The notes under the pieces were generated by a model, which searched no databases, had not been told where the DNA came from, and was given only the letters and a program-made list of their open reading frames with translations. A program made the position numbers and the translations under genes. Shown in pieces: positions 1 to 54,422 of a DNA stretch of 54,422 bases (position 1 is its first letter; every line of letters begins with the position of its first letter). Source of the DNA: Pseudomonadota bacterium (lineage in GTDB: Bacteria; Pseudomonadota; Gammaproteobacteria; Burkholderiales; Burkholderiaceae_C); contig JAKBCY010000003.1 in assembly GCA_021807445.1 (NCBI GenBank), positions 1-54,422 of the forward strand, given 5' to 3'.

Positions 1-526
1 CCAGCACATAGGTGATGAAAGCCAGCGAGGCGGGCACCGTCAGCCAGGGCGACAGTCCCAGCGCCTGGCCACCCAGGCGGATGCCGATGAACTCGGTCAT
101 CAGTGTCAGCACATTGGCCACCACCAGGTCGATGAGCGAGAACCAGCCCCAGAAGGCGCCGTAGCGCTTCCAGATGAGCTCGGCATGGCCGCGGCGGGTG
201 ACGGCGCCCAGCCGGACGGTCATCTCCTGCACCAGGTAGGCGACGAAGCCCAGCAGGATCATCAGGGGCAGGAACAGCCCCAAGCCATAGGTGGCCCCGG
301 TCTGGGCATACGTGACCACGCCGCCGGCGTCGTTGTCGCCCAGCATCACCAGCACGCCGGGCCCGATCAGGGCCAGCCCCAGCGCCAGGCGCGTGCGCCA
401 GTTCTGCTTGCCACGACGCAACTCGTCCAGGTGCAGGCGGTCGCGCAGGCGGTGCTCCAGGTTCTCCGGCAGGGGAGGACAGTCCGGGCACAGCCGGGAA
501 TCGAGGGTGGCGACGTCGGTGTTCAT
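1..526 (-). CDS. Nramp-family divalent metal transporter, N-terminal part (gene runs off the left edge)
   Basis: This frame is missing from the ORF track because it has no stop inside the window. It reads MNTDVATLDSRLCPDC and continues through about 175 codons to position 1. The stretch GPGVLVMLGDNDAGG followed by QTGATYGL matches the first membrane helix of Nramp (SLC11) proton-coupled Mn/Fe transporters, and further hydrophobic helices follow. In canonical members the metal-binding motif is DPGN. Here the aligned residues are DAGG, so the metal-ligand Asn is replaced by Gly. The N-terminal tail holds a Cys-Pro-Asp-Cys pair. The ATG overlaps the stop of the small upstream ORF in an ATGA arrangement, so the two are probably translated together. 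The family call is confident. The metal specificity is not, because the second metal motif in TM6 lies outside the window. Confidence 0.85.
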   Translation of the reverse strand, partial: MNTDVATLDSRLCPDCPPLPENLEHRLRDRLHLDELRRGKQNWRTRLALGLALIGPGVLVMLGDNDAGGVVTYAQTGATYGLGLFLPLMILLGFVAYLVQEMTVRLGAVTRRGHAELIWKRYGAFWGWFSLIDLVVANVLTLMTEFIGIRLGGQALGLSPWLTVPASLAFITYVL

Positions 527-729
527 GGGCGGCCTCCACGGTTCAAGGTGCGGCGGGTGTTGGGTTCGCCGATTGGATCCAGGGCGATGCCCAAGGACGC
601 CAGGCGTACAGCGTTGATGGTGATGCGCGGGCGCTCCACGTTGACGGACGCCGGGCGTGCCGGCGCGAGCTGCACGGCACCGCTGCGGAACAGCCCGGGG
701 CGGGCGAGGAGTTTTTGGAGCACAAACAT
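523..729 (-). CDS. Small hypothetical protein (68 aa) coupled to the Nramp gene
   Basis: The ORF track starts this frame at 849, but the ATG at 729 has a clear Shine-Dalgarno sequence (GGAGGA, about 5 nt upstream), giving a 68-residue basic protein starting MFVLQKLLARPGLF. It ends RTLNRGGRP, and its stop overlaps the Nramp start as ATGA. I recognise no domain, and there is no signal peptide or membrane segment. It may be a leader peptide or a small partner of the transporter. Support comes only from the ribosome binding site and the overlap. Confidence 0.5.
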   Translation of the reverse strand: MFVLQKLLARPGLFRSGAVQLAPARPASVNVERPRITINAVRLASLGIALDPIGEPNTRRTLNRGGRP

Positions 730-1264
730 GGGATCCTCCGTTCGTGTGAGACGGCTGAACAGCTTGCGCGCAGGCGTTGACAAGACGCTCGCACGGCAAT
801 GGACACGAAGAGGGGGAGGAACCAGGTCGAGGAACTCGACCTGAGCCACCGCCGGCCTGAGGGCGGCGGCAGCGAAGACCAGGGTCTGCTGTCGAATGCC
901 TTCAGGCGTTCACTTCAACGATTCGACAACTGCCACTGTCCATGGGGTGAGTTGAGCCGGGATACGGCCAAAAAAGCAACACCCGAAATCGTAGTTGCGG
1001 CGCAGCAGGGGTGTCAAGCGTCTTGTGCGCAGAGCTTGGGGGACGTTGCAAGCGTACAAACGCGCAAGGGATCGGGTGATGCGTTGCGCGGATCCGTTGT
1101 GCTGCACGCTCCAGCCTGCAAGAGCTGCTGCGCACGCGATGGCCCTTCTGCGCCGACCTTCTTGAACACAGGCCGCTGCGCAACGCTGCAGCAACAATCC
1201 GTGGCCAGAATGCAGGTGACAGCAGATCGTGCGGTCCATGGATCCTAAAGTGAAACTTCTCTCC
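730..1264. other. Gene-free leader and junction region
   Basis: About 535 bases without a convincing gene; the track ORFs here overlap on both strands and show no family features. On the minus strand this is the 5' side of the small ORF/Nramp pair and would hold their promoter and leader. The main structure seen is the hairpin at 845-870. Towards 1264 it joins the IS110-type remnant. Confidence 0.5.
845..870 (-). promoter_or_regulatory. Strong GC stem-loop in the presumed Nramp leader
   Basis: On the minus strand GCCGCCG pairs with CGGTGGC (one G-U pair), and further C-G pairs close a loop containing CTCAGG. It lies about 115 bases upstream of the chosen start of the 68-aa ORF. There is no U-tract, so it is not a classical terminator. 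A manganese riboswitch would suit the position, but I cannot match the yybP-ykoY consensus. The function is unknown. Confidence 0.3.
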
Positions 1265-1658
1265 TCATGGTGTGGCAATGGGGGCGGTCATGATCTGCAC
1301 GGCGTAACCGATCTGCTCCAGGCTGTGCACGAGGCGTGTGGCGGTGCGGTGCACGTCGGCGCGGTCGAGGTATGTGGAGCCAAGGTCGTGCCAGGGCACG
1401 TTGTTGCGCAGCATGTACCAGATCGAAGTCAGCATGGACGCGGCCACGGCGAGGATGGCCTTCTTGGCGCCACGGCGGGTGCGTAGGCGGTGGAACTGCG
1501 CCTGAAGGTAGCCATTCTTGACGCGTATGGCGGACCACGCTGCCTGCACGAGGGTGGGCTTGAGCCAGGAGCAGCCGCGGCGTACCCGGGTGCTGCGGCG
1601 TTTGCCGGCGCTCTCGTCGTTGCGCGCACACATGCAGGCCCACGGCAGCAGATGCGCC
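1265..1658 (-). pseudogene. IS110-family transposase remnant (C-terminal third)
   Basis: The frame carries the C-terminal signature of IS110/IS116/IS902 transposases: N-ESAGKRRSTR, then RRGAKKAILAVAASMLTS, WYMLRNNVPWHDLGS and a final LVHSLEQIGY. The track starts it at a Met at 1633, but the frame stays open further upstream (LTAHLLPWACMCARN), which also fits the family. At about 1658 it abuts GTAAGCG, the start of an IS66-type end, so the 5' two thirds (the DEDD catalytic part) are gone. A full IS110 transposase is about 340-400 aa and only about 130 remain, so it is certainly inactive. Confidence 0.8.
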
Positions 1659-1950
1659 GTAAGCGTCTCGCAAACCCATCTTTTCAGTGAAGGGAGGCGG
1701 AGCGAAGCTTGGGGTTTTGGGAGGCTGCATGCGATCAGACAAGCTCAGTGAGGAGAGGATTGGGGAGATTCTGGCGATCCTCGATGAACTCAAGGCCAGC
1801 GGTGCGAGTGCGGAGGTCTTTGCTCAAAGCCGTGGCGTCAGCTACGGGCAGCTTCGGGGCTGGCTGTCACACGCACCGCGCTGGCGTGGGCAGTTGGCAG
1901 GGCAGGAGGTGCCTGCGCGTGCGAGCGGGTTCGTGCAAGCCAGGCTCAGC
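1659..1950 (+). mobile_element. IS66-family left end and truncated accessory gene
   Basis: The segment begins GTAAGCG, the typical terminal sequence of IS66 elements, and interrupts the IS110 remnant. It carries the first of the IS66 accessory genes and stops at 1951, where a copy of the ssrA flank begins. No TnpB or TnpC part and no right end are present. It is a fragment left by a later rearrangement. Confidence 0.6.
1729..1950 (+). pseudogene. IS66 TnpA-like accessory protein, truncated
   Basis: From the ATG at 1729 the protein reads MRSDKLSEERIGEILAIL and continues with VFAQSRGVSYGQLRGWL. This is the helix-turn-helix N-terminus seen in IS66-family TnpA proteins, which are normally about 100-140 aa. 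After about 74 codons the frame runs into the 88-bp ssrA-flank repeat and then into unrelated sequence up to 2271. The longer 194-aa ORF in the track is therefore a chimera and not a real protein. Confidence 0.6.
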
Positions 1951-2038
1951 CCGCAGGCTTCCGCAGGAACCCTTGCAAACACGCGGGCTTACAAAAAAAT
2001 GCCCAACTGCAAAAGCAGTTGGGCATCGGTATTGGTGG
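1951..2038 (+). repeat. Direct repeat copy 1 of the ssrA 3' flank (att-like)
   Basis: These 88 bases match 3419-3506 with a single mismatch (TTGCAAACACG against TTGCAGACACG). The repeat contains the last six bases of tmRNA (CCACCA on the minus strand) and its terminator hairpin. Such a copy is the expected scar of an element that integrates at the 3' end of ssrA. Here it cuts into the IS66 fragment. Confidence 0.85.
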
Positions 2039-2321
2039 TGGACTTTCGAGGAATTGAAGTCTCGTTCGGAAAGATGCGGAAAGCTGCCGGTCCTTGCGGA
2101 ATCCTGAGGGATCGAAAGCCTGCTTTCGACCCAATCCAGCAGATCGTGCCGGGCGGCTTCCAGTGGCAGGTAATCGAGCCGACCGGTCATACGGCGTGGC
2201 TACCCGCTGTCAGTACTTCGGCCGAAGCGGCCCTTGGTCTCTATCGGCGTCGCTGGCCGCAACGAACCTAAAGCAGGCATTCATGCTTGCCGCCTTGAAA
2301 GGCGACAAACGCGACAAACCA

Positions 2322-2453
2322 GCCTTTCAACGTTCGAGCTAGACGGGCCGCCGTGGCATGGCGCTGGAGCGGAGCCGGAGCCTATCTGACGCATCCCCCC
2401 GGCCCCGCGGAGCCGGCATGCCGTGGCGGGTCCGGTTGAGCGAGGTGTTAGGC
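2322..2453 (-). repeat. attC-like recombination site downstream of the VOC gene
   Basis: On the minus strand it starts with GCCTAAC (the R-box type) 39 bases after the VOC stop and ends near CGTTGAAAGGC. The arms CCGCCACGGCATG and CATGCCACGGCGG are imperfectly complementary around a GC-rich centre, as in long integron attC sites. The right-hand core, GTTGAAA, departs from GTTRRRY at its last base, so the call is tentative. Confidence 0.5.
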
Positions 2454-2491
2454 GGCATTGCGGCGGGGCGAGCGGCTTGGCAAACGTTGCC

Positions 2492-2887
2492 CTACGCCTT
2501 GGGGCGATGAACAGCACAAAGCTTGTTGCCGTCTGGGTCGCGCACGTAGGCGAGATGTAGAACACCCGCCGGACCTGAGCGTGGGCCTGGCGGCTCTTCG
2601 ATTGATGTGCCCCCGTTTGCGATGGCAACGTCGTGAAACTCGCGCACTTGTTCGGGCGAGTTGCACTTGAAGCCAATGGTGCCTCCATTACCAACAGTGG
2701 CGGGATGACCGTCGATGGGTTCGCTCAGCCCGAAGGAGGAGCCATCATGCCTGTAGAACAGGCGTCGCTGGCCGGTCTTGTTCGTGTTCTCGATCGCTGC
2801 TCCCGCGCCGAGGACATTGAAGACGGCGTCATAAAAGCGCTTAGATCGCTCGATGTCGTTTGTGCCGAGCATGACATGACTGAACAA
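2492..2887 (-). CDS. VOC-family (glyoxalase/bleomycin-resistance fold) protein
   Basis: A 131-aa protein, the usual single-chain VOC length. It opens MFSHVMLGTNDIERSKRFYDAV, the typical first beta-alpha unit with an early His, and closes with LAYVRDPDGNKLCAVHR, the typical last strand where a metal-ligand Glu is often replaced; here the position reads Asn-Lys. The family includes lyases, dioxygenases and antibiotic-binding proteins, and the substrate cannot be told from sequence. It is the only gene between the two ssrA-flank repeats and is bracketed by GTTAGGC/GCCTAAC motifs, so it appears to be an integron cassette in minus orientation. No good Shine-Dalgarno sequence is seen, which is common for cassette genes. 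Confidence 0.85.
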   Translation of the reverse strand: MFSHVMLGTNDIERSKRFYDAVFNVLGAGAAIENTNKTGQRRLFYRHDGSSFGLSEPIDGHPATVGNGGTIGFKCNSPEQVREFHDVAIANGGTSIEEPPGPRSGPAGVLHLAYVRDPDGNKLCAVHRPKA

Positions 2888-2940
2888 GATGGGTCTCCTG
2901 TATTGAGGTGGAAGGAAACAAAGGAACAGCTTCTTGTGCC

Positions 2941-2997
2941 GCCTAACGTGAAGCTAGGCGGCTACCCTATCAATGGCAACTCACGCATAAGTTAGCA
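2941..2997 (-). repeat. Short attC-like site upstream of the VOC gene
   Basis: On the minus strand a 57-base stretch runs from about GCTAAC to GTTAGGC, the size and end sequences of a short attC or cassette boundary. The inverted repeat GCCGCCTA / TAGGCGGC (2938-2945 and 2955-2962) lies at its VOC-proximal end. Together with the site at 2322-2453 it would define one cassette of about 490 bp. Confidence 0.4.
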
Positions 2998-3418
2998 GCC
3001 TCTCACGATCAATGCCTCGTAGGTCTGCTGAGAGGCTAAACCACCAGTTGGGCGAACTGCGCTCGATGACTGGTTAGCCCGATCACATCTCGTTGGCCGT
3101 CCGGCAGGTTTCAGAGTTGAGCCATCACTCGACGGATAGCTTCGGAGAACCGGTCGAGGATCGCTCCTGGCCGAGAACAGGTCACCGAGGAGAAGTTACC
3201 TTGATTCTCCACTCTCCAAATCGGGGCGGTTTCCTCCGCCTACCGATGCTGAAAAACAACCGGTTGATTCGTCCGCATGTAACCTGTTGATTTATAAAGG
3301 GGCCGACGACGGCCTTTGCGGACTTCGGGCCACTTCGCGAGGGCGAGCCCGGAGAGAAAAATGGCCCGGAGAGAGTGAAAACGGGCGTTTTTCGAGGCCC
3401 AGGCTGAAACGTCGAAGT
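2998..3418. other. Gene-free stretch between the cassette and ssrA
   Basis: About 420 bases. The track ORFs (65 aa plus, 98 and 122 aa minus) have no recognisable features and overlap each other. I see no transposase remnant, RNA gene or clear regulatory site here. It may be non-coding flank of a lost element. Confidence 0.4.
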
Positions 3419-3506
3419 CCGCAGGCTTCCGCAGGAACCCTTGCAGACACGCGGGCTTACAAAAAAATGCCCAACTGCAAAAGCAGTTGGGCATCGGTAT
3501 TGGTGG
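3419..3506 (+). repeat. Direct repeat copy 2 at the true ssrA 3' end (att-like)
   Basis: This is the native copy: it spans the terminal CCACCA of tmRNA and the downstream terminator region. It matches 1951-2038 in 87 of 88 positions. The two copies are in direct orientation and 1468 bases apart. Confidence 0.85.
3461..3494 (-). terminator. Intrinsic terminator of ssrA
   Basis: On the minus strand ATGCCCAACTGC-TTTT-GCAGTTGGGCAT forms a perfect 12-bp stem with a TTTT loop, followed by a run of seven T residues. It lies 7 bases downstream of the tmRNA 3' end. Confidence 0.9.
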
Positions 3507-3860
3507 AGCCGGGGGGAATTGAACCCCCGTCCGCAAACTCTCTGCTGCAAGCTCTACATGCTTAGTGCCATCATTTGGATTTAACCGCTCAGACGCAGGT
3601 GGACATGCTTCTAAACTAGCGATCCGCTGAATTTAACGACATTGCGCGCGGCGCACAAGATCGCGATCTGATGTTCATGACCTTGCAGGTGTTACCACCC
3701 CGGCCCATCAGCGTGCCGTTGCAAGGCTCGCGGCAATTAAGCTGCGAGAGCGAAACTATCGTCGTTCGCGTTTAACTTGATTCCAGTGGATTTACGAGCT
3801 TACTGGTGCTCGGCATGCACTCCACAACGTCAACATTCACGTCGAAACCGGGTCGGCCCC
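3501..3860 (-). ncRNA. ssrA: tmRNA (transfer-messenger RNA)
   Basis: On the minus strand the RNA begins GGGGCCGACCCGGTTTCGACG and ends GTTCAATTCCCCCCGGCTCCACCA, so the 5' GGGGCC pairs with GGCTCC to form the tRNA-like acceptor stem. The length is 360 nt. The tag frame at 3737-3769 reads ANDDSFALAA followed by TAA, preceded by a resume region ending GTTAAAC. It rescues ribosomes stalled on broken mRNA and marks the peptide for proteolysis. The tag differs from the ANDERFALAA form common in betaproteobacteria only at two inner residues. An intrinsic terminator follows. The promoter is not clear to me. Confidence 0.97.
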
Positions 3861-4055
3861 GAAGAGTCAGATGGTAACGAATTTAATCTGGCTGGACATA
3901 CTTGGCGATACCGCGCCCGATTTCAAGATCTGCGATGAAAAATTTTTGGATGCAGCTCCGGTCGAAAGCCGCAGCGATAAAAATTAACGGCACCTATGAT
4001 TTCAGCCATGCCCACCCACATTCACCAGCCCAAGCTTCTGACTGGGGCACACCAC

Positions 4056-4625
4056 ATGCCGAACACGGAAACCTGTGTGACCCGCGCTTGGCGGAAGCAT
4101 CACTCGGAGATTGAAAGGTACCTTCGACATCGCGTGGGTGATGGCGATCAAGCAGCAGACTTGCTGCAAACCGTGTTCCTCAAGGCTCTGCATCAGGGGC
4201 GCAATTTCTGTGACCTCAAAGAACCGCGTGCCTGGCTGTTCACCTTGGCACGCAACGCTCTGGCCGATCACTTGCGCACGCTTCATTCACACGACGCCTT
4301 ATCTGAGGATCTGCCAGCGGAATCCGGTGAGCAACCGCCGATGGAAACGCTGTCCGACTGCCTGCCCCAAGCGCTCGCCTCGCTCACAAATGAAGACCGC
4401 GACGTCCTCGATCTCTGCGAGCTACAGGGCATGACGCAGCGTGACTACGCCACGCTGCGCGGCTTGTCTCTGCCCGCAGCTAAATCCCGCGTTCTACGGG
4501 CGCGCGCCCGATTGCGGGACGCATTTGTTCGTGTTTGCGGTGTGCGATTCGATCAGCAAACGGGGTTGGTGTGCTGCCATGCCCCGCAAACGGCCCGCGG
4601 CTCGGACGGGCAGCCCCTACGGTAG
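4056..4625 (+). CDS. ECF-type RNA polymerase sigma factor (SigZ-like)
   Basis: The protein has a sigma region 2 (HHSEIERYLRHRVGDGDQAADLLQTVFLKAL, then DLKEPRAWLFTLARNALADHLR) and a sigma region 4 (LPQALASLTNEDRDVLDLCELQGMTQRDYATLRGLSLPAAKSRVLRARARLRDAF). The length is 189 aa from the chosen ATG at 4056, which is preceded by GGGG. The track start at 3996 would add 20 residues and lacks a ribosome binding site. The C-terminus carries a cysteine-containing extension (VCGVRF to CCHAPQ), which might sense redox state or metal. No anti-sigma gene is adjacent. It probably controls the permease cluster that follows after about 600 bases. The family call is firm and the target is inferred. Confidence 0.9.
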   Translation: MPNTETCVTRAWRKHHSEIERYLRHRVGDGDQAADLLQTVFLKALHQGRNFCDLKEPRAWLFTLARNALADHLRTLHSHDALSEDLPAESGEQPPMETLSDCLPQALASLTNEDRDVLDLCELQGMTQRDYATLRGLSLPAAKSRVLRARARLRDAFVRVCGVRFDQQTGLVCCHAPQTARGSDGQPLR

Positions 4626-5222
4626 TTCTTTGCAGACTCGCGCTGACCTTGCCCCTCTGCCCTTATATGGTCCCGTCCCACCAAGGCGATGCGGCTGTGG
4701 CTGGGTTGTCCCGGTGCCGAAGCTCGATCACACGGCGGTGCCGTCCAAGTGGTTGATGGCGATCTCCCGAGGCGTGACTTCGGGCCATTGTGACACTGAC
4801 GCAAGCCGGTATACGACCTAGCACTTCGGCTTCCTCGCCGAAGCGTGACCGCCCTCTGGCCGAAAGGTCGGCGGTTCCTACGGCGCTCATTCCGGCATTG
4901 AGCCAGGACCAATCGCTTCGGTTGGTTCCTGCTGCTGGCATTGCGACATCCTTCACTTCACTCACGATCCAGACGTGCCCATCCCTAAATTCAATAAAGG
5001 TGATCAAGATCAGACACCGTCGAGATTCGACGCCTTGTGCCATACCCCCACCACTGGCACGCTCGGGGCCAACCACACCTGCCTCCTGATTTGCCTTGCG
5101 CTGAATTGGCTCGCTGCAATTGCGTCCTTGAGATTGGCATCCCTCCGAATGCATCCTTTTCCACGCTCATTCGTCTTCTTCAGGGAGTAACGCAAATCTA
5201 ACCCCTTGCTTGCGAGAGTTCG
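4626..5222. other. Long non-coding gap between the sigma factor and the permease
   Basis: About 600 bases with only overlapping track ORFs that resemble no family I know (for example 4663-5154 minus). A segment with repeated short inverted words (CTTCGGCTTCC / GCCGAAG) lies near 4820. The 3' end probably contains the promoter of the permease operon. Confidence 0.4.
5150..5177 (+). promoter_or_regulatory. Candidate ECF-type promoter for the permease operon
   Basis: TGCATCC and CGTCTT are separated by 15 bases, which resembles the split -35/-10 (AAC- or ATCC-type plus CGTC) pattern of ECF sigma promoters. It lies 46 bases upstream of the permease ATG. I did not find the same pair upstream of the sigma gene itself, so this is a suggestion only. 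Confidence 0.3.
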
Positions 5223-6320
5223 ATGAATACGCAGACCGCTTCCCAAGACGCCCCCCAAGCGACCATATGCACCGGTGAGTCCGACACAATTCGGCCCATT
5301 CCGGTCTGGCGCGCTTGGACGGTCCCCACAGGGTTTGTCTTGGGCTGGGTACTGCTCTACAGTCAGCTCGAAGGCGCCACCGGTGCCTTCATGCACTGGC
5401 TGTCCGGCGTAAGCGGCATGGGTGCCGCAAGTCATCTCTACGGTGCGGTGAGCTTCTTCGTCTTCGAAGTGCCCAAGGTGCTCATGCTGCTGGCACTCAT
5501 CGTCTTCGTCGTCGGTGTCATTCAGACCTTCTTTACGCCCGAGAAGACACGTTCGATTCTGGCCGGCCGCCGCCAGGGCGTGGGCAACGTGCTGGCGGCC
5601 ACGCTGGGCATCGTCACGCCATTTTGCTCATGCTCGGCGGTGCCGCTGTTCATCGGCTTTCTCACCGCTGGCGTGCCGCTGGGCGTGACATTTTCCTTTC
5701 TCGTGTCGGCGCCCATGGTCAACGAGGTGGCGCTGGCGCTGCTGCTGGGCATGTTCGGCTGGAAGATCGCCGCGATCTACCTCGGCCTCGGCTTGGCAGT
5801 GGCGATCACAGCCGGCCTGGTGATCGGGCGCATGAACCCGATCAATCTCGTCGAGCCTTGGGTGTTCGACATCCCGGCCGTCAGCAACGCCGAAGCCAAG
5901 CCTGGCTGGGATGCGCGCTTTGCCCAGGGCTGGAAACATGTGCGCGAGATCGTGCTCAAGGTCGCGCCCTACATCGTCGCCGGTGTGGGCGTGGGCGCGT
6001 GGATCCACGGCTATGTTCCGCAGGACTTCATGGCCCACCTGATGGGCAAGAGTGCTTGGTGGTCGGTGCCGCTGGCCGTGGCCATCGGCGTGCCCATGTA
6101 CTCCAATGCTGCGGGCATCATCCCGGTGGTGCAAGCCCTCTTGGGCAAGGGTGCGGCGCTGGGCACCACTCTGGCGTTCATGATGGCGGTCACCGCCTTG
6201 TCCTTGCCCGAATTCATGATTCTCAAGAAGGTGATGAAGCCCAAGCTGATCGCCCTGTTCGCCGGCGTGGTGACCATGGGCATCATCATCGTGGGCTATG
6301 TGTTCAACGCAGTGATGTGA
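5223..6320 (+). CDS. Predicted permease, ArsP/COG0701 family
   Basis: A 365-aa integral membrane protein with about eight to ten hydrophobic segments. The motif TPFCSCSAVPLFIGF (Cys135 and Cys137) and the repeat-like second half (VGVPMYSNAAGIIPVVQALL) are typical of the ArsP_1/DUF318 permeases. Some members export trivalent organoarsenicals, while many have no known substrate. It heads a run with a DUF2892 protein, a CMD-like protein and a CxxC thioredoxin-fold protein, spaced 13-33 nt apart, so an operon is likely. The thioredoxin-fold partner suggests a thiol-reactive substrate such as an arsenic, selenium or sulfur species. That is inference. Confidence 0.85.
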   Translation: MNTQTASQDAPQATICTGESDTIRPIPVWRAWTVPTGFVLGWVLLYSQLEGATGAFMHWLSGVSGMGAASHLYGAVSFFVFEVPKVLMLLALIVFVVGVIQTFFTPEKTRSILAGRRQGVGNVLAATLGIVTPFCSCSAVPLFIGFLTAGVPLGVTFSFLVSAPMVNEVALALLLGMFGWKIAAIYLGLGLAVAITAGLVIGRMNPINLVEPWVFDIPAVSNAEAKPGWDARFAQGWKHVREIVLKVAPYIVAGVGVGAWIHGYVPQDFMAHLMGKSAWWSVPLAVAIGVPMYSNAAGIIPVVQALLGKGAALGTTLAFMMAVTALSLPEFMILKKVMKPKLIALFAGVVTMGIIIVGYVFNAVM

Positions 6321-6333
6321 GGCGAGCTCTGAC

Positions 6334-6615
6334 ATGGACTTTCCGCACGCAGAACCGAAGGAGACTTTGACGACCGTCAACCGCATGGTGAGCATCATGG
6401 CTGGCTTCATGGTCCTGCTCAGCCTGGCGCAGGGCACGGGCCAGATCGACCTGTTCCATCCGACCTGGCTGTGGCTCACGGCTTTCGTCGGCCTCAATCT
6501 GTTCCAGATGGGTTTCACCGGCTTCTGTCCCGCTGCCAAGGTGTTCAAGGCAATGGGCTTCAGGGAAGCCACCAACGCCTGTGGCACCTCCAACTCGGGC
6601 AAGAACTGCTGCTGA
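6334..6615 (+). CDS. DUF2892 (YgaP-type) small membrane protein
   Basis: A 93-aa protein with two hydrophobic helices (VNRMVSIMAGFMVLLSLA and PTWLWLTAFVGLNLFQMGFTGFCPAAKVF). The pattern NR-x-(14-20)-GxxGLxxxQ-xFTGFCPxxxxL is the DUF2892 signature, normally found C-terminal to rhodanese domains or alone. It ends in a Cys-rich tail (CGTSNSGKNCC). It starts 13 nt after the permease stop. A role in handling sulfur or thiol compounds at the membrane is plausible from the family. No catalytic function is known. Confidence 0.8.
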   Translation: MDFPHAEPKETLTTVNRMVSIMAGFMVLLSLAQGTGQIDLFHPTWLWLTAFVGLNLFQMGFTGFCPAAKVFKAMGFREATNACGTSNSGKNCC

Positions 6616-6648
6616 TCCCTTCCCGTTTTTCTTCAAGGAGTTTGAATC

Positions 6649-7026
6649 ATGACAACCCACACGATGCCATCCGCCAAAGAGCTGCTGGCCAGGATGCGCG
6701 CGGGCATGGGCCGTGTGCCCGCAGCCATTGAAAAATCCACAGTCGTCGATGATGGCCTGATCCAGGAGCACATGCGCTCGCGCATGTACGCCATGCCCGA
6801 GGCCGGCGCGCTCGACGAGCAGACCCGCACCCTCATCTACCTGGCTGCGGTGTTGGCCGGCTCCAGCACAGCTTGCGTGCGCGCCATGGCTGACAAAGTG
6901 GTGCAGCAAGGCATCCCCAAGGCCAAAGTGTTGGAGACCGTGCACATCGTGCGCTTTGCCATGGCCACCAAGATCATCGGCGACGCCGACCCAGTGTTCG
7001 ACGCTCTGGTCGGCGCGCAGGAGTAA
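6649..7026 (+). CDS. Carboxymuconolactone decarboxylase-like (AhpD-fold) protein with one active-site Cys
   Basis: A 125-aa helical protein of the CMD/AhpD family: MPEAGALDEQTRTLIYLAAVLAGSSTACVRAMADKVVQQG then the second-half helices. In AhpD-type peroxidase partners the motif is E-x4-C-x2-C-x3-H. Here the region reads S-S-T-A-C-V-R-A-M, so only the second Cys (Cys76) remains and the His is missing. It therefore cannot run the usual dithiol cycle alone. It has a good Shine-Dalgarno sequence (AAGGAG) and is followed 32 nt later by a CxxC thioredoxin-fold protein, which might reduce a mixed disulfide on Cys76. Confidence 0.8.
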   Translation: MTTHTMPSAKELLARMRAGMGRVPAAIEKSTVVDDGLIQEHMRSRMYAMPEAGALDEQTRTLIYLAAVLAGSSTACVRAMADKVVQQGIPKAKVLETVHIVRFAMATKIIGDADPVFDALVGAQE

Positions 7027-7058
7027 ATCCCACTCACCGAATGGAGGAAACCACGATC

Positions 7059-7295
7059 ATGACCAACATCAAAATCCTCGGCACCGGCTGTGCCAATTGC
7101 AAGGCCACGCAAAAGCTGGTCGAGGACGTCACCAAAGCCAGTGGCGTGCAGGCCCAGGTTGAGAAGGTGGAGGACATCGCCTCGATCATGAAGTACGGCG
7201 TGATGAGCACGCCTGGAGTGGTCATCGATGGTAAGGTCGTGCACGCTGGCGGCATCCCCAGCCGCGCGCAGGTCGAGCAGTGGATTGGCGCCTGA
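7059..7295 (+). CDS. Small thioredoxin-fold redox-active disulfide protein
   Basis: A 78-aa protein starting MTNIKILGTGCANCKATQKL. The CxxC pair is Cys11/Cys14, followed by VSTPGVVIDG-type sequence (VMSTPGVVIDGKVVHAG), which supplies the cis-Pro loop. It matches the 'redox-active disulfide protein 2' group often linked to COG0701 permeases. The start at 7059 was chosen over the track's 7041 because GGAGG stands about 11 nt upstream. It is the last gene of the permease operon and probably the thiol reductant or metallochaperone for it. Confidence 0.85.
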   Translation: MTNIKILGTGCANCKATQKLVEDVTKASGVQAQVEKVEDIASIMKYGVMSTPGVVIDGKVVHAGGIPSRAQVEQWIGA

Positions 7296-7951
7296 GCGAG
7301 GGAACCGGCACCATGCATAAGCCGATGATTGTGGCCTTGTCCCTGCGTGCGACCGTGTACGGCACTTCGGCCCATGATCGAACCGGGAGCAGTCCGCCCA
7401 CGCGACGCGGCCTCCGAATTCATATTGATGTGAGCGGCATCGAAGACTCACCACCATCCACTGCAATGCCGGACAGTTCCCCAGAACCTGCTGCCTGCCC
7501 AGCTTCGCCACGTGGATCTCCAGGCCCTCGCTACAGTGATTGAGGATGTTGACATACCCGATGAACCTTTTGCGTTCGGGGCGAGCACAACACGGGCAAC
7601 ATATCACCGTGTGGGCATAGCAACACGGTGAACCCCAACCCCGTGTGGAAATCATGATTCTTCACCCCCACGCCTGCATCGCCGAACACTATCCGTGGCA
7701 GCACTTGCCAAACGCATGTATCGACGTGTCGACTCGCCACCATCTGCCCCTCCTCGCCTGCCTATCGCCAGCGAGTAAAGCCAAGCAATCCAGGCTTCCT
7801 GCCATATCCGCGCTCCGTGAATTTGGCTTCGCCACTGTCCCGTGCTACGACAACGTACGCTTCAGCGGTATGCAAGCCGAAATAATGGGAATCTCGGTCC
7901 GCTCGGGGATCAATCTGGCGGCGTCGCTACCGGACACGCTGGGGCATTGAC
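7296..7951. other. Gene-free stretch before the P-type ATPase
   Basis: About 650 bases. A minus-strand frame (part of 6837-7655) reads smoothly in places (NHCSEGLEIHVAKLGRQQVLG) but runs into the real thioredoxin gene and matches nothing I recognise. It could be a decayed gene. No RNA gene or clear terminator was seen. Confidence 0.4.
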
Positions 7952-10519
7952 ATGACGTCACCATCAGCACAAGACGCGAAGGCCACAAAAATCCAGGGCC
8001 TATCCACTGCCGAGGCTACACAGCGACTCCGGCGCGAAGGCCCCAACCTTTTGCCCGGCAGCGCACCCAGGACTTTTCTCCGCATCGCTCTTGGCGTGCT
8101 GCGCGAGCCGATGTTTCTGATGCTCTTGGTTGCCGGGAGCATCTATATGCTGCTGGGTGACCGAGCCGAAGCCATTTTCCTCCTCGCTTTCGTGTTCGTG
8201 GTCATTGGCATCACCCTGACCCAGGAACGCAAGACTGAGCGCGCCCTGGAATCGCTGCGCGATCTCTCGGCGCCTCGCGCGCTGGTGATCCGCGACGGAA
8301 AGGAGACACGCATCGCAGGACGCAATGTTGTGCGAGGCGACCTTCTGGTATTGAACGAAGGCGACCGTATCGCAGCAGACGCGCAACTGGTTCAGGGCCA
8401 GCTCACGGCGGATGAATCCCTTCTCACTGGCGAGTCCGTGCCGGTGGACAAGCGGGCGAATGCGGCACTGCATGAACTTCCCGCGCCGGGCGGTGATGGC
8501 TCCGCGGCACTCTTCGCCAGCGCAGTGGTGACCAAGGGCACAGGCCTTGCCGTAGTCCAGGCCACGGGTTCAGCGACCGCTGTCGGTCGCATCGGCCTAG
8601 CCTTGACGACCACTGAAGAAGCCGACTCTGGGTTGCAGCGGTCCTCACGCATGCTGATCCGCAATCTCACGCTCATCGCGCTCACGCTGGCGACTTCGCT
8701 GGTGCTGACAGACTGGTTATGGGACGGCCGTCCGCTGCTGGATAGCTTGCTGGCGGGCATTGCCCTGGCAATGGCCATCTTGCCAGAGGAGATTCCAGTC
8801 ATTCTCACCGTATTCTTGGCCTTGGGCGCTTGGCGTCTCTCAAAAAGCAAGGTCCTCACGCGCCGCGTGCCGGCCGTGGAGGCTCTGGGCGCAATCACCG
8901 TCCTGGCTGTAGACAAAACGGGCACGCTGACGCAGAACCGCATGCAGGTTGGCGAGCTTGCGGTTGGAGACGTCCGGCTCAAAGCCACCCAACCCGTATT
9001 TCCCGAGGGCTTTCACGCACTAATCGAGTTCGGCATGCTGGCCACGCCCCCGAACCCTTACGATCCGATGGAGCAAGCCATCCAGGAATTTGGCCACACA
9101 CGCTTGGCAGGAACCGAGCATATCCGTGACGAACGCAGCGCTGAGTTTGAGTACGCGCTTGACCCCGACATCCTGGCGCTAACCCGCGTGTTCTCGGGCA
9201 CGGCTCCCAATGCTCATCTTCTGGCGACGAAGGGCGCGCCTGAGGCGGTAGCCGACTTGTGCCACCTGCCCGAAGCGGATCGTCAAGCCATCCACCAGCG
9301 GGTGGAAGCGATGGCGGCGCGCGGCCTGCGCGTTCTGGGTGTGGCGCGCGGAATCTGGAGGTCTTCCGGCGCCATAAGCGGATGGCCCAAGAGCCAACAT
9401 GACTTCGATTTTGAGTTCCTTGGTCTGATCGGAATGATCGATCCGCCACGAGCGGATGTGCCCGCCGCCGTTGCGCAATGCCGTGCTGCTGGCGTGCGCG
9501 TGCTGATGCTCACTGGCGATCATCCTGCCACGGCGCGCGCGATTGCCCAGCAAGTTGGTCTGTCCGAGCGAGCCGAGGTCATCACGGGTCCTGAAATCAT
9601 GGCGTTGGATGATGTCGCGCTGCGAGAGCGCCTGCACGATGTAGACCTTTGCGCGCGCCTTAAGCCAGAGCAGAAACTTCGCTTGGTCCGCGTGCTCCAA
9701 CAGGCAGGCGAAGTCGTGGCAATGACCGGCGACGGCGTCAACGATGCGCCCGCTCTAAAGGCCGCCGACGTGGGTATTGCCATGGGGGAACGCGGCACGG
9801 ACGTGGCTCGCGAGGCAGCCGCCTTGGTCCTTCTCGATGACAGCTTCGCAAGCATCGTCGGTGCGATCCGTGGCGGCCGGCGAATTTACGACAACATTAC
9901 CAAGGCCACCCGCTTTGTATTTGCGGTGCATTTGCCCATCATCGCTCTGGCCCTCGTGCCTGCACTGCTGCACTGGCCGGTGCTACTGCTGCCCGTGCAT
10001 ATCGTGCTTCTGGAACTTCTCATCGATCCCGCCTGCTCCATCGTCTTCGAGGCCGAGCCGTCGGCCATTGACCTCATGCTCCGCCCGCCACGGTCATTGA
10101 ATGCGACGCCATTTGCGCCCGGGAACGTCGCTTCGGCACTGGCGCAAGGACTTGGCGTTGCCTCCATCCTCTTGAGCGGATATGCGCTACTGCAAGCGTA
10201 TTCAGGCTGGGGTGAAGCCAGCCTGCGCTTGACCGTATTCATCGCACTTGTGCTTGCGCTATTCCTGCTAATCCTGGCCAATCGCAACAGGGCGCGCACT
10301 GTGCTAGTCCAGCTGCCGATCGGCAACCCCTGGTTGGGCCGCTTGTTCGGCAGCGTTGGCATCATGCTGGCGGCGGTCACGCTGAATCCCACTTTGCGCC
10401 ACGTGATGGGCTTCGCCAGCATCACCTGGCCACCCTTGGCCGCCGCACTCGTTCTGCTGTTGGCCTGTGGCCTTTGGCTGCAGCTGCTACGTTCCGCCAA
10501 AGGCTTGCAGTGGTATTAG
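7952..10519 (+). CDS. Cation-transporting P-type ATPase (P2-like)
   Basis: An 855-aa pump. Visible motifs are the actuator TGES (residues 159-162), the phosphorylation site DKTGTLTQNR (Asp321), the hinge TGDGVNDAPA (from residue 592) and the M4 motif PEEIPV. Ten membrane segments are expected, with six in the C-terminal third. The N-terminal cation-ATPase domain and the PEE(I)P motif place it in the Ca2+/Mg2+-like P2 group rather than the heavy-metal P1B group, which would have CPx. The ion cannot be fixed from sequence. It is followed 33 nt later by a VIT-type Fe/Mn transporter, hinting at divalent cation homeostasis. Confidence 0.9.
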   Translation: MTSPSAQDAKATKIQGLSTAEATQRLRREGPNLLPGSAPRTFLRIALGVLREPMFLMLLVAGSIYMLLGDRAEAIFLLAFVFVVIGITLTQERKTERALESLRDLSAPRALVIRDGKETRIAGRNVVRGDLLVLNEGDRIAADAQLVQGQLTADESLLTGESVPVDKRANAALHELPAPGGDGSAALFASAVVTKGTGLAVVQATGSATAVGRIGLALTTTEEADSGLQRSSRMLIRNLTLIALTLATSLVLTDWLWDGRPLLDSLLAGIALAMAILPEEIPVILTVFLALGAWRLSKSKVLTRRVPAVEALGAITVLAVDKTGTLTQNRMQVGELAVGDVRLKATQPVFPEGFHALIEFGMLATPPNPYDPMEQAIQEFGHTRLAGTEHIRDERSAEFEYALDPDILALTRVFSGTAPNAHLLATKGAPEAVADLCHLPEADRQAIHQRVEAMAARGLRVLGVARGIWRSSGAISGWPKSQHDFDFEFLGLIGMIDPPRADVPAAVAQCRAAGVRVLMLTGDHPATARAIAQQVGLSERAEVITGPEIMALDDVALRERLHDVDLCARLKPEQKLRLVRVLQQAGEVVAMTGDGVNDAPALKAADVGIAMGERGTDVAREAAALVLLDDSFASIVGAIRGGRRIYDNITKATRFVFAVHLPIIALALVPALLHWPVLLLPVHIVLLELLIDPACSIVFEAEPSAIDLMLRPPRSLNATPFAPGNVASALAQGLGVASILLSGYALLQAYSGWGEASLRLTVFIALVLALFLLILANRNRARTVLVQLPIGNPWLGRLFGSVGIMLAAVTLNPTLRHVMGFASITWPPLAAALVLLLACGLWLQLLRSAKGLQWY

Positions 10520-10552
10520 CCAAGGCGCCCTTTCTCATCGGAGACCCTAGCC

Positions 10553-11248
10553 ATGTCGAGAATCCATGTTGAACGCCATCGCACCCAGCATACGGGTTGG
10601 CTGCGCGCGGCAGTGCTCGGCGCCAACGACGGCATCGTCTCCACGGCAAGTCTGATCGTCGGCGTTATCGCCTCAAGCGCCACGCACAGCGCGGTGCTCG
10701 TGGCGGGTATTGCGGGTCTGGTCGCGGGGGCCATGTCCATGGCGGCAGGCGAGTATGTCTCGGTAAGCTCCCAGGCCGACACCGAACAGGCCGACATTGC
10801 CCGCGAGCGCCAGGAATTGGCCTTCGACGGTGTGCGCGAGGAGGCGGAACTTGCTGGCATCTATATGCAGCGGGGTCTGGATGCCGATCTTGCCCAGCAA
10901 GTGGCAACGCAGTTAATGGCGAAAGATGCGCTGGCCGCCCATACTCGCGATGAACTCGGTATTTCCGAAAGCGTAAGGGCGAACCCGCTGCAGGCAGCAT
11001 TTACCTCAGCATTTGCGTTCGCCGTGGGTGCCGCCCTACCGCTTCTCTGCGTTGTGGTCATGCCCGGAGAGAATCTACCCTGGACCGTCAGCATGACATC
11101 ATTGGTCTTCTTGGCCATCCTCGGAGGGCTTGCGGCCTTCATGGGCCGCGCGCCACTTGCCCGTGGCGTGCTGCGTGTGACATTCTGGGGTGCACTGGCC
11201 ATGGCCATCACGGCCGGTATAGGCCTCTTGTTCGGATCCGGCGCCTAA
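10553..11248 (+). CDS. VIT1/CCC1-family Fe2+/Mn2+ transporter
   Basis: A 231-aa protein. The opening HTGWLRAAVLGANDGIVSTASLIVGV and AGAMSMAAGEYVSVSSQAD are the hallmarks of TM1-TM2 in the VIT family. A cytosolic Glu-rich metal-binding helix follows (ARERQELAFDGVREEAELAGIY), and three more membrane helices end the protein. Such proteins move ferrous iron or manganese out of the cytosol, driven by protons. It sits 33 nt behind the P-type ATPase and is probably co-transcribed with it. Confidence 0.9.
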   Translation: MSRIHVERHRTQHTGWLRAAVLGANDGIVSTASLIVGVIASSATHSAVLVAGIAGLVAGAMSMAAGEYVSVSSQADTEQADIARERQELAFDGVREEAELAGIYMQRGLDADLAQQVATQLMAKDALAAHTRDELGISESVRANPLQAAFTSAFAFAVGAALPLLCVVVMPGENLPWTVSMTSLVFLAILGGLAAFMGRAPLARGVLRVTFWGALAMAITAGIGLLFGSGA

Positions 11249-11333
11249 CCGGACTTCGGGGGCGAATCTATCCCCCTGCCAGGAAGCTGCCGCATCAAAG
11301 ACAATTACCGTATTACATCCTACGAAACTGCCT

Positions 11334-13127
11334 ATGTGTGGAATTTGCGGCGAGTTACGCCTTGACGGCACGCGCGCTAATGTGGAGGCCGTGGGCCAAA
11401 TGACCGCGCGTCTTGCACCTCGCGGCCCGGATCACGCTGGGCACTGGAGCGCTGGGCCTGTAGCGTTTGGCCACAGACGTCTTGCCATCATCGACCTGAG
11501 CGCTGCGAGCGACCAACCCATGACGGACCCCGACTCGGGCTGCACGTTGGTGTTCAATGGCGTTATTTACAACTATCGTGAACTTCGCGCTGAACTTACA
11601 GCGCTTGGCCACCACTTCAACACGTGCGGCGACACCGAAGTCATTCTCAAGGCCTATGCTGCTTGGGGCGATCGTGCCATTGCGCGTCTTGACGGCATGT
11701 TCGCCTTCGTGCTGTGGGATCCACGCGCCAGCATCCTGCTGCTGGCGCGCGACCGCTTTGGGATGAAACCGCTCTATCTGACGCAGGATCGTAACCGCCT
11801 GCGTTTTGCCTCCAGCCTTCCCGCTTTGCTTGCCGCAGGCGGCGTGAACAAAGCCATCGATCCCATCGCTCTGCACCACCTCTTCACCCTGCATGCCGTT
11901 GTTCCCGCACCGCGCACCATCCTGCAAGGTGTGCGCAAGCTGCAACCCGCGCACCTGCTTCGTGTGGAATGCGACGGAACGCGCACACTTTCACGCTATT
12001 GGCAGCTTAGCGCTAAGCGTCGAACACCTGCGCCCAGCGAGGAAGATTGGATTGCGCACACGCGCCGCACATTACAGTCTGCACTCGACAGCCATGTGCA
12101 CGCCGCCGACGTACCCGTGGGGGTCTTGCTCTCGGGCGGCCTGGACTCAAGCCTGCTCGTGGGAATGCTGACGCAGCGCATACCGGATTTACGCACCTAT
12201 TCGATCGGCTTTGAAAGCTTGGATGGAACCGACGAAAAGGCCGATGAATTCATCTACTCCGACCTGATCGCTCGGACGTTCCGCACACGGCACCGCAAGC
12301 TCAGCATCCCCAACAGCGTGGTGCTGGAGCGACTGCCTACGACCATTGAGCGCATGACCGAGCCAATGTTCAGTCATGACGTTGTGGCCTTTGACCTGCT
12401 AGCAGAATGGGTGGGCCATGACGTCAAGGCGGTCTTGGCCGGCCAAGGTGCAGACGAGGTGTTCGCGGGTTACTTCTGGTATCCGCAAATGCAAGCCGAA
12501 ACTGGCACACCCCTGCAACGCTTCGCCCGCCACTACTTCGACCGCGATCATGCCGAGTGGCTGCGCTTCATCGCTCCCGAATACCACGTGCCGGATGTCA
12601 CCTCGGAATTGATCGAATACGCCTTGGAGCAGCCAGGTGCTGATACCTTTCTCGACCGCGTGCTACGCCTGGATGTGACCACGCTCATTGTCGATGACCC
12701 TGTCAAACGCGTCGACAACCTGCCAATGGAGCACGCGCTCGAACTGCGCGTGCCTTTTCTCGACAGCACGCTCGTGGAGTTGGCGGCCGGCATGCCCCCG
12801 GGACTGCGCCTGCGCGAGGGCGGAAAGTACCCACTTAAAGCTGTTGCCCGCGGCGTGATTCCGGACGCCGTGATTGACCGCCCCAAAGGGTATTTCCCGG
12901 TCCCGGCGCTCAAGCATGTGCGTGGCGCATTTCTGGCTCGTATGGGAGATCTGCTCACATCCGCCGCAAGTCTCAACCGCGGACTGTACCAACGCGGATA
13001 CATCGACAGATTGCTTGACGCGCCGGAAGCACCCGAACATTTCACCCGAATTCAGGGCAGCAAGCTATGGCATGCTGCCCTGCTTGAGTGGTGGCTACAA
13101 ACGCACGTGGACACCGCGCCCGCCTGA
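11334..13127 (+). CDS. asnB: Asparagine synthase (glutamine-hydrolysing) family amidotransferase
   Basis: A 597-aa protein. Cys2 after the start Met (MCGICGELRL) is the Ntn glutaminase nucleophile; RLAIIDLS, NG-x-IYN and GDTE complete the glutaminase half (about 1-200). The synthetase half carries the ATP pyrophosphatase P-loop SGGLDSS (267-273) and AGQGADEVFAGY. It resembles the group that includes the amidotransferase of N-acetylglutaminylglutamine amide (NAGGN) synthesis. The stop overlaps the start of the next gene (an ATP-grasp-like protein) as TGATG, so the two are translationally coupled. This makes amidation of a small peptide more likely than housekeeping asparagine synthesis. The substrate is not proven. 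Confidence 0.85.
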   Translation: MCGICGELRLDGTRANVEAVGQMTARLAPRGPDHAGHWSAGPVAFGHRRLAIIDLSAASDQPMTDPDSGCTLVFNGVIYNYRELRAELTALGHHFNTCGDTEVILKAYAAWGDRAIARLDGMFAFVLWDPRASILLLARDRFGMKPLYLTQDRNRLRFASSLPALLAAGGVNKAIDPIALHHLFTLHAVVPAPRTILQGVRKLQPAHLLRVECDGTRTLSRYWQLSAKRRTPAPSEEDWIAHTRRTLQSALDSHVHAADVPVGVLLSGGLDSSLLVGMLTQRIPDLRTYSIGFESLDGTDEKADEFIYSDLIARTFRTRHRKLSIPNSVVLERLPTTIERMTEPMFSHDVVAFDLLAEWVGHDVKAVLAGQGADEVFAGYFWYPQMQAETGTPLQRFARHYFDRDHAEWLRFIAPEYHVPDVTSELIEYALEQPGADTFLDRVLRLDVTTLIVDDPVKRVDNLPMEHALELRVPFLDSTLVELAAGMPPGLRLREGGKYPLKAVARGVIPDAVIDRPKGYFPVPALKHVRGAFLARMGDLLTSAASLNRGLYQRGYIDRLLDAPEAPEHFTRIQGSKLWHAALLEWWLQTHVDTAPA

Positions 13128-14392
13128 TGAGCATGATTGAAAGATTGAATCGCGATTGCTTCTGCGTCAGCCTCGATCGCAGGGCTCTGGCGCATGCCTT
13201 GGAGTCCGAGCTTGGCCAGCCCGGTCTGTACACGCTTATCCAGCATCGCAACCCTCACATGTTCTCTGCGCAGCCCGTCTTCGTGGCGACCAGACATATT
13301 GCCCGCATGCGAGATGTGGTGCAGGCCGTGGAGCGTGTTGCATCGTTGCCGCGCTTTGAGCAAACCGTGCTTGCTCGGGCGCCGGCGGCGGCACGCCACG
13401 ACCCCGGGAACCGGGGCATATTCCTTGGTTTTGACTTTCATCTGGAAGGCGAGTCATTGCATCTCATCGAGGTCAATACAAACCCGGGTGGTGCGCTCCT
13501 GTCAGCAGTGCTGGCACGCGCTCAACGAGCCTGCTGCGAGGAAATGCAAGCGATGGTCCCAAGCGCAGAGTCCGTTGACGCGTTCGAGGCCGACATCATG
13601 GCCATGTTCTTGCGAGAATGGCGCCAAGCAGGCCGCCGTGGCGAACCTCAATGCATAGCCATCGTCGACTCGGAGCCAACCTCACAGTACCTCTATGCCG
13701 AGTTCTTGCTGTTTGCGCGGCTGTTCGAACGCGCCGGCATCGACGTTGTCATTTCCGATCCAGCGGCGCTGCGCATGGAGGGTTCGCGCCTTTGGCATCG
13801 TGACAAGATCATCGATATGGTCTACAACCGGCTTACAGATTTCGGGCTTGAAACACAGGCTCATGCTGCCCTGCGCCACGCGTGGAGTGAGAATGCAGCA
13901 GTGATTACGCCGCACCCCCGCGCCCATGCGCTGTACGCCGATAAGCGCAACCTGGCGCTACTGAGCGATGTGGAATCCTTGCGCACACTGGGCGTGGATA
14001 GCGATACATCCAGGCCCCTCGCCGCGCATGTGCCACGGACGCAAATCGTCAGTGCGCAAAACGCGGAGGAACTCTGGGCCCAGAGGCGAGGCCTGTTCTT
14101 CAAACCGTGGGCTGGGTATGGCAGCCGCGCCGCCTACCGCGGCGCCAAACTCACCAAAGGCGTGTGGTCGGACATTGTGCGCGGCCAGTACGTCGCTCAA
14201 GCGCTGTCCCCTCCCGGCGAACGCAACATCGGCGACGCCAATGCCCCGCAGCCCCTCAAATTCGACCTGAGGGCTTATGCCGATGCAGGCCATGTGCTGT
14301 GGTTCAGCGCCCGGCTCTATCAAGGTCAAACCACGAATTTCCGCACACCGGGCGGAGGTTTCGCGCCCGTGTACACAGAGCCCGCCCCCTAA
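13127..14392 (+). CDS. ATP-grasp-like ligase of unknown substrate, coupled to asnB
   Basis: The track starts this frame at 13088, inside asnB; the ATG at 13127 overlaps the asnB stop (TGATG) and gives 421 aa. Features that recall ATP-grasp enzymes are GFDFHLEGESLHLIEVNTNPGG (about residues 99-125; acidic plus EVNTNPG, like the Mg-binding E-x-N of ATP-grasp folds) and, later, LFFKPWAGYGSRAAYRG (lysine and glycine-rich loop) and LKFDLRAYADAG. The unusual order of these blocks (the E-x-N early, the K-loop late) suggests a permuted or degenerate fold. No acetyltransferase domain is present, so it is not the known NAGGN synthetase. A peptide or amino-acid ligase is my best guess. Confidence 0.65.
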   Translation: MSMIERLNRDCFCVSLDRRALAHALESELGQPGLYTLIQHRNPHMFSAQPVFVATRHIARMRDVVQAVERVASLPRFEQTVLARAPAAARHDPGNRGIFLGFDFHLEGESLHLIEVNTNPGGALLSAVLARAQRACCEEMQAMVPSAESVDAFEADIMAMFLREWRQAGRRGEPQCIAIVDSEPTSQYLYAEFLLFARLFERAGIDVVISDPAALRMEGSRLWHRDKIIDMVYNRLTDFGLETQAHAALRHAWSENAAVITPHPRAHALYADKRNLALLSDVESLRTLGVDSDTSRPLAAHVPRTQIVSAQNAEELWAQRRGLFFKPWAGYGSRAAYRGAKLTKGVWSDIVRGQYVAQALSPPGERNIGDANAPQPLKFDLRAYADAGHVLWFSARLYQGQTTNFRTPGGGFAPVYTEPAP

Positions 14393-14406
14393 GAGGCATC
14401 AATCGT

Positions 14407-15732
14407 TTACCCTCGACCAATCCCGTAATAAGCCAACCCCGCGGCGCGTACGGACTGCGGATCCCAGAGATTGCGGCCATCAAATACGACTTTGGCGCGC
14501 AATTGCGAAGCCATTTGCTCGAAGTCGGGTGAACGAAATGCGTGCCATTCCGTGACCACGACGAGAGCATCTGCGTCGTGAAGAGCCGACGCGGCATCTT
14601 TCGTGAGCTCCACGCCAGGGCGATCTCCCCAGAGTCTGCGAGCGCTCTCGATTGCAACGGGATCAAAGGCCTTCACCCTGGCGCCTGCCGCAAGCAAGGC
14701 TTCAATGAGGTCGATGCTTGGGGCGTCCCGCATATCATCCGTATTGGGCTTGAATGCGAGTCCCCAGACAGCGATTGTGCGGCCTTTGACTCCATCAGCT
14801 GCGAAGTGTGCCGCAATCTTCTCAAACAGCCGCTGCTTCTGCCGCTGGTTGACCGCGTCGACTGCCTCGGCCAGCTCAGCTCGCAAGCCCGCTTCACGTG
14901 CCATGAAAGCGAGGGCCTTCACGTCCTTCGGAAAGCACGATCCCCCGTAGCCCGCACCGGCATATAGAAAGTGGCTACCAATGCGTTGATCCACGCCCAT
15001 TCCCAAGCGCACCTGCTCAATGTCGGCACCTACGGCCTCGGCCAACCGGGCGAGCTCATTCATGAACGAAATACGGGTGGCCAACATCGTGTTGGCGGCA
15101 TACTTGGTGAGTTCGGAACTAGCCGGGTTCATCATCATCATCTTTTCGTGATTACGGTTGAACGGCCGATACAGATCGCGCATCACCGCAATAGCCCGTT
15201 CGTCCGTACTGCCCACCACGATGCGGTCGCCACGCGTGAAGTCATCAATAGCCGAGCCCTCTTTGAGGAACTCGGGGTTGCTCACGACGCTGACCCAGTG
15301 GTGTACCCCTCGACGTGCCATTTCCTCGTTGATGATGCCTTGGACCATGGCAACGGTACCGACGGGGGCAGTGGACTTCTGCACGACGACGAGCGGGCCA
15401 TTGACGTATTGGCCAATTTCATGTGCGGCACCCCGTACCTGGCTCATATCGGCCTGCCCAGTGGGCAATGGCGGCGTGCCGACGGCGATAAAGCATACCT
15501 GCGTCCCATTGAGTCCCTGAGCAAGATTGGGCACGAAACCCATGCGTCCCGCCTGCGCGTTGTGTGCGACGAGTTCGCTCAGACCCGGCTCATAGAACGG
15601 CACTTGAGCTTTTTTCAGCGCAGCAATACGCCCGGCGTCGCGTTCAACGCAAATAACGGTGTTGCCAACATCGGCAAAGCATGCCGCAGTAACCAGGCCC
15701 ACATACCCAGCGCCGATAACGGTAACTCGCAT
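14407..15732 (-). CDS. ugd: UDP-glucose 6-dehydrogenase
   Basis: A 441-aa enzyme that oxidises UDP-glucose to UDP-glucuronate with two NAD+, feeding exopolysaccharide and lipid A sugars. The N-terminal Rossmann motif is MRVTVIGAGYVGLVTAACFAD; the catalytic Cys is in YGGSCFPKDVKAL; NPEFLKEGSAIDDF and FKPNTDDMRDAPS are also conserved. The start at 15732 is set by AAGGATGG upstream and by homology of the first residues, not by the track start at 15786. The gene is divergent from phaC across a 183-base region that holds an FNR-type box. It lies 14 nt from the end of the ATP-grasp gene, converging with it. Confidence 0.95.
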   Translation of the reverse strand: MRVTVIGAGYVGLVTAACFADVGNTVICVERDAGRIAALKKAQVPFYEPGLSELVAHNAQAGRMGFVPNLAQGLNGTQVCFIAVGTPPLPTGQADMSQVRGAAHEIGQYVNGPLVVVQKSTAPVGTVAMVQGIINEEMARRGVHHWVSVVSNPEFLKEGSAIDDFTRGDRIVVGSTDERAIAVMRDLYRPFNRNHEKMMMMNPASSELTKYAANTMLATRISFMNELARLAEAVGADIEQVRLGMGVDQRIGSHFLYAGAGYGGSCFPKDVKALAFMAREAGLRAELAEAVDAVNQRQKQRLFEKIAAHFAADGVKGRTIAVWGLAFKPNTDDMRDAPSIDLIEALLAAGARVKAFDPVAIESARRLWGDRPGVELTKDAASALHDADALVVVTEWHAFRSPDFEQMASQLRAKVVFDGRNLWDPQSVRAAGLAYYGIGRG

Positions 15733-15846
15733 GAATCCATCCTTGGTAATGTCGCAGTAGTCCGTTATTGTGCATGGACAGCGCACGGCTCAGTTCGACG
15801 CCATGACTCAGAAAGCTGCTTGCTCGCACGTCGGCAGCCGTTACGC

Positions 15847-15888
15847 TTGACACATATCAATCTCTGTGCGGCGTTGCAGCATTACAAA
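15847..15888 (+). promoter_or_regulatory. FNR/ANR-type class II promoter of the phaC operon
   Basis: TTGACACATATCAA (15847-15860) matches the FNR/ANR consensus TTGAT-N4-ATCAA with one mismatch. TACAAA at 15883-15888 fits a -10 element. A start near 15895 would put the box centre at -41.5, the exact class II activator position. It is the best-formed regulatory site in the window and suggests induction at low oxygen. It could also influence the divergent ugd gene. Confidence 0.7.
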
Positions 15889-15915
15889 TAACCTATAGGC
15901 CTTAAGGAGATGGGC

Positions 15916-17856
15916 ATGAAATCCAACGCGCACCCCCGTCCTTCGCGCCGTACGCGCGCAGGTACCGTCGTCGGGATCGCCTCGGCGCCTGAAAAGCTTA
16001 TCCCAAGAGCTCCCGAGTCAGACTCCCCCCAACCGCTCATGCCTAATAATGATCGATCCCTTGCGGTGATTCCGCCGACACCTCCAAGCGCCGAACCCGC
16101 AGCCTGCTTGAGTCCGCCGCCTCAGCCCGACGCTGGACTGGCTGAGTTGATCGATCGAGCCGCACACGCCATGCAGGCCAGACGCACGCTCGGTTTATCA
16201 CCCGCGTCTCTGGGGCTGGCCGCGGCTGATTGGTGGACGCACCTCGCCGCCTCGCCGGGAAAACGCCTGGCGTTAGCAGGAAGCGCCTTACGCGACGCAG
16301 CGATCTACGCTGGGTATTGCGCTCGCGCAATGGCGCACCGGCCAGGCACGAGTGATGCAGCACATTGCATCAGCCCCACGCCAAACGACCGGCGTTTCGC
16401 CGATCCGGCTTGGCAACGGTACCCATTCAACTTGCTTCAACAGGCCTTCCTGTTACAGCAAGACTGGTGGCACAACGCTACATCCGGCGTGCGTGGCGTG
16501 TCCAGACATCATGAACAGGTGGTTGCTTTTGCTGCGCGGCAATGGCTGGACATGCTCGCACCAACCAATTCACCCTTGACGAATCCTGAAGTCATCGACG
16601 CCACGCTCAGGACTGGAGGCATGAATTTGGTCGATGGCGCCAAAGCTTGGATGGATGATTTGCGGCGCGTGATGAGCGGCCAGCCACCTGCCGGAACGGA
16701 GAGCTTCGTCCCGGGGAAGCAGGTCGCTCTCACCCCGGGCAAGGTGGTGCTGCGCAACCGGCTCATCGAGCTCATTCAATACAGCCCCAGCACCACGCAG
16801 GTTTGGGCCGAGCCGCTTCTGGTGGTACCCGCTTGGATCATGAAGTATTACATCCTCGACCTCTCGCCCCACAATTCGATGATTAAGTATCTTGTCGACC
16901 AAGGCCACACGGTCTTCATGATTTCATGGAAAAACCCGGGCGCCGAGGACCGCGAACTTGGGATGGATGATTACCTCGCACTCGGCCCTCTTGCCGCGCT
17001 GGACGCGGTGGAGCGAATTCAGCCCGGCCGAAAGGTACACGCAGCCGGCTACTGCTTGGGCGGCACTCTTTTGTCCATTGCTGCTGCGGCCTTGGCCGCC
17101 AAGGGGGATGATCGCCTAGCAACCGTTACGCTTTTGGCCTCGCAAATCGACTTCACCGAGCCTGGCGAGCTGTCCTTGTTCATCGACGAAAGCGAGGTGA
17201 GCTTCCTAGAGGACATGATGTGGGCGCAGGGTTATCTGGACACCACGCAGATGGCCGGTGCGTTTGAGATGCTGCGCTCGTATGACCTGATCTGGTCACG
17301 CATTACCCGCGACTACCTAATGGGCCAGCACCGACCTCCAAATGACTTGATGGCCTGGAATGCCGACGCCACGCGCATGCCCGCACGCATGCACAGCGAA
17401 TACCTGCGTGGGCTCTATCTGAACAATGACTTGGCTGAAGGACGCTGGAAGGTGAACGGCCGGACAGTTACGGTGGAAGATGTGCCGCTTCCCTGGTTTG
17501 TCGTCGGCACCGAGGCTGATCACGTTGCGCCTTGGCGGTCGGTGTACAAAATTCATCTGCTGGATCACAGCGAGGTGACTTTCGTGCTGACTAGCGGTGG
17601 CCACAATGCCGGCATCGTCAGTGAACCGGGACACCCGCGCCGCCATTATCACTGGGCGTTGCACAAGCATGACAGCGGATTTCAGGCCCCTGAGCAATGG
17701 CTGGAGCAGGCTACGCCGGAAGAAGGATCATGGTGGCCACGCTGGAGCGCGTGGTTGTCAGCCCACAGCAGCCAAATGACTGCGCCGCCGCCCATGGGCA
17801 TTGCGGGCGCCAAGCCGCTGATGAACGCGCCGGGCAGCTACGTACTGCAACGCTAA
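15916..17856 (+). CDS. phaC: Poly(3-hydroxyalkanoate) synthase
   Basis: The enzyme polymerises (R)-3-hydroxyacyl-CoA into PHB granules. The lipase-like box is GYCLGG with catalytic Cys380; the triad is completed by Asp535 (GTEADHVAP) and His563 (SGGHNAGIV). The core is class I-like (SWKNPGAEDRELGMDDY). The protein is 646 aa, a little longer than the common 590, because of a low-complexity Pro/Arg-rich N-terminal tail. The ATG at 15916 has AAGGAG six bases upstream; the track's ATG at 15910 is directly against that site and is less likely. It is the first gene of the run phaC, maoC-pta, ackA, which links polymer synthesis to acetyl-phosphate metabolism. Confidence 0.93.
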   Translation: MKSNAHPRPSRRTRAGTVVGIASAPEKLIPRAPESDSPQPLMPNNDRSLAVIPPTPPSAEPAACLSPPPQPDAGLAELIDRAAHAMQARRTLGLSPASLGLAAADWWTHLAASPGKRLALAGSALRDAAIYAGYCARAMAHRPGTSDAAHCISPTPNDRRFADPAWQRYPFNLLQQAFLLQQDWWHNATSGVRGVSRHHEQVVAFAARQWLDMLAPTNSPLTNPEVIDATLRTGGMNLVDGAKAWMDDLRRVMSGQPPAGTESFVPGKQVALTPGKVVLRNRLIELIQYSPSTTQVWAEPLLVVPAWIMKYYILDLSPHNSMIKYLVDQGHTVFMISWKNPGAEDRELGMDDYLALGPLAALDAVERIQPGRKVHAAGYCLGGTLLSIAAAALAAKGDDRLATVTLLASQIDFTEPGELSLFIDESEVSFLEDMMWAQGYLDTTQMAGAFEMLRSYDLIWSRITRDYLMGQHRPPNDLMAWNADATRMPARMHSEYLRGLYLNNDLAEGRWKVNGRTVTVEDVPLPWFVVGTEADHVAPWRSVYKIHLLDHSEVTFVLTSGGHNAGIVSEPGHPRRHYHWALHKHDSGFQAPEQWLEQATPEEGSWWPRWSAWLSAHSSQMTAPPPMGIAGAKPLMNAPGSYVLQR

Positions 17857-17884
17857 GCCTCAAGAACATCCGCACCGATATGCC

Positions 17885-19306
17885 ATGGCAGACCTGATCG
17901 AAAACCACCCAATCGCTGAACTGAAGGTCGGAAACTCGGCATCGCTGACTCGGAACTTCACCGAGGATGAAGTGCAGACCTTTGCGCTGATGTCGGGTGA
18001 TGTGAACCCTTCGCACGTGGATGCAGCATTCGCCGCGAGCGATCCCTTCCACAAAGTGGTGGCGCATGGCATGTGGTCAGCCGCACTGATCTCCAATGTC
18101 CTTGGCACCCAGCTGCCAGGCCCGGGGACGGTGTATCTAAGCCAAGATCTCCGATTTCTCAAGCCGATGTACCTCGGCGACACCGTGCGCGTAACCGTGA
18201 CCGTCACCGCAGTCGACACGACCGCGGGCCGCGCACCTCGCGCCACTTTGCACTGCACCGTGGTCAATCAGCGCAACGAGACAGTTGTCGAGGGGTCCGC
18301 CGACGTGCTTGTACCGACCGAGAAAGTACGCCGCCCGCGTGTGCACCTTCCCAAGCTGGAACTACGCGATCCTGGCGTAAAGCTGCGGGCAATCATTGAA
18401 CAGGCACGCACTAGACTTTCTGGGCGGCCACCCCTCTCCATGGCGGTGGTGCACGCCGTGGACGCCGTCTCTTTGGGTGGGGCGGTGGATGCGGCCAAGG
18501 CGGGATTGATCCGTCCGACTTTCGTCGGCCCGAAGGCCAAAATGTGTGCCGCCGCTGCAGCCGCTGGCATTGATCTCACGGCTTATCCCCTTGTGGCGAC
18601 CGAGCACAGCCATGCCGCGGCTGACAGGGCCGTCGCCATGGCGCGTGCAGGTGAGGTGCAGGCACTGATGAAGGGCTCGCTGCACACGGATGAGCTCATG
18701 CATGCGGTGGTCGATCCACAAACGGGACTGGGTACGGCGCGGCGCGTCAGCCATGTCTTCGTGATTGATGCCGTGGGCCAAGCTCGCTTGCAGCTGCTGA
18801 CCGATGCCGCGGTGAACGTAACGCCGGATCTGGAGGCCAAGCGTGACATTGTCCAGAACGCGATCGATCTGGCGCACGCCCTGGGCATTGCACAGCCCAA
18901 GGTCGCCATTCTCTCGGCTGTGGAAACCGTCACCCCCAAGATTCCGTCCACGATTGATGCAGCCGCTTTGTGCAAGATGGCTGACCGGGGACAGATCACA
19001 GGCGGCCTACTCGACGGCCCGCTCGCCTTCGACAACGCTGTATCCAAGCGCGCCGCAGATACCAAAGGTATCGTCTCGAGAGTTGCCGGTCAGGCTGACA
19101 TTCTTGTAGCGCCGGATCTGGAGGCAGCCAACATGCTTGCGAAACAGCTTGAGTATCTCGCCGAGGCCGAGATCGCTGGCATCGTCCTGGGCACACGCGT
19201 GCCCGTGGTACTCACCAGCCGCGCCGATCTTTCCGACGCGCGTATGGCCTCGTGCGCCTTGGCCGTACTGCTGGATCTGGCAACGCGCACAAAGCCGCAT
19301 GTATGA
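17885..19306 (+). CDS. MaoC-like (R)-enoyl-CoA hydratase fused to phosphate acetyl/butyryltransferase
   Basis: A 473-aa fusion. Residues about 1-140 form a MaoC hot-dog domain with FALMSGDVNPSHVD and AHGMWSAALISNVLG (the Asp/His hydratase motif). Residues about 155-473 form a PTA/PTB domain (SLHTDELMHAVVD, RRVSHVFVIDA, GLLDGPLAFDNAVS). The first half would hydrate crotonyl-CoA to (R)-3-hydroxybutyryl-CoA, the PhaC substrate; the second interconverts acetyl-CoA (or another acyl-CoA) and acyl phosphate. Similar fusions are known in proteobacteria. The gene follows phaC by 28 nt and its stop overlaps ackA (ATGA), so acyl phosphate is probably handed straight to the kinase. Confidence 0.92.
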   Translation: MADLIENHPIAELKVGNSASLTRNFTEDEVQTFALMSGDVNPSHVDAAFAASDPFHKVVAHGMWSAALISNVLGTQLPGPGTVYLSQDLRFLKPMYLGDTVRVTVTVTAVDTTAGRAPRATLHCTVVNQRNETVVEGSADVLVPTEKVRRPRVHLPKLELRDPGVKLRAIIEQARTRLSGRPPLSMAVVHAVDAVSLGGAVDAAKAGLIRPTFVGPKAKMCAAAAAAGIDLTAYPLVATEHSHAAADRAVAMARAGEVQALMKGSLHTDELMHAVVDPQTGLGTARRVSHVFVIDAVGQARLQLLTDAAVNVTPDLEAKRDIVQNAIDLAHALGIAQPKVAILSAVETVTPKIPSTIDAAALCKMADRGQITGGLLDGPLAFDNAVSKRAADTKGIVSRVAGQADILVAPDLEAANMLAKQLEYLAEAEIAGIVLGTRVPVVLTSRADLSDARMASCALAVLLDLATRTKPHV

Positions 19307-20505
19307 ACGCCTCTCTTCTCAGCCTCAATGCCGGTTCGGCGAGCCTCAAGTTCGCGTTGTTCGATAGCGCCATCGACAGCAACTCTTCGAGTCTTCCGAC
19401 GCCGATTTTGCGTGGTGAGATCGACGCACCAAGCAGCAAACCGACTTTGACCTATACCCATGCGGGCGAACCCTCCCGTACGGAGGCATCCAATGCACCG
19501 CGAGGCGACATTGGCGGCGAAACCACGTGGCTCATCGATTGGCTGACGCGAAATTGCGAAGCGCCGCGCCCCACGCTTGTAGCACATCGCATTGTCCATG
19601 GAGGACTGCACTATAACGAGTGCGTGCGCATCACGCCGGGGGTGTTTGCTGATCTCCAAAGGCTAACAAGCTTGGCGCCACTGCATCAAGGCCCTGGTCT
19701 TGCGGGTGTGCAAGCCGCGCAAGCCAGCCTCCCGGAGGCCATGCAAGTGGCTTGTTTCGATACCGCATTCCATGCAAAGCACACTGATGCCGAGCGGCGT
19801 TATGCGATTCCACGCGCATGGCACGAACGCGGCTATCAGCGCTATGGCTTTCATGGTCTGTCATATGACGCTATTAGCCGCCGTCTACCTGCCGTGCTAG
19901 GAGAGCAGGCGCATGGATCGGTGGTCGTCGCGCATCTTGGCAGTGGCGCAAGTCTCTGTGGCATGCGCGACCTTCAAAGCGTCACGACGACAATGGGTTT
20001 CACTGCGCTTGACGGACTCGTGATGGGCACACGCTGCGGCGCGCTCGACCCGGGCCTTGTCCTGCAGTGGTTTCAGCACGATGGCATGCAATCAGAAGAA
20101 GTCAGCGATTTGCTCTACAAGAAAAGCGGGCTTCTCGGCGTGTCCGAGATCAGCGCGGACACACGCGACCTTCTCGCCAGCAAGGACCCGCGAGCCCAAC
20201 AAGCCCTTGACGTTTTCGTGGCCAGTATCGTGCGCCAAACGGGAGCGATAATTGCCACATTGGGCGGGCTAGACGCGCTGGTGTTCACCGGAGGCATTGG
20301 GACCCATCAACCCATGATCCGAGCCGCCGTGGTGCAAAAACTTGCCTGGCTGGGCTTGGTGACCAACGTCGAGGCAAATGCAAATGGAGATCTGAATATC
20401 GCCTCCAGTTCCAGCCGCATTCCCATCTTTGCGCTGCCGACTGACGAAGAAGCCGTGATGGCAGCGCAGGCGGCGGTCCTGCACACAGCTAGCGCCAAGA
20501 GGTGA
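19303..20505 (+). CDS. ackA: Acetate kinase
   Basis: A 400-aa kinase converting acetyl phosphate plus ADP to acetate plus ATP. Motifs are LNAGSASLKFALFD, VAHRIVHGG, CFDTAFH with the catalytic Asp, YGFHGLSYDAISRRLP, HLGSGASLCGM, MGTRCGALDPG and FTGGIG. The track starts 51 bases earlier inside pta; the ATG at 19303 overlaps the pta stop as ATGA, a standard coupling. The family also includes propionate and butyrate kinases, but acetate is most likely given the phosphoketolase elsewhere in the window. It is followed only 4 nt later by a DUF4010 gene. Confidence 0.93.
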   Translation: MNASLLSLNAGSASLKFALFDSAIDSNSSSLPTPILRGEIDAPSSKPTLTYTHAGEPSRTEASNAPRGDIGGETTWLIDWLTRNCEAPRPTLVAHRIVHGGLHYNECVRITPGVFADLQRLTSLAPLHQGPGLAGVQAAQASLPEAMQVACFDTAFHAKHTDAERRYAIPRAWHERGYQRYGFHGLSYDAISRRLPAVLGEQAHGSVVVAHLGSGASLCGMRDLQSVTTTMGFTALDGLVMGTRCGALDPGLVLQWFQHDGMQSEEVSDLLYKKSGLLGVSEISADTRDLLASKDPRAQQALDVFVASIVRQTGAIIATLGGLDALVFTGGIGTHQPMIRAAVVQKLAWLGLVTNVEANANGDLNIASSSSRIPIFALPTDEEAVMAAQAAVLHTASAKR

Positions 20506-20509
20506 ACTC

Positions 20510-21793
20510 ATGACTGGCCCCCTACCTCCGCTTCTCTTGCAGTTCACGGCAACTGTGGTGCTCAGCTTTGTGCTTGGCCTTGAACTGCACAGCTACCGTC
20601 GTGCACAGGATGAAGGCATCGGCTTCGGCACCACTCGCACGCTTACCCTTATTGGCGCGGCGGGTTTTGTGCTTTGGCTTCTCGACGGTTCCGCACCGCG
20701 TGGGCTTTTTGTGGCGGGCCTGGCGGCGCTGGCGGTCTGGTTGGCGGTGGACTTGGCTCTACACGGCACTGCCGGGGCCGATGGTGGCGGCGCTCTCCTG
20801 CCCTCGGTCATCGCTTTGCTTGCCTTTGCGCTCGGGCCGCTCGTGCTCACGCAACCCGATTGGCTGGTGGCTGCCATATTGATCGTCACTATTTTGATGC
20901 TGGCAGAAAAACCGCTGATCCGTCGCCTGTCCGACGCCATGCCGATGACTGAGGGCGTGACCCTGGTCAAGTTCCTCATCCTCGCTGGGCTAGTTCTCCC
21001 TCTCCTGCCCAACACACCGATTCCAGGTCTCGTCGACATCACGTACGCCAAAATCTGGATGGCTGTCGTCTTGATTTCCACCATTTCTTATGCGGGCTAC
21101 TTGGCGCACACCTACGTGTTTCCCAACGCCGGCACCTTGCTCACGGGCGTCCTCGGCGGGGTATATTCCAGCACAGCGGCCACTGTCGTGCTTGCGCGGC
21201 AAGCACGACTCGACATGCGCATTGCTTCACAAGCGCCTGCCGCAATCGTTTTGGCAACAGCAATGATGTATGTCAGACTGTGGATCGTGATCCTTGCCCT
21301 GGGTCACTGGCCAGCGGCACTGCATCTTGCGTTACCGTTCACGCTCCTGCTCGCTGGCTCGCTCGGCCTAACTTGGCTTCTCTGGCAACGCGGCAACCGA
21401 GAGGCGCCGCAAGCGCCCGGTGCCACACTCGGAATGCGCCACGCCAATCCACTTGACTTGCCCGTTGCTTTTCTATTTGCTGGACTTTTCGTGGCATTCG
21501 CTGCCATCACGAACTTCGTCACCCAGCATTTCGGAGCGACAGGCCTGCACGTGCTGAGCTTCCTTGTCGGCTTTACCGACATTGATCCATTCGTGCTTTC
21601 ACTTTTGGCCGGACACTTTCAGGTGAGCGACGCAGCCGTGATCACGGCCGTGCTCATTTCAACCGGCAGCAACAATCTTCTTAAAGCTGCCTATGCGATG
21701 GGACTATCCAGACAAAGAACCATGCTGCCAGCAGCGGCTTGGCTTGCATTTACCCTGCTGCTGTCTCTGGGCTGGGCGGCATGGGTGACATAA
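20510..21793 (+). CDS. DUF4010/MgtC-like multi-pass membrane protein
   Basis: A 427-aa, very hydrophobic protein with about 12 membrane helices. The N-terminal part (LSFVLGLELHSYR, GIGFGTTRTLTLIGAAGFVLW) resembles the MgtC/SapB domain, and the C-terminal two thirds (LVKFLILAGLVLPLLP, GGVYSSTAATVVLARQA, SFLVGFTDIDPFVLSLL) is the DUF4010 domain. Its transport function is unknown. It begins 4 nt after ackA and its end overlaps the start of the proton ATPase gene, so all are likely on one transcript. The tight link to ackA could mean acetate or cation handling, but this is speculation. Confidence 0.8.
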   Translation: MTGPLPPLLLQFTATVVLSFVLGLELHSYRRAQDEGIGFGTTRTLTLIGAAGFVLWLLDGSAPRGLFVAGLAALAVWLAVDLALHGTAGADGGGALLPSVIALLAFALGPLVLTQPDWLVAAILIVTILMLAEKPLIRRLSDAMPMTEGVTLVKFLILAGLVLPLLPNTPIPGLVDITYAKIWMAVVLISTISYAGYLAHTYVFPNAGTLLTGVLGGVYSSTAATVVLARQARLDMRIASQAPAAIVLATAMMYVRLWIVILALGHWPAALHLALPFTLLLAGSLGLTWLLWQRGNREAPQAPGATLGMRHANPLDLPVAFLFAGLFVAFAAITNFVTQHFGATGLHVLSFLVGFTDIDPFVLSLLAGHFQVSDAAVITAVLISTGSNNLLKAAYAMGLSRQRTMLPAAAWLAFTLLLSLGWAAWVT

Positions 21794-24177
21794 ACCTTAC
21801 TGCCAAACACTCGCATATGCACCCCGCCACCTTTGTTGCCGAAACTGCGACTACCGATCATGCTCGGGGCCTGACCAGAGATGAGGTGAGTCAGCGCCTG
21901 GCGCAATCGGGGCCGAACGCCATCCCGGATGAGACGGTCGCCGCCTGGCGCCAATTTTTGGACAAATTCTGGGCGCCGGTGCCGTGGATGCTTGAAGCCG
22001 TGATCGTGTTACAGATCATGCTGGGGCGTGCCCCGGAGGCAATCGTGATCGCCGCGTTGTTGCTGTTCAACGCGGTGGTCGCCTTCGCGCAGGAGCAGCG
22101 CGCCAAGGACGCGCTGGCCTTGCTGCGCAAGCAACTGCACGTCAACGCCCGCGTCCTGCGCGACGGGGCTTGGTGCACGGTCCCCGCCGAGCAGTTGGTG
22201 CCGGGCGACGTGGTGCACGTGCGAGCTGGTGACTTGGTTCCGGCCGATCTGCAATTATTCGAAGGCGATGTCGCGCTCGACCAGGCTGCACTAACCGGCG
22301 AATCACTTCCAGTAGACGCAGGCGCTGGAAAATCCGCTTATACCGGCTCCATCGTGCGTCAAGGGGAGGCCAGCGGTATCGTCACGGGCACCGGCGCACA
22401 CACCTTCTTCGGCCGAACGGCGGAACTCGTCCGCACGTCAAACGCGCCCAGCCATATGCAACGCACCATTTTCGGGATCGTTGAACGACTCGTGATGTTC
22501 GATGCGGTTCTGGTCGCGTTTGTTGTGGTCTATGCCCTGTTGCACCACATGCCCATGCTTGATACCGCAGTGTTCGCGCTCATGCTGCTGGTGGCGTCCG
22601 TCCCGGTAGCCCTGCCGGCCACCTACACGCTAGCCACAGCGATCAGTAGCATGCAGCTCGCGCATCAAGGCGTCCTGGTTACGCGGCTTCCGGCAGTGGA
22701 AGAGGCTGCTGCAATGGACACGCTGGTGTCGGACAAGACCGGGACACTGACGCAAAACACACTCACGCTAGAGGCTGCGATGCCCTTGGCAGCGGACACA
22801 GACGCTGACCGTGTGCTGTACGCAGCGGCGCTAGCGAGCGACGACGCCACACAGGATCCATTGGATCTTGCCATTCTCGGCCCTGCCCGCAAACAAGGAC
22901 TTCTACAGAGCGCGCCACCACGTCAGGCTTTTCACCCATTCGACCCCGCCACCCGCCGCAGCGAGGGCGTATACATCGCCGACGGCAAACCTTGGCATGC
23001 GCTAAAGGGGGCAGCCAGTGTAATCGGACCCCTTTGCCGGCTCGATCGCGCGCAACAGGATGCGCTCGACGCCGCAGAACGACAGCTTGCCGCCAGTGGC
23101 GCGCGCGTGCTTGCGGTGGCGGCTGGTGGTGAAGATGCCTTTCAGCTCCTCGGCGTCGTCGGCTTGTCGGACCCGCCGCGTCCGGACGCCGCCAATCTGA
23201 TCGCGCAGCTCGCGCTACTCGGCGTGCGCGTACGCATGGCCACAGGCGACGCACTGGAAACTGCGCGCGCCATCGGCACCGCGCTGGGCCTCGGCACGCG
23301 CGTATGCGAAGCACGAGGTGACGCCCTGCGCAACCCTGAAAACTGTGACTTGTTTGCCCGCGTGCTGCCAGAGGACAAGCATGCGATCGTGCAAGCGCTG
23401 CAACGCACTGGCCACGTCACCGGCATGACTGGCGACGGCGTGAACGACGCTCCGGCACTACGTCAGGCAGAACTTGGCGTGGCCGTGGCAAGCGCCACCG
23501 ATGTGGCAAAAGCTGCTGCCGGAGTGGTCCTCACCGATCCGGGCCTATCGGGTGTTCTCACCGTGGTGCGCACAGGGCGCGAGGTGCATCGACGCATGCT
23601 CACCTACACGTTGAACAAGACGCTCAAGACGTTCGAAATCGTTGTTTTCCTCACTCTGGGCTTGTGGCTCACAGGACGCTTCGTCATGTCGTCGACGCTG
23701 ATCGTACTGCTGCTGTTTACCAACGATTTCGTCACCATGACAATCGCCACCGATCACGTGCAACCCGCGCCGCGCCCTCAGCGCTGGCAGGTACGAAAGC
23801 TCGTCGGCGCCGCCCTCGTATTTGCGGCGCTGTCGCTTGCATTCTCGTTTTCGTTCTACTGGTGGGCACGTGCCAGCCAAGGCCTTTCCGCGCCGCAGTT
23901 GCAGACCGTCGTTTTCCTGATCCTGGTCTTCACCACTCAAGCAAGTATCTACGTGCTTCGCAGCGACGGTCGGCTGTGGTCGTTACCGCCCAGTCGTTGG
24001 ATGCTACTCGCAAGCCTTGGTGACGTATTCGTGGTGAGCCTTTTGGCCAGCTTCGGCGTCTTGATGGCCGCACTGCCCTGGGGACTAATCGCCAGACTCA
24101 TCGCATGCGTCGTGGTATTCGCACTTGCCCTTGATCAGACCAAGCGCATCGTGTTCAACCGCTTTGCCATCGTCTGA
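21781..24177 (+). CDS. P3A-type plasma-membrane proton ATPase
   Basis: A 798-aa P-type ATPase. Motifs are TGES (172-175), DKTGTLTQNTLTLE (Asp318), SVPVALPATYTL in M4, GMTGDGVNDAPALRQAELGVAVASATDVAKAAAGVVL. The combination of the M4 motif and the last block is that of the Pma1/AHA proton pumps, not of metal or Ca pumps. Such pumps export H+ at the cost of ATP and raise cytoplasmic pH. The start at 21781 overlaps the DUF4010 stop; ATG 21817 is also possible. The track start at 21739 lies deeper in the previous gene. Its place behind the acetate-forming operon suggests protection against self-made acid. Confidence 0.9.
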   Translation: MGDINLTAKHSHMHPATFVAETATTDHARGLTRDEVSQRLAQSGPNAIPDETVAAWRQFLDKFWAPVPWMLEAVIVLQIMLGRAPEAIVIAALLLFNAVVAFAQEQRAKDALALLRKQLHVNARVLRDGAWCTVPAEQLVPGDVVHVRAGDLVPADLQLFEGDVALDQAALTGESLPVDAGAGKSAYTGSIVRQGEASGIVTGTGAHTFFGRTAELVRTSNAPSHMQRTIFGIVERLVMFDAVLVAFVVVYALLHHMPMLDTAVFALMLLVASVPVALPATYTLATAISSMQLAHQGVLVTRLPAVEEAAAMDTLVSDKTGTLTQNTLTLEAAMPLAADTDADRVLYAAALASDDATQDPLDLAILGPARKQGLLQSAPPRQAFHPFDPATRRSEGVYIADGKPWHALKGAASVIGPLCRLDRAQQDALDAAERQLAASGARVLAVAAGGEDAFQLLGVVGLSDPPRPDAANLIAQLALLGVRVRMATGDALETARAIGTALGLGTRVCEARGDALRNPENCDLFARVLPEDKHAIVQALQRTGHVTGMTGDGVNDAPALRQAELGVAVASATDVAKAAAGVVLTDPGLSGVLTVVRTGREVHRRMLTYTLNKTLKTFEIVVFLTLGLWLTGRFVMSSTLIVLLLFTNDFVTMTIATDHVQPAPRPQRWQVRKLVGAALVFAALSLAFSFSFYWWARASQGLSAPQLQTVVFLILVFTTQASIYVLRSDGRLWSLPPSRWMLLASLGDVFVVSLLASFGVLMAALPWGLIARLIACVVVFALALDQTKRIVFNRFAIV

Positions 24178-24196
24178 TGGCTGGAGAATCCGCGAT

Positions 24197-25321
24197 ATGA
24201 CCGGGGCAGCCAAGCAGCCATCGAAGCTTCCGAACGTCAACGTGCCCATTTTCTGGCCGGCGCAACTAGCCGCCAATATGGCTGACGAGGGTTTGGATCT
24301 TTTCGCCCGCAATGTTAAGTTCCTCACTGAGGAGTCGCGCCTGCACGGTGGCCTAAAGCCACGTTTGGCCACCGCGCATATCGAGCGTCTCAAGCTGCGC
24401 ACGCTGACACTGTGCGACTATTCAGCGCCGAATGCCAAGGGCACTCCGACCCTGGTCGTTGCCCCGTACGCCGGGCACACCTCGATGATCGCCGATTACC
24501 ACGAGGGCCAGAGCCTGATGCAGACCCTGCGTCGCGCGAGCGTCGAGCTTTTGTTCCTTACCGACTGGCATAGCGCTACGCCGGATATGAAAGACCTGGA
24601 AGTTGATCAATACTTGGCCGAGCTTTTGGCCTGCATCGACGACCTAGGCGGTCGCGTCAACTTGGTCGGCCTGTGTCAAGGCGGGTGGACCGCGGCGATG
24701 CTGGCAGCGCGCTTTCCCGAGCGGGTTGCCAGCCTGGTGCTAGCCGGCTCCCCGATTGACACCCACGCAGGCAATGGCCCGCTGGTGAAAATGGTCAAGG
24801 CCAGTCCGATGAGCTTTTACGAAGACTTGGTGTCCTCTGGCGGCGGGTTGATGCTCGGCAAATACATGCTCGCTGGATGGAAGAACATGCACCCCGAGCA
24901 GCACTACGTGCAAGAGCACATCGACTTGTACGAGCACATCGACGACCCGGTCTGGCTGTCCAAGACAGAGGCGTTTGAACGCTGGTACGAGAATCCGCTT
25001 GACCTCCCAGGGCGATGGTACCTGCAGGTGATCGATCAACTATTCAAGCGCAATTTTCTGGCCAAAGGCAAGTACGTCGCGCTCGGCCGCATATTAAGCC
25101 TTAAAGCCGTGACCTGCCCTCTCTATCTTCTCGCTGGCGAAAGCGATGACATTACCAATCACAAGCAGGTTTTCGCCGCTGAGGCACTTTGCGGCACACC
25201 CAAGGTCGACACCAAAAAGCGCATGGTTCCGGGAGGGCACGTCGGCCTGTTCATGGGCTCGCGCACACTTAGGGAAGCCTGGCCCGAAATTGGCGGCTGG
25301 ATTGTGGCTCAAGGGCGTTGA
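24197..25321 (+). CDS. PHB depolymerase/PHA synthase-like alpha/beta hydrolase
   Basis: A 374-aa protein of the PhaC/PhaZ superfamily. The nucleophile elbow is GLCQGG with Cys160, as in class III synthases, where intracellular PhaZ normally has a Cys in VCQP. Asp317/Asp318 (AGESDDIT) and His348 (PGGHVGLFMGS) complete the triad, and the C-terminal block resembles the PHB_depo_C domain. It could therefore degrade PHB or act as a polymerase-like partner. The start at 24197 has GGAG 10 nt upstream. It lies 19 nt after the proton ATPase, at the end of the phaC run. Confidence 0.8.
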   Translation: MTGAAKQPSKLPNVNVPIFWPAQLAANMADEGLDLFARNVKFLTEESRLHGGLKPRLATAHIERLKLRTLTLCDYSAPNAKGTPTLVVAPYAGHTSMIADYHEGQSLMQTLRRASVELLFLTDWHSATPDMKDLEVDQYLAELLACIDDLGGRVNLVGLCQGGWTAAMLAARFPERVASLVLAGSPIDTHAGNGPLVKMVKASPMSFYEDLVSSGGGLMLGKYMLAGWKNMHPEQHYVQEHIDLYEHIDDPVWLSKTEAFERWYENPLDLPGRWYLQVIDQLFKRNFLAKGKYVALGRILSLKAVTCPLYLLAGESDDITNHKQVFAAEALCGTPKVDTKKRMVPGGHVGLFMGSRTLREAWPEIGGWIVAQGR

Positions 25322-25846
25322 TCCGGCGGGCTGGGCATTGAGTGCACGGTGCGCCTTGCTGCGTGATGCCCTCAAACGCTCGGAATCGCTCCCCACAATG
25401 TCCCCAGAGTGAAAGCGGGCAAAGCTTCGCTCCCTTTATCGGCCATCGCAGCCACTCCGAGCAACACACACAAACTTCAGCGCCGCGTGCCATCTTTGAG
25501 CTTCAGCATTGCTCAGCCTGTGGCCCGCAAAGCGCGACGGATGAGGTGACTGTTGCGAATTCCATCCACGGTTTTGCGGTCAAACATTCCCCGTCCAAAT
25601 GCGCCTGCATCGCCCTTGCCGACGCCTTCGGCCCATCCTCGTTCAGACATCATTCGGCGATCATTCGAGCGGTGGCTCCAGACTAAACCTGACGCGTTTG
25701 GCTACGCCGAACAGCGCTAGAAAAGCTCCTGCGAGCCAGACCAGCCGGCGCAAAGCCAGAACTAGCAGGGCCAATATCCCCGCAGACGCCCTGCCCCTCC
25801 CCACTCACGCATCGTGTCCAGGCCGGACGGCCACCGCAGAGCCGGT
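25322..25846. other. Gene-poor gap between the phaC run and the first ABC exporter
   Basis: About 525 bases between convergent genes. The only item of note is a minus-strand frame 25661-25804 with a GTG start that encodes one strongly hydrophobic helix (ILALLVLALRRLVWLAGAFLALFG), without a good ribosome binding site. No clear terminator hairpin was found. Confidence 0.4.
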
Positions 25847-26956
25847 TCAGGCCATGCGGTGTCGGAAGAGCCATGCGGCAGCGGCCATGCTGGCCAAGCC
25901 AATCAGCGCCAGCGGCGCGTACTGCGGCAATAGCATGTGCACGCTTTCGCCTTGCAGGAACACACCGCGCACGATGACGAGGAAATAGCGCATGGGGTTG
26001 AAATAGGTCAACAGCTGCACCGCTTCGGGCATGTTGGCAATCGGGGTAGCAAATCCTGAAAGAATGACCGACGGCACCAAAAACATGAATACGCCGAGAA
26101 GACCCTGCTGCTGCGTGACAGCCAGAGCGGAAATCATCAACCCGATTCCGATGGCGGCCAGCAAAAAGAAAAACAGTCCCAAAGCCAGTGCAGCGATGCT
26201 GCCGACAAAAGGCACCTTGAACCACAATACGGCCATCAGCGCAATGAAGCTACCCTCCAGTCCACCGATGACGAACCCTGGAACTGCTTTGCCAACCAGA
26301 ATCTCGAACGGCCCCATTGGTGTCACCAACAGTTGATCGAAGGTACCCATCTCGCGCTCCCGCGCAACCGAGAGCCCCGTGACCAGAAGCGTCACCACCA
26401 ATGTAAGCAGCGCAACGATGCCCGGCACGATAAACCAGCGCGACAGAAGGTTTGGGTTAAACCACGCGCGGATGTCGAGCTTCGCCGGCAGTCCCGGTTC
26501 ACCATGCGCGCCAGCCCACTGCTGGTTAAATTCCCAGAGCACGCCGCCGACATCATTGAGGGCCAGCGATGCCGTGTTCGAATCGCGTCCATCAATGATG
26601 ATCTGAAGCTGGGCCTGCTTTCCCGTAAGCAACTCCCGCGTGAAATGCTGCGGTACGTGTAACACGAGAAGCGCCTTCTTGGCGTCGATCAGCTGGGCAA
26701 TCTGCGATTGGCGATTTATCGTAGCAACCTGCTCGAAGGTCCTGGAGCCAGCAAAGCGCGATAGCAACTCGCGTGCTGCGTAGCCCGCGTCCTCGTTATA
26801 GACGGCGTAGGGTATGTGGTTAAGATCAAAGCTCGCGGCGTAGCCGAACACCATCAGCTGAATCAGCGGAGGCACGATGAGAACCGTTCGGCTGGCCGCA
26901 TCGCGTAGCACGGCGAGCAACTCCTTGGCGATCAATGCGAGGATGCGTGCCCACAT
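25847..26956 (-). CDS. ABC-2 type permease (YbhR/YbhS-like), exporter 1
   Basis: A 369-aa permease with one N-terminal helix, a large periplasmic loop (about 40-170) and five C-terminal helices. The motif VAREREMGTFDQLLVTPM is the characteristic amphipathic segment of ABC-2 permeases. It is the last gene of the hlyD-ATPase-permease-permease operon and starts 13 nt after the partner permease. Together the two permeases form the channel of a YbhFSR-type efflux pump for drugs or other hydrophobic compounds. Confidence 0.9.
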   Translation of the reverse strand: MWARILALIAKELLAVLRDAASRTVLIVPPLIQLMVFGYAASFDLNHIPYAVYNEDAGYAARELLSRFAGSRTFEQVATINRQSQIAQLIDAKKALLVLHVPQHFTRELLTGKQAQLQIIIDGRDSNTASLALNDVGGVLWEFNQQWAGAHGEPGLPAKLDIRAWFNPNLLSRWFIVPGIVALLTLVVTLLVTGLSVAREREMGTFDQLLVTPMGPFEILVGKAVPGFVIGGLEGSFIALMAVLWFKVPFVGSIAALALGLFFFLLAAIGIGLMISALAVTQQQGLLGVFMFLVPSVILSGFATPIANMPEAVQLLTYFNPMRYFLVIVRGVFLQGESVHMLLPQYAPLALIGLASMAAAAWLFRHRMA

Positions 26957-26969
26957 GGTTCCCGCCGGC

Positions 26970-28085
26970 TCAGTCCAGGCGCTTGCGCGAATTGCGTCGC
27001 GCGATGCTGAAGAAGATCAGCGCCATTAGTGCCAACGCCGCGCTGTTCGCGAGCACAACCGGCCAGACGTTTCCCGCTAGGAACAACGTCTGCAAAATGG
27101 CCACGTAGTAGCGCGCGGCCACAACGTGGGTGAGAAGCCGCACAACCTCCGGCATTGATCCGATGTCGAAAATGAATCCAGAGAGCAAGAAAGCCGGAAG
27201 AAAGGTCACGATCACCGCAAGCTGCGCAGCGACGAACTGGTTCTTGGCGAGCGTTGAGATCAAAAGGCCCATGCCGAGAGCTACGAGGAGGAAAAGCGCC
27301 GAGCATGCGACCAACAGCCAAAAGCTTCCCACTAGCGGCACCTCGAACAGCCACACCGCCATCGCCACCGACAGCAGCATACCCCCCATACCCAAGACGA
27401 AATAAGGCACGAGCTTGCCAAGCAAGATCTCGCCAATCGTCACTGGACTCGCCATTAGCGCCTCCATGGTGCCGCGCTCCCATTCGCGCGCGATGACCAG
27501 CGCCGTAAGCAACGCGCCAATCAAGGTCATAATCACCGCAATCAGTCCAGGAACGAGAAAGTCTCGACTGCGCACGGCTGGATTGAACCAGATACGGTCG
27601 TTGGCGAGAACCGGGACCGTCAGTGGCCTGCCGGCCGTGTCTGCTTGCCGCTGCAGCCAGTTCTGCCACATACCCTGGAGATAGCCCTCGAGGATGCGCG
27701 CGTTGTTCGCGTTGACCCCATTCACCCAAACTCCCACCAGTGCGCTGCGACCCGACAACAGGCGGCGGCTGAAATCCGCGCGTAGCCACACGATACCGTT
27801 CACGGCACCTTCCATGAGCGCCCGCCGCGCTTCGGTAACGGTGGCGTAACGTCGCGGTGCGAAATAGTCGGACTGCACAAGCCCGCCAACGAAGCTCGCT
27901 GTTTGCGCCGTCGGCTGTTCGACCACCACAGCCAATGGCACCCGGCGGGCGTCCAGCGACACTCCATAGCCAAATAGCAAAAGCAGAAACACCGGAAGCA
28001 CGAAAGCGATGGCAATCGCCGATGGATCGCGCACGATCTGCAAAAATTCCTTGCGGATCAGCCCGCGCAAGCGCAGCCAGTTCAC
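26970..28085 (-). CDS. ABC-2 type permease (YbhS-like), exporter 1
   Basis: Here the true start is a GTG at 28085 whose second and third bases overlap the stop of the ATPase gene (GTGTGA), giving 371 aa; the track's 425-aa version begins inside the ATPase gene. The protein starts VNWLRLRGLIRKEFLQIVRDPSA, with EWERGTMEALMASPV as the ABC-2 motif and RYYVAILQTLFLAGN near the end. Architecture and length match its partner permease and the paralogues at 36803-39077. Confidence 0.9.
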   Translation of the reverse strand: MNWLRLRGLIRKEFLQIVRDPSAIAIAFVLPVFLLLLFGYGVSLDARRVPLAVVVEQPTAQTASFVGGLVQSDYFAPRRYATVTEARRALMEGAVNGIVWLRADFSRRLLSGRSALVGVWVNGVNANNARILEGYLQGMWQNWLQRQADTAGRPLTVPVLANDRIWFNPAVRSRDFLVPGLIAVIMTLIGALLTALVIAREWERGTMEALMASPVTIGEILLGKLVPYFVLGMGGMLLSVAMAVWLFEVPLVGSFWLLVACSALFLLVALGMGLLISTLAKNQFVAAQLAVIVTFLPAFLLSGFIFDIGSMPEVVRLLTHVVAARYYVAILQTLFLAGNVWPVVLANSAALALMALIFFSIARRNSRKRLD

Positions 28086-29914
28086 ACGGCCCTCCGGATC
28101 TGCGCCTCGTGCGACTGAATGAGATCGATGAAAGCATCTTCCATGCTGGGGTTGGGAAGACGTGCGCTGCGAACCCGCGCTCGAATCTCTTGTGGCGAGC
28201 CAAAAGCCATGATCTCGCCCAGGGACATCAAAACGAGGTTGTCGCAATACTCGGCCTCGTCCATGAAGTGCGTCGTGACCATCACCGTGACCCCGGACTC
28301 GGCCAGATGGTTGATCCGCTGCCAGAACTCACGCCGAGCCAGCGGATCCACTCCAGAGGTAGGTTCGTCGAGAAACAGGATTGAAGGCTCATGCATAAGC
28401 GCGCAAGCGAGCGCCAATCGTTGCTTGAAACCGAGCGCTAACTCAGCGGTACCGGCATCCAGAAATCCCCCCAAGTCGAACTCGCGTTGTGCCCACACCA
28501 AGCGGGCTTTGCGCCGCGCGCCTCGCAAGCCGTAGGCGGAGGCGAAAAATTTCAAGTTTTGCGCCACACTCAGATTGCCATACAGCGCGAATTTCTGCGC
28601 GACGTATCCGATCCGTGCCCGAGCTGCGCTACGCGCCGTATGCAAATCCAGACCCGCCACGCGTAAGGTGCCAGAGCTAGCCGGCAGCAGGCCGCACAGC
28701 ATGCGAAATGTCGTGCTCTTGCCAGCGCCATTCGCGCCCAGCAGGCCAAAGACCTCGCCGCGCGCCACACTGAAGCTGATCCCCTTGACAGCTTCGTAGC
28801 TGCCGAAATGGCGGCGCAACTCATGTACCTCGATCACCGTGTCGGCAGCCGGCGCAGACACGGTAGCGGACCCTGCGGACGTGCCCGCAGTAGACGACGG
28901 CGCTAGGGCATCGCCCGTGCGTGCACTCATCGCGGCGGTCGGATTTGAACCAGGATTCGGCAGCGCCGCATCGGCGTTCTCCGCTGGTGCCGAACGCAGC
29001 AGGCTGACGAAAGCATCCTCGAAGCGCGGTGCCACTAGGTGCCAGTCTTCGCCAGCTTGCATGTGCGCTTGCGCGTCACACAGGACCACGCGTACACCGT
29101 CTGCCTGCACCAGGGCATCAATCACGCCTTGGCGCGCAACAAGCCGTGCCTGCAAGGCACGCCGCCGCAACGCGGAATGCTTTACGAGATAACAGCGCCC
29201 ATTTAACTGCGCGCCGAACGCGGCTGGAGCTTGCTGCGCGAGCAAACGCCCTTGGTGTAGAAGCACGATGTCGTCACACAACTCGGCTTCGTCGAGATAC
29301 GCCGTGCTGACCAGAACGCTCACCTGCTGCGCACGCATGGTCTTGATGATGCTCCAGAGTTCCCGCCTCGAAATTGGATCGACACCGACGGTCGGTTCGT
29401 CCAGGATTAAAAACTTAGGCACGCGTAACAAGGCGCAGGCCAGCCCCAATTTTTGCTTCATGCCGCCAGACAATGCGCTCGCCCGGCGCGTGCCAAAGGG
29501 CCCAAGTGCTGTCATGCGCAGCAATTCCTCGAAGCGCGCCGCGCGCTGGGTACCGTCGAGCCCTTGCAAGTCAGCGTATAGGTTCAGGTTTTCTTGCACA
29601 GTCAGATCTTCATATAGGCCAAAGCGTTGCGGCATGTAGCCGATGGCCTCCTGAATGGCTGCGGAATCTTCGCGCGTGTCATGCCCGAGCATGCGCACCG
29701 TGCCCTCCTCTGGCAACAAAAGCCCGGCAGCCAAGCGCATCAGGGTGGTCTTTCCCGCACCGTCCGGACCCAGCAGCCCGGTGATACGCGCCGGCTGCAC
29801 CGTGATGCTCAATCCGTCGAGCGCTTCGACGACGCGCCTTCCTTGACGAAATCGCTTGTGCACACCATCAAGCTCCAGCGCAGGTGCAGCCATGGCTTCA
29901 ACCCCTGCAGACAT
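28082..29914 (-). CDS. Fused double ABC ATPase (YbhF-like), exporter 1
   Basis: A 610-aa protein with two nucleotide-binding domains. Domain 1 (about 10-310) has GPDGAGKTT, LSGGMKQ and ILDEPTVGVDP. An Ala/Pro/Ser-rich linker (about 310-355) follows. Domain 2 (about 358-610) has GANGAGKST, the altered signature LALGFKQR and FLDEPTSGVDP. The altered signature is usual in YbhF-type second domains. A second start at 29893 is possible and would avoid the 17-nt overlap with the hlyD gene. It powers exporter 1. Confidence 0.93.
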   Translation of the reverse strand: MSAGVEAMAAPALELDGVHKRFRQGRRVVEALDGLSITVQPARITGLLGPDGAGKTTLMRLAAGLLLPEEGTVRMLGHDTREDSAAIQEAIGYMPQRFGLYEDLTVQENLNLYADLQGLDGTQRAARFEELLRMTALGPFGTRRASALSGGMKQKLGLACALLRVPKFLILDEPTVGVDPISRRELWSIIKTMRAQQVSVLVSTAYLDEAELCDDIVLLHQGRLLAQQAPAAFGAQLNGRCYLVKHSALRRRALQARLVARQGVIDALVQADGVRVVLCDAQAHMQAGEDWHLVAPRFEDAFVSLLRSAPAENADAALPNPGSNPTAAMSARTGDALAPSSTAGTSAGSATVSAPAADTVIEVHELRRHFGSYEAVKGISFSVARGEVFGLLGANGAGKSTTFRMLCGLLPASSGTLRVAGLDLHTARSAARARIGYVAQKFALYGNLSVAQNLKFFASAYGLRGARRKARLVWAQREFDLGGFLDAGTAELALGFKQRLALACALMHEPSILFLDEPTSGVDPLARREFWQRINHLAESGVTVMVTTHFMDEAEYCDNLVLMSLGEIMAFGSPQEIRARVRSARLPNPSMEDAFIDLIQSHEAQIRRAV

Positions 29915-30932
29915 CGCTGGGCATCGTCCGTGGGGAATTGTTCAAAAGCGGAACCTGCACAGTCACCGGCATGCCTAGGCGCAGCTTGCCTTCGGGGTTG
30001 CACGCGTACACCCGTACGCGATAGACCAACTCTGTGCGCAAATCGGTCGTCTGCACTGACTTGGGCGTGAACTCGGCGGTGGGCGAGATAAAACCAATCC
30101 ATCCGACGAAGCGCTGGCCGGGAAAGCTGTCACTTTCAATCTCAGCACGCATACCTGGCGCCACGCGTCCGAGGTCGCGCTCGCTCACGTAAGCACGAGC
30201 CCATACCGGATTGTCGAGCGCAATCGTCATCACCGGGGTTTGGGGCGCCGCCATGTCCCCGACTTCAAGAATGCGGTTCTCGACCACACCTTCGTCGGGC
30301 GCGATGAGTGCAGCGTCGGTCAGCTCTCGCTGTGCCAGCGCCACCGCCGCCTTGTCAGCGTGCACTTGAGCCCGAGCCGCGGCGATATCCTCCTTGCGCG
30401 GGCCTTGCACAGCGAGGCTCAAGGCCTGCCGTGCGCGCTGCAACTGAGCTTGGGACGTCTTCAAAATTTGAGCGGCGTTATCCAAGCTTTGCTTGGGCAG
30501 AAAATTCGCCTCAACGAGCGTCTGTTGCCGCGCATACGTAATCTGCGCGTTTTCAGCGGCGGCTTCGGCAACTTCTACCCCGGCCTTTGCCTCGGCGATT
30601 TCCTGCGGCCGGCTTCCGGCGCGCAAACGCGCAAGCACGCTTTCCTGCGCAATCAGTGACGCCTCCGCGCGCGCCGCGGCGTCTTGAAATCGCAGCGACT
30701 CCAGCTTGGCAACCACTTGGCCCTTGTGCACATGGTCGCCCTCCTGAACGAGAAGCCGTTGGATGCGACCCGCGTCGTTGAAGGCAAGCTGTACCTGCCG
30801 GATATCAATGTTGCCATAAAGCGTAACCGCGCCTGAGGCCCCCTTCGGTCGCGTCAAATACCATGCCGCTCCGGCAACTGCTATGACGACGATGAAAACA
30901 ACAAGCAGGGCGAGGCGCTTTCTTTTGGGCAT
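29898..30932 (-). CDS. HlyD-family membrane fusion protein (YbhG-like), exporter 1
   Basis: A 344-aa periplasmic adaptor. It has an N-terminal anchor (RLALLVVFIVVIAVAGAAWYL), a biotinyl-lipoyl half (NIDIRQVQLAFNDAGRI, GDHVHKGQVVAKLES), a long coiled-coil hairpin (about 85-210) and a beta-barrel (DNPVWARAYVSERDLGRVAPGM). It joins the inner-membrane pump to an outer-membrane TolC. It is the first gene of the exporter 1 operon and diverges from a tolC-type gene across 244 bases, which matches that job. Confidence 0.93.
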   Translation of the reverse strand: MPKRKRLALLVVFIVVIAVAGAAWYLTRPKGASGAVTLYGNIDIRQVQLAFNDAGRIQRLLVQEGDHVHKGQVVAKLESLRFQDAAARAEASLIAQESVLARLRAGSRPQEIAEAKAGVEVAEAAAENAQITYARQQTLVEANFLPKQSLDNAAQILKTSQAQLQRARQALSLAVQGPRKEDIAAARAQVHADKAAVALAQRELTDAALIAPDEGVVENRILEVGDMAAPQTPVMTIALDNPVWARAYVSERDLGRVAPGMRAEIESDSFPGQRFVGWIGFISPTAEFTPKSVQTTDLRTELVYRVRVYACNPEGKLRLGMPVTVQVPLLNNSPRTMPSDVCRG

Positions 30933-31176
30933 GATGGCGACATGGGGCGCGGCATGGAGCCTAGGGACGTATTGTCGCCTCGATACGACGCTTGCACTTG
31001 ATGAAGCGCAAACAAGCGCACCGAACCGAAGCTAGCATGGACTCCATCATCCAAATAGATGGGTTCTCAAGCCGGCCACGTGCGCGCGAGCAGTGCCTCC
31101 CGAAATGCCCCACCCATTCTTATCCATTTCCTTGCAATTTGCCGCCAATGCTTACATGCAAGGCCAGTGCAGAGCG

Positions 31177-32550
31177 ATGCGCGCCGCTCGCCGCCACGCG
31201 CTGCCAGCGGCAATTTTTCTGGGGATTGCGGCTTTCGGCGGGTGCGATGCGGCGCAATCCGAGACGCTAGCAAACGTGTTTGCCGAGGCCCAGCAGCACA
31301 ACCCGACCCTGCGGGCTTCCCGAGCCAACTATGACGCCGCACTCGCCCGTGTACCGCTGGCGAGATCACGTCTGTTACCACAGATTGCTGCAGGGGCGAG
31401 CCTCAGCGATAACGCCCAAAGCGACAGCGAGAACCCACTTTTGCAAAAATTCGGCTTTCCCACGAATTGGGATTACATCGCGCGCGATGCGAACCTTACG
31501 GCCACTCAGGCGCTGTACGACCCGGGGGATCGCATCAGCGTGAAGCAAGCCGAGCTCGATGCCGGCGTCGCCTACATACAGTGGACACAAAGCAACCAGA
31601 ATCTCCTCGTCCAAGTAACGTCGGCGTATTTTGACGTCTTGGCTGCTCAGGACACCCTGCGCTCGCTGCGCGAGCAGAGTAAAGCCATCGCCGAGCAACT
31701 TGAGGCGGCGAAACGCAATTTCGCCGCCGGGAATGGGACCATCGTCGACGTACGCGATGCGCAGGCTCGCAACGACCTCACGGCAGCACGGCTCATCGCG
31801 GCACAAAACCAGATCGAGCTCGCGCGCTCGGCGCTCGAACAACTCGCTGGCAGAACACATGGAACGTTGGCTGGGCTCACGCCAGGCATTCAACTGCCTG
31901 CCCTTTCCGGAACGGTTCAGACATGGGTAAAAAAGGCAGAGCAGAAGAATCTTGGGGTGGAGCAGGCCCGCATGGCATTGGACGTGGCTCGCCTGGAAAA
32001 CCACAAGGCTAGCGCAGCAAACTTGCCAACGGTGAATGCTTATGCACGTCTGGATCACGCCAGCACCAGCGGCGGCAGCACCCTGTTTCCCTTCGGGAAC
32101 CGCGCTGACGTTGCCTCGCTCGGCGTGCAAGTCCGGATTCCTATTTTCGCCGGTTATGCCGTGCAAAGCCATGTGCAGGAAACGGCTCATTTGCTGGACA
32201 AAGCACAAGCCAACCTCGATAGCGCTCGCCTCGCCGCAGCGCAGCGCGCGCGCGCCGCGTACTTTAGCCTAGAAACGGGGCGCGCACAGGTCAAGGCCTT
32301 GGAGGCGGCAATCGCATCGAGCCAGAGCGCGCTGCGGGCGAATGAAACAGGCTACAAGGTCGGCGTGCGGGTGAACATCGACGTGCTCAACGCTCTATCC
32401 CAATTGTTCGAAACACAGCGCCAGGCAGACAAGGCGCGCTATGACGTACTGGTGAACGAGCTCAGACTCAAGGACGTCGCCGGCCAACTGGGTCTTGGCG
32501 ACTTGGACGCCGTGAACGCACTGCTGCGATCCTCGCCGCCACGCCAATAG
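31177..32550 (+). CDS. TolC-family outer membrane efflux protein
   Basis: A 457-aa protein from the ATG at 31177, which opens directly with a signal peptide (MRAARRHALPAAIFLGIAAFGG, cleavage probably near CDAAQSE). The mature part has the two repeated long coiled-coil/beta units of TolC (TLANVFAEAQQHNPTLRASRANYDAAL, AYFDVLAAQDTLRSLREQSKAIAEQLEAAKRNF, and the second set near 1960-2400 of the gene). The track start at 31093 would place the signal peptide inside the protein. It is divergent from exporter 1 and probably serves exporter 1, perhaps also exporter 2, which has no TolC of its own. Confidence 0.9.
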   Translation: MRAARRHALPAAIFLGIAAFGGCDAAQSETLANVFAEAQQHNPTLRASRANYDAALARVPLARSRLLPQIAAGASLSDNAQSDSENPLLQKFGFPTNWDYIARDANLTATQALYDPGDRISVKQAELDAGVAYIQWTQSNQNLLVQVTSAYFDVLAAQDTLRSLREQSKAIAEQLEAAKRNFAAGNGTIVDVRDAQARNDLTAARLIAAQNQIELARSALEQLAGRTHGTLAGLTPGIQLPALSGTVQTWVKKAEQKNLGVEQARMALDVARLENHKASAANLPTVNAYARLDHASTSGGSTLFPFGNRADVASLGVQVRIPIFAGYAVQSHVQETAHLLDKAQANLDSARLAAAQRARAAYFSLETGRAQVKALEAAIASSQSALRANETGYKVGVRVNIDVLNALSQLFETQRQADKARYDVLVNELRLKDVAGQLGLGDLDAVNALLRSSPPRQ

Positions 32551-32592
32551 CGTCGGCTTGCGGCACAAGCTGAAATTTTTGCCACGCGATTG

Positions 32593-32714
32593 CGTCGTAG
32601 GCTTCCCTGTCAAGCGGCTGAATTCCAGTTTAAACCTGTCTGAAATCCGGTCCGACCTCAAGAAGCGGAAGTCTCTATTTTTAACCTGTCTCCCGTTTGG
32701 GGAAGCCTACGGCG
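32593..32714. repeat. Inverted-repeat element (MITE-like)
   Basis: CGTCGTAGGCTTCCC at 32593-32607 is matched by GGGGAAGCCTACGGCG at 32699-32714 in inverted orientation, with about 13 bases in common. Between them AACCTGTCT occurs twice as a direct repeat, 50 bases apart. No ORF is present. It may be a small non-autonomous element or a large stem-loop. Confidence 0.4.
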
Positions 32715-33012
32715 TGACTCATCACACGTGACATCAAGGTCTGCAGCAATCGGTACGCCCTCGGTTTGTGACCACCCAAACGCACGTCTCTCCAATGAGA
32801 ATCACTCCGCCTACCCCGGCGTTGGAGTTTCACCGTGCCCTGGGCAGCGTGGCACGACTGTGGCAGGCCCATAGCTCTCTGTTCGAGACCCAGCCCTATC
32901 AATCTAAAGGTGCAGCTTGCCGTCCGACGTCACCCTTGCGAGACGCCGTCCGTGAACATGGAATACCCACGCTATGTGAAATGCCTACACACGTGCCCCG
33001 ATCGCATTTGTT

Positions 33013-33459
33013 TCAGGCAACAGGTACCTCGCCCGGGTGCACGATTAGCACCGGCACCTTGCTGAGTCGAGCGACACCTTCAGCAACGCTGCCGAGCATT
33101 AGGTGTCGTACGCCGCTGCGTCCGTGGCTCCCAACAACGATCAGTTCGGCGCCCCATCGATTGGCTTCGGTCACGATGGCGTCGGCCACATGCGGAGTTT
33201 TTGCGCTGGTCTCGACGATTGCGGTGCTCACGTCCAGCCCCCACTGAGAGGCTTGATTCATCCAATCATCGAGTGTCAGGCGCGCATCATCGTTCACGAC
33301 TTCCGCGACCGTCGGCGCGCCTCCGACGAAGCCGTTGAAGTCGATCACGGTAATCAAACGCAGAGCCGCCTTGCGAACCCGCGCTATAGCGATGGCGTGC
33401 TCCGCAGCAGTTTGTGCGGTAGCGCTGGTATCGAGAGGAACGAGAATTTTTTTGTACAT
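33013..33459 (-). CDS. Universal stress protein UspA family
   Basis: A 148-aa protein starting MYKKILVPLDTSATAQTAAEHA. The ATP-binding pattern G-2X-G-9X-GS is met by GSHGRSGVRHLMLGSVAEGV. The start at 33459 follows the family; the track adds 15 residues. Proteins of this kind are induced by growth arrest and, in several proteobacteria, by oxygen limitation. An FNR-like half-site stands about 70 bases upstream. Confidence 0.92.
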   Translation of the reverse strand: MYKKILVPLDTSATAQTAAEHAIAIARVRKAALRLITVIDFNGFVGGAPTVAEVVNDDARLTLDDWMNQASQWGLDVSTAIVETSAKTPHVADAIVTEANRWGAELIVVGSHGRSGVRHLMLGSVAEGVARLSKVPVLIVHPGEVPVA

Positions 33460-33521
33460 GACTTTGAAGATTGATCCCCTGATTTGGTCCCTGGCATAAA
33501 GCAAAAACCATAAACGTGCAA

Positions 33522-33535
33522 TCCATGCAGATCAA
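33522..33535 (-). promoter_or_regulatory. Degenerate FNR-like box upstream of the universal stress gene
   Basis: On the minus strand TTGATCTGCATGGA has a perfect left half (TTGAT) and the spacer CTGC also seen at two other boxes in this window, but a poor right half. A -10-like TTTATG lies at 33500-33495, roughly where a class II promoter would have it. Confidence 0.35.
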
Positions 33536-34208
33536 CAAGCGCTATGTCTCGCAGGGGCAAGCCACGATTCAGCGCTTTTGCCGTCGCCTTTGCGAGCCCG
33601 AGTGCAAAGTGCACCGTCGGCACCGGGCCAAGACCAAAAGATCTGGGCCCACACCCCTCTCGCCGCAACGCGCCGAGGTGCTATCTGCTTTAGACCCTGC
33701 TCTTCTGCGCAAGCGTGGTCCGCGCCGAGCATTGCACGGACCTTTGTGTTCAACACCGGCTCATTGTCGAAAGTTTTGCTGTCTTGCCGTCCTTGCGAAA
33801 AGCGGATTTAGCTGTCGTCTGCGATTTGGCTGTGGTGTCACGTCCGTTATGCGCATCTCTGGGAAAGTCCTCATTCACCTTAGCCCTTTTTTCGATCCGC
33901 GCGATATCTGCATCGAACAAACCGGCAGCCCGAGCTGCAGCGAACCGCCTTTGCGACCTCAGGGGCCGTGCATCCTGCTCCTTGTCGGCGATGCCAGACG
34001 TGGACTAGAGGTCTTGAGCGTGGCAGCCTGACTGCCGATCGCAAAGCGCCTTATCCAGGCTGTCTAACAACATGCTATCGGGTACGGTACCGTCACCCAT
34101 GCGCAAGCCCCAACGGCCATTGATAGCGGATCAGATGCCGTATTGATTCTCCAATCCGATAGCCACGGCTGGCGGAAGCGGCGGCACTCCATCCCACCGA
34201 AATCATGC
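33536..34208. other. Gene-free stretch between the Usp promoter and phaB
   Basis: About 670 bases. The plus-strand ORFs of 171 and 97 aa and the minus-strand ones overlap and have no family features. I see no RNA gene. The inverted word pair CGGTACCG near 34085 is short and probably chance. Confidence 0.4.
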
Positions 34209-34934
34209 TTAGATCATGAACTGTCCTCCATTGATCGATAGTGTGGACCCCGTGATAAAGCCCGATTGCGCGTCGATAAGAAAAGCCACGACGTGTGCAA
34301 TCTCCTCGGGCTGTGCCAGTCTCCCCACTGGAATCTGCGCCACGATGCCCTCCAGAACCTTCGGATCGACTGCAGCCACCATGTCGGTCGCGGTATAGCC
34401 GGGAGCCACCGCGTTGACTGTTATGCCCTTGCGCGCAGACTCAAGCGCTAGGGCCTTGGTGAATCCGATCACTCCAGCCTTGGCAGCCGAATAATTGGTT
34501 TGGCCGAATTGCCCTTTCTGACCGTTGATCGATGTGATGTTGACAATGCGTCCCCAGCCGCGAGCACGCATCCCCTCAATCACAGCGTGGCACATGTTGA
34601 AACAGGCATCGAGATCGGCGTCAATCACTTCGCGCCACTGCTCAAGGCTCATCTTGTGCAAGCTTGCATCCCGGGTAATGCCCGCGTTGTTGACCAATAT
34701 GTCGATAGGCATCGCGAAAGCGGCTTCGACCATCCGCGCCCCCGCCTGACACGCATCGTAGTCAGCTCCATCCCACTTGTAGGCAGGAACGCCTGTTCGC
34801 TCCTGAAAGGCTCGGGCGGCCGCCTCGTTACCCAAATAGGTCACGGCAACGCGATAGCCGTCATTTTGCAGACGAGTGGCAATGGCCGCGCCGATTCCGC
34901 GCGTGCCACCTGTGATGAGTGCAAGCTTGTTCAT
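34209..34934 (-). CDS. phaB: Acetoacetyl-CoA reductase (SDR family)
   Basis: A 241-aa NADPH-dependent reductase giving (R)-3-hydroxybutyryl-CoA for PhaC. Motifs are TGGTRGIGAA (cofactor), NNAGITRD and the catalytic Ser-Tyr-Lys in ITSINGQKGQFGQTNYSAAKAG, a sequence block typical of PhaB rather than FabG. Start at 34934 is set by GGGAGG just upstream (GGGAGGATCATG); the track adds 21 residues. It is separate from phaC in this window but close to a phasin gene, so the PHB genes are spread over the island. It consumes NADPH and so can act as an electron sink. Confidence 0.92.
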   Translation of the reverse strand: MNKLALITGGTRGIGAAIATRLQNDGYRVAVTYLGNEAAARAFQERTGVPAYKWDGADYDACQAGARMVEAAFAMPIDILVNNAGITRDASLHKMSLEQWREVIDADLDACFNMCHAVIEGMRARGWGRIVNITSINGQKGQFGQTNYSAAKAGVIGFTKALALESARKGITVNAVAPGYTATDMVAAVDPKVLEGIVAQIPVGRLAQPEEIAHVVAFLIDAQSGFITGSTLSINGGQFMI

Positions 34935-35211
34935 GATCCTCCCGACAATGATGGCGGCGCACCGTATTAATCTATATAACCCAATGACTCTGAACACAAG
35001 GGCGTGTTAGGCCTTTGATGACTGTACATGCTGGCAGGCTCTCAAGGACTTCGCCGCCGCATGCCACGCGGACCCTTCTCAACATCCGGGCCGCGTCGTC
35101 TTTTCCCTGCTCAACGCAGACTGCAGCCTAGCCATTCACGATTTCTGTTGCCAATCCTCAAAAAACTCAGCACCAAAATCGAAAACATCATGAAACTCTG
35201 CGACGACTTGA

Positions 35212-35748
35212 TTACGCCGCCGACTTGGCGCCCCTAGGGGCGGTGTGCGTGAGGCTCCGCACGCTGTCAGACACCATTTTTGTGGCGTGGCTCTGCGGCT
35301 CCTGCATGGCTTCAATCGCTTGGTTTGTGAAATTCAAGGCACTTTGCATTAGCGCCGCTGCACCCTCGCTTCCGATCGGCAATGATTGCGCAGAGTTTTG
35401 CATGGCGCCATATAGTGTTTGTTGCATCCGATTCATGCTCCTATTCACCGCTTCAGCTAGTTCGGCTTGTGTACGGACCGCGAGTTCCGCGAGCTTCTGC
35501 GCATAGGCAAAAGCCTTCTGGCCATGCGCCTGAATTGGATTGTCTGACTGGGCACTCATTAGCTCCTGCACGTCGCGCGCCGACAATGCTGCACGCCAAG
35601 CCTCCGCTGTGTCCTGCGTCACTTCCCGCAAAGTTTGAAGATTGAGTTGCGCAAGCCGCTCCAGGCCCGTCACCGTCGTCTCGACCATGCTGGCCATAGA
35701 TTCAAGTTCAGCCTTTTGTGCTGCCTGGATTTGTTCGGTGGCATTCAT
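35212..35748 (-). CDS. phaP: Phasin (PHB granule-associated protein)
   Basis: A 178-aa, Ala/Gln-rich helical protein: MNATEQIQAAQKAELESMASMVETTVTGLERLAQLNLQTLREV. It has no membrane helix and a length typical of phasins, which coat PHB granules and control their number and size. It matches the Phasin_2 pattern. The track's extra first Met is a GTG codon before the real ATG. It lies 277 bases upstream of phaB on the same strand, with an FNR-like site in its own upstream region. Confidence 0.88.
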   Translation of the reverse strand: MNATEQIQAAQKAELESMASMVETTVTGLERLAQLNLQTLREVTQDTAEAWRAALSARDVQELMSAQSDNPIQAHGQKAFAYAQKLAELAVRTQAELAEAVNRSMNRMQQTLYGAMQNSAQSLPIGSEGAAALMQSALNFTNQAIEAMQEPQSHATKMVSDSVRSLTHTAPRGAKSAA

Positions 35749-36081
35749 CACAGGACCCCCACTCGCTCGGAAAAACCTAATGAGTCTGCGCGCCTTTAAA
35801 GCGAATTTCCTTGACTTACATCAGGAAGAACAGAAGCTGCTCGAAAATTCGCGATCCTGCCCGAATCGAGGACCTTCCGCAGGCACACGACGCTACGCGT
35901 GGCCAAGCAACGACGAGCCCCGTCGCATCCAACTCATAGGCGTCTGACGTCCCCTGCCCCCGATTCGATTCTCGAAAGCCAGATCCATTGGGTCGCACTT
36001 CACCATAAGGCCCCGGGCGGGGCGCACGACCCTGGCACAGCGCGCCCAAAGAGACCCGATGCGGCGCGCTGGCGTCATTCC
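35749..36081. other. Upstream region of the phasin gene
   Basis: About 330 bases between the Hsp20 stop and the phasin start. It contains the FNR-like site described separately. The small minus-strand ORFs here (61 and 89 aa) have no recognisable features. Confidence 0.4.
35811..35824 (-). promoter_or_regulatory. FNR-like box upstream of the phasin gene
   Basis: TTGACTTACATCAG (read on the plus strand; CTGATGTAAGTCAA on the minus strand) matches TTGAT-N4-ATCAA with two mismatches. It lies 63 bases upstream of the phasin ATG. No convincing -10 element stands at the class II distance. Confidence 0.4.
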
Positions 36082-36528
36082 TCACTGAACCTTCACCTCG
36101 ATGCCTTTTGGCTTGACCTCTGCCACCTTTGGAATCTGAAGGCTTAGGACTCCATCCTTAAAGGTTGCCTTGGCAGCGCTTGCGTCGACGCTATCGGGCA
36201 ACGAGAAGCTGCGGCTAAAGCTCCCATAGAAGCGCTCGATACGGTGAAATTTCTTGTCTTTTTGCTCAATCTCTCGCTTGCGCTCACCTTGCAACGTCAG
36301 CACCCCGTTGTCGATGGTGACCTTCACGTCGTCCTTATTGATCTCGGGAAGCTCAGCCTTGATCGTGAACTCCTGGGGGCTCTCAGCGATGTCCACTTGT
36401 GGAGACCAGTCTGCAGTCGTCGCCATCTCGCCTGCTCCCGCAGATCGGCGTGGAGCACCGATTGCACGCGTGTACCGGTCGAACATATCTTCGATTTCAC
36501 GCCAAGGGTCCCATTTCACAATTGCCAT
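36082..36528 (-). CDS. Small heat-shock protein Hsp20 (alpha-crystallin family)
   Basis: A 148-aa holdase chaperone. MAIVKWDPWREIEDMFDRY is the typical N-terminus, and the alpha-crystallin domain covers about 45-145: DWSPQVDIAESPQEFTIKAELPEINKDDVKVTIDNGVLTLQGER, then SFSLPDSVDASAAKATFKDGVLSLQIPK. The start at 36528 has GAGAGG about 6 nt upstream. It is 274 bases downstream of the exporter 2 operon on the same strand. Confidence 0.95.
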   Translation of the reverse strand: MAIVKWDPWREIEDMFDRYTRAIGAPRRSAGAGEMATTADWSPQVDIAESPQEFTIKAELPEINKDDVKVTIDNGVLTLQGERKREIEQKDKKFHRIERFYGSFSRSFSLPDSVDASAAKATFKDGVLSLQIPKVAEVKPKGIEVKVQ

Positions 36529-36734
36529 GATGCACCTCTCTTTTGCGCGGGCTCCATTTGTATGGCCCACCTGGCCCGCCTACAGGTAGCAGCCACTGAA
36601 TTGCGCGAAGCATCCGATGCGCACCCCGCAATCGGGCTCGCGGCCGTTGCGAGGAAGCCAGGGACAAAGAAGAATTCCTGGCGATCTGCATAGACACTCA
36701 TAAATTGAGTTTGCGCCGTCGCAGATGTTTTTTC

Positions 36735-36748
36735 CTTGACGCGCATCA
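36735..36748 (-). promoter_or_regulatory. Weak FNR-like box upstream of hsp20
   Basis: TTGACGCGCATCAC (plus strand reading) has two mismatches to TTGAT-N4-ATCAA. It lies 207 bases upstream of the Hsp20 ATG, just past the end of the exporter 2 operon. The long distance and missing -10 make it uncertain. Confidence 0.25.
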
Positions 36749-36802
36749 CCTAATTGCGTCGCCGATGCGCTTGACGCGCTGTCTCCGCGCCGAAGAAACG
36801 CA

Positions 36803-37936
36803 TCACGCGTCCAGCGAGGAACGAAAACGCCAGACACTGACTGCCAACATGATTGTGGCAAGCAACCCCATCGCAGCCAAGTCACCGAAGAGCACCGTAA
36901 ACCCAACACCTTTGAGGAACACTGCGCGAATGACCACCAAGAAATATCGCAATGGGTTGATCAACGTGAACCACTGCAACAACTGGGGCATCGCTGCAAT
37001 GGGAAACGCAAAGCCCGAGAGGATAAAAAATGGGTTCACGAAAAAGAAGTTCAGTGCGAATGCCTGCTGCTGGGTGCGCGAAAACGTCGACAGCAGCAGC
37101 CCCATACCCACTGCGGCCAGCAGGAATAGCGCCGAACCGACGAGCATTACCAGTGGATCACCTATAAAAGGCACACGGAACCACAAGACGCCAATGGCAC
37201 TTACCAGTGCGATGTCCCCAAGACCAATCAGAAAGAATGGAAGCGTCTTGCCCAGGATAAATTCCACCGGCCGGATCGGGCTGACCATGATCTGCTCCAG
37301 CGTGCCAACCTCGCGCTCGCGCACAATCGCGAAGGCGGTCAGGCTCACTACCTGCATCAGCGTGAGGCTGCCGATGACCCCAGGGATGAAAAACCATGTG
37401 TCGTTCAGCCCCGGGTTGAACCAGGGCACAGCCTGGAGGTTCACGCCAATTTGCGGGGGTACCAAGCTGGCATAGGGGCGCGCAAACTTGGCCACCTCGT
37501 CAGCGGCGAATTGGGAGACGATCTGGCTCATGTAGCCAAGCGCGATAAGAGCTGTGTTGGAATTCGTGCCGTCGACGACGATCTGCAGCGGCGCACTCTT
37601 GCCGTTGCTGAGATCACGCTGGAATCCGGCGTGGATAACGATGGCGATCACGGCGACGTCGTGGTCGATGTCGCTCTTAACCTGTGCCGTGTCGCGTGCG
37701 GTATCGACTACGTCAAAGCGCCCGGAGGCGACAAAATGCGAGATCAGGCTGCGGCTTGCTTGGCTCTGATCGAGGTCGAGCACGACGGTGGCAACGTGGT
37801 GGACAGTGAAGGTGGCGGCATAGCCGAAAACCAGCATCTGAATGACCAACGGCACGATCATGCGCATGATTGCGGTGCGGTCCCTTCGGATCTGCAGGAA
37901 CTCCTTCATCAACATGACTCGGAGGCGATCAAACAT
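36803..37936 (-). CDS. ABC-2 type permease, exporter 2
   Basis: A 377-aa permease from the ATG at 37936, 4 nt after the partner permease. It begins MFDRLRVMLMKEFLQIRRDRTAI; VREREVGTLEQIMVSPIRP is the ABC-2 motif and NPLRYFLVVIRAVFLKG follows near the end. It is clearly paralogous to 25847-26956 (NPMRYFLVIVRGVFLQG there). It is the last gene of the second exporter operon. Confidence 0.9.
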   Translation of the reverse strand: MFDRLRVMLMKEFLQIRRDRTAIMRMIVPLVIQMLVFGYAATFTVHHVATVVLDLDQSQASRSLISHFVASGRFDVVDTARDTAQVKSDIDHDVAVIAIVIHAGFQRDLSNGKSAPLQIVVDGTNSNTALIALGYMSQIVSQFAADEVAKFARPYASLVPPQIGVNLQAVPWFNPGLNDTWFFIPGVIGSLTLMQVVSLTAFAIVREREVGTLEQIMVSPIRPVEFILGKTLPFFLIGLGDIALVSAIGVLWFRVPFIGDPLVMLVGSALFLLAAVGMGLLLSTFSRTQQQAFALNFFFVNPFFILSGFAFPIAAMPQLLQWFTLINPLRYFLVVIRAVFLKGVGFTVLFGDLAAMGLLATIMLAVSVWRFRSSLDA

Positions 37937-37940
37937 GCGG

Positions 37941-39077
37941 TCAATCCAGTCGTTTGTGAAAAGCTCGCGATGCCAACCAGACAATCAGCGCGGCAAAGAT
38001 CCCTAGGCCGAGCAAAGGCTGCCAGAGGTCGGACAGGCTGCTGCCCTTGAGGAAAATGCCGCGGAGGATCGTGACGTAGTAACGCGGGTAGACGATGAAG
38101 GTCAGCGCCTGAATCGCCTTGGGCATCTGGTCAATGGGAAAGGTGTAGCCCGACAGCAGCGTGGTCGGCAACAGGGTGACGTATAGGGCCACCTGACTGG
38201 CGGCGAGCTGGCTTCGAATACGCACCGAAATCAGGTAGCCGATACCCAGTATTACCAGGCTGAATAGCGCGGTGGCAGCGAACAGGGTAAGGAGATTGCC
38301 TCGAAATGGCACTCTGAACCAGAGGACCGCGAGCCCCAGGCACACCGCTGCATCGGCCATGCCGATGACGAAGTAAGGGATGAGCTTGCCCAGCATCACT
38401 TCCAGCGCGTTTACTGGTGTGGAGATCAGCTGCTCCATTGTGCCGCGCTCCCACTCGCGCGAAACGGTCAGCGACGTGAGCTGTGCTCCCACCAGTGCAA
38501 GAATGACGGCAACCACGCCCGGAATGATGAAGTTGCGGCTGTCAAGGGTTTCGTTGAACCAAGTGCTCGGTTCAAGGTCGATCCCGCCGATCTTGGAGGC
38601 CTTGACCCCGTGCGCCGCCTGCCACCGGGCCTGGATCTGCGCGTTGAGCTGAGTGACCACGCCTTGAATATAGCCTTGCGCGATATTGGTTGTGTTAACG
38701 TCGGTCGCATCGAATACGGCCTGGATCGGCGCACTTCCGGTGGCCGAAAGCTGGCGCGAGAAGTTAACGGGAATCACCAAAGCGGCGATGCACTGCCCGG
38801 CGTCAATCGCGTGGCGCAAGCTGGCCTGATCGTGCAGCACACGAGTGGTGGAAAGCCATCCGCCGGCGTCGAAACTGCTGGCGATGTCGCTGGTGAGCTG
38901 GCTGTTCTCCTGGTCATCCACGCACAGGGGCACATGCTTGATGTCGAGGCTCACCCCATAGCCCAAAAGGCCCATCTGCATGAGCGGCATGATCAGGGCA
39001 ATCGCCAGGCTGCGCGGGTCGCGCCAAATCTGCAGCGCCTCCTTGTACGCCATCGCGAACAGGCGGCGCAGATTCAT
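37941..39077 (-). CDS. ABC-2 type permease, exporter 2
   Basis: A 378-aa permease with one N-terminal helix, a long periplasmic loop and five C-terminal helices. SREWERGTMEQLISTPVNALEVMLGKLIPYFVIGMAD and YPRYYVTILRGIFLKGSSL correspond to the same blocks in 26970-28085. The start overlaps the stop of the second ATPase gene by 4 nt (ATGA). Confidence 0.9.
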   Translation of the reverse strand: MNLRRLFAMAYKEALQIWRDPRSLAIALIMPLMQMGLLGYGVSLDIKHVPLCVDDQENSQLTSDIASSFDAGGWLSTTRVLHDQASLRHAIDAGQCIAALVIPVNFSRQLSATGSAPIQAVFDATDVNTTNIAQGYIQGVVTQLNAQIQARWQAAHGVKASKIGGIDLEPSTWFNETLDSRNFIIPGVVAVILALVGAQLTSLTVSREWERGTMEQLISTPVNALEVMLGKLIPYFVIGMADAAVCLGLAVLWFRVPFRGNLLTLFAATALFSLVILGIGYLISVRIRSQLAASQVALYVTLLPTTLLSGYTFPIDQMPKAIQALTFIVYPRYYVTILRGIFLKGSSLSDLWQPLLGLGIFAALIVWLASRAFHKRLD

Positions 39078-40030
39078 GTCATCTCCCTTGTGTCCCGCCC
39101 GCGCGCGACCAGACGTACGAAAACGTCCTCCAGGCTAGGCAGCACTGCGCGCGCTGTGCCTGGCTGCAGGCCGCGGGTGCTCAGCATCGCGATGAGTGCC
39201 TGGGCACTCATCGCGTCTGACTTCAGTATGACGTGCAGTTTGTCGCCGAAAATCGCAGCGTCAACGACGCCGGGTGCATCGTGCAGCGTCTCGAGCGCGG
39301 CGCCGAGCGGGGTGCACTCGACTTCGTAGAGCCTGCCGCCCAAGCCCTGGCTCCGAAGTTCGCCCGGGCTGCCGATAGCAACGAGTTTGCCGCGGTCGAT
39401 CAAGGCGATGCGGTTGCAGTACTCGGCTTCATCCATGTAGTGGGTCGAAACGAGGATGGTGACGCCGCCGGCGGCGAGTTCGTGGATCAAATCCCAGAAT
39501 CGGCGACGCGCCTCGGGCTCGACCCCCGATGTCGGCTCGTCGAGGAACAGCACCGGCGGGTGGTGCAGGATGGCGCAACCCAGCGCCAAGCGCTGTTTCC
39601 AGCCACCCGCAAGCGTAGCCACGAGAGTATCCTCCTGGCCCTTCAGTCCGGCCATAGTCACAGCGTAGTCGACCCGCTCGGCCATTTCTTGTCGCGGCAC
39701 GTGGTAGATGCCACCGAAAAAGCGCAGGTTCTCGCGCACCGTGAGATCTCCATAAAGGGAGAATTTCTGCGACATGTATCCAATATGCTCACGCACTTGC
39801 TGCGGCTGGCTGCCCACGTCGAATCCGGCCACGCTGGCGCTGCCTTCCGTGGGCAATATCAGTCCGCAGAACATCCGAATCGTGGTCGATTTGCCCGCAC
39901 CGTTGGGGCCGATAAAACCCATCACATCGCCGCGCGCGATTCGCAGGTCAAGGTGATCCACAGCTGTGAAGCCCCCGAAGCGTTTGGTCAGGCGCTGCGC
40001 AATGACCACATCGTCTGCAGGAGCATTCAT
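39074..40030 (-). CDS. ABC transporter ATPase, exporter 2 (equivalent to YbhF second domain)
   Basis: A 318-aa single ATPase. Walker A is GPNGAGKST, the signature LAGGWKQRLAL is altered as in other second-domain proteins of this group, and Walker B is FLDEPTSGVEP, where the usual D-loop Asp is Glu. It overlaps both neighbours by 4 nt. With the next ATPase it makes the heterodimer that in exporter 1 is one fused chain. Confidence 0.92.
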   Translation of the reverse strand: MNAPADDVVIAQRLTKRFGGFTAVDHLDLRIARGDVMGFIGPNGAGKSTTIRMFCGLILPTEGSASVAGFDVGSQPQQVREHIGYMSQKFSLYGDLTVRENLRFFGGIYHVPRQEMAERVDYAVTMAGLKGQEDTLVATLAGGWKQRLALGCAILHHPPVLFLDEPTSGVEPEARRRFWDLIHELAAGGVTILVSTHYMDEAEYCNRIALIDRGKLVAIGSPGELRSQGLGGRLYEVECTPLGAALETLHDAPGVVDAAIFGDKLHVILKSDAMSAQALIAMLSTRGLQPGTARAVLPSLEDVFVRLVARGRDTREMT

Positions 40031-40968
40031 GCGGCGCCCCTACCGAGAAGGGCCACGAACACGTCCTCGATGCCGGGCTCGGCGAGGTTGATCCGCGCAT
40101 CAGCCATGCCCGCAGCATCCAGCGCTGCACGCAGCTCCGGCTGGCGGCGCCCGGCATCGTCTACGCGCACGTGCACACGGTCGCCCATCAGCAGCATCCC
40201 CAGAACGCCCGTCGCGCTGGCAAGAATTTTTCGCACAGCGCGTGGCTGCCCCGACAGCACGGCGAGAAGCGTGCCGGGCATTGCCGCCTTCAGCCGTGCC
40301 GGAGTGTCGCAGTAACGCACCTCGCCGGCGTGGAACAACGCCAGACGCGAACAACGCTCAGCCTCGTCCATATACGCTGTGGCCATCACGATGGTCACGC
40401 CGCTTTCGCGAAGCTTGTACAAAATAGCCCAGAAGTCCCGCCGCGACACAGGATCGACGCCAGTGGTCGGTTCGTCCAGCAGCAACACTCGCGGCGTGTG
40501 GATCAGTGCGCAGACGAGGCCGAGCTTCTGCTTCATGCCACCAGAGAGCTGCCCAGTCAGGCGACGCTCGAAGCCGCCAAGCCCAGCTGCCCGCAGTAAT
40601 TCGGTGGTGCGTGCCAGGCGCTCTTTGCGGGGTACGCCAAACAGCTCGGCGTAGAAATAAATGTTTTCCGCAATCGTCAGGTCTTCATACAGACCGAATC
40701 GCTGAGGCATATAGCTCAAGCGCAGCTTGGCGAGTTCGGGGTTGCCTGCCACGTCGACGCCATCCACGGTCACCGAGCCTGCGTTCTGCCGAAGCACGCC
40801 GGCGAGAATGCGCATGGTCGTGGTCTTGCCCGCACCGTCGGGGCCGACCAAGCCAAAGATCTCGCCGCGCGCCACCTCGAAATTGACGTTTCGAACGGCG
40901 TGCACCACTCCGAAGCTTTTCGCCAGCCCTCGCACCTGCACGGCCGGAAGATCGCTTGCTGTATTCAT
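40027..40968 (-). CDS. ABC transporter ATPase, exporter 2 (equivalent to YbhF first domain)
   Basis: A 313-aa ATPase. Walker A GPDGAGKTT, signature LSGGMKQKLGL, Walker B LLLDEPTTGVDP are all canonical. The sequence SYMPQRFGLYEDLTIAENIYFYAELFG mirrors the first half of the fused ATPase of exporter 1 (YMPQRFGLYEDLTVQENLNLYADL). It overlaps the adaptor gene by 4 nt. Confidence 0.92.
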   Translation of the reverse strand: MNTASDLPAVQVRGLAKSFGVVHAVRNVNFEVARGEIFGLVGPDGAGKTTTMRILAGVLRQNAGSVTVDGVDVAGNPELAKLRLSYMPQRFGLYEDLTIAENIYFYAELFGVPRKERLARTTELLRAAGLGGFERRLTGQLSGGMKQKLGLVCALIHTPRVLLLDEPTTGVDPVSRRDFWAILYKLRESGVTIVMATAYMDEAERCSRLALFHAGEVRYCDTPARLKAAMPGTLLAVLSGQPRAVRKILASATGVLGMLLMGDRVHVRVDDAGRRQPELRAALDAAGMADARINLAEPGIEDVFVALLGRGAA

Positions 40969-41963
40969 CGTCCGGGCGAGAGTAGTGCGATGCTGGCATC
41001 GGCCGGCATGCCGGGAAGTAGCGCGTGCGTCGGGTTGTCGATGTCGATGCGGATGCGGTAAACAAGGGTCACGCGTTCAGCATGGGTTTGGACCGTCTTG
41101 GGGGTGAACTCGGCCTGCGACGCGATGAAGCCAACGTGGCCCTGGAACACATGGCCGGGGTAGGAGTCGGCTGTAACCTGCGCGGCCTCGCCTAGGCGAA
41201 CCGCGCCAAGGTACTGCTCGTTGACGTAAGCGCGCAGCCAAACATGATCGAGATCGTCGATGGTGAAAATTGCTACTCCGGGGCCAGCCAGCTCGCCGAG
41301 CTCCGCCTGCCGCACGGCGAGCACGCCGCTGAACGGCGCCCTGAGCGTGGTGTAGCCCAGCGTCACCCTGTCGAGCGCAACCTTGGCCTGCGCCGCATGC
41401 ACGTTGGCTAAAGTCAGCCCAACATTCGTCAGCGCCACATTGGCAAGCGCCTGATCCCGCGCCAGAGCTGAAGCGGACTGGCCGGCAGCCGTTCTTGCGA
41501 GATCGTAGGTCTGGCGGGACACTGCACCCGATGCGAGCTGGCCTTCGTCACGAGCCATGTCGCGCCGCTTTTGGGCGAGATCGAGAACGTCGCTTTCCAC
41601 CGTGCTTTTCGCTGCAATGAGGTTGCTGCGCGCGACAGCCACCTGCTGCTGCGCAACCTCCAGCGCCGCCTGGTCAATCTGCAGCTGCTTGCGGTAGAGG
41701 CTATCGTCGACACGCGCAAGCACCGTTCCTGCACTGACGAACTTGCCTTCGTCAAACGCCAGGCTGGTGATCGGCGCTTGCACGGCCGTGAAACTCAACA
41801 CGCTCTGGTGGGCCTCGATATTGCCTGAGACGACAACGTGATTAAGCGCCTGGCCAGTACCAAACACCAAGCGGTGCGCAGCTGGCCAGAGCCAGACCGC
41901 CAGCACCAACACGGCCAGTACAACAGCCAGAGCCAAGCCAATGGCACGACGCGGTGATGCCAT
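40965..41963 (-). CDS. HlyD-family membrane fusion protein, exporter 2
   Basis: A 332-aa periplasmic adaptor with an N-terminal anchor (AIGLALAVVLAVLVLAVWLWPA), the lipoyl half (VVSGNIEAHQSVLSF), a coiled-coil hairpin and a barrel domain (HVWLRAYVNEQYLGAVRLGEAAQVTADSYPG). It is the first gene of the exporter 2 operon, whose genes follow with 4-nt overlaps. No TolC gene is adjacent, so the TolC at 31177 may be shared. Confidence 0.92.
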   Translation of the reverse strand: MASPRRAIGLALAVVLAVLVLAVWLWPAAHRLVFGTGQALNHVVVSGNIEAHQSVLSFTAVQAPITSLAFDEGKFVSAGTVLARVDDSLYRKQLQIDQAALEVAQQQVAVARSNLIAAKSTVESDVLDLAQKRRDMARDEGQLASGAVSRQTYDLARTAAGQSASALARDQALANVALTNVGLTLANVHAAQAKVALDRVTLGYTTLRAPFSGVLAVRQAELGELAGPGVAIFTIDDLDHVWLRAYVNEQYLGAVRLGEAAQVTADSYPGHVFQGHVGFIASQAEFTPKTVQTHAERVTLVYRIRIDIDNPTHALLPGMPADASIALLSPGR

Positions 41964-42149
41964 AAAGAAGTCTCCATTCGAAGCCCGAAATTGGCCGACT
42001 GCGCCCGCGTGTCAGCCACCCAAGGATCCGTCATCGATGCACATGGGCCGCGACCGCGGTCGCGGCCAGCCTTCGGCAACGCGGTCACGCAACCGGTGAC
42101 TGAATCCGCGTCGACCCTGGCTGCCATATGCGACCCGCTTGGCGCCACC

Positions 42150-42335
42150 TCATCCAACCTTCTCGGCCAACCGCGGCACCCCCCTGCTGGCAATGGCAAC
42201 TTGCAATAGCGACAGCTCGAACTGCACACCTCGGTTTCTGACGTGGGCGCAGGCCAGATCGATCAGTGCCGGCTTGGGTTGTCGCCAGTCGTCAAGAATC
42301 TCATCGGCAGCACACGGCATACCCAGCATGTCCAT
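42150..42335 (-). CDS. Possible small hypothetical protein (61 aa)
   Basis: The track ORF starts at 42365 with TTG; an ATG at 42335 follows a GGGGGG tract about 12 nt upstream and gives MDMLGMPCAADEILDDWRQPKPALIDLACAHVRN... (61 aa). The composition is protein-like and free of low complexity, but I recognise no family. An FNR-type box about 150 bases upstream could serve it. It stands alone between exporter 2 and the beta-CASP gene. It may be spurious. Confidence 0.3.
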   Translation of the reverse strand: MDMLGMPCAADEILDDWRQPKPALIDLACAHVRNRGVQFELSLLQVAIASRGVPRLAEKVG

Positions 42336-42485
42336 GCCATATGCGCCCCCCTGCCGCGCCTGCAACCCAGCCGCCGTAGGGGCTGACTGAGAGATCGGAA
42401 GACATGATTTGTGGCGAATTCAAGCCCAAACAGGCGCCAAGCCGTGTCCATGGCAAGAGTGTGCTCGTGACGAGACAGGACGCAC

Positions 42486-42499
42486 TTGATCTGCGTCAG
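42486..42499 (-). promoter_or_regulatory. FNR-like box, identical to the one before the phosphoketolase gene
   Basis: TTGATCTGCGTCAG, one mismatch from the common proteobacterial form TTGATCTGCGTCAA. The same 14-mer occurs at 48993-49006. It lies in the gap between the end of the nuclease gene and exporter 2, 523 bases before the exporter 2 adaptor and about 150 before the possible small ORF. The direction of action is open, since the site is nearly palindromic. Confidence 0.5.
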
Positions 42500-42538
42500 C
42501 CCATTTGCCGCGACCGGCCGCCCTCGTGTAACACCATG

Positions 42539-43948
42539 TCACCGCAGCATGATGGGCTCGCTCATGCCCGGGATCTGCCAGGGCTTGCGGTGCTTGTCCA
42601 GCAGTTCGCCGAATACCTTCATGCCTTTGTCAAAATCACCATGGACCAGAAACACCTTCTCCGGTTTGCCGCAGAGCTGGAGCCAGGCGAGGAGCTCACT
42701 TTGTCCGGCGTGAGCGGAAAAGCCGTTAATGGTGTGAATTCGGGCCCGCACCTGGACCTGCTCGTCAAACAGACGCACACTCTTTGCACCGTCGATGATC
42801 GAGCGTGCCAGAGTGCCATGCGCGGCATAGCCGACAAAAATCACGCTGGCGGCGGCGTTCCAGAGGTTGTGGCGAAGGTGGTGGCGGACGCGCCCTCCCG
42901 TGGCCATCCCCGAGCCAGCCATGATCACTGCACCTCCGCGTATGGTGTTGATCGCAATGGATTCCGACGCATCGCGCGTCATGCGCAGTCCAGGGAGCGC
43001 GAACGGGTCATCGTCGCGCAAACGCCTCGTGAAGCTTTCGCGCATTGCCTCCGGATAACGGATAAAGATTTCCGTAGCCGAAATCGCCATCGGAGAATCG
43101 AGAAAGACCGCTAAGTACCGAGGCAACTTCTGCAGTCGCATCCCCTCGGACAATGCGTAAAGCACTTCCTGCGCGCGCTCAAGTGCAAAAGTCGGAATCA
43201 CGACGTTCCCGCCTCGCGCATGCGTTGTGGCAATCGCGTCAATGAGCTCGTCGATAGACGCCCCCCAAGGTCGATGGTCGCGGTCGCCGTAGGTAGTTTC
43301 CATCACCACATAGTTGGGTGGCGCGGGCGGACCCTGAGGGTCGTCAAGTAGCGGTCGACCAGGATTTCCGATGTCACCAGAAAAATAGATACTCCGGGTC
43401 GCGCCCGCATCTTCCACTTCGAGATAAATCGAGGCAGACCCAAGGATATGCCCCGCGTTCATGAATGTGGCATGTACACCCTTGGACACTTCCATGCGGA
43501 CGCCATATGCGGCGGAGCCATCAAAATGATCCATGCTGCGAAACGCCTCCGCCAGGGTGTAGAGAGGCAGTGGTGGTAGCTGTTGTTCATCCCCTCGGTG
43601 CCTTGCGTGACGTTCTGCGCGCCGCGCCTCCTCCTCCTGCAGGCCCGCTGAGTCGGCAAGAACCAGCCGAGTGAGTTCGCGCGTGGGCGCGGTGGCGATG
43701 ATGCGACCACGAAATCCACGCTTGACCAGTAAGGGAATGCGCCCACAATGGTCCAAATGGGCATGGGTGAGCAAGAGCACATCAATGGTGCTGGCGTCGA
43801 AGCCGAATTCCTCAGCATTTTCCTCGGCGAGCTCATGCCCGCCTTGAAACAGGCCGCAATCAATGAGCACACGGGAACTCTCGGTCTCGACCAAATGGCA
43901 GGATCCAGTGACCTGCTTGGCGGCTCCGTGGCTAGACAGGCGAATCAT
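42539..43948 (-). CDS. MBL-fold beta-CASP RNA/DNA nuclease
   Basis: A 469-aa metallo-beta-lactamase fold protein. Metal motifs are THAHLDHCG (His62, His64, Asp66, His67), the later GHILGSAS and SGDIGNPGRPLL; the beta-CASP part includes GSGMATGGRVRHHLRHNL and the final INGFSAHAGQSEL. Related proteins (YSH1/CPSF73-like) cut or trim RNA. The start overlaps the stop of the PRPP-synthetase gene by 4 nt. It is the last gene of the phosphoketolase operon, where RNA breakdown would supply nucleotides to the phosphorylase. Its substrate is inferred from the fold only. Confidence 0.88.
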   Translation of the reverse strand: MIRLSSHGAAKQVTGSCHLVETESSRVLIDCGLFQGGHELAEENAEEFGFDASTIDVLLLTHAHLDHCGRIPLLVKRGFRGRIIATAPTRELTRLVLADSAGLQEEEARRAERHARHRGDEQQLPPLPLYTLAEAFRSMDHFDGSAAYGVRMEVSKGVHATFMNAGHILGSASIYLEVEDAGATRSIYFSGDIGNPGRPLLDDPQGPPAPPNYVVMETTYGDRDHRPWGASIDELIDAIATTHARGGNVVIPTFALERAQEVLYALSEGMRLQKLPRYLAVFLDSPMAISATEIFIRYPEAMRESFTRRLRDDDPFALPGLRMTRDASESIAINTIRGGAVIMAGSGMATGGRVRHHLRHNLWNAAASVIFVGYAAHGTLARSIIDGAKSVRLFDEQVQVRARIHTINGFSAHAGQSELLAWLQLCGKPEKVFLVHGDFDKGMKVFGELLDKHRKPWQIPGMSEPIMLR

Positions 43949-44916
43949 GGCTGTGCTCCTGTATTGATTGTTGCCCGGGTTGGCGCAGCCTGCGCGGCAT
44001 TGCCAGCGAGCATGTCAAGTACGGCTTGCGCTGTGTCTTGTGTGAGATCGATGATCTCGACACCTTCATCGTTCGCAGTGGCCACGGTGTCGGTGACCGC
44101 GAGCTTCGCCGCGCCTGCGAAGCGAACCTCGTGCAGCGCATCACCCGCGAACAGACCGTGAACAGCAATGCACACGGGGGGTAACGCGTGCCGCTGCCGC
44201 AGATGGTCCAGCACTGCGACCAGGGTACGCCCCGAGCTGACGATGTCGTCGAGCAGCACTGGCGTTCGGCCGGGATGGAGGTGCAAATCCGGCACTGTCG
44301 AGCGCACCTCTTTGTCACCCATTCTGGTCTTCTCCACAATGACCACAGGCGCACCTGCACGTGCCGCCACATCGGCCGCCCACTGAGCGCTTTCGGAATC
44401 AGGGCCAATGATCAGTGGCCTTTCCACATGGTCCTTAATCCACTCCGCAAGGCGTGGCGCAGCATGCACCACCGTGCATCGCAGGGTGTAAAGCTGCGAC
44501 AGTTCATGAATGCGATGCAAGTGCGGATCTACCGTGATCAACCAATCGAAGTACCTCGAGAGAAGCTTGGCATACACCCGGGCCGAGACTGCTTGTCCAT
44601 CCAGAAATCGTTTGTCCTGGCGCATATAGGCCAGATACGGAGCCACCAGTCCGACTTCCACAGCGCCCAACTCGCGCAGGGTGCTTGCCGCCATAAGTAA
44701 CGGTACGGTTTTCGGGTCTGGGTCATTTAGTGTGCACACCACCACAGCTTGGCGCCCCGCCTCGGGATGTTGCACACGCACCAGCGTCTCACCATCGGGA
44801 AACCGGTGGACCACGCACTCTGCGACTTGGACGTCAGCGTGGTCGGCAAGCGCACGCGCAATGGCCTGTGCCCGTTCCTCATTGCCAGGCAAGGGATAGA
44901 GGGTGAGAGCCGGCAT
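43945..44916 (-). CDS. Ribose-phosphate diphosphokinase (PRPP synthetase) homologue
   Basis: A 323-aa member of the PRPP synthetase/phosphoribosyltransferase fold. Visible are FPDGETLVRV, APYLAYMRQDKRF with GQAVSARVYAKLL, VDPHLHR (divalent metal and ATP loop) and the PRPP loop VLLDDIVSSGRTL. The flexible-loop and regulatory residues of housekeeping Prs are changed, so it is probably a specialised class (class III-like). It begins 1 nt after the phosphorylase stop. It could make PRPP from ribose 5-phosphate and ATP or run backwards, making ATP and ribose 5-phosphate from PRPP and AMP. The direction is unknown. Confidence 0.85.
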   Translation of the reverse strand: MPALTLYPLPGNEERAQAIARALADHADVQVAECVVHRFPDGETLVRVQHPEAGRQAVVVCTLNDPDPKTVPLLMAASTLRELGAVEVGLVAPYLAYMRQDKRFLDGQAVSARVYAKLLSRYFDWLITVDPHLHRIHELSQLYTLRCTVVHAAPRLAEWIKDHVERPLIIGPDSESAQWAADVAARAGAPVVIVEKTRMGDKEVRSTVPDLHLHPGRTPVLLDDIVSSGRTLVAVLDHLRQRHALPPVCIAVHGLFAGDALHEVRFAGAAKLAVTDTVATANDEGVEIIDLTQDTAQAVLDMLAGNAAQAAPTRATINTGAQP

Positions 44917-44917
44917 A

Positions 44918-46468
44918 TCAGCTCTCCAGATGAATCAGGGCTGGGTGACTGCGCACGAAGTCCAGCGCGTACTCGAGTTCGCCCTCGGACTCGGCATGCA
45001 GCACGAACAGTGGCTGATCGCGTTCGACGTGCTCGCCAACATGGGCACCCAACCACAATCCAGCGGTCTTGGCATGCGGAGCGCCCGCGAGTTTGGCCGC
45101 TCGCGCCAGCAGGCGGTTGTCGATGCGAGCCACGCGTCCCGTACGCTTTGCCACAATGGGATACCGATGCGCGGCAACACCCGGTTCGTGAAACCCACCC
45201 TGGGCTTGGCAGATTGCCTGAAATTTTCGCCAAGCGCGGCCATCCGCCAATGCCGCATGCGCCATTTCAAGCGCCAGCGTGCCTTGCGCCAAGCCGCCGA
45301 GCTCCAACACTGCGGCAGCCACTTGCAGCGCGCGCTGACGCAGGTCATCCGGCGCTTCTGGCTGGTTTTGCAATACCGCGAGCACATCATGCGCCTCCAG
45401 CGCCGGCCCCACTCCGCGGCCCACTGGCTGACTGCCGTCGCTGATGATGCCATGCAGCTGCAACCCAATCGCATGCGCCGTGAGCCTGAGTGCATGCAGC
45501 AGCGACTGCGCCTCGCCCTGACTGCGCACCTTCGCCGTCGGGCCTGTGGGAATATCGATCACCACATGGGTCGAGCCTGCGGCCGCCTTCTTGGACAAGA
45601 CGGACGCCACCAGCTGGGCCTCGCTGTCCAAGTCGAGCATACGCTCAACTCGGATCAGCAAGTCATCGGCTGGGCTCATGTTCATGGCACCGCCCCACAC
45701 CATGCATCCACCCTCGGATTCGACCACTCGGTGCATTTCCGCGAGTGTTAGGTCGACACGCGTGAACGTTTCCACGGTGTCTGCGGTACCTGCTGGCGAC
45801 GTGATTGCCCGCGAGCTGGTCTTCGGCATGATCAACCCGAAACTGGCGGCGATGGATACGACGATCGGGGTGGTCCGATTCCCCGGTAATCCGCCAATGC
45901 AGTGCTTGTCGACTACGACAGGGTGTGGCCAGCTCATGCGGTTGCCAGAGTGCACCATGGCACGTGTGAGGCTTGTGACCTCGGCTGCGCTCATGCGATC
46001 GCCCGCACAGGCGACGAGGAAGGCGGAGATTTCCACGTTCGAAAGGCGCCCGCCGACCACCTCGCCGATGATCGCGTCGAACTGATTTTCGCTCAAACGG
46101 GTTCCGAAAATCTTGGCACGGATATGGCTCATGCTGTCGCTAGGTGGAGCGTAACGAAACCGCAAGCGCTCTCCAGCTGCTGGCTCCAAGTGGCGCCAGG
46201 CCGACTCTGATAGACCCACCTCGTCGGTGCCGATCAGTTCCCCTGCCTTGAGGATGTTCAGCGTTGCAATGATGCTCCGCCGTTCACCGAGCACCTCGAT
46301 GCGTGCGTGCGCCTCAAATCCCTCAGCGCGGCACACTGGAGAGTCGGCTCGCAAGACCACCACCGGTTCATGATGCGTGTCAATCCCCAACCGCCGAGGT
46401 CGTAGCGAAAATCGGGGCGGCGAATCTGTCGACATTTGAGCCGCGCTGCTTGTCGGCAAGTCTGTCAT
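44918..46468 (-). CDS. AMP-phosphorylase-type nucleotide phosphorylase (annotated elsewhere as thymidine phosphorylase)
   Basis: A 516-aa protein, about 80 residues longer than classical DeoA. Residues about 15-95 form the extra N-terminal domain typical of archaeal AMP phosphorylase and its bacterial relatives (RRLGIDTHHEPVVVLRADSP). The core has KHCIGGLPGNRTTPIVVSIAASFGLIMPKTSSRAITSPAGTADTVE, the hallmark of that subfamily. The archaeal enzyme splits NMP with phosphate to ribose 1,5-bisphosphate and base. The ATG at 46468 has GGAGG upstream; the track start at 46483 would sit before that site. It follows the phosphoketolase by 23 nt. Confidence 0.88.
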   Translation of the reverse strand: MTDLPTSSAAQMSTDSPPRFSLRPRRLGIDTHHEPVVVLRADSPVCRAEGFEAHARIEVLGERRSIIATLNILKAGELIGTDEVGLSESAWRHLEPAAGERLRFRYAPPSDSMSHIRAKIFGTRLSENQFDAIIGEVVGGRLSNVEISAFLVACAGDRMSAAEVTSLTRAMVHSGNRMSWPHPVVVDKHCIGGLPGNRTTPIVVSIAASFGLIMPKTSSRAITSPAGTADTVETFTRVDLTLAEMHRVVESEGGCMVWGGAMNMSPADDLLIRVERMLDLDSEAQLVASVLSKKAAAGSTHVVIDIPTGPTAKVRSQGEAQSLLHALRLTAHAIGLQLHGIISDGSQPVGRGVGPALEAHDVLAVLQNQPEAPDDLRQRALQVAAAVLELGGLAQGTLALEMAHAALADGRAWRKFQAICQAQGGFHEPGVAAHRYPIVAKRTGRVARIDNRLLARAAKLAGAPHAKTAGLWLGAHVGEHVERDQPLFVLHAESEGELEYALDFVRSHPALIHLES

Positions 46469-46491
46469 ATGCTCCTCCGTCATGCCACTTT

Positions 46492-48924
46492 TTATCCGCT
46501 TGGGCGCGCCTGGTGCCGGCCGGCCCCGTCAGTTGCGGAATGGGGTGATTGCACCCAGCGCCAGTCACGTACCTCGGGCATATCCTCAAAATGGGTGCCG
46601 ATATATAAAGCGTGCTCGGCAATCTTCCGCTGGCATCGCACGCGCAGGCGGCGGGCAGCAGCGTCGTCGCGCGCAGCAAGATCCAATGCCTGGATGGCGA
46701 GGTGGAAACGGCTAAGGCGATTGCGCACAACCATGTCGAACGGCGTCGTACTCGTACCTTCTTCCCGGTAACCCTCTGCAAGGATGCGCTGGGCATTGGC
46801 GCGGCGATGCACCAAGCCGTCAACGACATGCGGGTAGCCGTGGAACGCAAAAAGCACGGGGCGGTCGATCGTGAAAAGTTCGTCGAAATCGTGCTCAGGC
46901 AAACCATCCGGGTGGTCGAGCGGTGAAGCCAACGCCAGCAGATTCACCACGTTGACGAGGCGAAAACCGAGATCCGGAATGAAACGGCGTAGGAGATCAG
47001 CCGCTGCAAGCACCTCGAGCGTGGGCACATCACCAGCGCAGGCCAGCACGACGTCAGGGTTGGATGCGTCGCCACCCTCGGCCCATGGCCAGCGTCCAGC
47101 ACCCGAGGCGCAATGCACGAGCGCCGATTCCAACGATAACCATTGGGGCATCGACTGCTTGCCGGCGATGATGACGTTCACTCGTTCGACGCTGGCAAAC
47201 GCATGCTGCGCCACGGCCAGCAGGCAATTGCTGTCTGGAGCAAGATACACCCGCACGTACCGGTGTTTTCGGTTGAGTACGTTGTCAATGAAGCCCGGGC
47301 CTTGATGGCTGTAGCCGTTATGGTCTTGCCGCCAAGTATGTGAGGTGAGCAGGATGTTGAGCGCGGGCAATGGGCGGCGCCAACTCACTTCGGCCGATGC
47401 CTTGAGCCACTTCACATGCTGGTTAATCATACTGTCGACGATAGGTGCAAATGCTTCATAGCAGGCGAACAATCCGTGGCGTCCGCTAAGCACATAGCCC
47501 TCAAGCCAACCTTCGCAACAATGCTCGGAAAGAACCTCCAGGACACGGCCATCCGGGTCCAGATGCTCGTCTCCCCGCTTAATTGGCTGCATGGTGCAAC
47601 GCTGGGTCGTCTCGAACACCGCATCGAGCCTGTTGGAGACCAATTCGTCGGGGCAAAAAATACGAAGATTCGCAGCTCCCGCGTTAAGCCGCAACGCGTC
47701 TCGCAGCCACATCCCAATACAACGGGCGCTCTCGAATTCGACTGCACCAGGGATCGGCACAGCGAGTGCAAGCTCAGAGAGTGATGGCAATTGCAAGTCG
47801 ATGCGAACGCGACCACCATTTGCATGGCGGCAGTTCCCCGGCAACAGGCCTTGCGCCGGAAGCCCTTGCAGCAAATCGCGCTCCGGGCAGCCATTCTCGT
47901 CAAACAATTCCTGCGGACGATAGCTACGCAGCCAGGTATCCAGTTGGTCACGTTGCGTGGGATCGTCCCGTGCGCGTGGAAGAGGGACCTGATGCGCTCG
48001 ACTCGTCCCTTCCATTGGCAAGCCATCGACCTGTTGCGGGCCGGTCCATCCCTTGGGTGTGCGCAGAACAATCAACGGCCAGTCGGGAGTCGTGCGCTCC
48101 CCCACGGAAGGGAAGCGCCAATCGCGCTGGATCGCGTCAATCCGCGCCATTGCAGCGTCCATTGCTCCAGCCAGATCGCCATGCACACCAGCCGGATCAC
48201 GTCCTTCCACCAAAAGCACACTGTAGCCAAGACCTTCGAAATGCCGGGTAATTTGGTCATCCCGCATGCGCCCGAATACCGTCGGGGCCGCGATGCGGTA
48301 GCCATTCAGGTGCAGAACCGGAAGCACGACGCCGTCTCGCTTTGGATTCAAGAAATGAATTGACTTCCACGCTGCTGCCGCCGGGCCGGTTTCTGCCTCG
48401 CCGTCGCCCACCACCGCCAGCACGAACAGGTTCGGATTGTCAAAAGCAGCGCCGAAAGCATGCAGGAGCCCGTAGCCCAACTCGCCGCCCTCGTGCAGCG
48501 AACCCGGAATATGCGGACCAACATGGCTGGCCACTCCACCCGGAGTAGAAAACTCACGGCACAGTCGATGCATACCCATGGCGTTGCGGCTCAACTCTGG
48601 CCGCACACCTGCGTAGCTGCCTTCAAGCCATACGTTGGCCAAAACCGCCGGCGCCCCATGCCCGGGGCCCGCGACGAAAAGCGATTGCGCGCCATGCAGG
48701 TTCACCACGCGCAGCAGATGGGCATACAAAAGATTCAAGCCTGGGCTTGTGCCCCAGTGCCCCAACAGCCGTGGCTTGATGTGCGCTGCGGCCAGGGGCT
48801 CGCGCAGCAACACGTTGTCTTGCAAAAAGATCTGCGCGCAGGCGATGTAGTTAGCGGCCCTCCACCAGCGGTCGAGCCAATCTGCTTGCGCCTGTTCCAG
48901 CCTGCCTTTGGTGCTGTTTGCCAT
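46492..48924 (-). CDS. xfp: Phosphoketolase (xylulose 5-phosphate/fructose 6-phosphate)
   Basis: An 810-aa thiamine-diphosphate enzyme that cleaves xylulose 5-phosphate (or fructose 6-phosphate) with phosphate to acetyl phosphate and glyceraldehyde 3-phosphate (or erythrose 4-phosphate). Motifs are GHWGTSPGLNLLYAHL, GPGHGAP, HVGPHIPGSLHEGGELGYGL, VGDGEAETGPAA (cofactor) and TSHTWRQDHNGYSHQGPGF. The start at 48924 (MANSTKGRLEQAQADWLDRWW) matches the family; the track adds 18 residues. It heads the operon with phosphorylase, PRPP-synthetase and nuclease genes, and has an FNR-like box in front. Its product is the substrate of AckA and Pta encoded at 17.9-20.5 kb. Confidence 0.95.
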   Translation of the reverse strand: MANSTKGRLEQAQADWLDRWWRAANYIACAQIFLQDNVLLREPLAAAHIKPRLLGHWGTSPGLNLLYAHLLRVVNLHGAQSLFVAGPGHGAPAVLANVWLEGSYAGVRPELSRNAMGMHRLCREFSTPGGVASHVGPHIPGSLHEGGELGYGLLHAFGAAFDNPNLFVLAVVGDGEAETGPAAAAWKSIHFLNPKRDGVVLPVLHLNGYRIAAPTVFGRMRDDQITRHFEGLGYSVLLVEGRDPAGVHGDLAGAMDAAMARIDAIQRDWRFPSVGERTTPDWPLIVLRTPKGWTGPQQVDGLPMEGTSRAHQVPLPRARDDPTQRDQLDTWLRSYRPQELFDENGCPERDLLQGLPAQGLLPGNCRHANGGRVRIDLQLPSLSELALAVPIPGAVEFESARCIGMWLRDALRLNAGAANLRIFCPDELVSNRLDAVFETTQRCTMQPIKRGDEHLDPDGRVLEVLSEHCCEGWLEGYVLSGRHGLFACYEAFAPIVDSMINQHVKWLKASAEVSWRRPLPALNILLTSHTWRQDHNGYSHQGPGFIDNVLNRKHRYVRVYLAPDSNCLLAVAQHAFASVERVNVIIAGKQSMPQWLSLESALVHCASGAGRWPWAEGGDASNPDVVLACAGDVPTLEVLAAADLLRRFIPDLGFRLVNVVNLLALASPLDHPDGLPEHDFDELFTIDRPVLFAFHGYPHVVDGLVHRRANAQRILAEGYREEGTSTTPFDMVVRNRLSRFHLAIQALDLAARDDAAARRLRVRCQRKIAEHALYIGTHFEDMPEVRDWRWVQSPHSATDGAGRHQARPSG

Positions 48925-48965
48925 GCGCTGTCTCCGTGTCGGGCATCGTTGGCTTCTCGCTTTCC

Positions 48966-49006
48966 ATTGTCTAAGCATCGCATGGCGATCATCTGACGCA
49001 GATCAA
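48966..49006 (-). promoter_or_regulatory. FNR/ANR-type promoter of the phosphoketolase operon
   Basis: On the minus strand TTGATCTGCGTCAG (49006-48993) is one mismatch from TTGATCTGCGTCAA. GACAAT at 48971-48966 is a fair -10. A start near 48959 would put the box centre about 41 bases upstream, the class II geometry. The leader to the ATG would be about 35 nt. Confidence 0.6.
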
Positions 49007-49301
49007 ACCAGCACTTACGTATCGCTAAAAACCATGGCACGCGCCAGGATTCGTATGAACAAATTGGCCCCCAGAAATCGTATTGTGGATCGGCGCCGGA
49101 CAACAACCCGGGCCCGCCGACGGTGGCGAGAGGCGGGGTTCCTGTGCCGGGGAGAGTCACTTCCTTCCCGCGCTCCCGTAAGGGCCTTCAGGCCTTCAGG
49201 CCTCCACGCCTGCCCAACCGAGCCTGCGCCCATCTACCGGGCTATAGCCCCCGGCTGCCCTTTTGGGCAGTTTCCGCATCGCACGCAGCAACCGGCCTTC
49301 G
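49007..49301. other. Non-coding gap downstream of the potassium channel gene
   Basis: About 295 bases. It contains the hairpin CTGCCC-TTTT-GGGCAG at 49255-49270, 32 bases after the channel stop, which may act as a weak terminator although it lacks a T-run on the minus strand. The direct tandem AGGCCTTCAGGCCTTCAGGCCT occurs near 49181-49202 and could form alternative hairpins. No gene is seen. Confidence 0.4.
49255..49270 (-). terminator. Hairpin after the potassium channel gene
   Basis: A perfect 6-bp inverted repeat CTGCCC / GGGCAG with a 4-base loop, 32 bases beyond the stop at 49302. There is no strong T-tract on the minus strand, so the terminator call is tentative. Confidence 0.3.
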
Positions 49302-50630
49302 TCAATTCTGTGCGAACAAAAGCTTACTGACCGTATCGTTATCAATGGGCTCACCAAACAGGGTACGCACCAGAAGATCGCTTCCCAGGACCTGGGGAGC
49401 AAAGAGCATATCGGGCTGAACACGGCGGATCTTGGCCAGGTGGCGTGCATCATTCACCCCCGCAATGGTCTTCACCCCAGGCGCCAGTTCTTTTACGGCC
49501 AACACGGCGAAGGCGTTTTCCGCATCGTCATCGCGCAGCGTCAGAACAGCCTTTGCCTGCGGAACGCCGGCCTCTTGCAGAACCTCGTTGCGCGTCGCGT
49601 CACCCATGATCACATCGGCCTCCGCCGGGTAAGGCGAATGTTGGCCCAATCCGATGATCACCGTCACCGGCACGTTGCGGGCATGGAGTTCCTTCCACAT
49701 GGTGTAGGCCAAGCTGGAAACACCCAGAATGACGTAGTGATTGCGCCGTTTCTGCTTTTGCATTCGACCCTCCAATGCACGTTTGATGCTCCCGCCAACG
49801 AGCGGCCCGATGACCACTGACAAGGTCGTTGCAAACACCGTGATTCCCAACACGACCATCGACACGGTAAACATCCGCGCCTCAACCGTGCGCGGCACGA
49901 TATCGCCATAGCCGACCGTAGACATGGTCTCGATCGTGTAATAGAAAGCGGTCGGGAGATCCTGGATGGGCGGCGTATAGCCCGCGCCAAACCACAAACT
50001 CCCTAGAACGCCATAGATCAGCAAGCTTCCGATACCCAGCAAGGCAAAGAGAGAGCTGGCTGCCAAGCTGCTGCGATTGAAATGCCGGCTGTAGAGCAGC
50101 AACACTGCGACCAAAAGCGCGGCGGTGGCAAAAACTGCGTTGGGGCGGTGCGCGATCCACAGCGCAAGCCCCGCGGATAGCACTCCCAGAAGAAGCCCGA
50201 TGACCCAGGCCACGCGTGCACGAAGCAGCAAACCAAATGCCATCAGAATCAGGCCGACTCCAACGAGAACTCTGGGTAACGCAGCCAGATCCGCCACATG
50301 CGTGATGGAACCTGCACCGCGCTGCAACAAGTCCTGTAAAGCAGCGAGAAGCGGCGCGAATTGCGGGCGCACCTGCAAGGCACCGCAGACAGTTGCCAGG
50401 ATCGCTGCGAGGGCCTGAGGGCCGTATGTGCCCCATACTTTGACCCCCAAGCGCCAAGCCGCAGCAAAGCGTCCTCGCACACGCGGCAGCCAACGCGCCT
50501 TGCCACGCGCTGAAGCGCCCAGAGCCGCAGACGGCGGAGGTATCCCCTGAAGCGAAGACGAGGCCGACTGGGGTTCCTGACGATTGGAGTTGGGCGCTTG
50601 CTTCGGCGATGCCATGGTCAATCTCGACAT
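49302..50630 (-). CDS. Kch-like voltage-gated potassium channel with RCK (TrkA-N) domain
   Basis: A 442-aa protein. A Pro/Ser/Gln-rich cytosolic N-terminus (about 1-55) precedes about six hydrophobic helices. The pore helix and selectivity filter are YYTIETMSTVGYGD (TVGYGD at 238-243). The C-terminal TrkA-N domain has HYVILGVSSLAYTMWKELHARNVPVTVI and AEADVIMGDATRNEVLQEAGVPQAKAVLTL. The basic S4-like helix is weak. The start at 50630 lies 7 nt after the upstream oxidase gene, so the two are probably on one transcript. It would set membrane potential or potassium balance; the ligand is unknown. Confidence 0.93.
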   Translation of the reverse strand: MSRLTMASPKQAPNSNRQEPQSASSSLQGIPPPSAALGASARGKARWLPRVRGRFAAAWRLGVKVWGTYGPQALAAILATVCGALQVRPQFAPLLAALQDLLQRGAGSITHVADLAALPRVLVGVGLILMAFGLLLRARVAWVIGLLLGVLSAGLALWIAHRPNAVFATAALLVAVLLLYSRHFNRSSLAASSLFALLGIGSLLIYGVLGSLWFGAGYTPPIQDLPTAFYYTIETMSTVGYGDIVPRTVEARMFTVSMVVLGITVFATTLSVVIGPLVGGSIKRALEGRMQKQKRRNHYVILGVSSLAYTMWKELHARNVPVTVIIGLGQHSPYPAEADVIMGDATRNEVLQEAGVPQAKAVLTLRDDDAENAFAVLAVKELAPGVKTIAGVNDARHLAKIRRVQPDMLFAPQVLGSDLLVRTLFGEPIDNDTVSKLLFAQN

Positions 50631-50637
50631 TCAGGGA

Positions 50638-52071
50638 TCATGACGCAATGACCTTACCGGGGTTCATGATTCCCTGTGGATCCAACGCGTCCTTGATCGC
50701 GCGCATCATGCCAAGAGCCACCGGACTCTTGTAGCGTGAGAGTTCCGCCGTCTTGAGTTGCCCCACGCCATGCTCCGCCGAAAAGCTGCCGCCGCATGCA
50801 CTGGCGGCGTCATGCACGATCATGTTGCATGCCTCTTGGTGCCGATCCAGGAATTTCGCGGCATCGACGTCGAGCGGCGCCTGCACGTTGTAGTGCAGAT
50901 TGCCGTCACCCAGATGGCCGAAGATGATCAACCGTGCTCCCGGCAGGGCTTGGGTCACGAGTTCAGCCGTGCTCTCGACGAAAGCGGCCATACGCGAAAT
51001 TGGAACGGCAATGTCGTGCTTGATATTCAGCCCTTCTGCCGCTTGTGCCAATGGGATATGCTCCCGCAGCGCCCAGATCGCCTGCGCTTGCGCCAGCGTC
51101 TGGGCCACGGCGGCATCCACGACCTGACCCCGACCGATGGCTTCACCGAGCAGAGATTCAAGTCGAGCCTGCGCATGCACCTCGCTTTCGCTATCGGAGA
51201 GTTCGAGCAATACGCACCATGGTGCGGCAAGCTCGAGGGGCAGGCGCAGTTGCGGAAAATGGCGCTGAACGAGCTGCAAACTGTGCGCACTCATCAGCTC
51301 AAAGCCGGTGAGACCTGCACCGAGCGTTGCGCGTGCCTGTTGAAGCAGGTCGACTGCATTGCGTACGTTTTCCACAAGGCTCAGAGCCGTGCGCTGTGCT
51401 GCTGGCTGCGCGAATAGTTGCAGGCTCGCCGCCGTGATGATGCCAAGAGTGCCTTCGGCACCGATGAGGAGATCGCGCAAATCGTAGCCGGTGTTGTCTT
51501 TACGCAAGCTCGAGAGGCCGTCCCACACCTGGCCCTGTGCCGTTACCACCTCCAAACCCAAGCACAGCGCGCGCGCCGTACCGTAGCGCAGCACGGCTGT
51601 TCCGCCTGCGTTCGTGGACAGCACGCCCCCAATCGTTGCGCTTCCCTCAGCGGCCAGACTCAACGGGAAGAGCATGTCCGCTTGCTGCGCTGCCTCTTGC
51701 ACAGATTGCAGAACGCAGCCCGCTTCGGCCACGACCACGCCGTCTGCTACTGAAAGTGTACGAATGCGACGCAAGCGCTTGAGCCCGAGCAGAAGCTGGG
51801 TGCCAGTGGCATCGGGTGTGGCGCCCCCGACAAGACCTGTATTGCCCCCCTGTGGCACGATGGGTACGCCGTGGGAGGCGCAGAGCTGCACCACCTCGGC
51901 CACTTCAGCAGTGTCTCCCGGCAAGGCGACCGCCAGCGGTGCACCTTGGTAGCGGCCCCGCCAGTCGTTGGCATACGAGGCCACATCCTGTGCGGCGTCC
52001 AGCACATGACTCGTGCCGAGCAAGGCCCGTAGCGCGTCAAGAAAGAGGCGGCGATCGGCGAGGTTCATCAT
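50638..52071 (-). CDS. FAD-binding 2-hydroxyacid dehydrogenase (GlcD/Dld family)
   Basis: A 477-aa flavoprotein. The PCMH-type FAD-binding domain has VPQGGNTGLVGGATPDATGTQLLLGLKRLRRI, GLEVVTAQGQVWDGLSSLRKDNTGYDLRDLLIGAEGTLGIITAASLQLF, and the C-terminal FAD-oxidase block has HLGDGNLHYNVQAP and CGGSFSAEHGVGQLK. Family members oxidise D-lactate, glycolate or D-2-hydroxyglutarate. Here the exact acid is not clear. The start overlaps the stop of the DUF2069 gene. Confidence 0.9.
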   Translation of the reverse strand: MMNLADRRLFLDALRALLGTSHVLDAAQDVASYANDWRGRYQGAPLAVALPGDTAEVAEVVQLCASHGVPIVPQGGNTGLVGGATPDATGTQLLLGLKRLRRIRTLSVADGVVVAEAGCVLQSVQEAAQQADMLFPLSLAAEGSATIGGVLSTNAGGTAVLRYGTARALCLGLEVVTAQGQVWDGLSSLRKDNTGYDLRDLLIGAEGTLGIITAASLQLFAQPAAQRTALSLVENVRNAVDLLQQARATLGAGLTGFELMSAHSLQLVQRHFPQLRLPLELAAPWCVLLELSDSESEVHAQARLESLLGEAIGRGQVVDAAVAQTLAQAQAIWALREHIPLAQAAEGLNIKHDIAVPISRMAAFVESTAELVTQALPGARLIIFGHLGDGNLHYNVQAPLDVDAAKFLDRHQEACNMIVHDAASACGGSFSAEHGVGQLKTAELSRYKSPVALGMMRAIKDALDPQGIMNPGKVIAS

Positions 52072-52487
52072 GTCTCATCCCGGTGCGGCGCTGGCGCGCG
52101 AGCATGCGCTCGCAAGGTTCCTGCCATCAGGCCAAATGCCGCCAAAGCGAGTGCGCACTCTCCCCAGGCCAAGGCGCGGGACGCCGCCAGCGGGTCAGTG
52201 AGCCCGCGAACGACCCCCTCCGCCAGATAGAACCACACCAGCATGCTCATCCACTGGTACGTATAAAGCCTGCCACGCCACATGCCGGGCGCGGCAGCCA
52301 CCAACGGCAGCACCTTCAGCGCCAACCACGAACCCCCAGGGCGCAGGGGCGCCCACGCAAGCTCCCAGCCAAGGCACAGCACGATGAGAGCGGCCCAAAC
52401 GAGAAGGTTGGCAATCCGCCAGGGGTGACCGACAACTCCCCGGCTTTGCGTTGGCCTATCGCTCTGCAGGGTCTGGGGGCGCATCAT
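52068..52487 (-). CDS. DUF2069 membrane protein
   Basis: A 139-aa protein with about four helices (ANLLVWAALIVLCLGWELAW, GSWLALKVLPLVAAAP, YTYQWMSMLVWFYLAEG, ALAWGECALALAAFGLM). The pattern and length match DUF2069, a proteobacterial family often encoded next to wrbA. Function is unknown. It lies between wrbA (7 nt before it) and the FAD enzyme (4-nt overlap). Confidence 0.85.
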   Translation of the reverse strand: MMRPQTLQSDRPTQSRGVVGHPWRIANLLVWAALIVLCLGWELAWAPLRPGGSWLALKVLPLVAAAPGMWRGRLYTYQWMSMLVWFYLAEGVVRGLTDPLAASRALAWGECALALAAFGLMAGTLRAHARAPAPHRDET

Positions 52488-52494
52488 GATGCCT

Positions 52495-53097
<603 letters not shown>

Positions 53098-53099
53098 CT

Positions 53100-54314
53100 A
53101 TGCGCGCGCGCTACCGTCCACCTGATATCCCGCAAACCTTTGGCCTCCTGATCCGGCGCTTTGGGCAGGAACGCCTGGCGCAGACGGCGGGCAGCCTCAC
53201 GTTCACGACCCTGATCTCCATGGTGCCTCTACTGGCCGTGGGTCTGTCACTTTTCACGGCGTTTCCGGCTTTTCACACCATGCAGGATCATCTACAGGTG
53301 CAATTTGCCCATGCCCTGCTCCCGCAAAACATCGCCGATACGGTGTTTGGCTACCTCAACCAGTTCGCTGCGAAGGCCAAAGGACTGGGGGCGGTTGGCA
53401 TCGCAGGTCTGGGCTTTCTTGCAACGTCGATGATGCTCACAGTCGACAAGGCACTCAACGCCATATGGCGCACGGCACGCCCACGCCCGCTCGCGCAGCG
53501 CGTGCTGCTGTATTGGGCGGGCATCACACTCGGCCCCCTGGTGCTCGGTGCCGGGCTGGCTGGGTCCGCCGCGCTGATGGCCGCACACCACGGTTGGCTG
53601 CATCATGTTCCGGGCGGCACAGGCGTACTGCTCACCGTGCTATCGTGGCTTTTCATGGGCTCGGCACTCGGGGCCTTGTATCGGTATGTGCCGAATACGG
53701 ACGTGAAGTGGCGTGACGCCTTGGCCGGCGGTCTTTTCGCGGCTGTGGGCTTCGACCTTGCCGGCCACGCGTTCGCCTGGTATGTGGCCAGCGTCCCCAC
53801 GTTCACGGCGGTCTACGGCACGTTTGCCACCTTACCCATTTTTCTCCTTTGGATCTATTGGAGCTGGATTGTGGTGCTGCTGGGTGCCATGCTGGCTGCA
53901 TTGCTGCCCTTGCTAAGGGTACGCGCGCTGCCAGTTCAGCATGCCGCTGGAGGCGATTTTTTGCTTGCACTCAAGCTGCTTCGCCTTCTGGGGCAGGCCC
54001 GCAAGGCTCCCGATAGCGGACGGGAAACGCTGCAACTGGCGCGAGCGTTGCGATGCGACCCCCTTCACCTGCAAACGAAACTCAACGCTCTGGAGGGGAT
54101 GGGCTGGATCGGCCGCGTGGTCCCCACTGAGAGGCACAAGGCAACGCGCTGGGCGCTGCTGGTGGACCCTGCACAGACGCCTATTGCCGCATTGGTTGAC
54201 GTGCTACTGCTGGACCATGAAGCCGCTGCCGCCGTGTCGCCACTCCTGGGTCAGATCATCAGCGACGAAGAGCGTGCACTATCTCTGGCTGCATTACTCA
54301 AAGTGGAGGGCTGA
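53100..54314 (+). CDS. YihY-family inner membrane protein
   Basis: A 404-aa protein: about six helices in residues 30-280 (GSLTFTTLISMVPLLAVGLSLFTAF, ALNAIWRTARPR, GITLGPLVLGAGLA, GTFATLPIFLLWIYWSWIVVLLGAMLAALLPLL), then a soluble C-terminal part of about 120 aa that looks like a winged-helix (LRCDPLHLQTKLNALEGMGWIGRVV). Older annotations call the family RNase BN, which has been withdrawn. The track start lies within wrbA on the other strand; ATG 53100 agrees with the family N-terminus. Confidence 0.88.
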   Translation: MRARYRPPDIPQTFGLLIRRFGQERLAQTAGSLTFTTLISMVPLLAVGLSLFTAFPAFHTMQDHLQVQFAHALLPQNIADTVFGYLNQFAAKAKGLGAVGIAGLGFLATSMMLTVDKALNAIWRTARPRPLAQRVLLYWAGITLGPLVLGAGLAGSAALMAAHHGWLHHVPGGTGVLLTVLSWLFMGSALGALYRYVPNTDVKWRDALAGGLFAAVGFDLAGHAFAWYVASVPTFTAVYGTFATLPIFLLWIYWSWIVVLLGAMLAALLPLLRVRALPVQHAAGGDFLLALKLLRLLGQARKAPDSGRETLQLARALRCDPLHLQTKLNALEGMGWIGRVVPTERHKATRWALLVDPAQTPIAALVDVLLLDHEAAAAVSPLLGQIISDEERALSLAALLKVEG

Positions 54315-54403
54315 GTTGATCTTCAGCGCGGCCGGCCAGCTCCAAGAAGCCGTCTACTGCGCAGGAATCTCATGAAAGCTTTACAACCTGATCTGGAGCG
54401 TCC

Positions 54404-54422
54404 ATGGACATAACCGTCTACC
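54404..54422 (+). CDS. Possible start of the next gene (cut by the window)
   Basis: ATGGACATAACCGTCTAC preceded by TGGAG 5-9 nt upstream would begin a protein MDITVY. Only six codons are visible, so this rests on the ribosome binding site and position alone. Confidence 0.3.

Follow-up and report, generated by a model that had tools for sequence, protein, structure and literature searches.

In the 54,422-nucleotide stretch of DNA analysed here (the window), which is part of an 82%-complete draft genome from a betaproteobacterial genus, a class II FNR/ANR-type promoter in all likelihood precedes a second PHA synthase gene, phaC. This promoter is predicted to be activated at low oxygen and to drive phaC, maoC-pta and ackA, probably together with the three genes that follow. 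The explanation rests on sequence, spacing, conservation, the presence of FNR homologues and gene order, from which we infer the start site, the acting FNR paralogue and the oxygen response. That the promoter is real and oxygen-responsive appears very probable because its signal and spacing have been kept in relatives while the surrounding DNA has changed. The result is a conserved and specific prediction of a low-oxygen operon in which a second PHA synthase is joined to a phosphotransacetylase and an acetate kinase, in a genus that, in the present search, is known largely from metagenome-assembled genomes. One of these was deposited as Thiomonas sp., and a search of the literature on Thiomonas and FNR found nothing relevant.

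The promoter elements lie on the plus strand. The FNR/ANR box, TTGACACATATCAA (15847-15860, centre 15853.5), is a perfect match to TTGAT/C-N4-A/GTCAA, and a spacer of exactly 22 nt separates it from the predicted -10 hexamer TACAAA (15883-15888). From this geometry, transcription is predicted to start at the A at 15895; relative to it, the box is centred at -41.5 and the hexamer covers -12 to -7. The place of a -35 element holds ATCTCT (15860-15865), which does not resemble a -35 hexamer, and none was found there in the phaC upstream regions of relatives either. The initial annotation, made from this DNA alone, had given the box, its spacing, TACAAA and the -41.5 position relative to a start at about 15895; all of this proved correct to the base, the start itself being a prediction. 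Its class II FNR/ANR reading is supported by the exact spacing and the lack of any hexamer resembling a -35 where one would be expected, and also by three observations detailed below: a footprint of fixed spacing, canonical phaC copies without a perfect box, and FNR homologues with cluster cysteines. Further downstream, a ribosome-binding site, AAGGAG (15904-15909), and the common ATGAAR start among relatives indicate that phaC should begin at the ATG at 15916 and not at 15910.

Such an arrangement had also been judged unlikely to arise by chance, a view borne out by counts in the genome, shuffles of the window and the footprint in the genus. In the 2.75-Mb genome, the perfect pattern TTGAYNNNNRTCAA was counted 16 times and a reversed control pattern twice, and the perfect consensus is found twice in the window. 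With one mismatch allowed, the window contains 13 matches versus 3.8 expected, a number reached by none of 100 shuffles. The other perfect boxes of the genome served as a count only and not as further evidence; many of them lie inside coding sequences or beside genes without an evident place in an FNR regulon.

We compared the upstream regions of orthologous phaC genes, of which 18 were readable in the same genus and 24 came from other genera. Within the genus, 16 of 18 regions carry a perfect box, as against 2 of 5400 dinucleotide-shuffled regions. Conservation is concentrated in the half-sites (mean information 1.38 and 1.50 bits), whereas the four central bases of the box (0.41 bits) and the flanks (0.37 and 0.31, near background) have drifted. 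The left half-site is degenerate in G016 and G002. N22-TACAA(A/G/C) is kept in 12 of the 16 regions with a perfect box, and TACAAG likewise stands at N22 in G016, whose box is degenerate. Other -10 readings in the genus are TAGAAA, or CATAAT one base further; this latter placement, one base beyond N22, is the best one in G026, G002 and G018. At L016/L017, no -10 was found at N22. CAGCAT at N16, considered as an alternative -10, scored highly in the genus and not outside it, and was rejected. The conserved GCAGCATTACAA block was likewise discarded as an independent genome-wide motif, having 2 perfect copies and near-background counts with mismatches.

The pattern of conservation bears on a simpler reading, in which TTGACA (15847-15852) would serve a constitutive promoter as an ordinary sigma-70 -35 element, the palindrome being incidental. 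The first six bases of the box are indeed a perfect TTGACA. However, the hexamers 16-18 bp downstream (CGGCGT/GGCGTT/GCGTTG) offer no -10, a consensus scan of 14300-25900 found no sigma-70 promoter, all 18 genus sequences share the right half-site TCAA, and several of these have TTGAT in place of TTGAC. We regard a constitutive promoter as highly improbable.

Sequences within a genus share ancestry, and the test was therefore redone on the loci from other genera. There, a perfect box precedes 11 of 24 phaC genes and a box within one mismatch 16 of 24 (0.08% and 1.9%, respectively, in shuffles), and N22 is the offset with the highest mean -10 score (3.97, versus 1.0-2.94 at the others). For a negative control, we turned to the canonical phaC copies in those genomes: none of 14 has a perfect box (15 regions were taken, 14 of them with the gene by tblastn), and the 15 regions yielded three single-mismatch matches. 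Likewise, in Telluria/Massilia and Rhodopseudomonas a box within one mismatch accompanies 4 of 7 PhaC proteins resembling that of the window (50-60% identity) and 0 of 4 canonical ones. An identity of 57-62% to one of the paralogues in Massilia and Rhodopseudomonas makes it likely that the window protein belongs to the PhaC2 clade.

The box sits in an intergenic region common to phaC and its divergent neighbour ugd (UDP-glucose dehydrogenase; 14407-15732, minus strand; PF03721, PF00984, PF03720), and it could serve ugd, or both genes, as a repressor or activator site. A TATTGTGCATG-type block (window 15743-15785), which lies about 30 bp upstream of the ugd start and is kept in most relatives, is probably that gene's own promoter. 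The distance between this block and the box varies among relatives, whereas that from the box to the -10 on the phaC side is fixed; the reverse strand has no -10 at N22 (AGCAAG), and beyond the genus the box remains with phaC. A role of the site in ugd control thus seems very unlikely.

The phaC gene (15916-17856, plus strand) encodes a class I type PHA synthase (PF07167, 2.3e-56), the second, PhaC2-like paralogue. TIGR01838 is its best model but matches below the cut-off, and the putative catalytic residues are present (GYCLGG, DHVAP, GGHNAG). It is followed on the same strand by a maoC-pta fusion (17885-19306), coding for an enoyl-CoA hydratase/phosphate acetyltransferase (NF006045, 3.9e-200; PF01515, PF01575), and by ackA (19303-20505), an acetate/propionate kinase gene (PF00871, 1.6e-91; TIGR00016 above cut-off). 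Three probable further members of the operon are a DUF4010 membrane protein gene (20510-21793; PF13194), which begins after a 4-bp gap, a proton-type P-ATPase gene (21790-24177; TIGR01647 above cut-off) and, probably last, a DUF3141/PHB_depo_C alpha/beta hydrolase gene (24200-25321; PF11339, PF06850). From phaC to this hydrolase the genes are closely packed and arranged as in G021, G013 and G010; several relatives share the succession phaC/maoC-pta/ackA after the box.

Candidate regulators are encoded in the genome, which has about eight CRP/FNR-like HTH proteins. Two of them, L001 and L002, possess CxxCx5C, a fourth cysteine (EACEID) and an ETVSR recognition helix, and the FNR region of L002 aligns with a solved FNR (E 6e-45). 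A third, L003, matches the FNR type, with an unreadable N-terminal part. For all three the NCBIfam Fnr subfamily model is the best match, yet below its strict cut-off. Several FNR/CRP paralogues could share the TTGACACATATCAA site. It might also be read by another CRP/FNR protein, of the DNR/NnrR or FixK type, sensing NO or a phosphorelay and not oxygen directly: near-identical motifs are known to be bound by DNR and FixK-type proteins (for FixK2, PMC5934665), and the eight or so proteins of the genome include L008, with an ETASR helix and an incomplete set of cysteines. We nevertheless consider such a reader unlikely, as at least two paralogues have the full FNR cysteine set together with the E..SR helix, and the best-studied relatives of the window phaC are under Fnr1 (PMC5934665) or FixK2 (PMC10888616), which are both low-oxygen regulators. 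Another protein, L007 (G000:C115), is FNR-like with cluster cysteines and has a recognition helix without E..SR (SQARIGR), which suggests a different DNA target.

The spacer between box and -10 is conserved in the genus alignment beyond what a spacer requires, and it contains a PhaR-like site that the initial annotation had overlooked. The element, visible only by scoring against relatives, has a core, GGCGTTGCA (15870-15878, plus strand), that matches YGCRNYGCR, described as the PhaR core in S. meliloti (PMC12542648), with one mismatch (its first triplet is GGC). In addition, TGCGGCGTTGCAG (15867-15879) agrees with 7/9 of the consensus of the PhbF operator, TG[N]TGC[N]3GCAA, which has footprint support (PMC3206438); the exact PhbF consensus and an exact TGC-N3-GCA are both absent from the window promoter. 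Across 15 genus representatives, the 30 bp after the box score 7.27 of 9 versus 5.14 (sd 0.21) in shuffled sequences, with 0/2000 reaching that value, and versus 5.3-5.9 in adjoining 30-bp segments. Beyond the genus, the same segment scores 6.35 versus 5.12 (again 0/2000). YGCRNYGCR occupies the corresponding position in 13 of the 15 representatives (7 perfect and 6 with one mismatch, the window's GGCGTTGCA included); in total 14 of 15 are within one mismatch, these being non-independent sequences of one genus among which the window copy is itself mismatched and one of the weaker ones. The genome also encodes a PhaR homologue (PF07879, E 7.5e-30), and two similar PhaR-type sites lie upstream of the canonical phaP. 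The conserved element resembles known PhaR/PhbF operators in spacing and core and coexists with a PhaR gene, but the putative site of the window differs in its GGC triplet. The chances that it is a PhaR operator seem to us about even.

Control of a second PHA synthase by low-oxygen regulators has precedents. In the betaproteobacterium Herbaspirillum seropedicae, whose PhaC2 has been placed in the clade to which the window protein likely belongs (PMC5862806), Fnr1 directly targets the dksA-phaC2-fabI operon (PMC5934665), and the phaC2 transcript falls 100-fold in a triple fnr mutant (PMC5862806). The two systems have in common an FNR-type box, a second PHA synthase paralogue and a class II position, shown at -42 for fnr1 there and predicted here. 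They differ in operon partners, dksA and fabI there versus maoC-pta and ackA here, and in evidence: Fnr1 binding was demonstrated by ChIP-seq (PMC5934665, PMC5862806), whereas the window is known from its sequence. In Bradyrhizobium diazoefficiens, phaC2 (bll6073) is a FixK2 target and is up 6.8-fold in a phaR mutant (PMC10888616). It is like the window gene in being a second paralogue with, as proposed here, low-oxygen activation by a CRP/FNR protein and repression by PhaR. FixK2, however, is controlled by FixLJ and is not an oxygen-labile Fe-S FNR, and the PhaR gel shifts considered here do not include phaC2. Regulation of phaC by FNR or FixK2 is already documented in Herbaspirillum and Bradyrhizobium, and the window promoter is a well-built further example, predicted from its sequence. 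The novelty may lie in the composite FNR/PhaR layout.

The proposed mechanism would operate as follows. At low oxygen, an FNR paralogue in its [4Fe-4S] form would dimerise on TTGACACATATCAA, replace the missing -35 contact and recruit RNA polymerase to TACAAA, with transcription starting at ~15895 and the transcript spanning phaC, maoC-pta, ackA and probably three further genes. Probably, though with less confidence, PhaR bound in the spacer would add repression, lifted once PHB granules sequester it, a step inferred from PhaR biology (PMC12542648). The operon products would then shift acetyl groups among acetyl-phosphate, acetyl-CoA and polymer, gaining ATP via AckA and an electron sink via PHB. 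With a probability slightly below even, these two inputs form a composite switch that some lineages of Alpha- and Betaproteobacteria have conserved, in which FNR/FixK would activate from -41.5 and spacer-bound PhaR would block until PHB granules remove it. If so, the operon would be made ready by low oxygen and set off by the polymer itself, which would couple the metabolism of acetyl-phosphate and acetate to PHB. A real PhaR site would mean that a small promoter integrates two inputs, oxygen and stored carbon, and would directly explain why both FixK2 and PhaR are reported to control phaC2. The initial annotation had predicted an oxygen response of PHB synthesis and acetate kinase; such a response of the phaC-pta-ackA operon is the stronger prediction and that of PHB synthesis the weaker, since the synthase encoded here is a second one of PhaC2-like type and oxygen control of its operon does not by itself imply oxygen control of PHB content.

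Beyond the phaC promoter, a second perfect FNR-type palindrome, TTGACGACCGTCAA, occurs at 6367-6380 of the window, just after an ArsP-type permease gene; neither strand shows a -10 at N22, and the palindrome was not found in G021. Four further class II-like sites on the minus strand have near-consensus boxes, each with a -10-like hexamer at N21-N22. CTGATGTAAGTCAA-N22-CAGACT (35783-35824, box 35811-35824) precedes a phasin gene, GTGATGCGCGTCAA-N22-CAAACT (36708-36749, box 36736-36749) an Hsp20 gene, and CTGACGCAGATCAA-N22-CACACT (42458-42499, box 42486-42499) lies about 500 bp before an HlyD/ABC operon; all three arrangements recur in G021. The fourth, TTGATCTGCGTCAG-N21-GACAAT (48966-49006, box 48993-49006), stands before a phosphoketolase gene (46492-48978), and its box is kept in G021 and G010. 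The window additionally holds an acetoacetyl-CoA reductase-like SDR. The region looks like an FNR-controlled island, as judged from these predicted sites, and may resemble the low-oxygen-activated (lxa) locus of Burkholderia cenocepacia. Behind the fourth, class II-like FNR site, a tight minus-strand operon (42539-48978) encodes the phosphoketolase and thymidine/AMP-phosphorylase-like, PRPP-synthetase-like and beta-CASP RNase proteins, and possibly provides a route from RNA or nucleosides to acetyl-phosphate at low oxygen.
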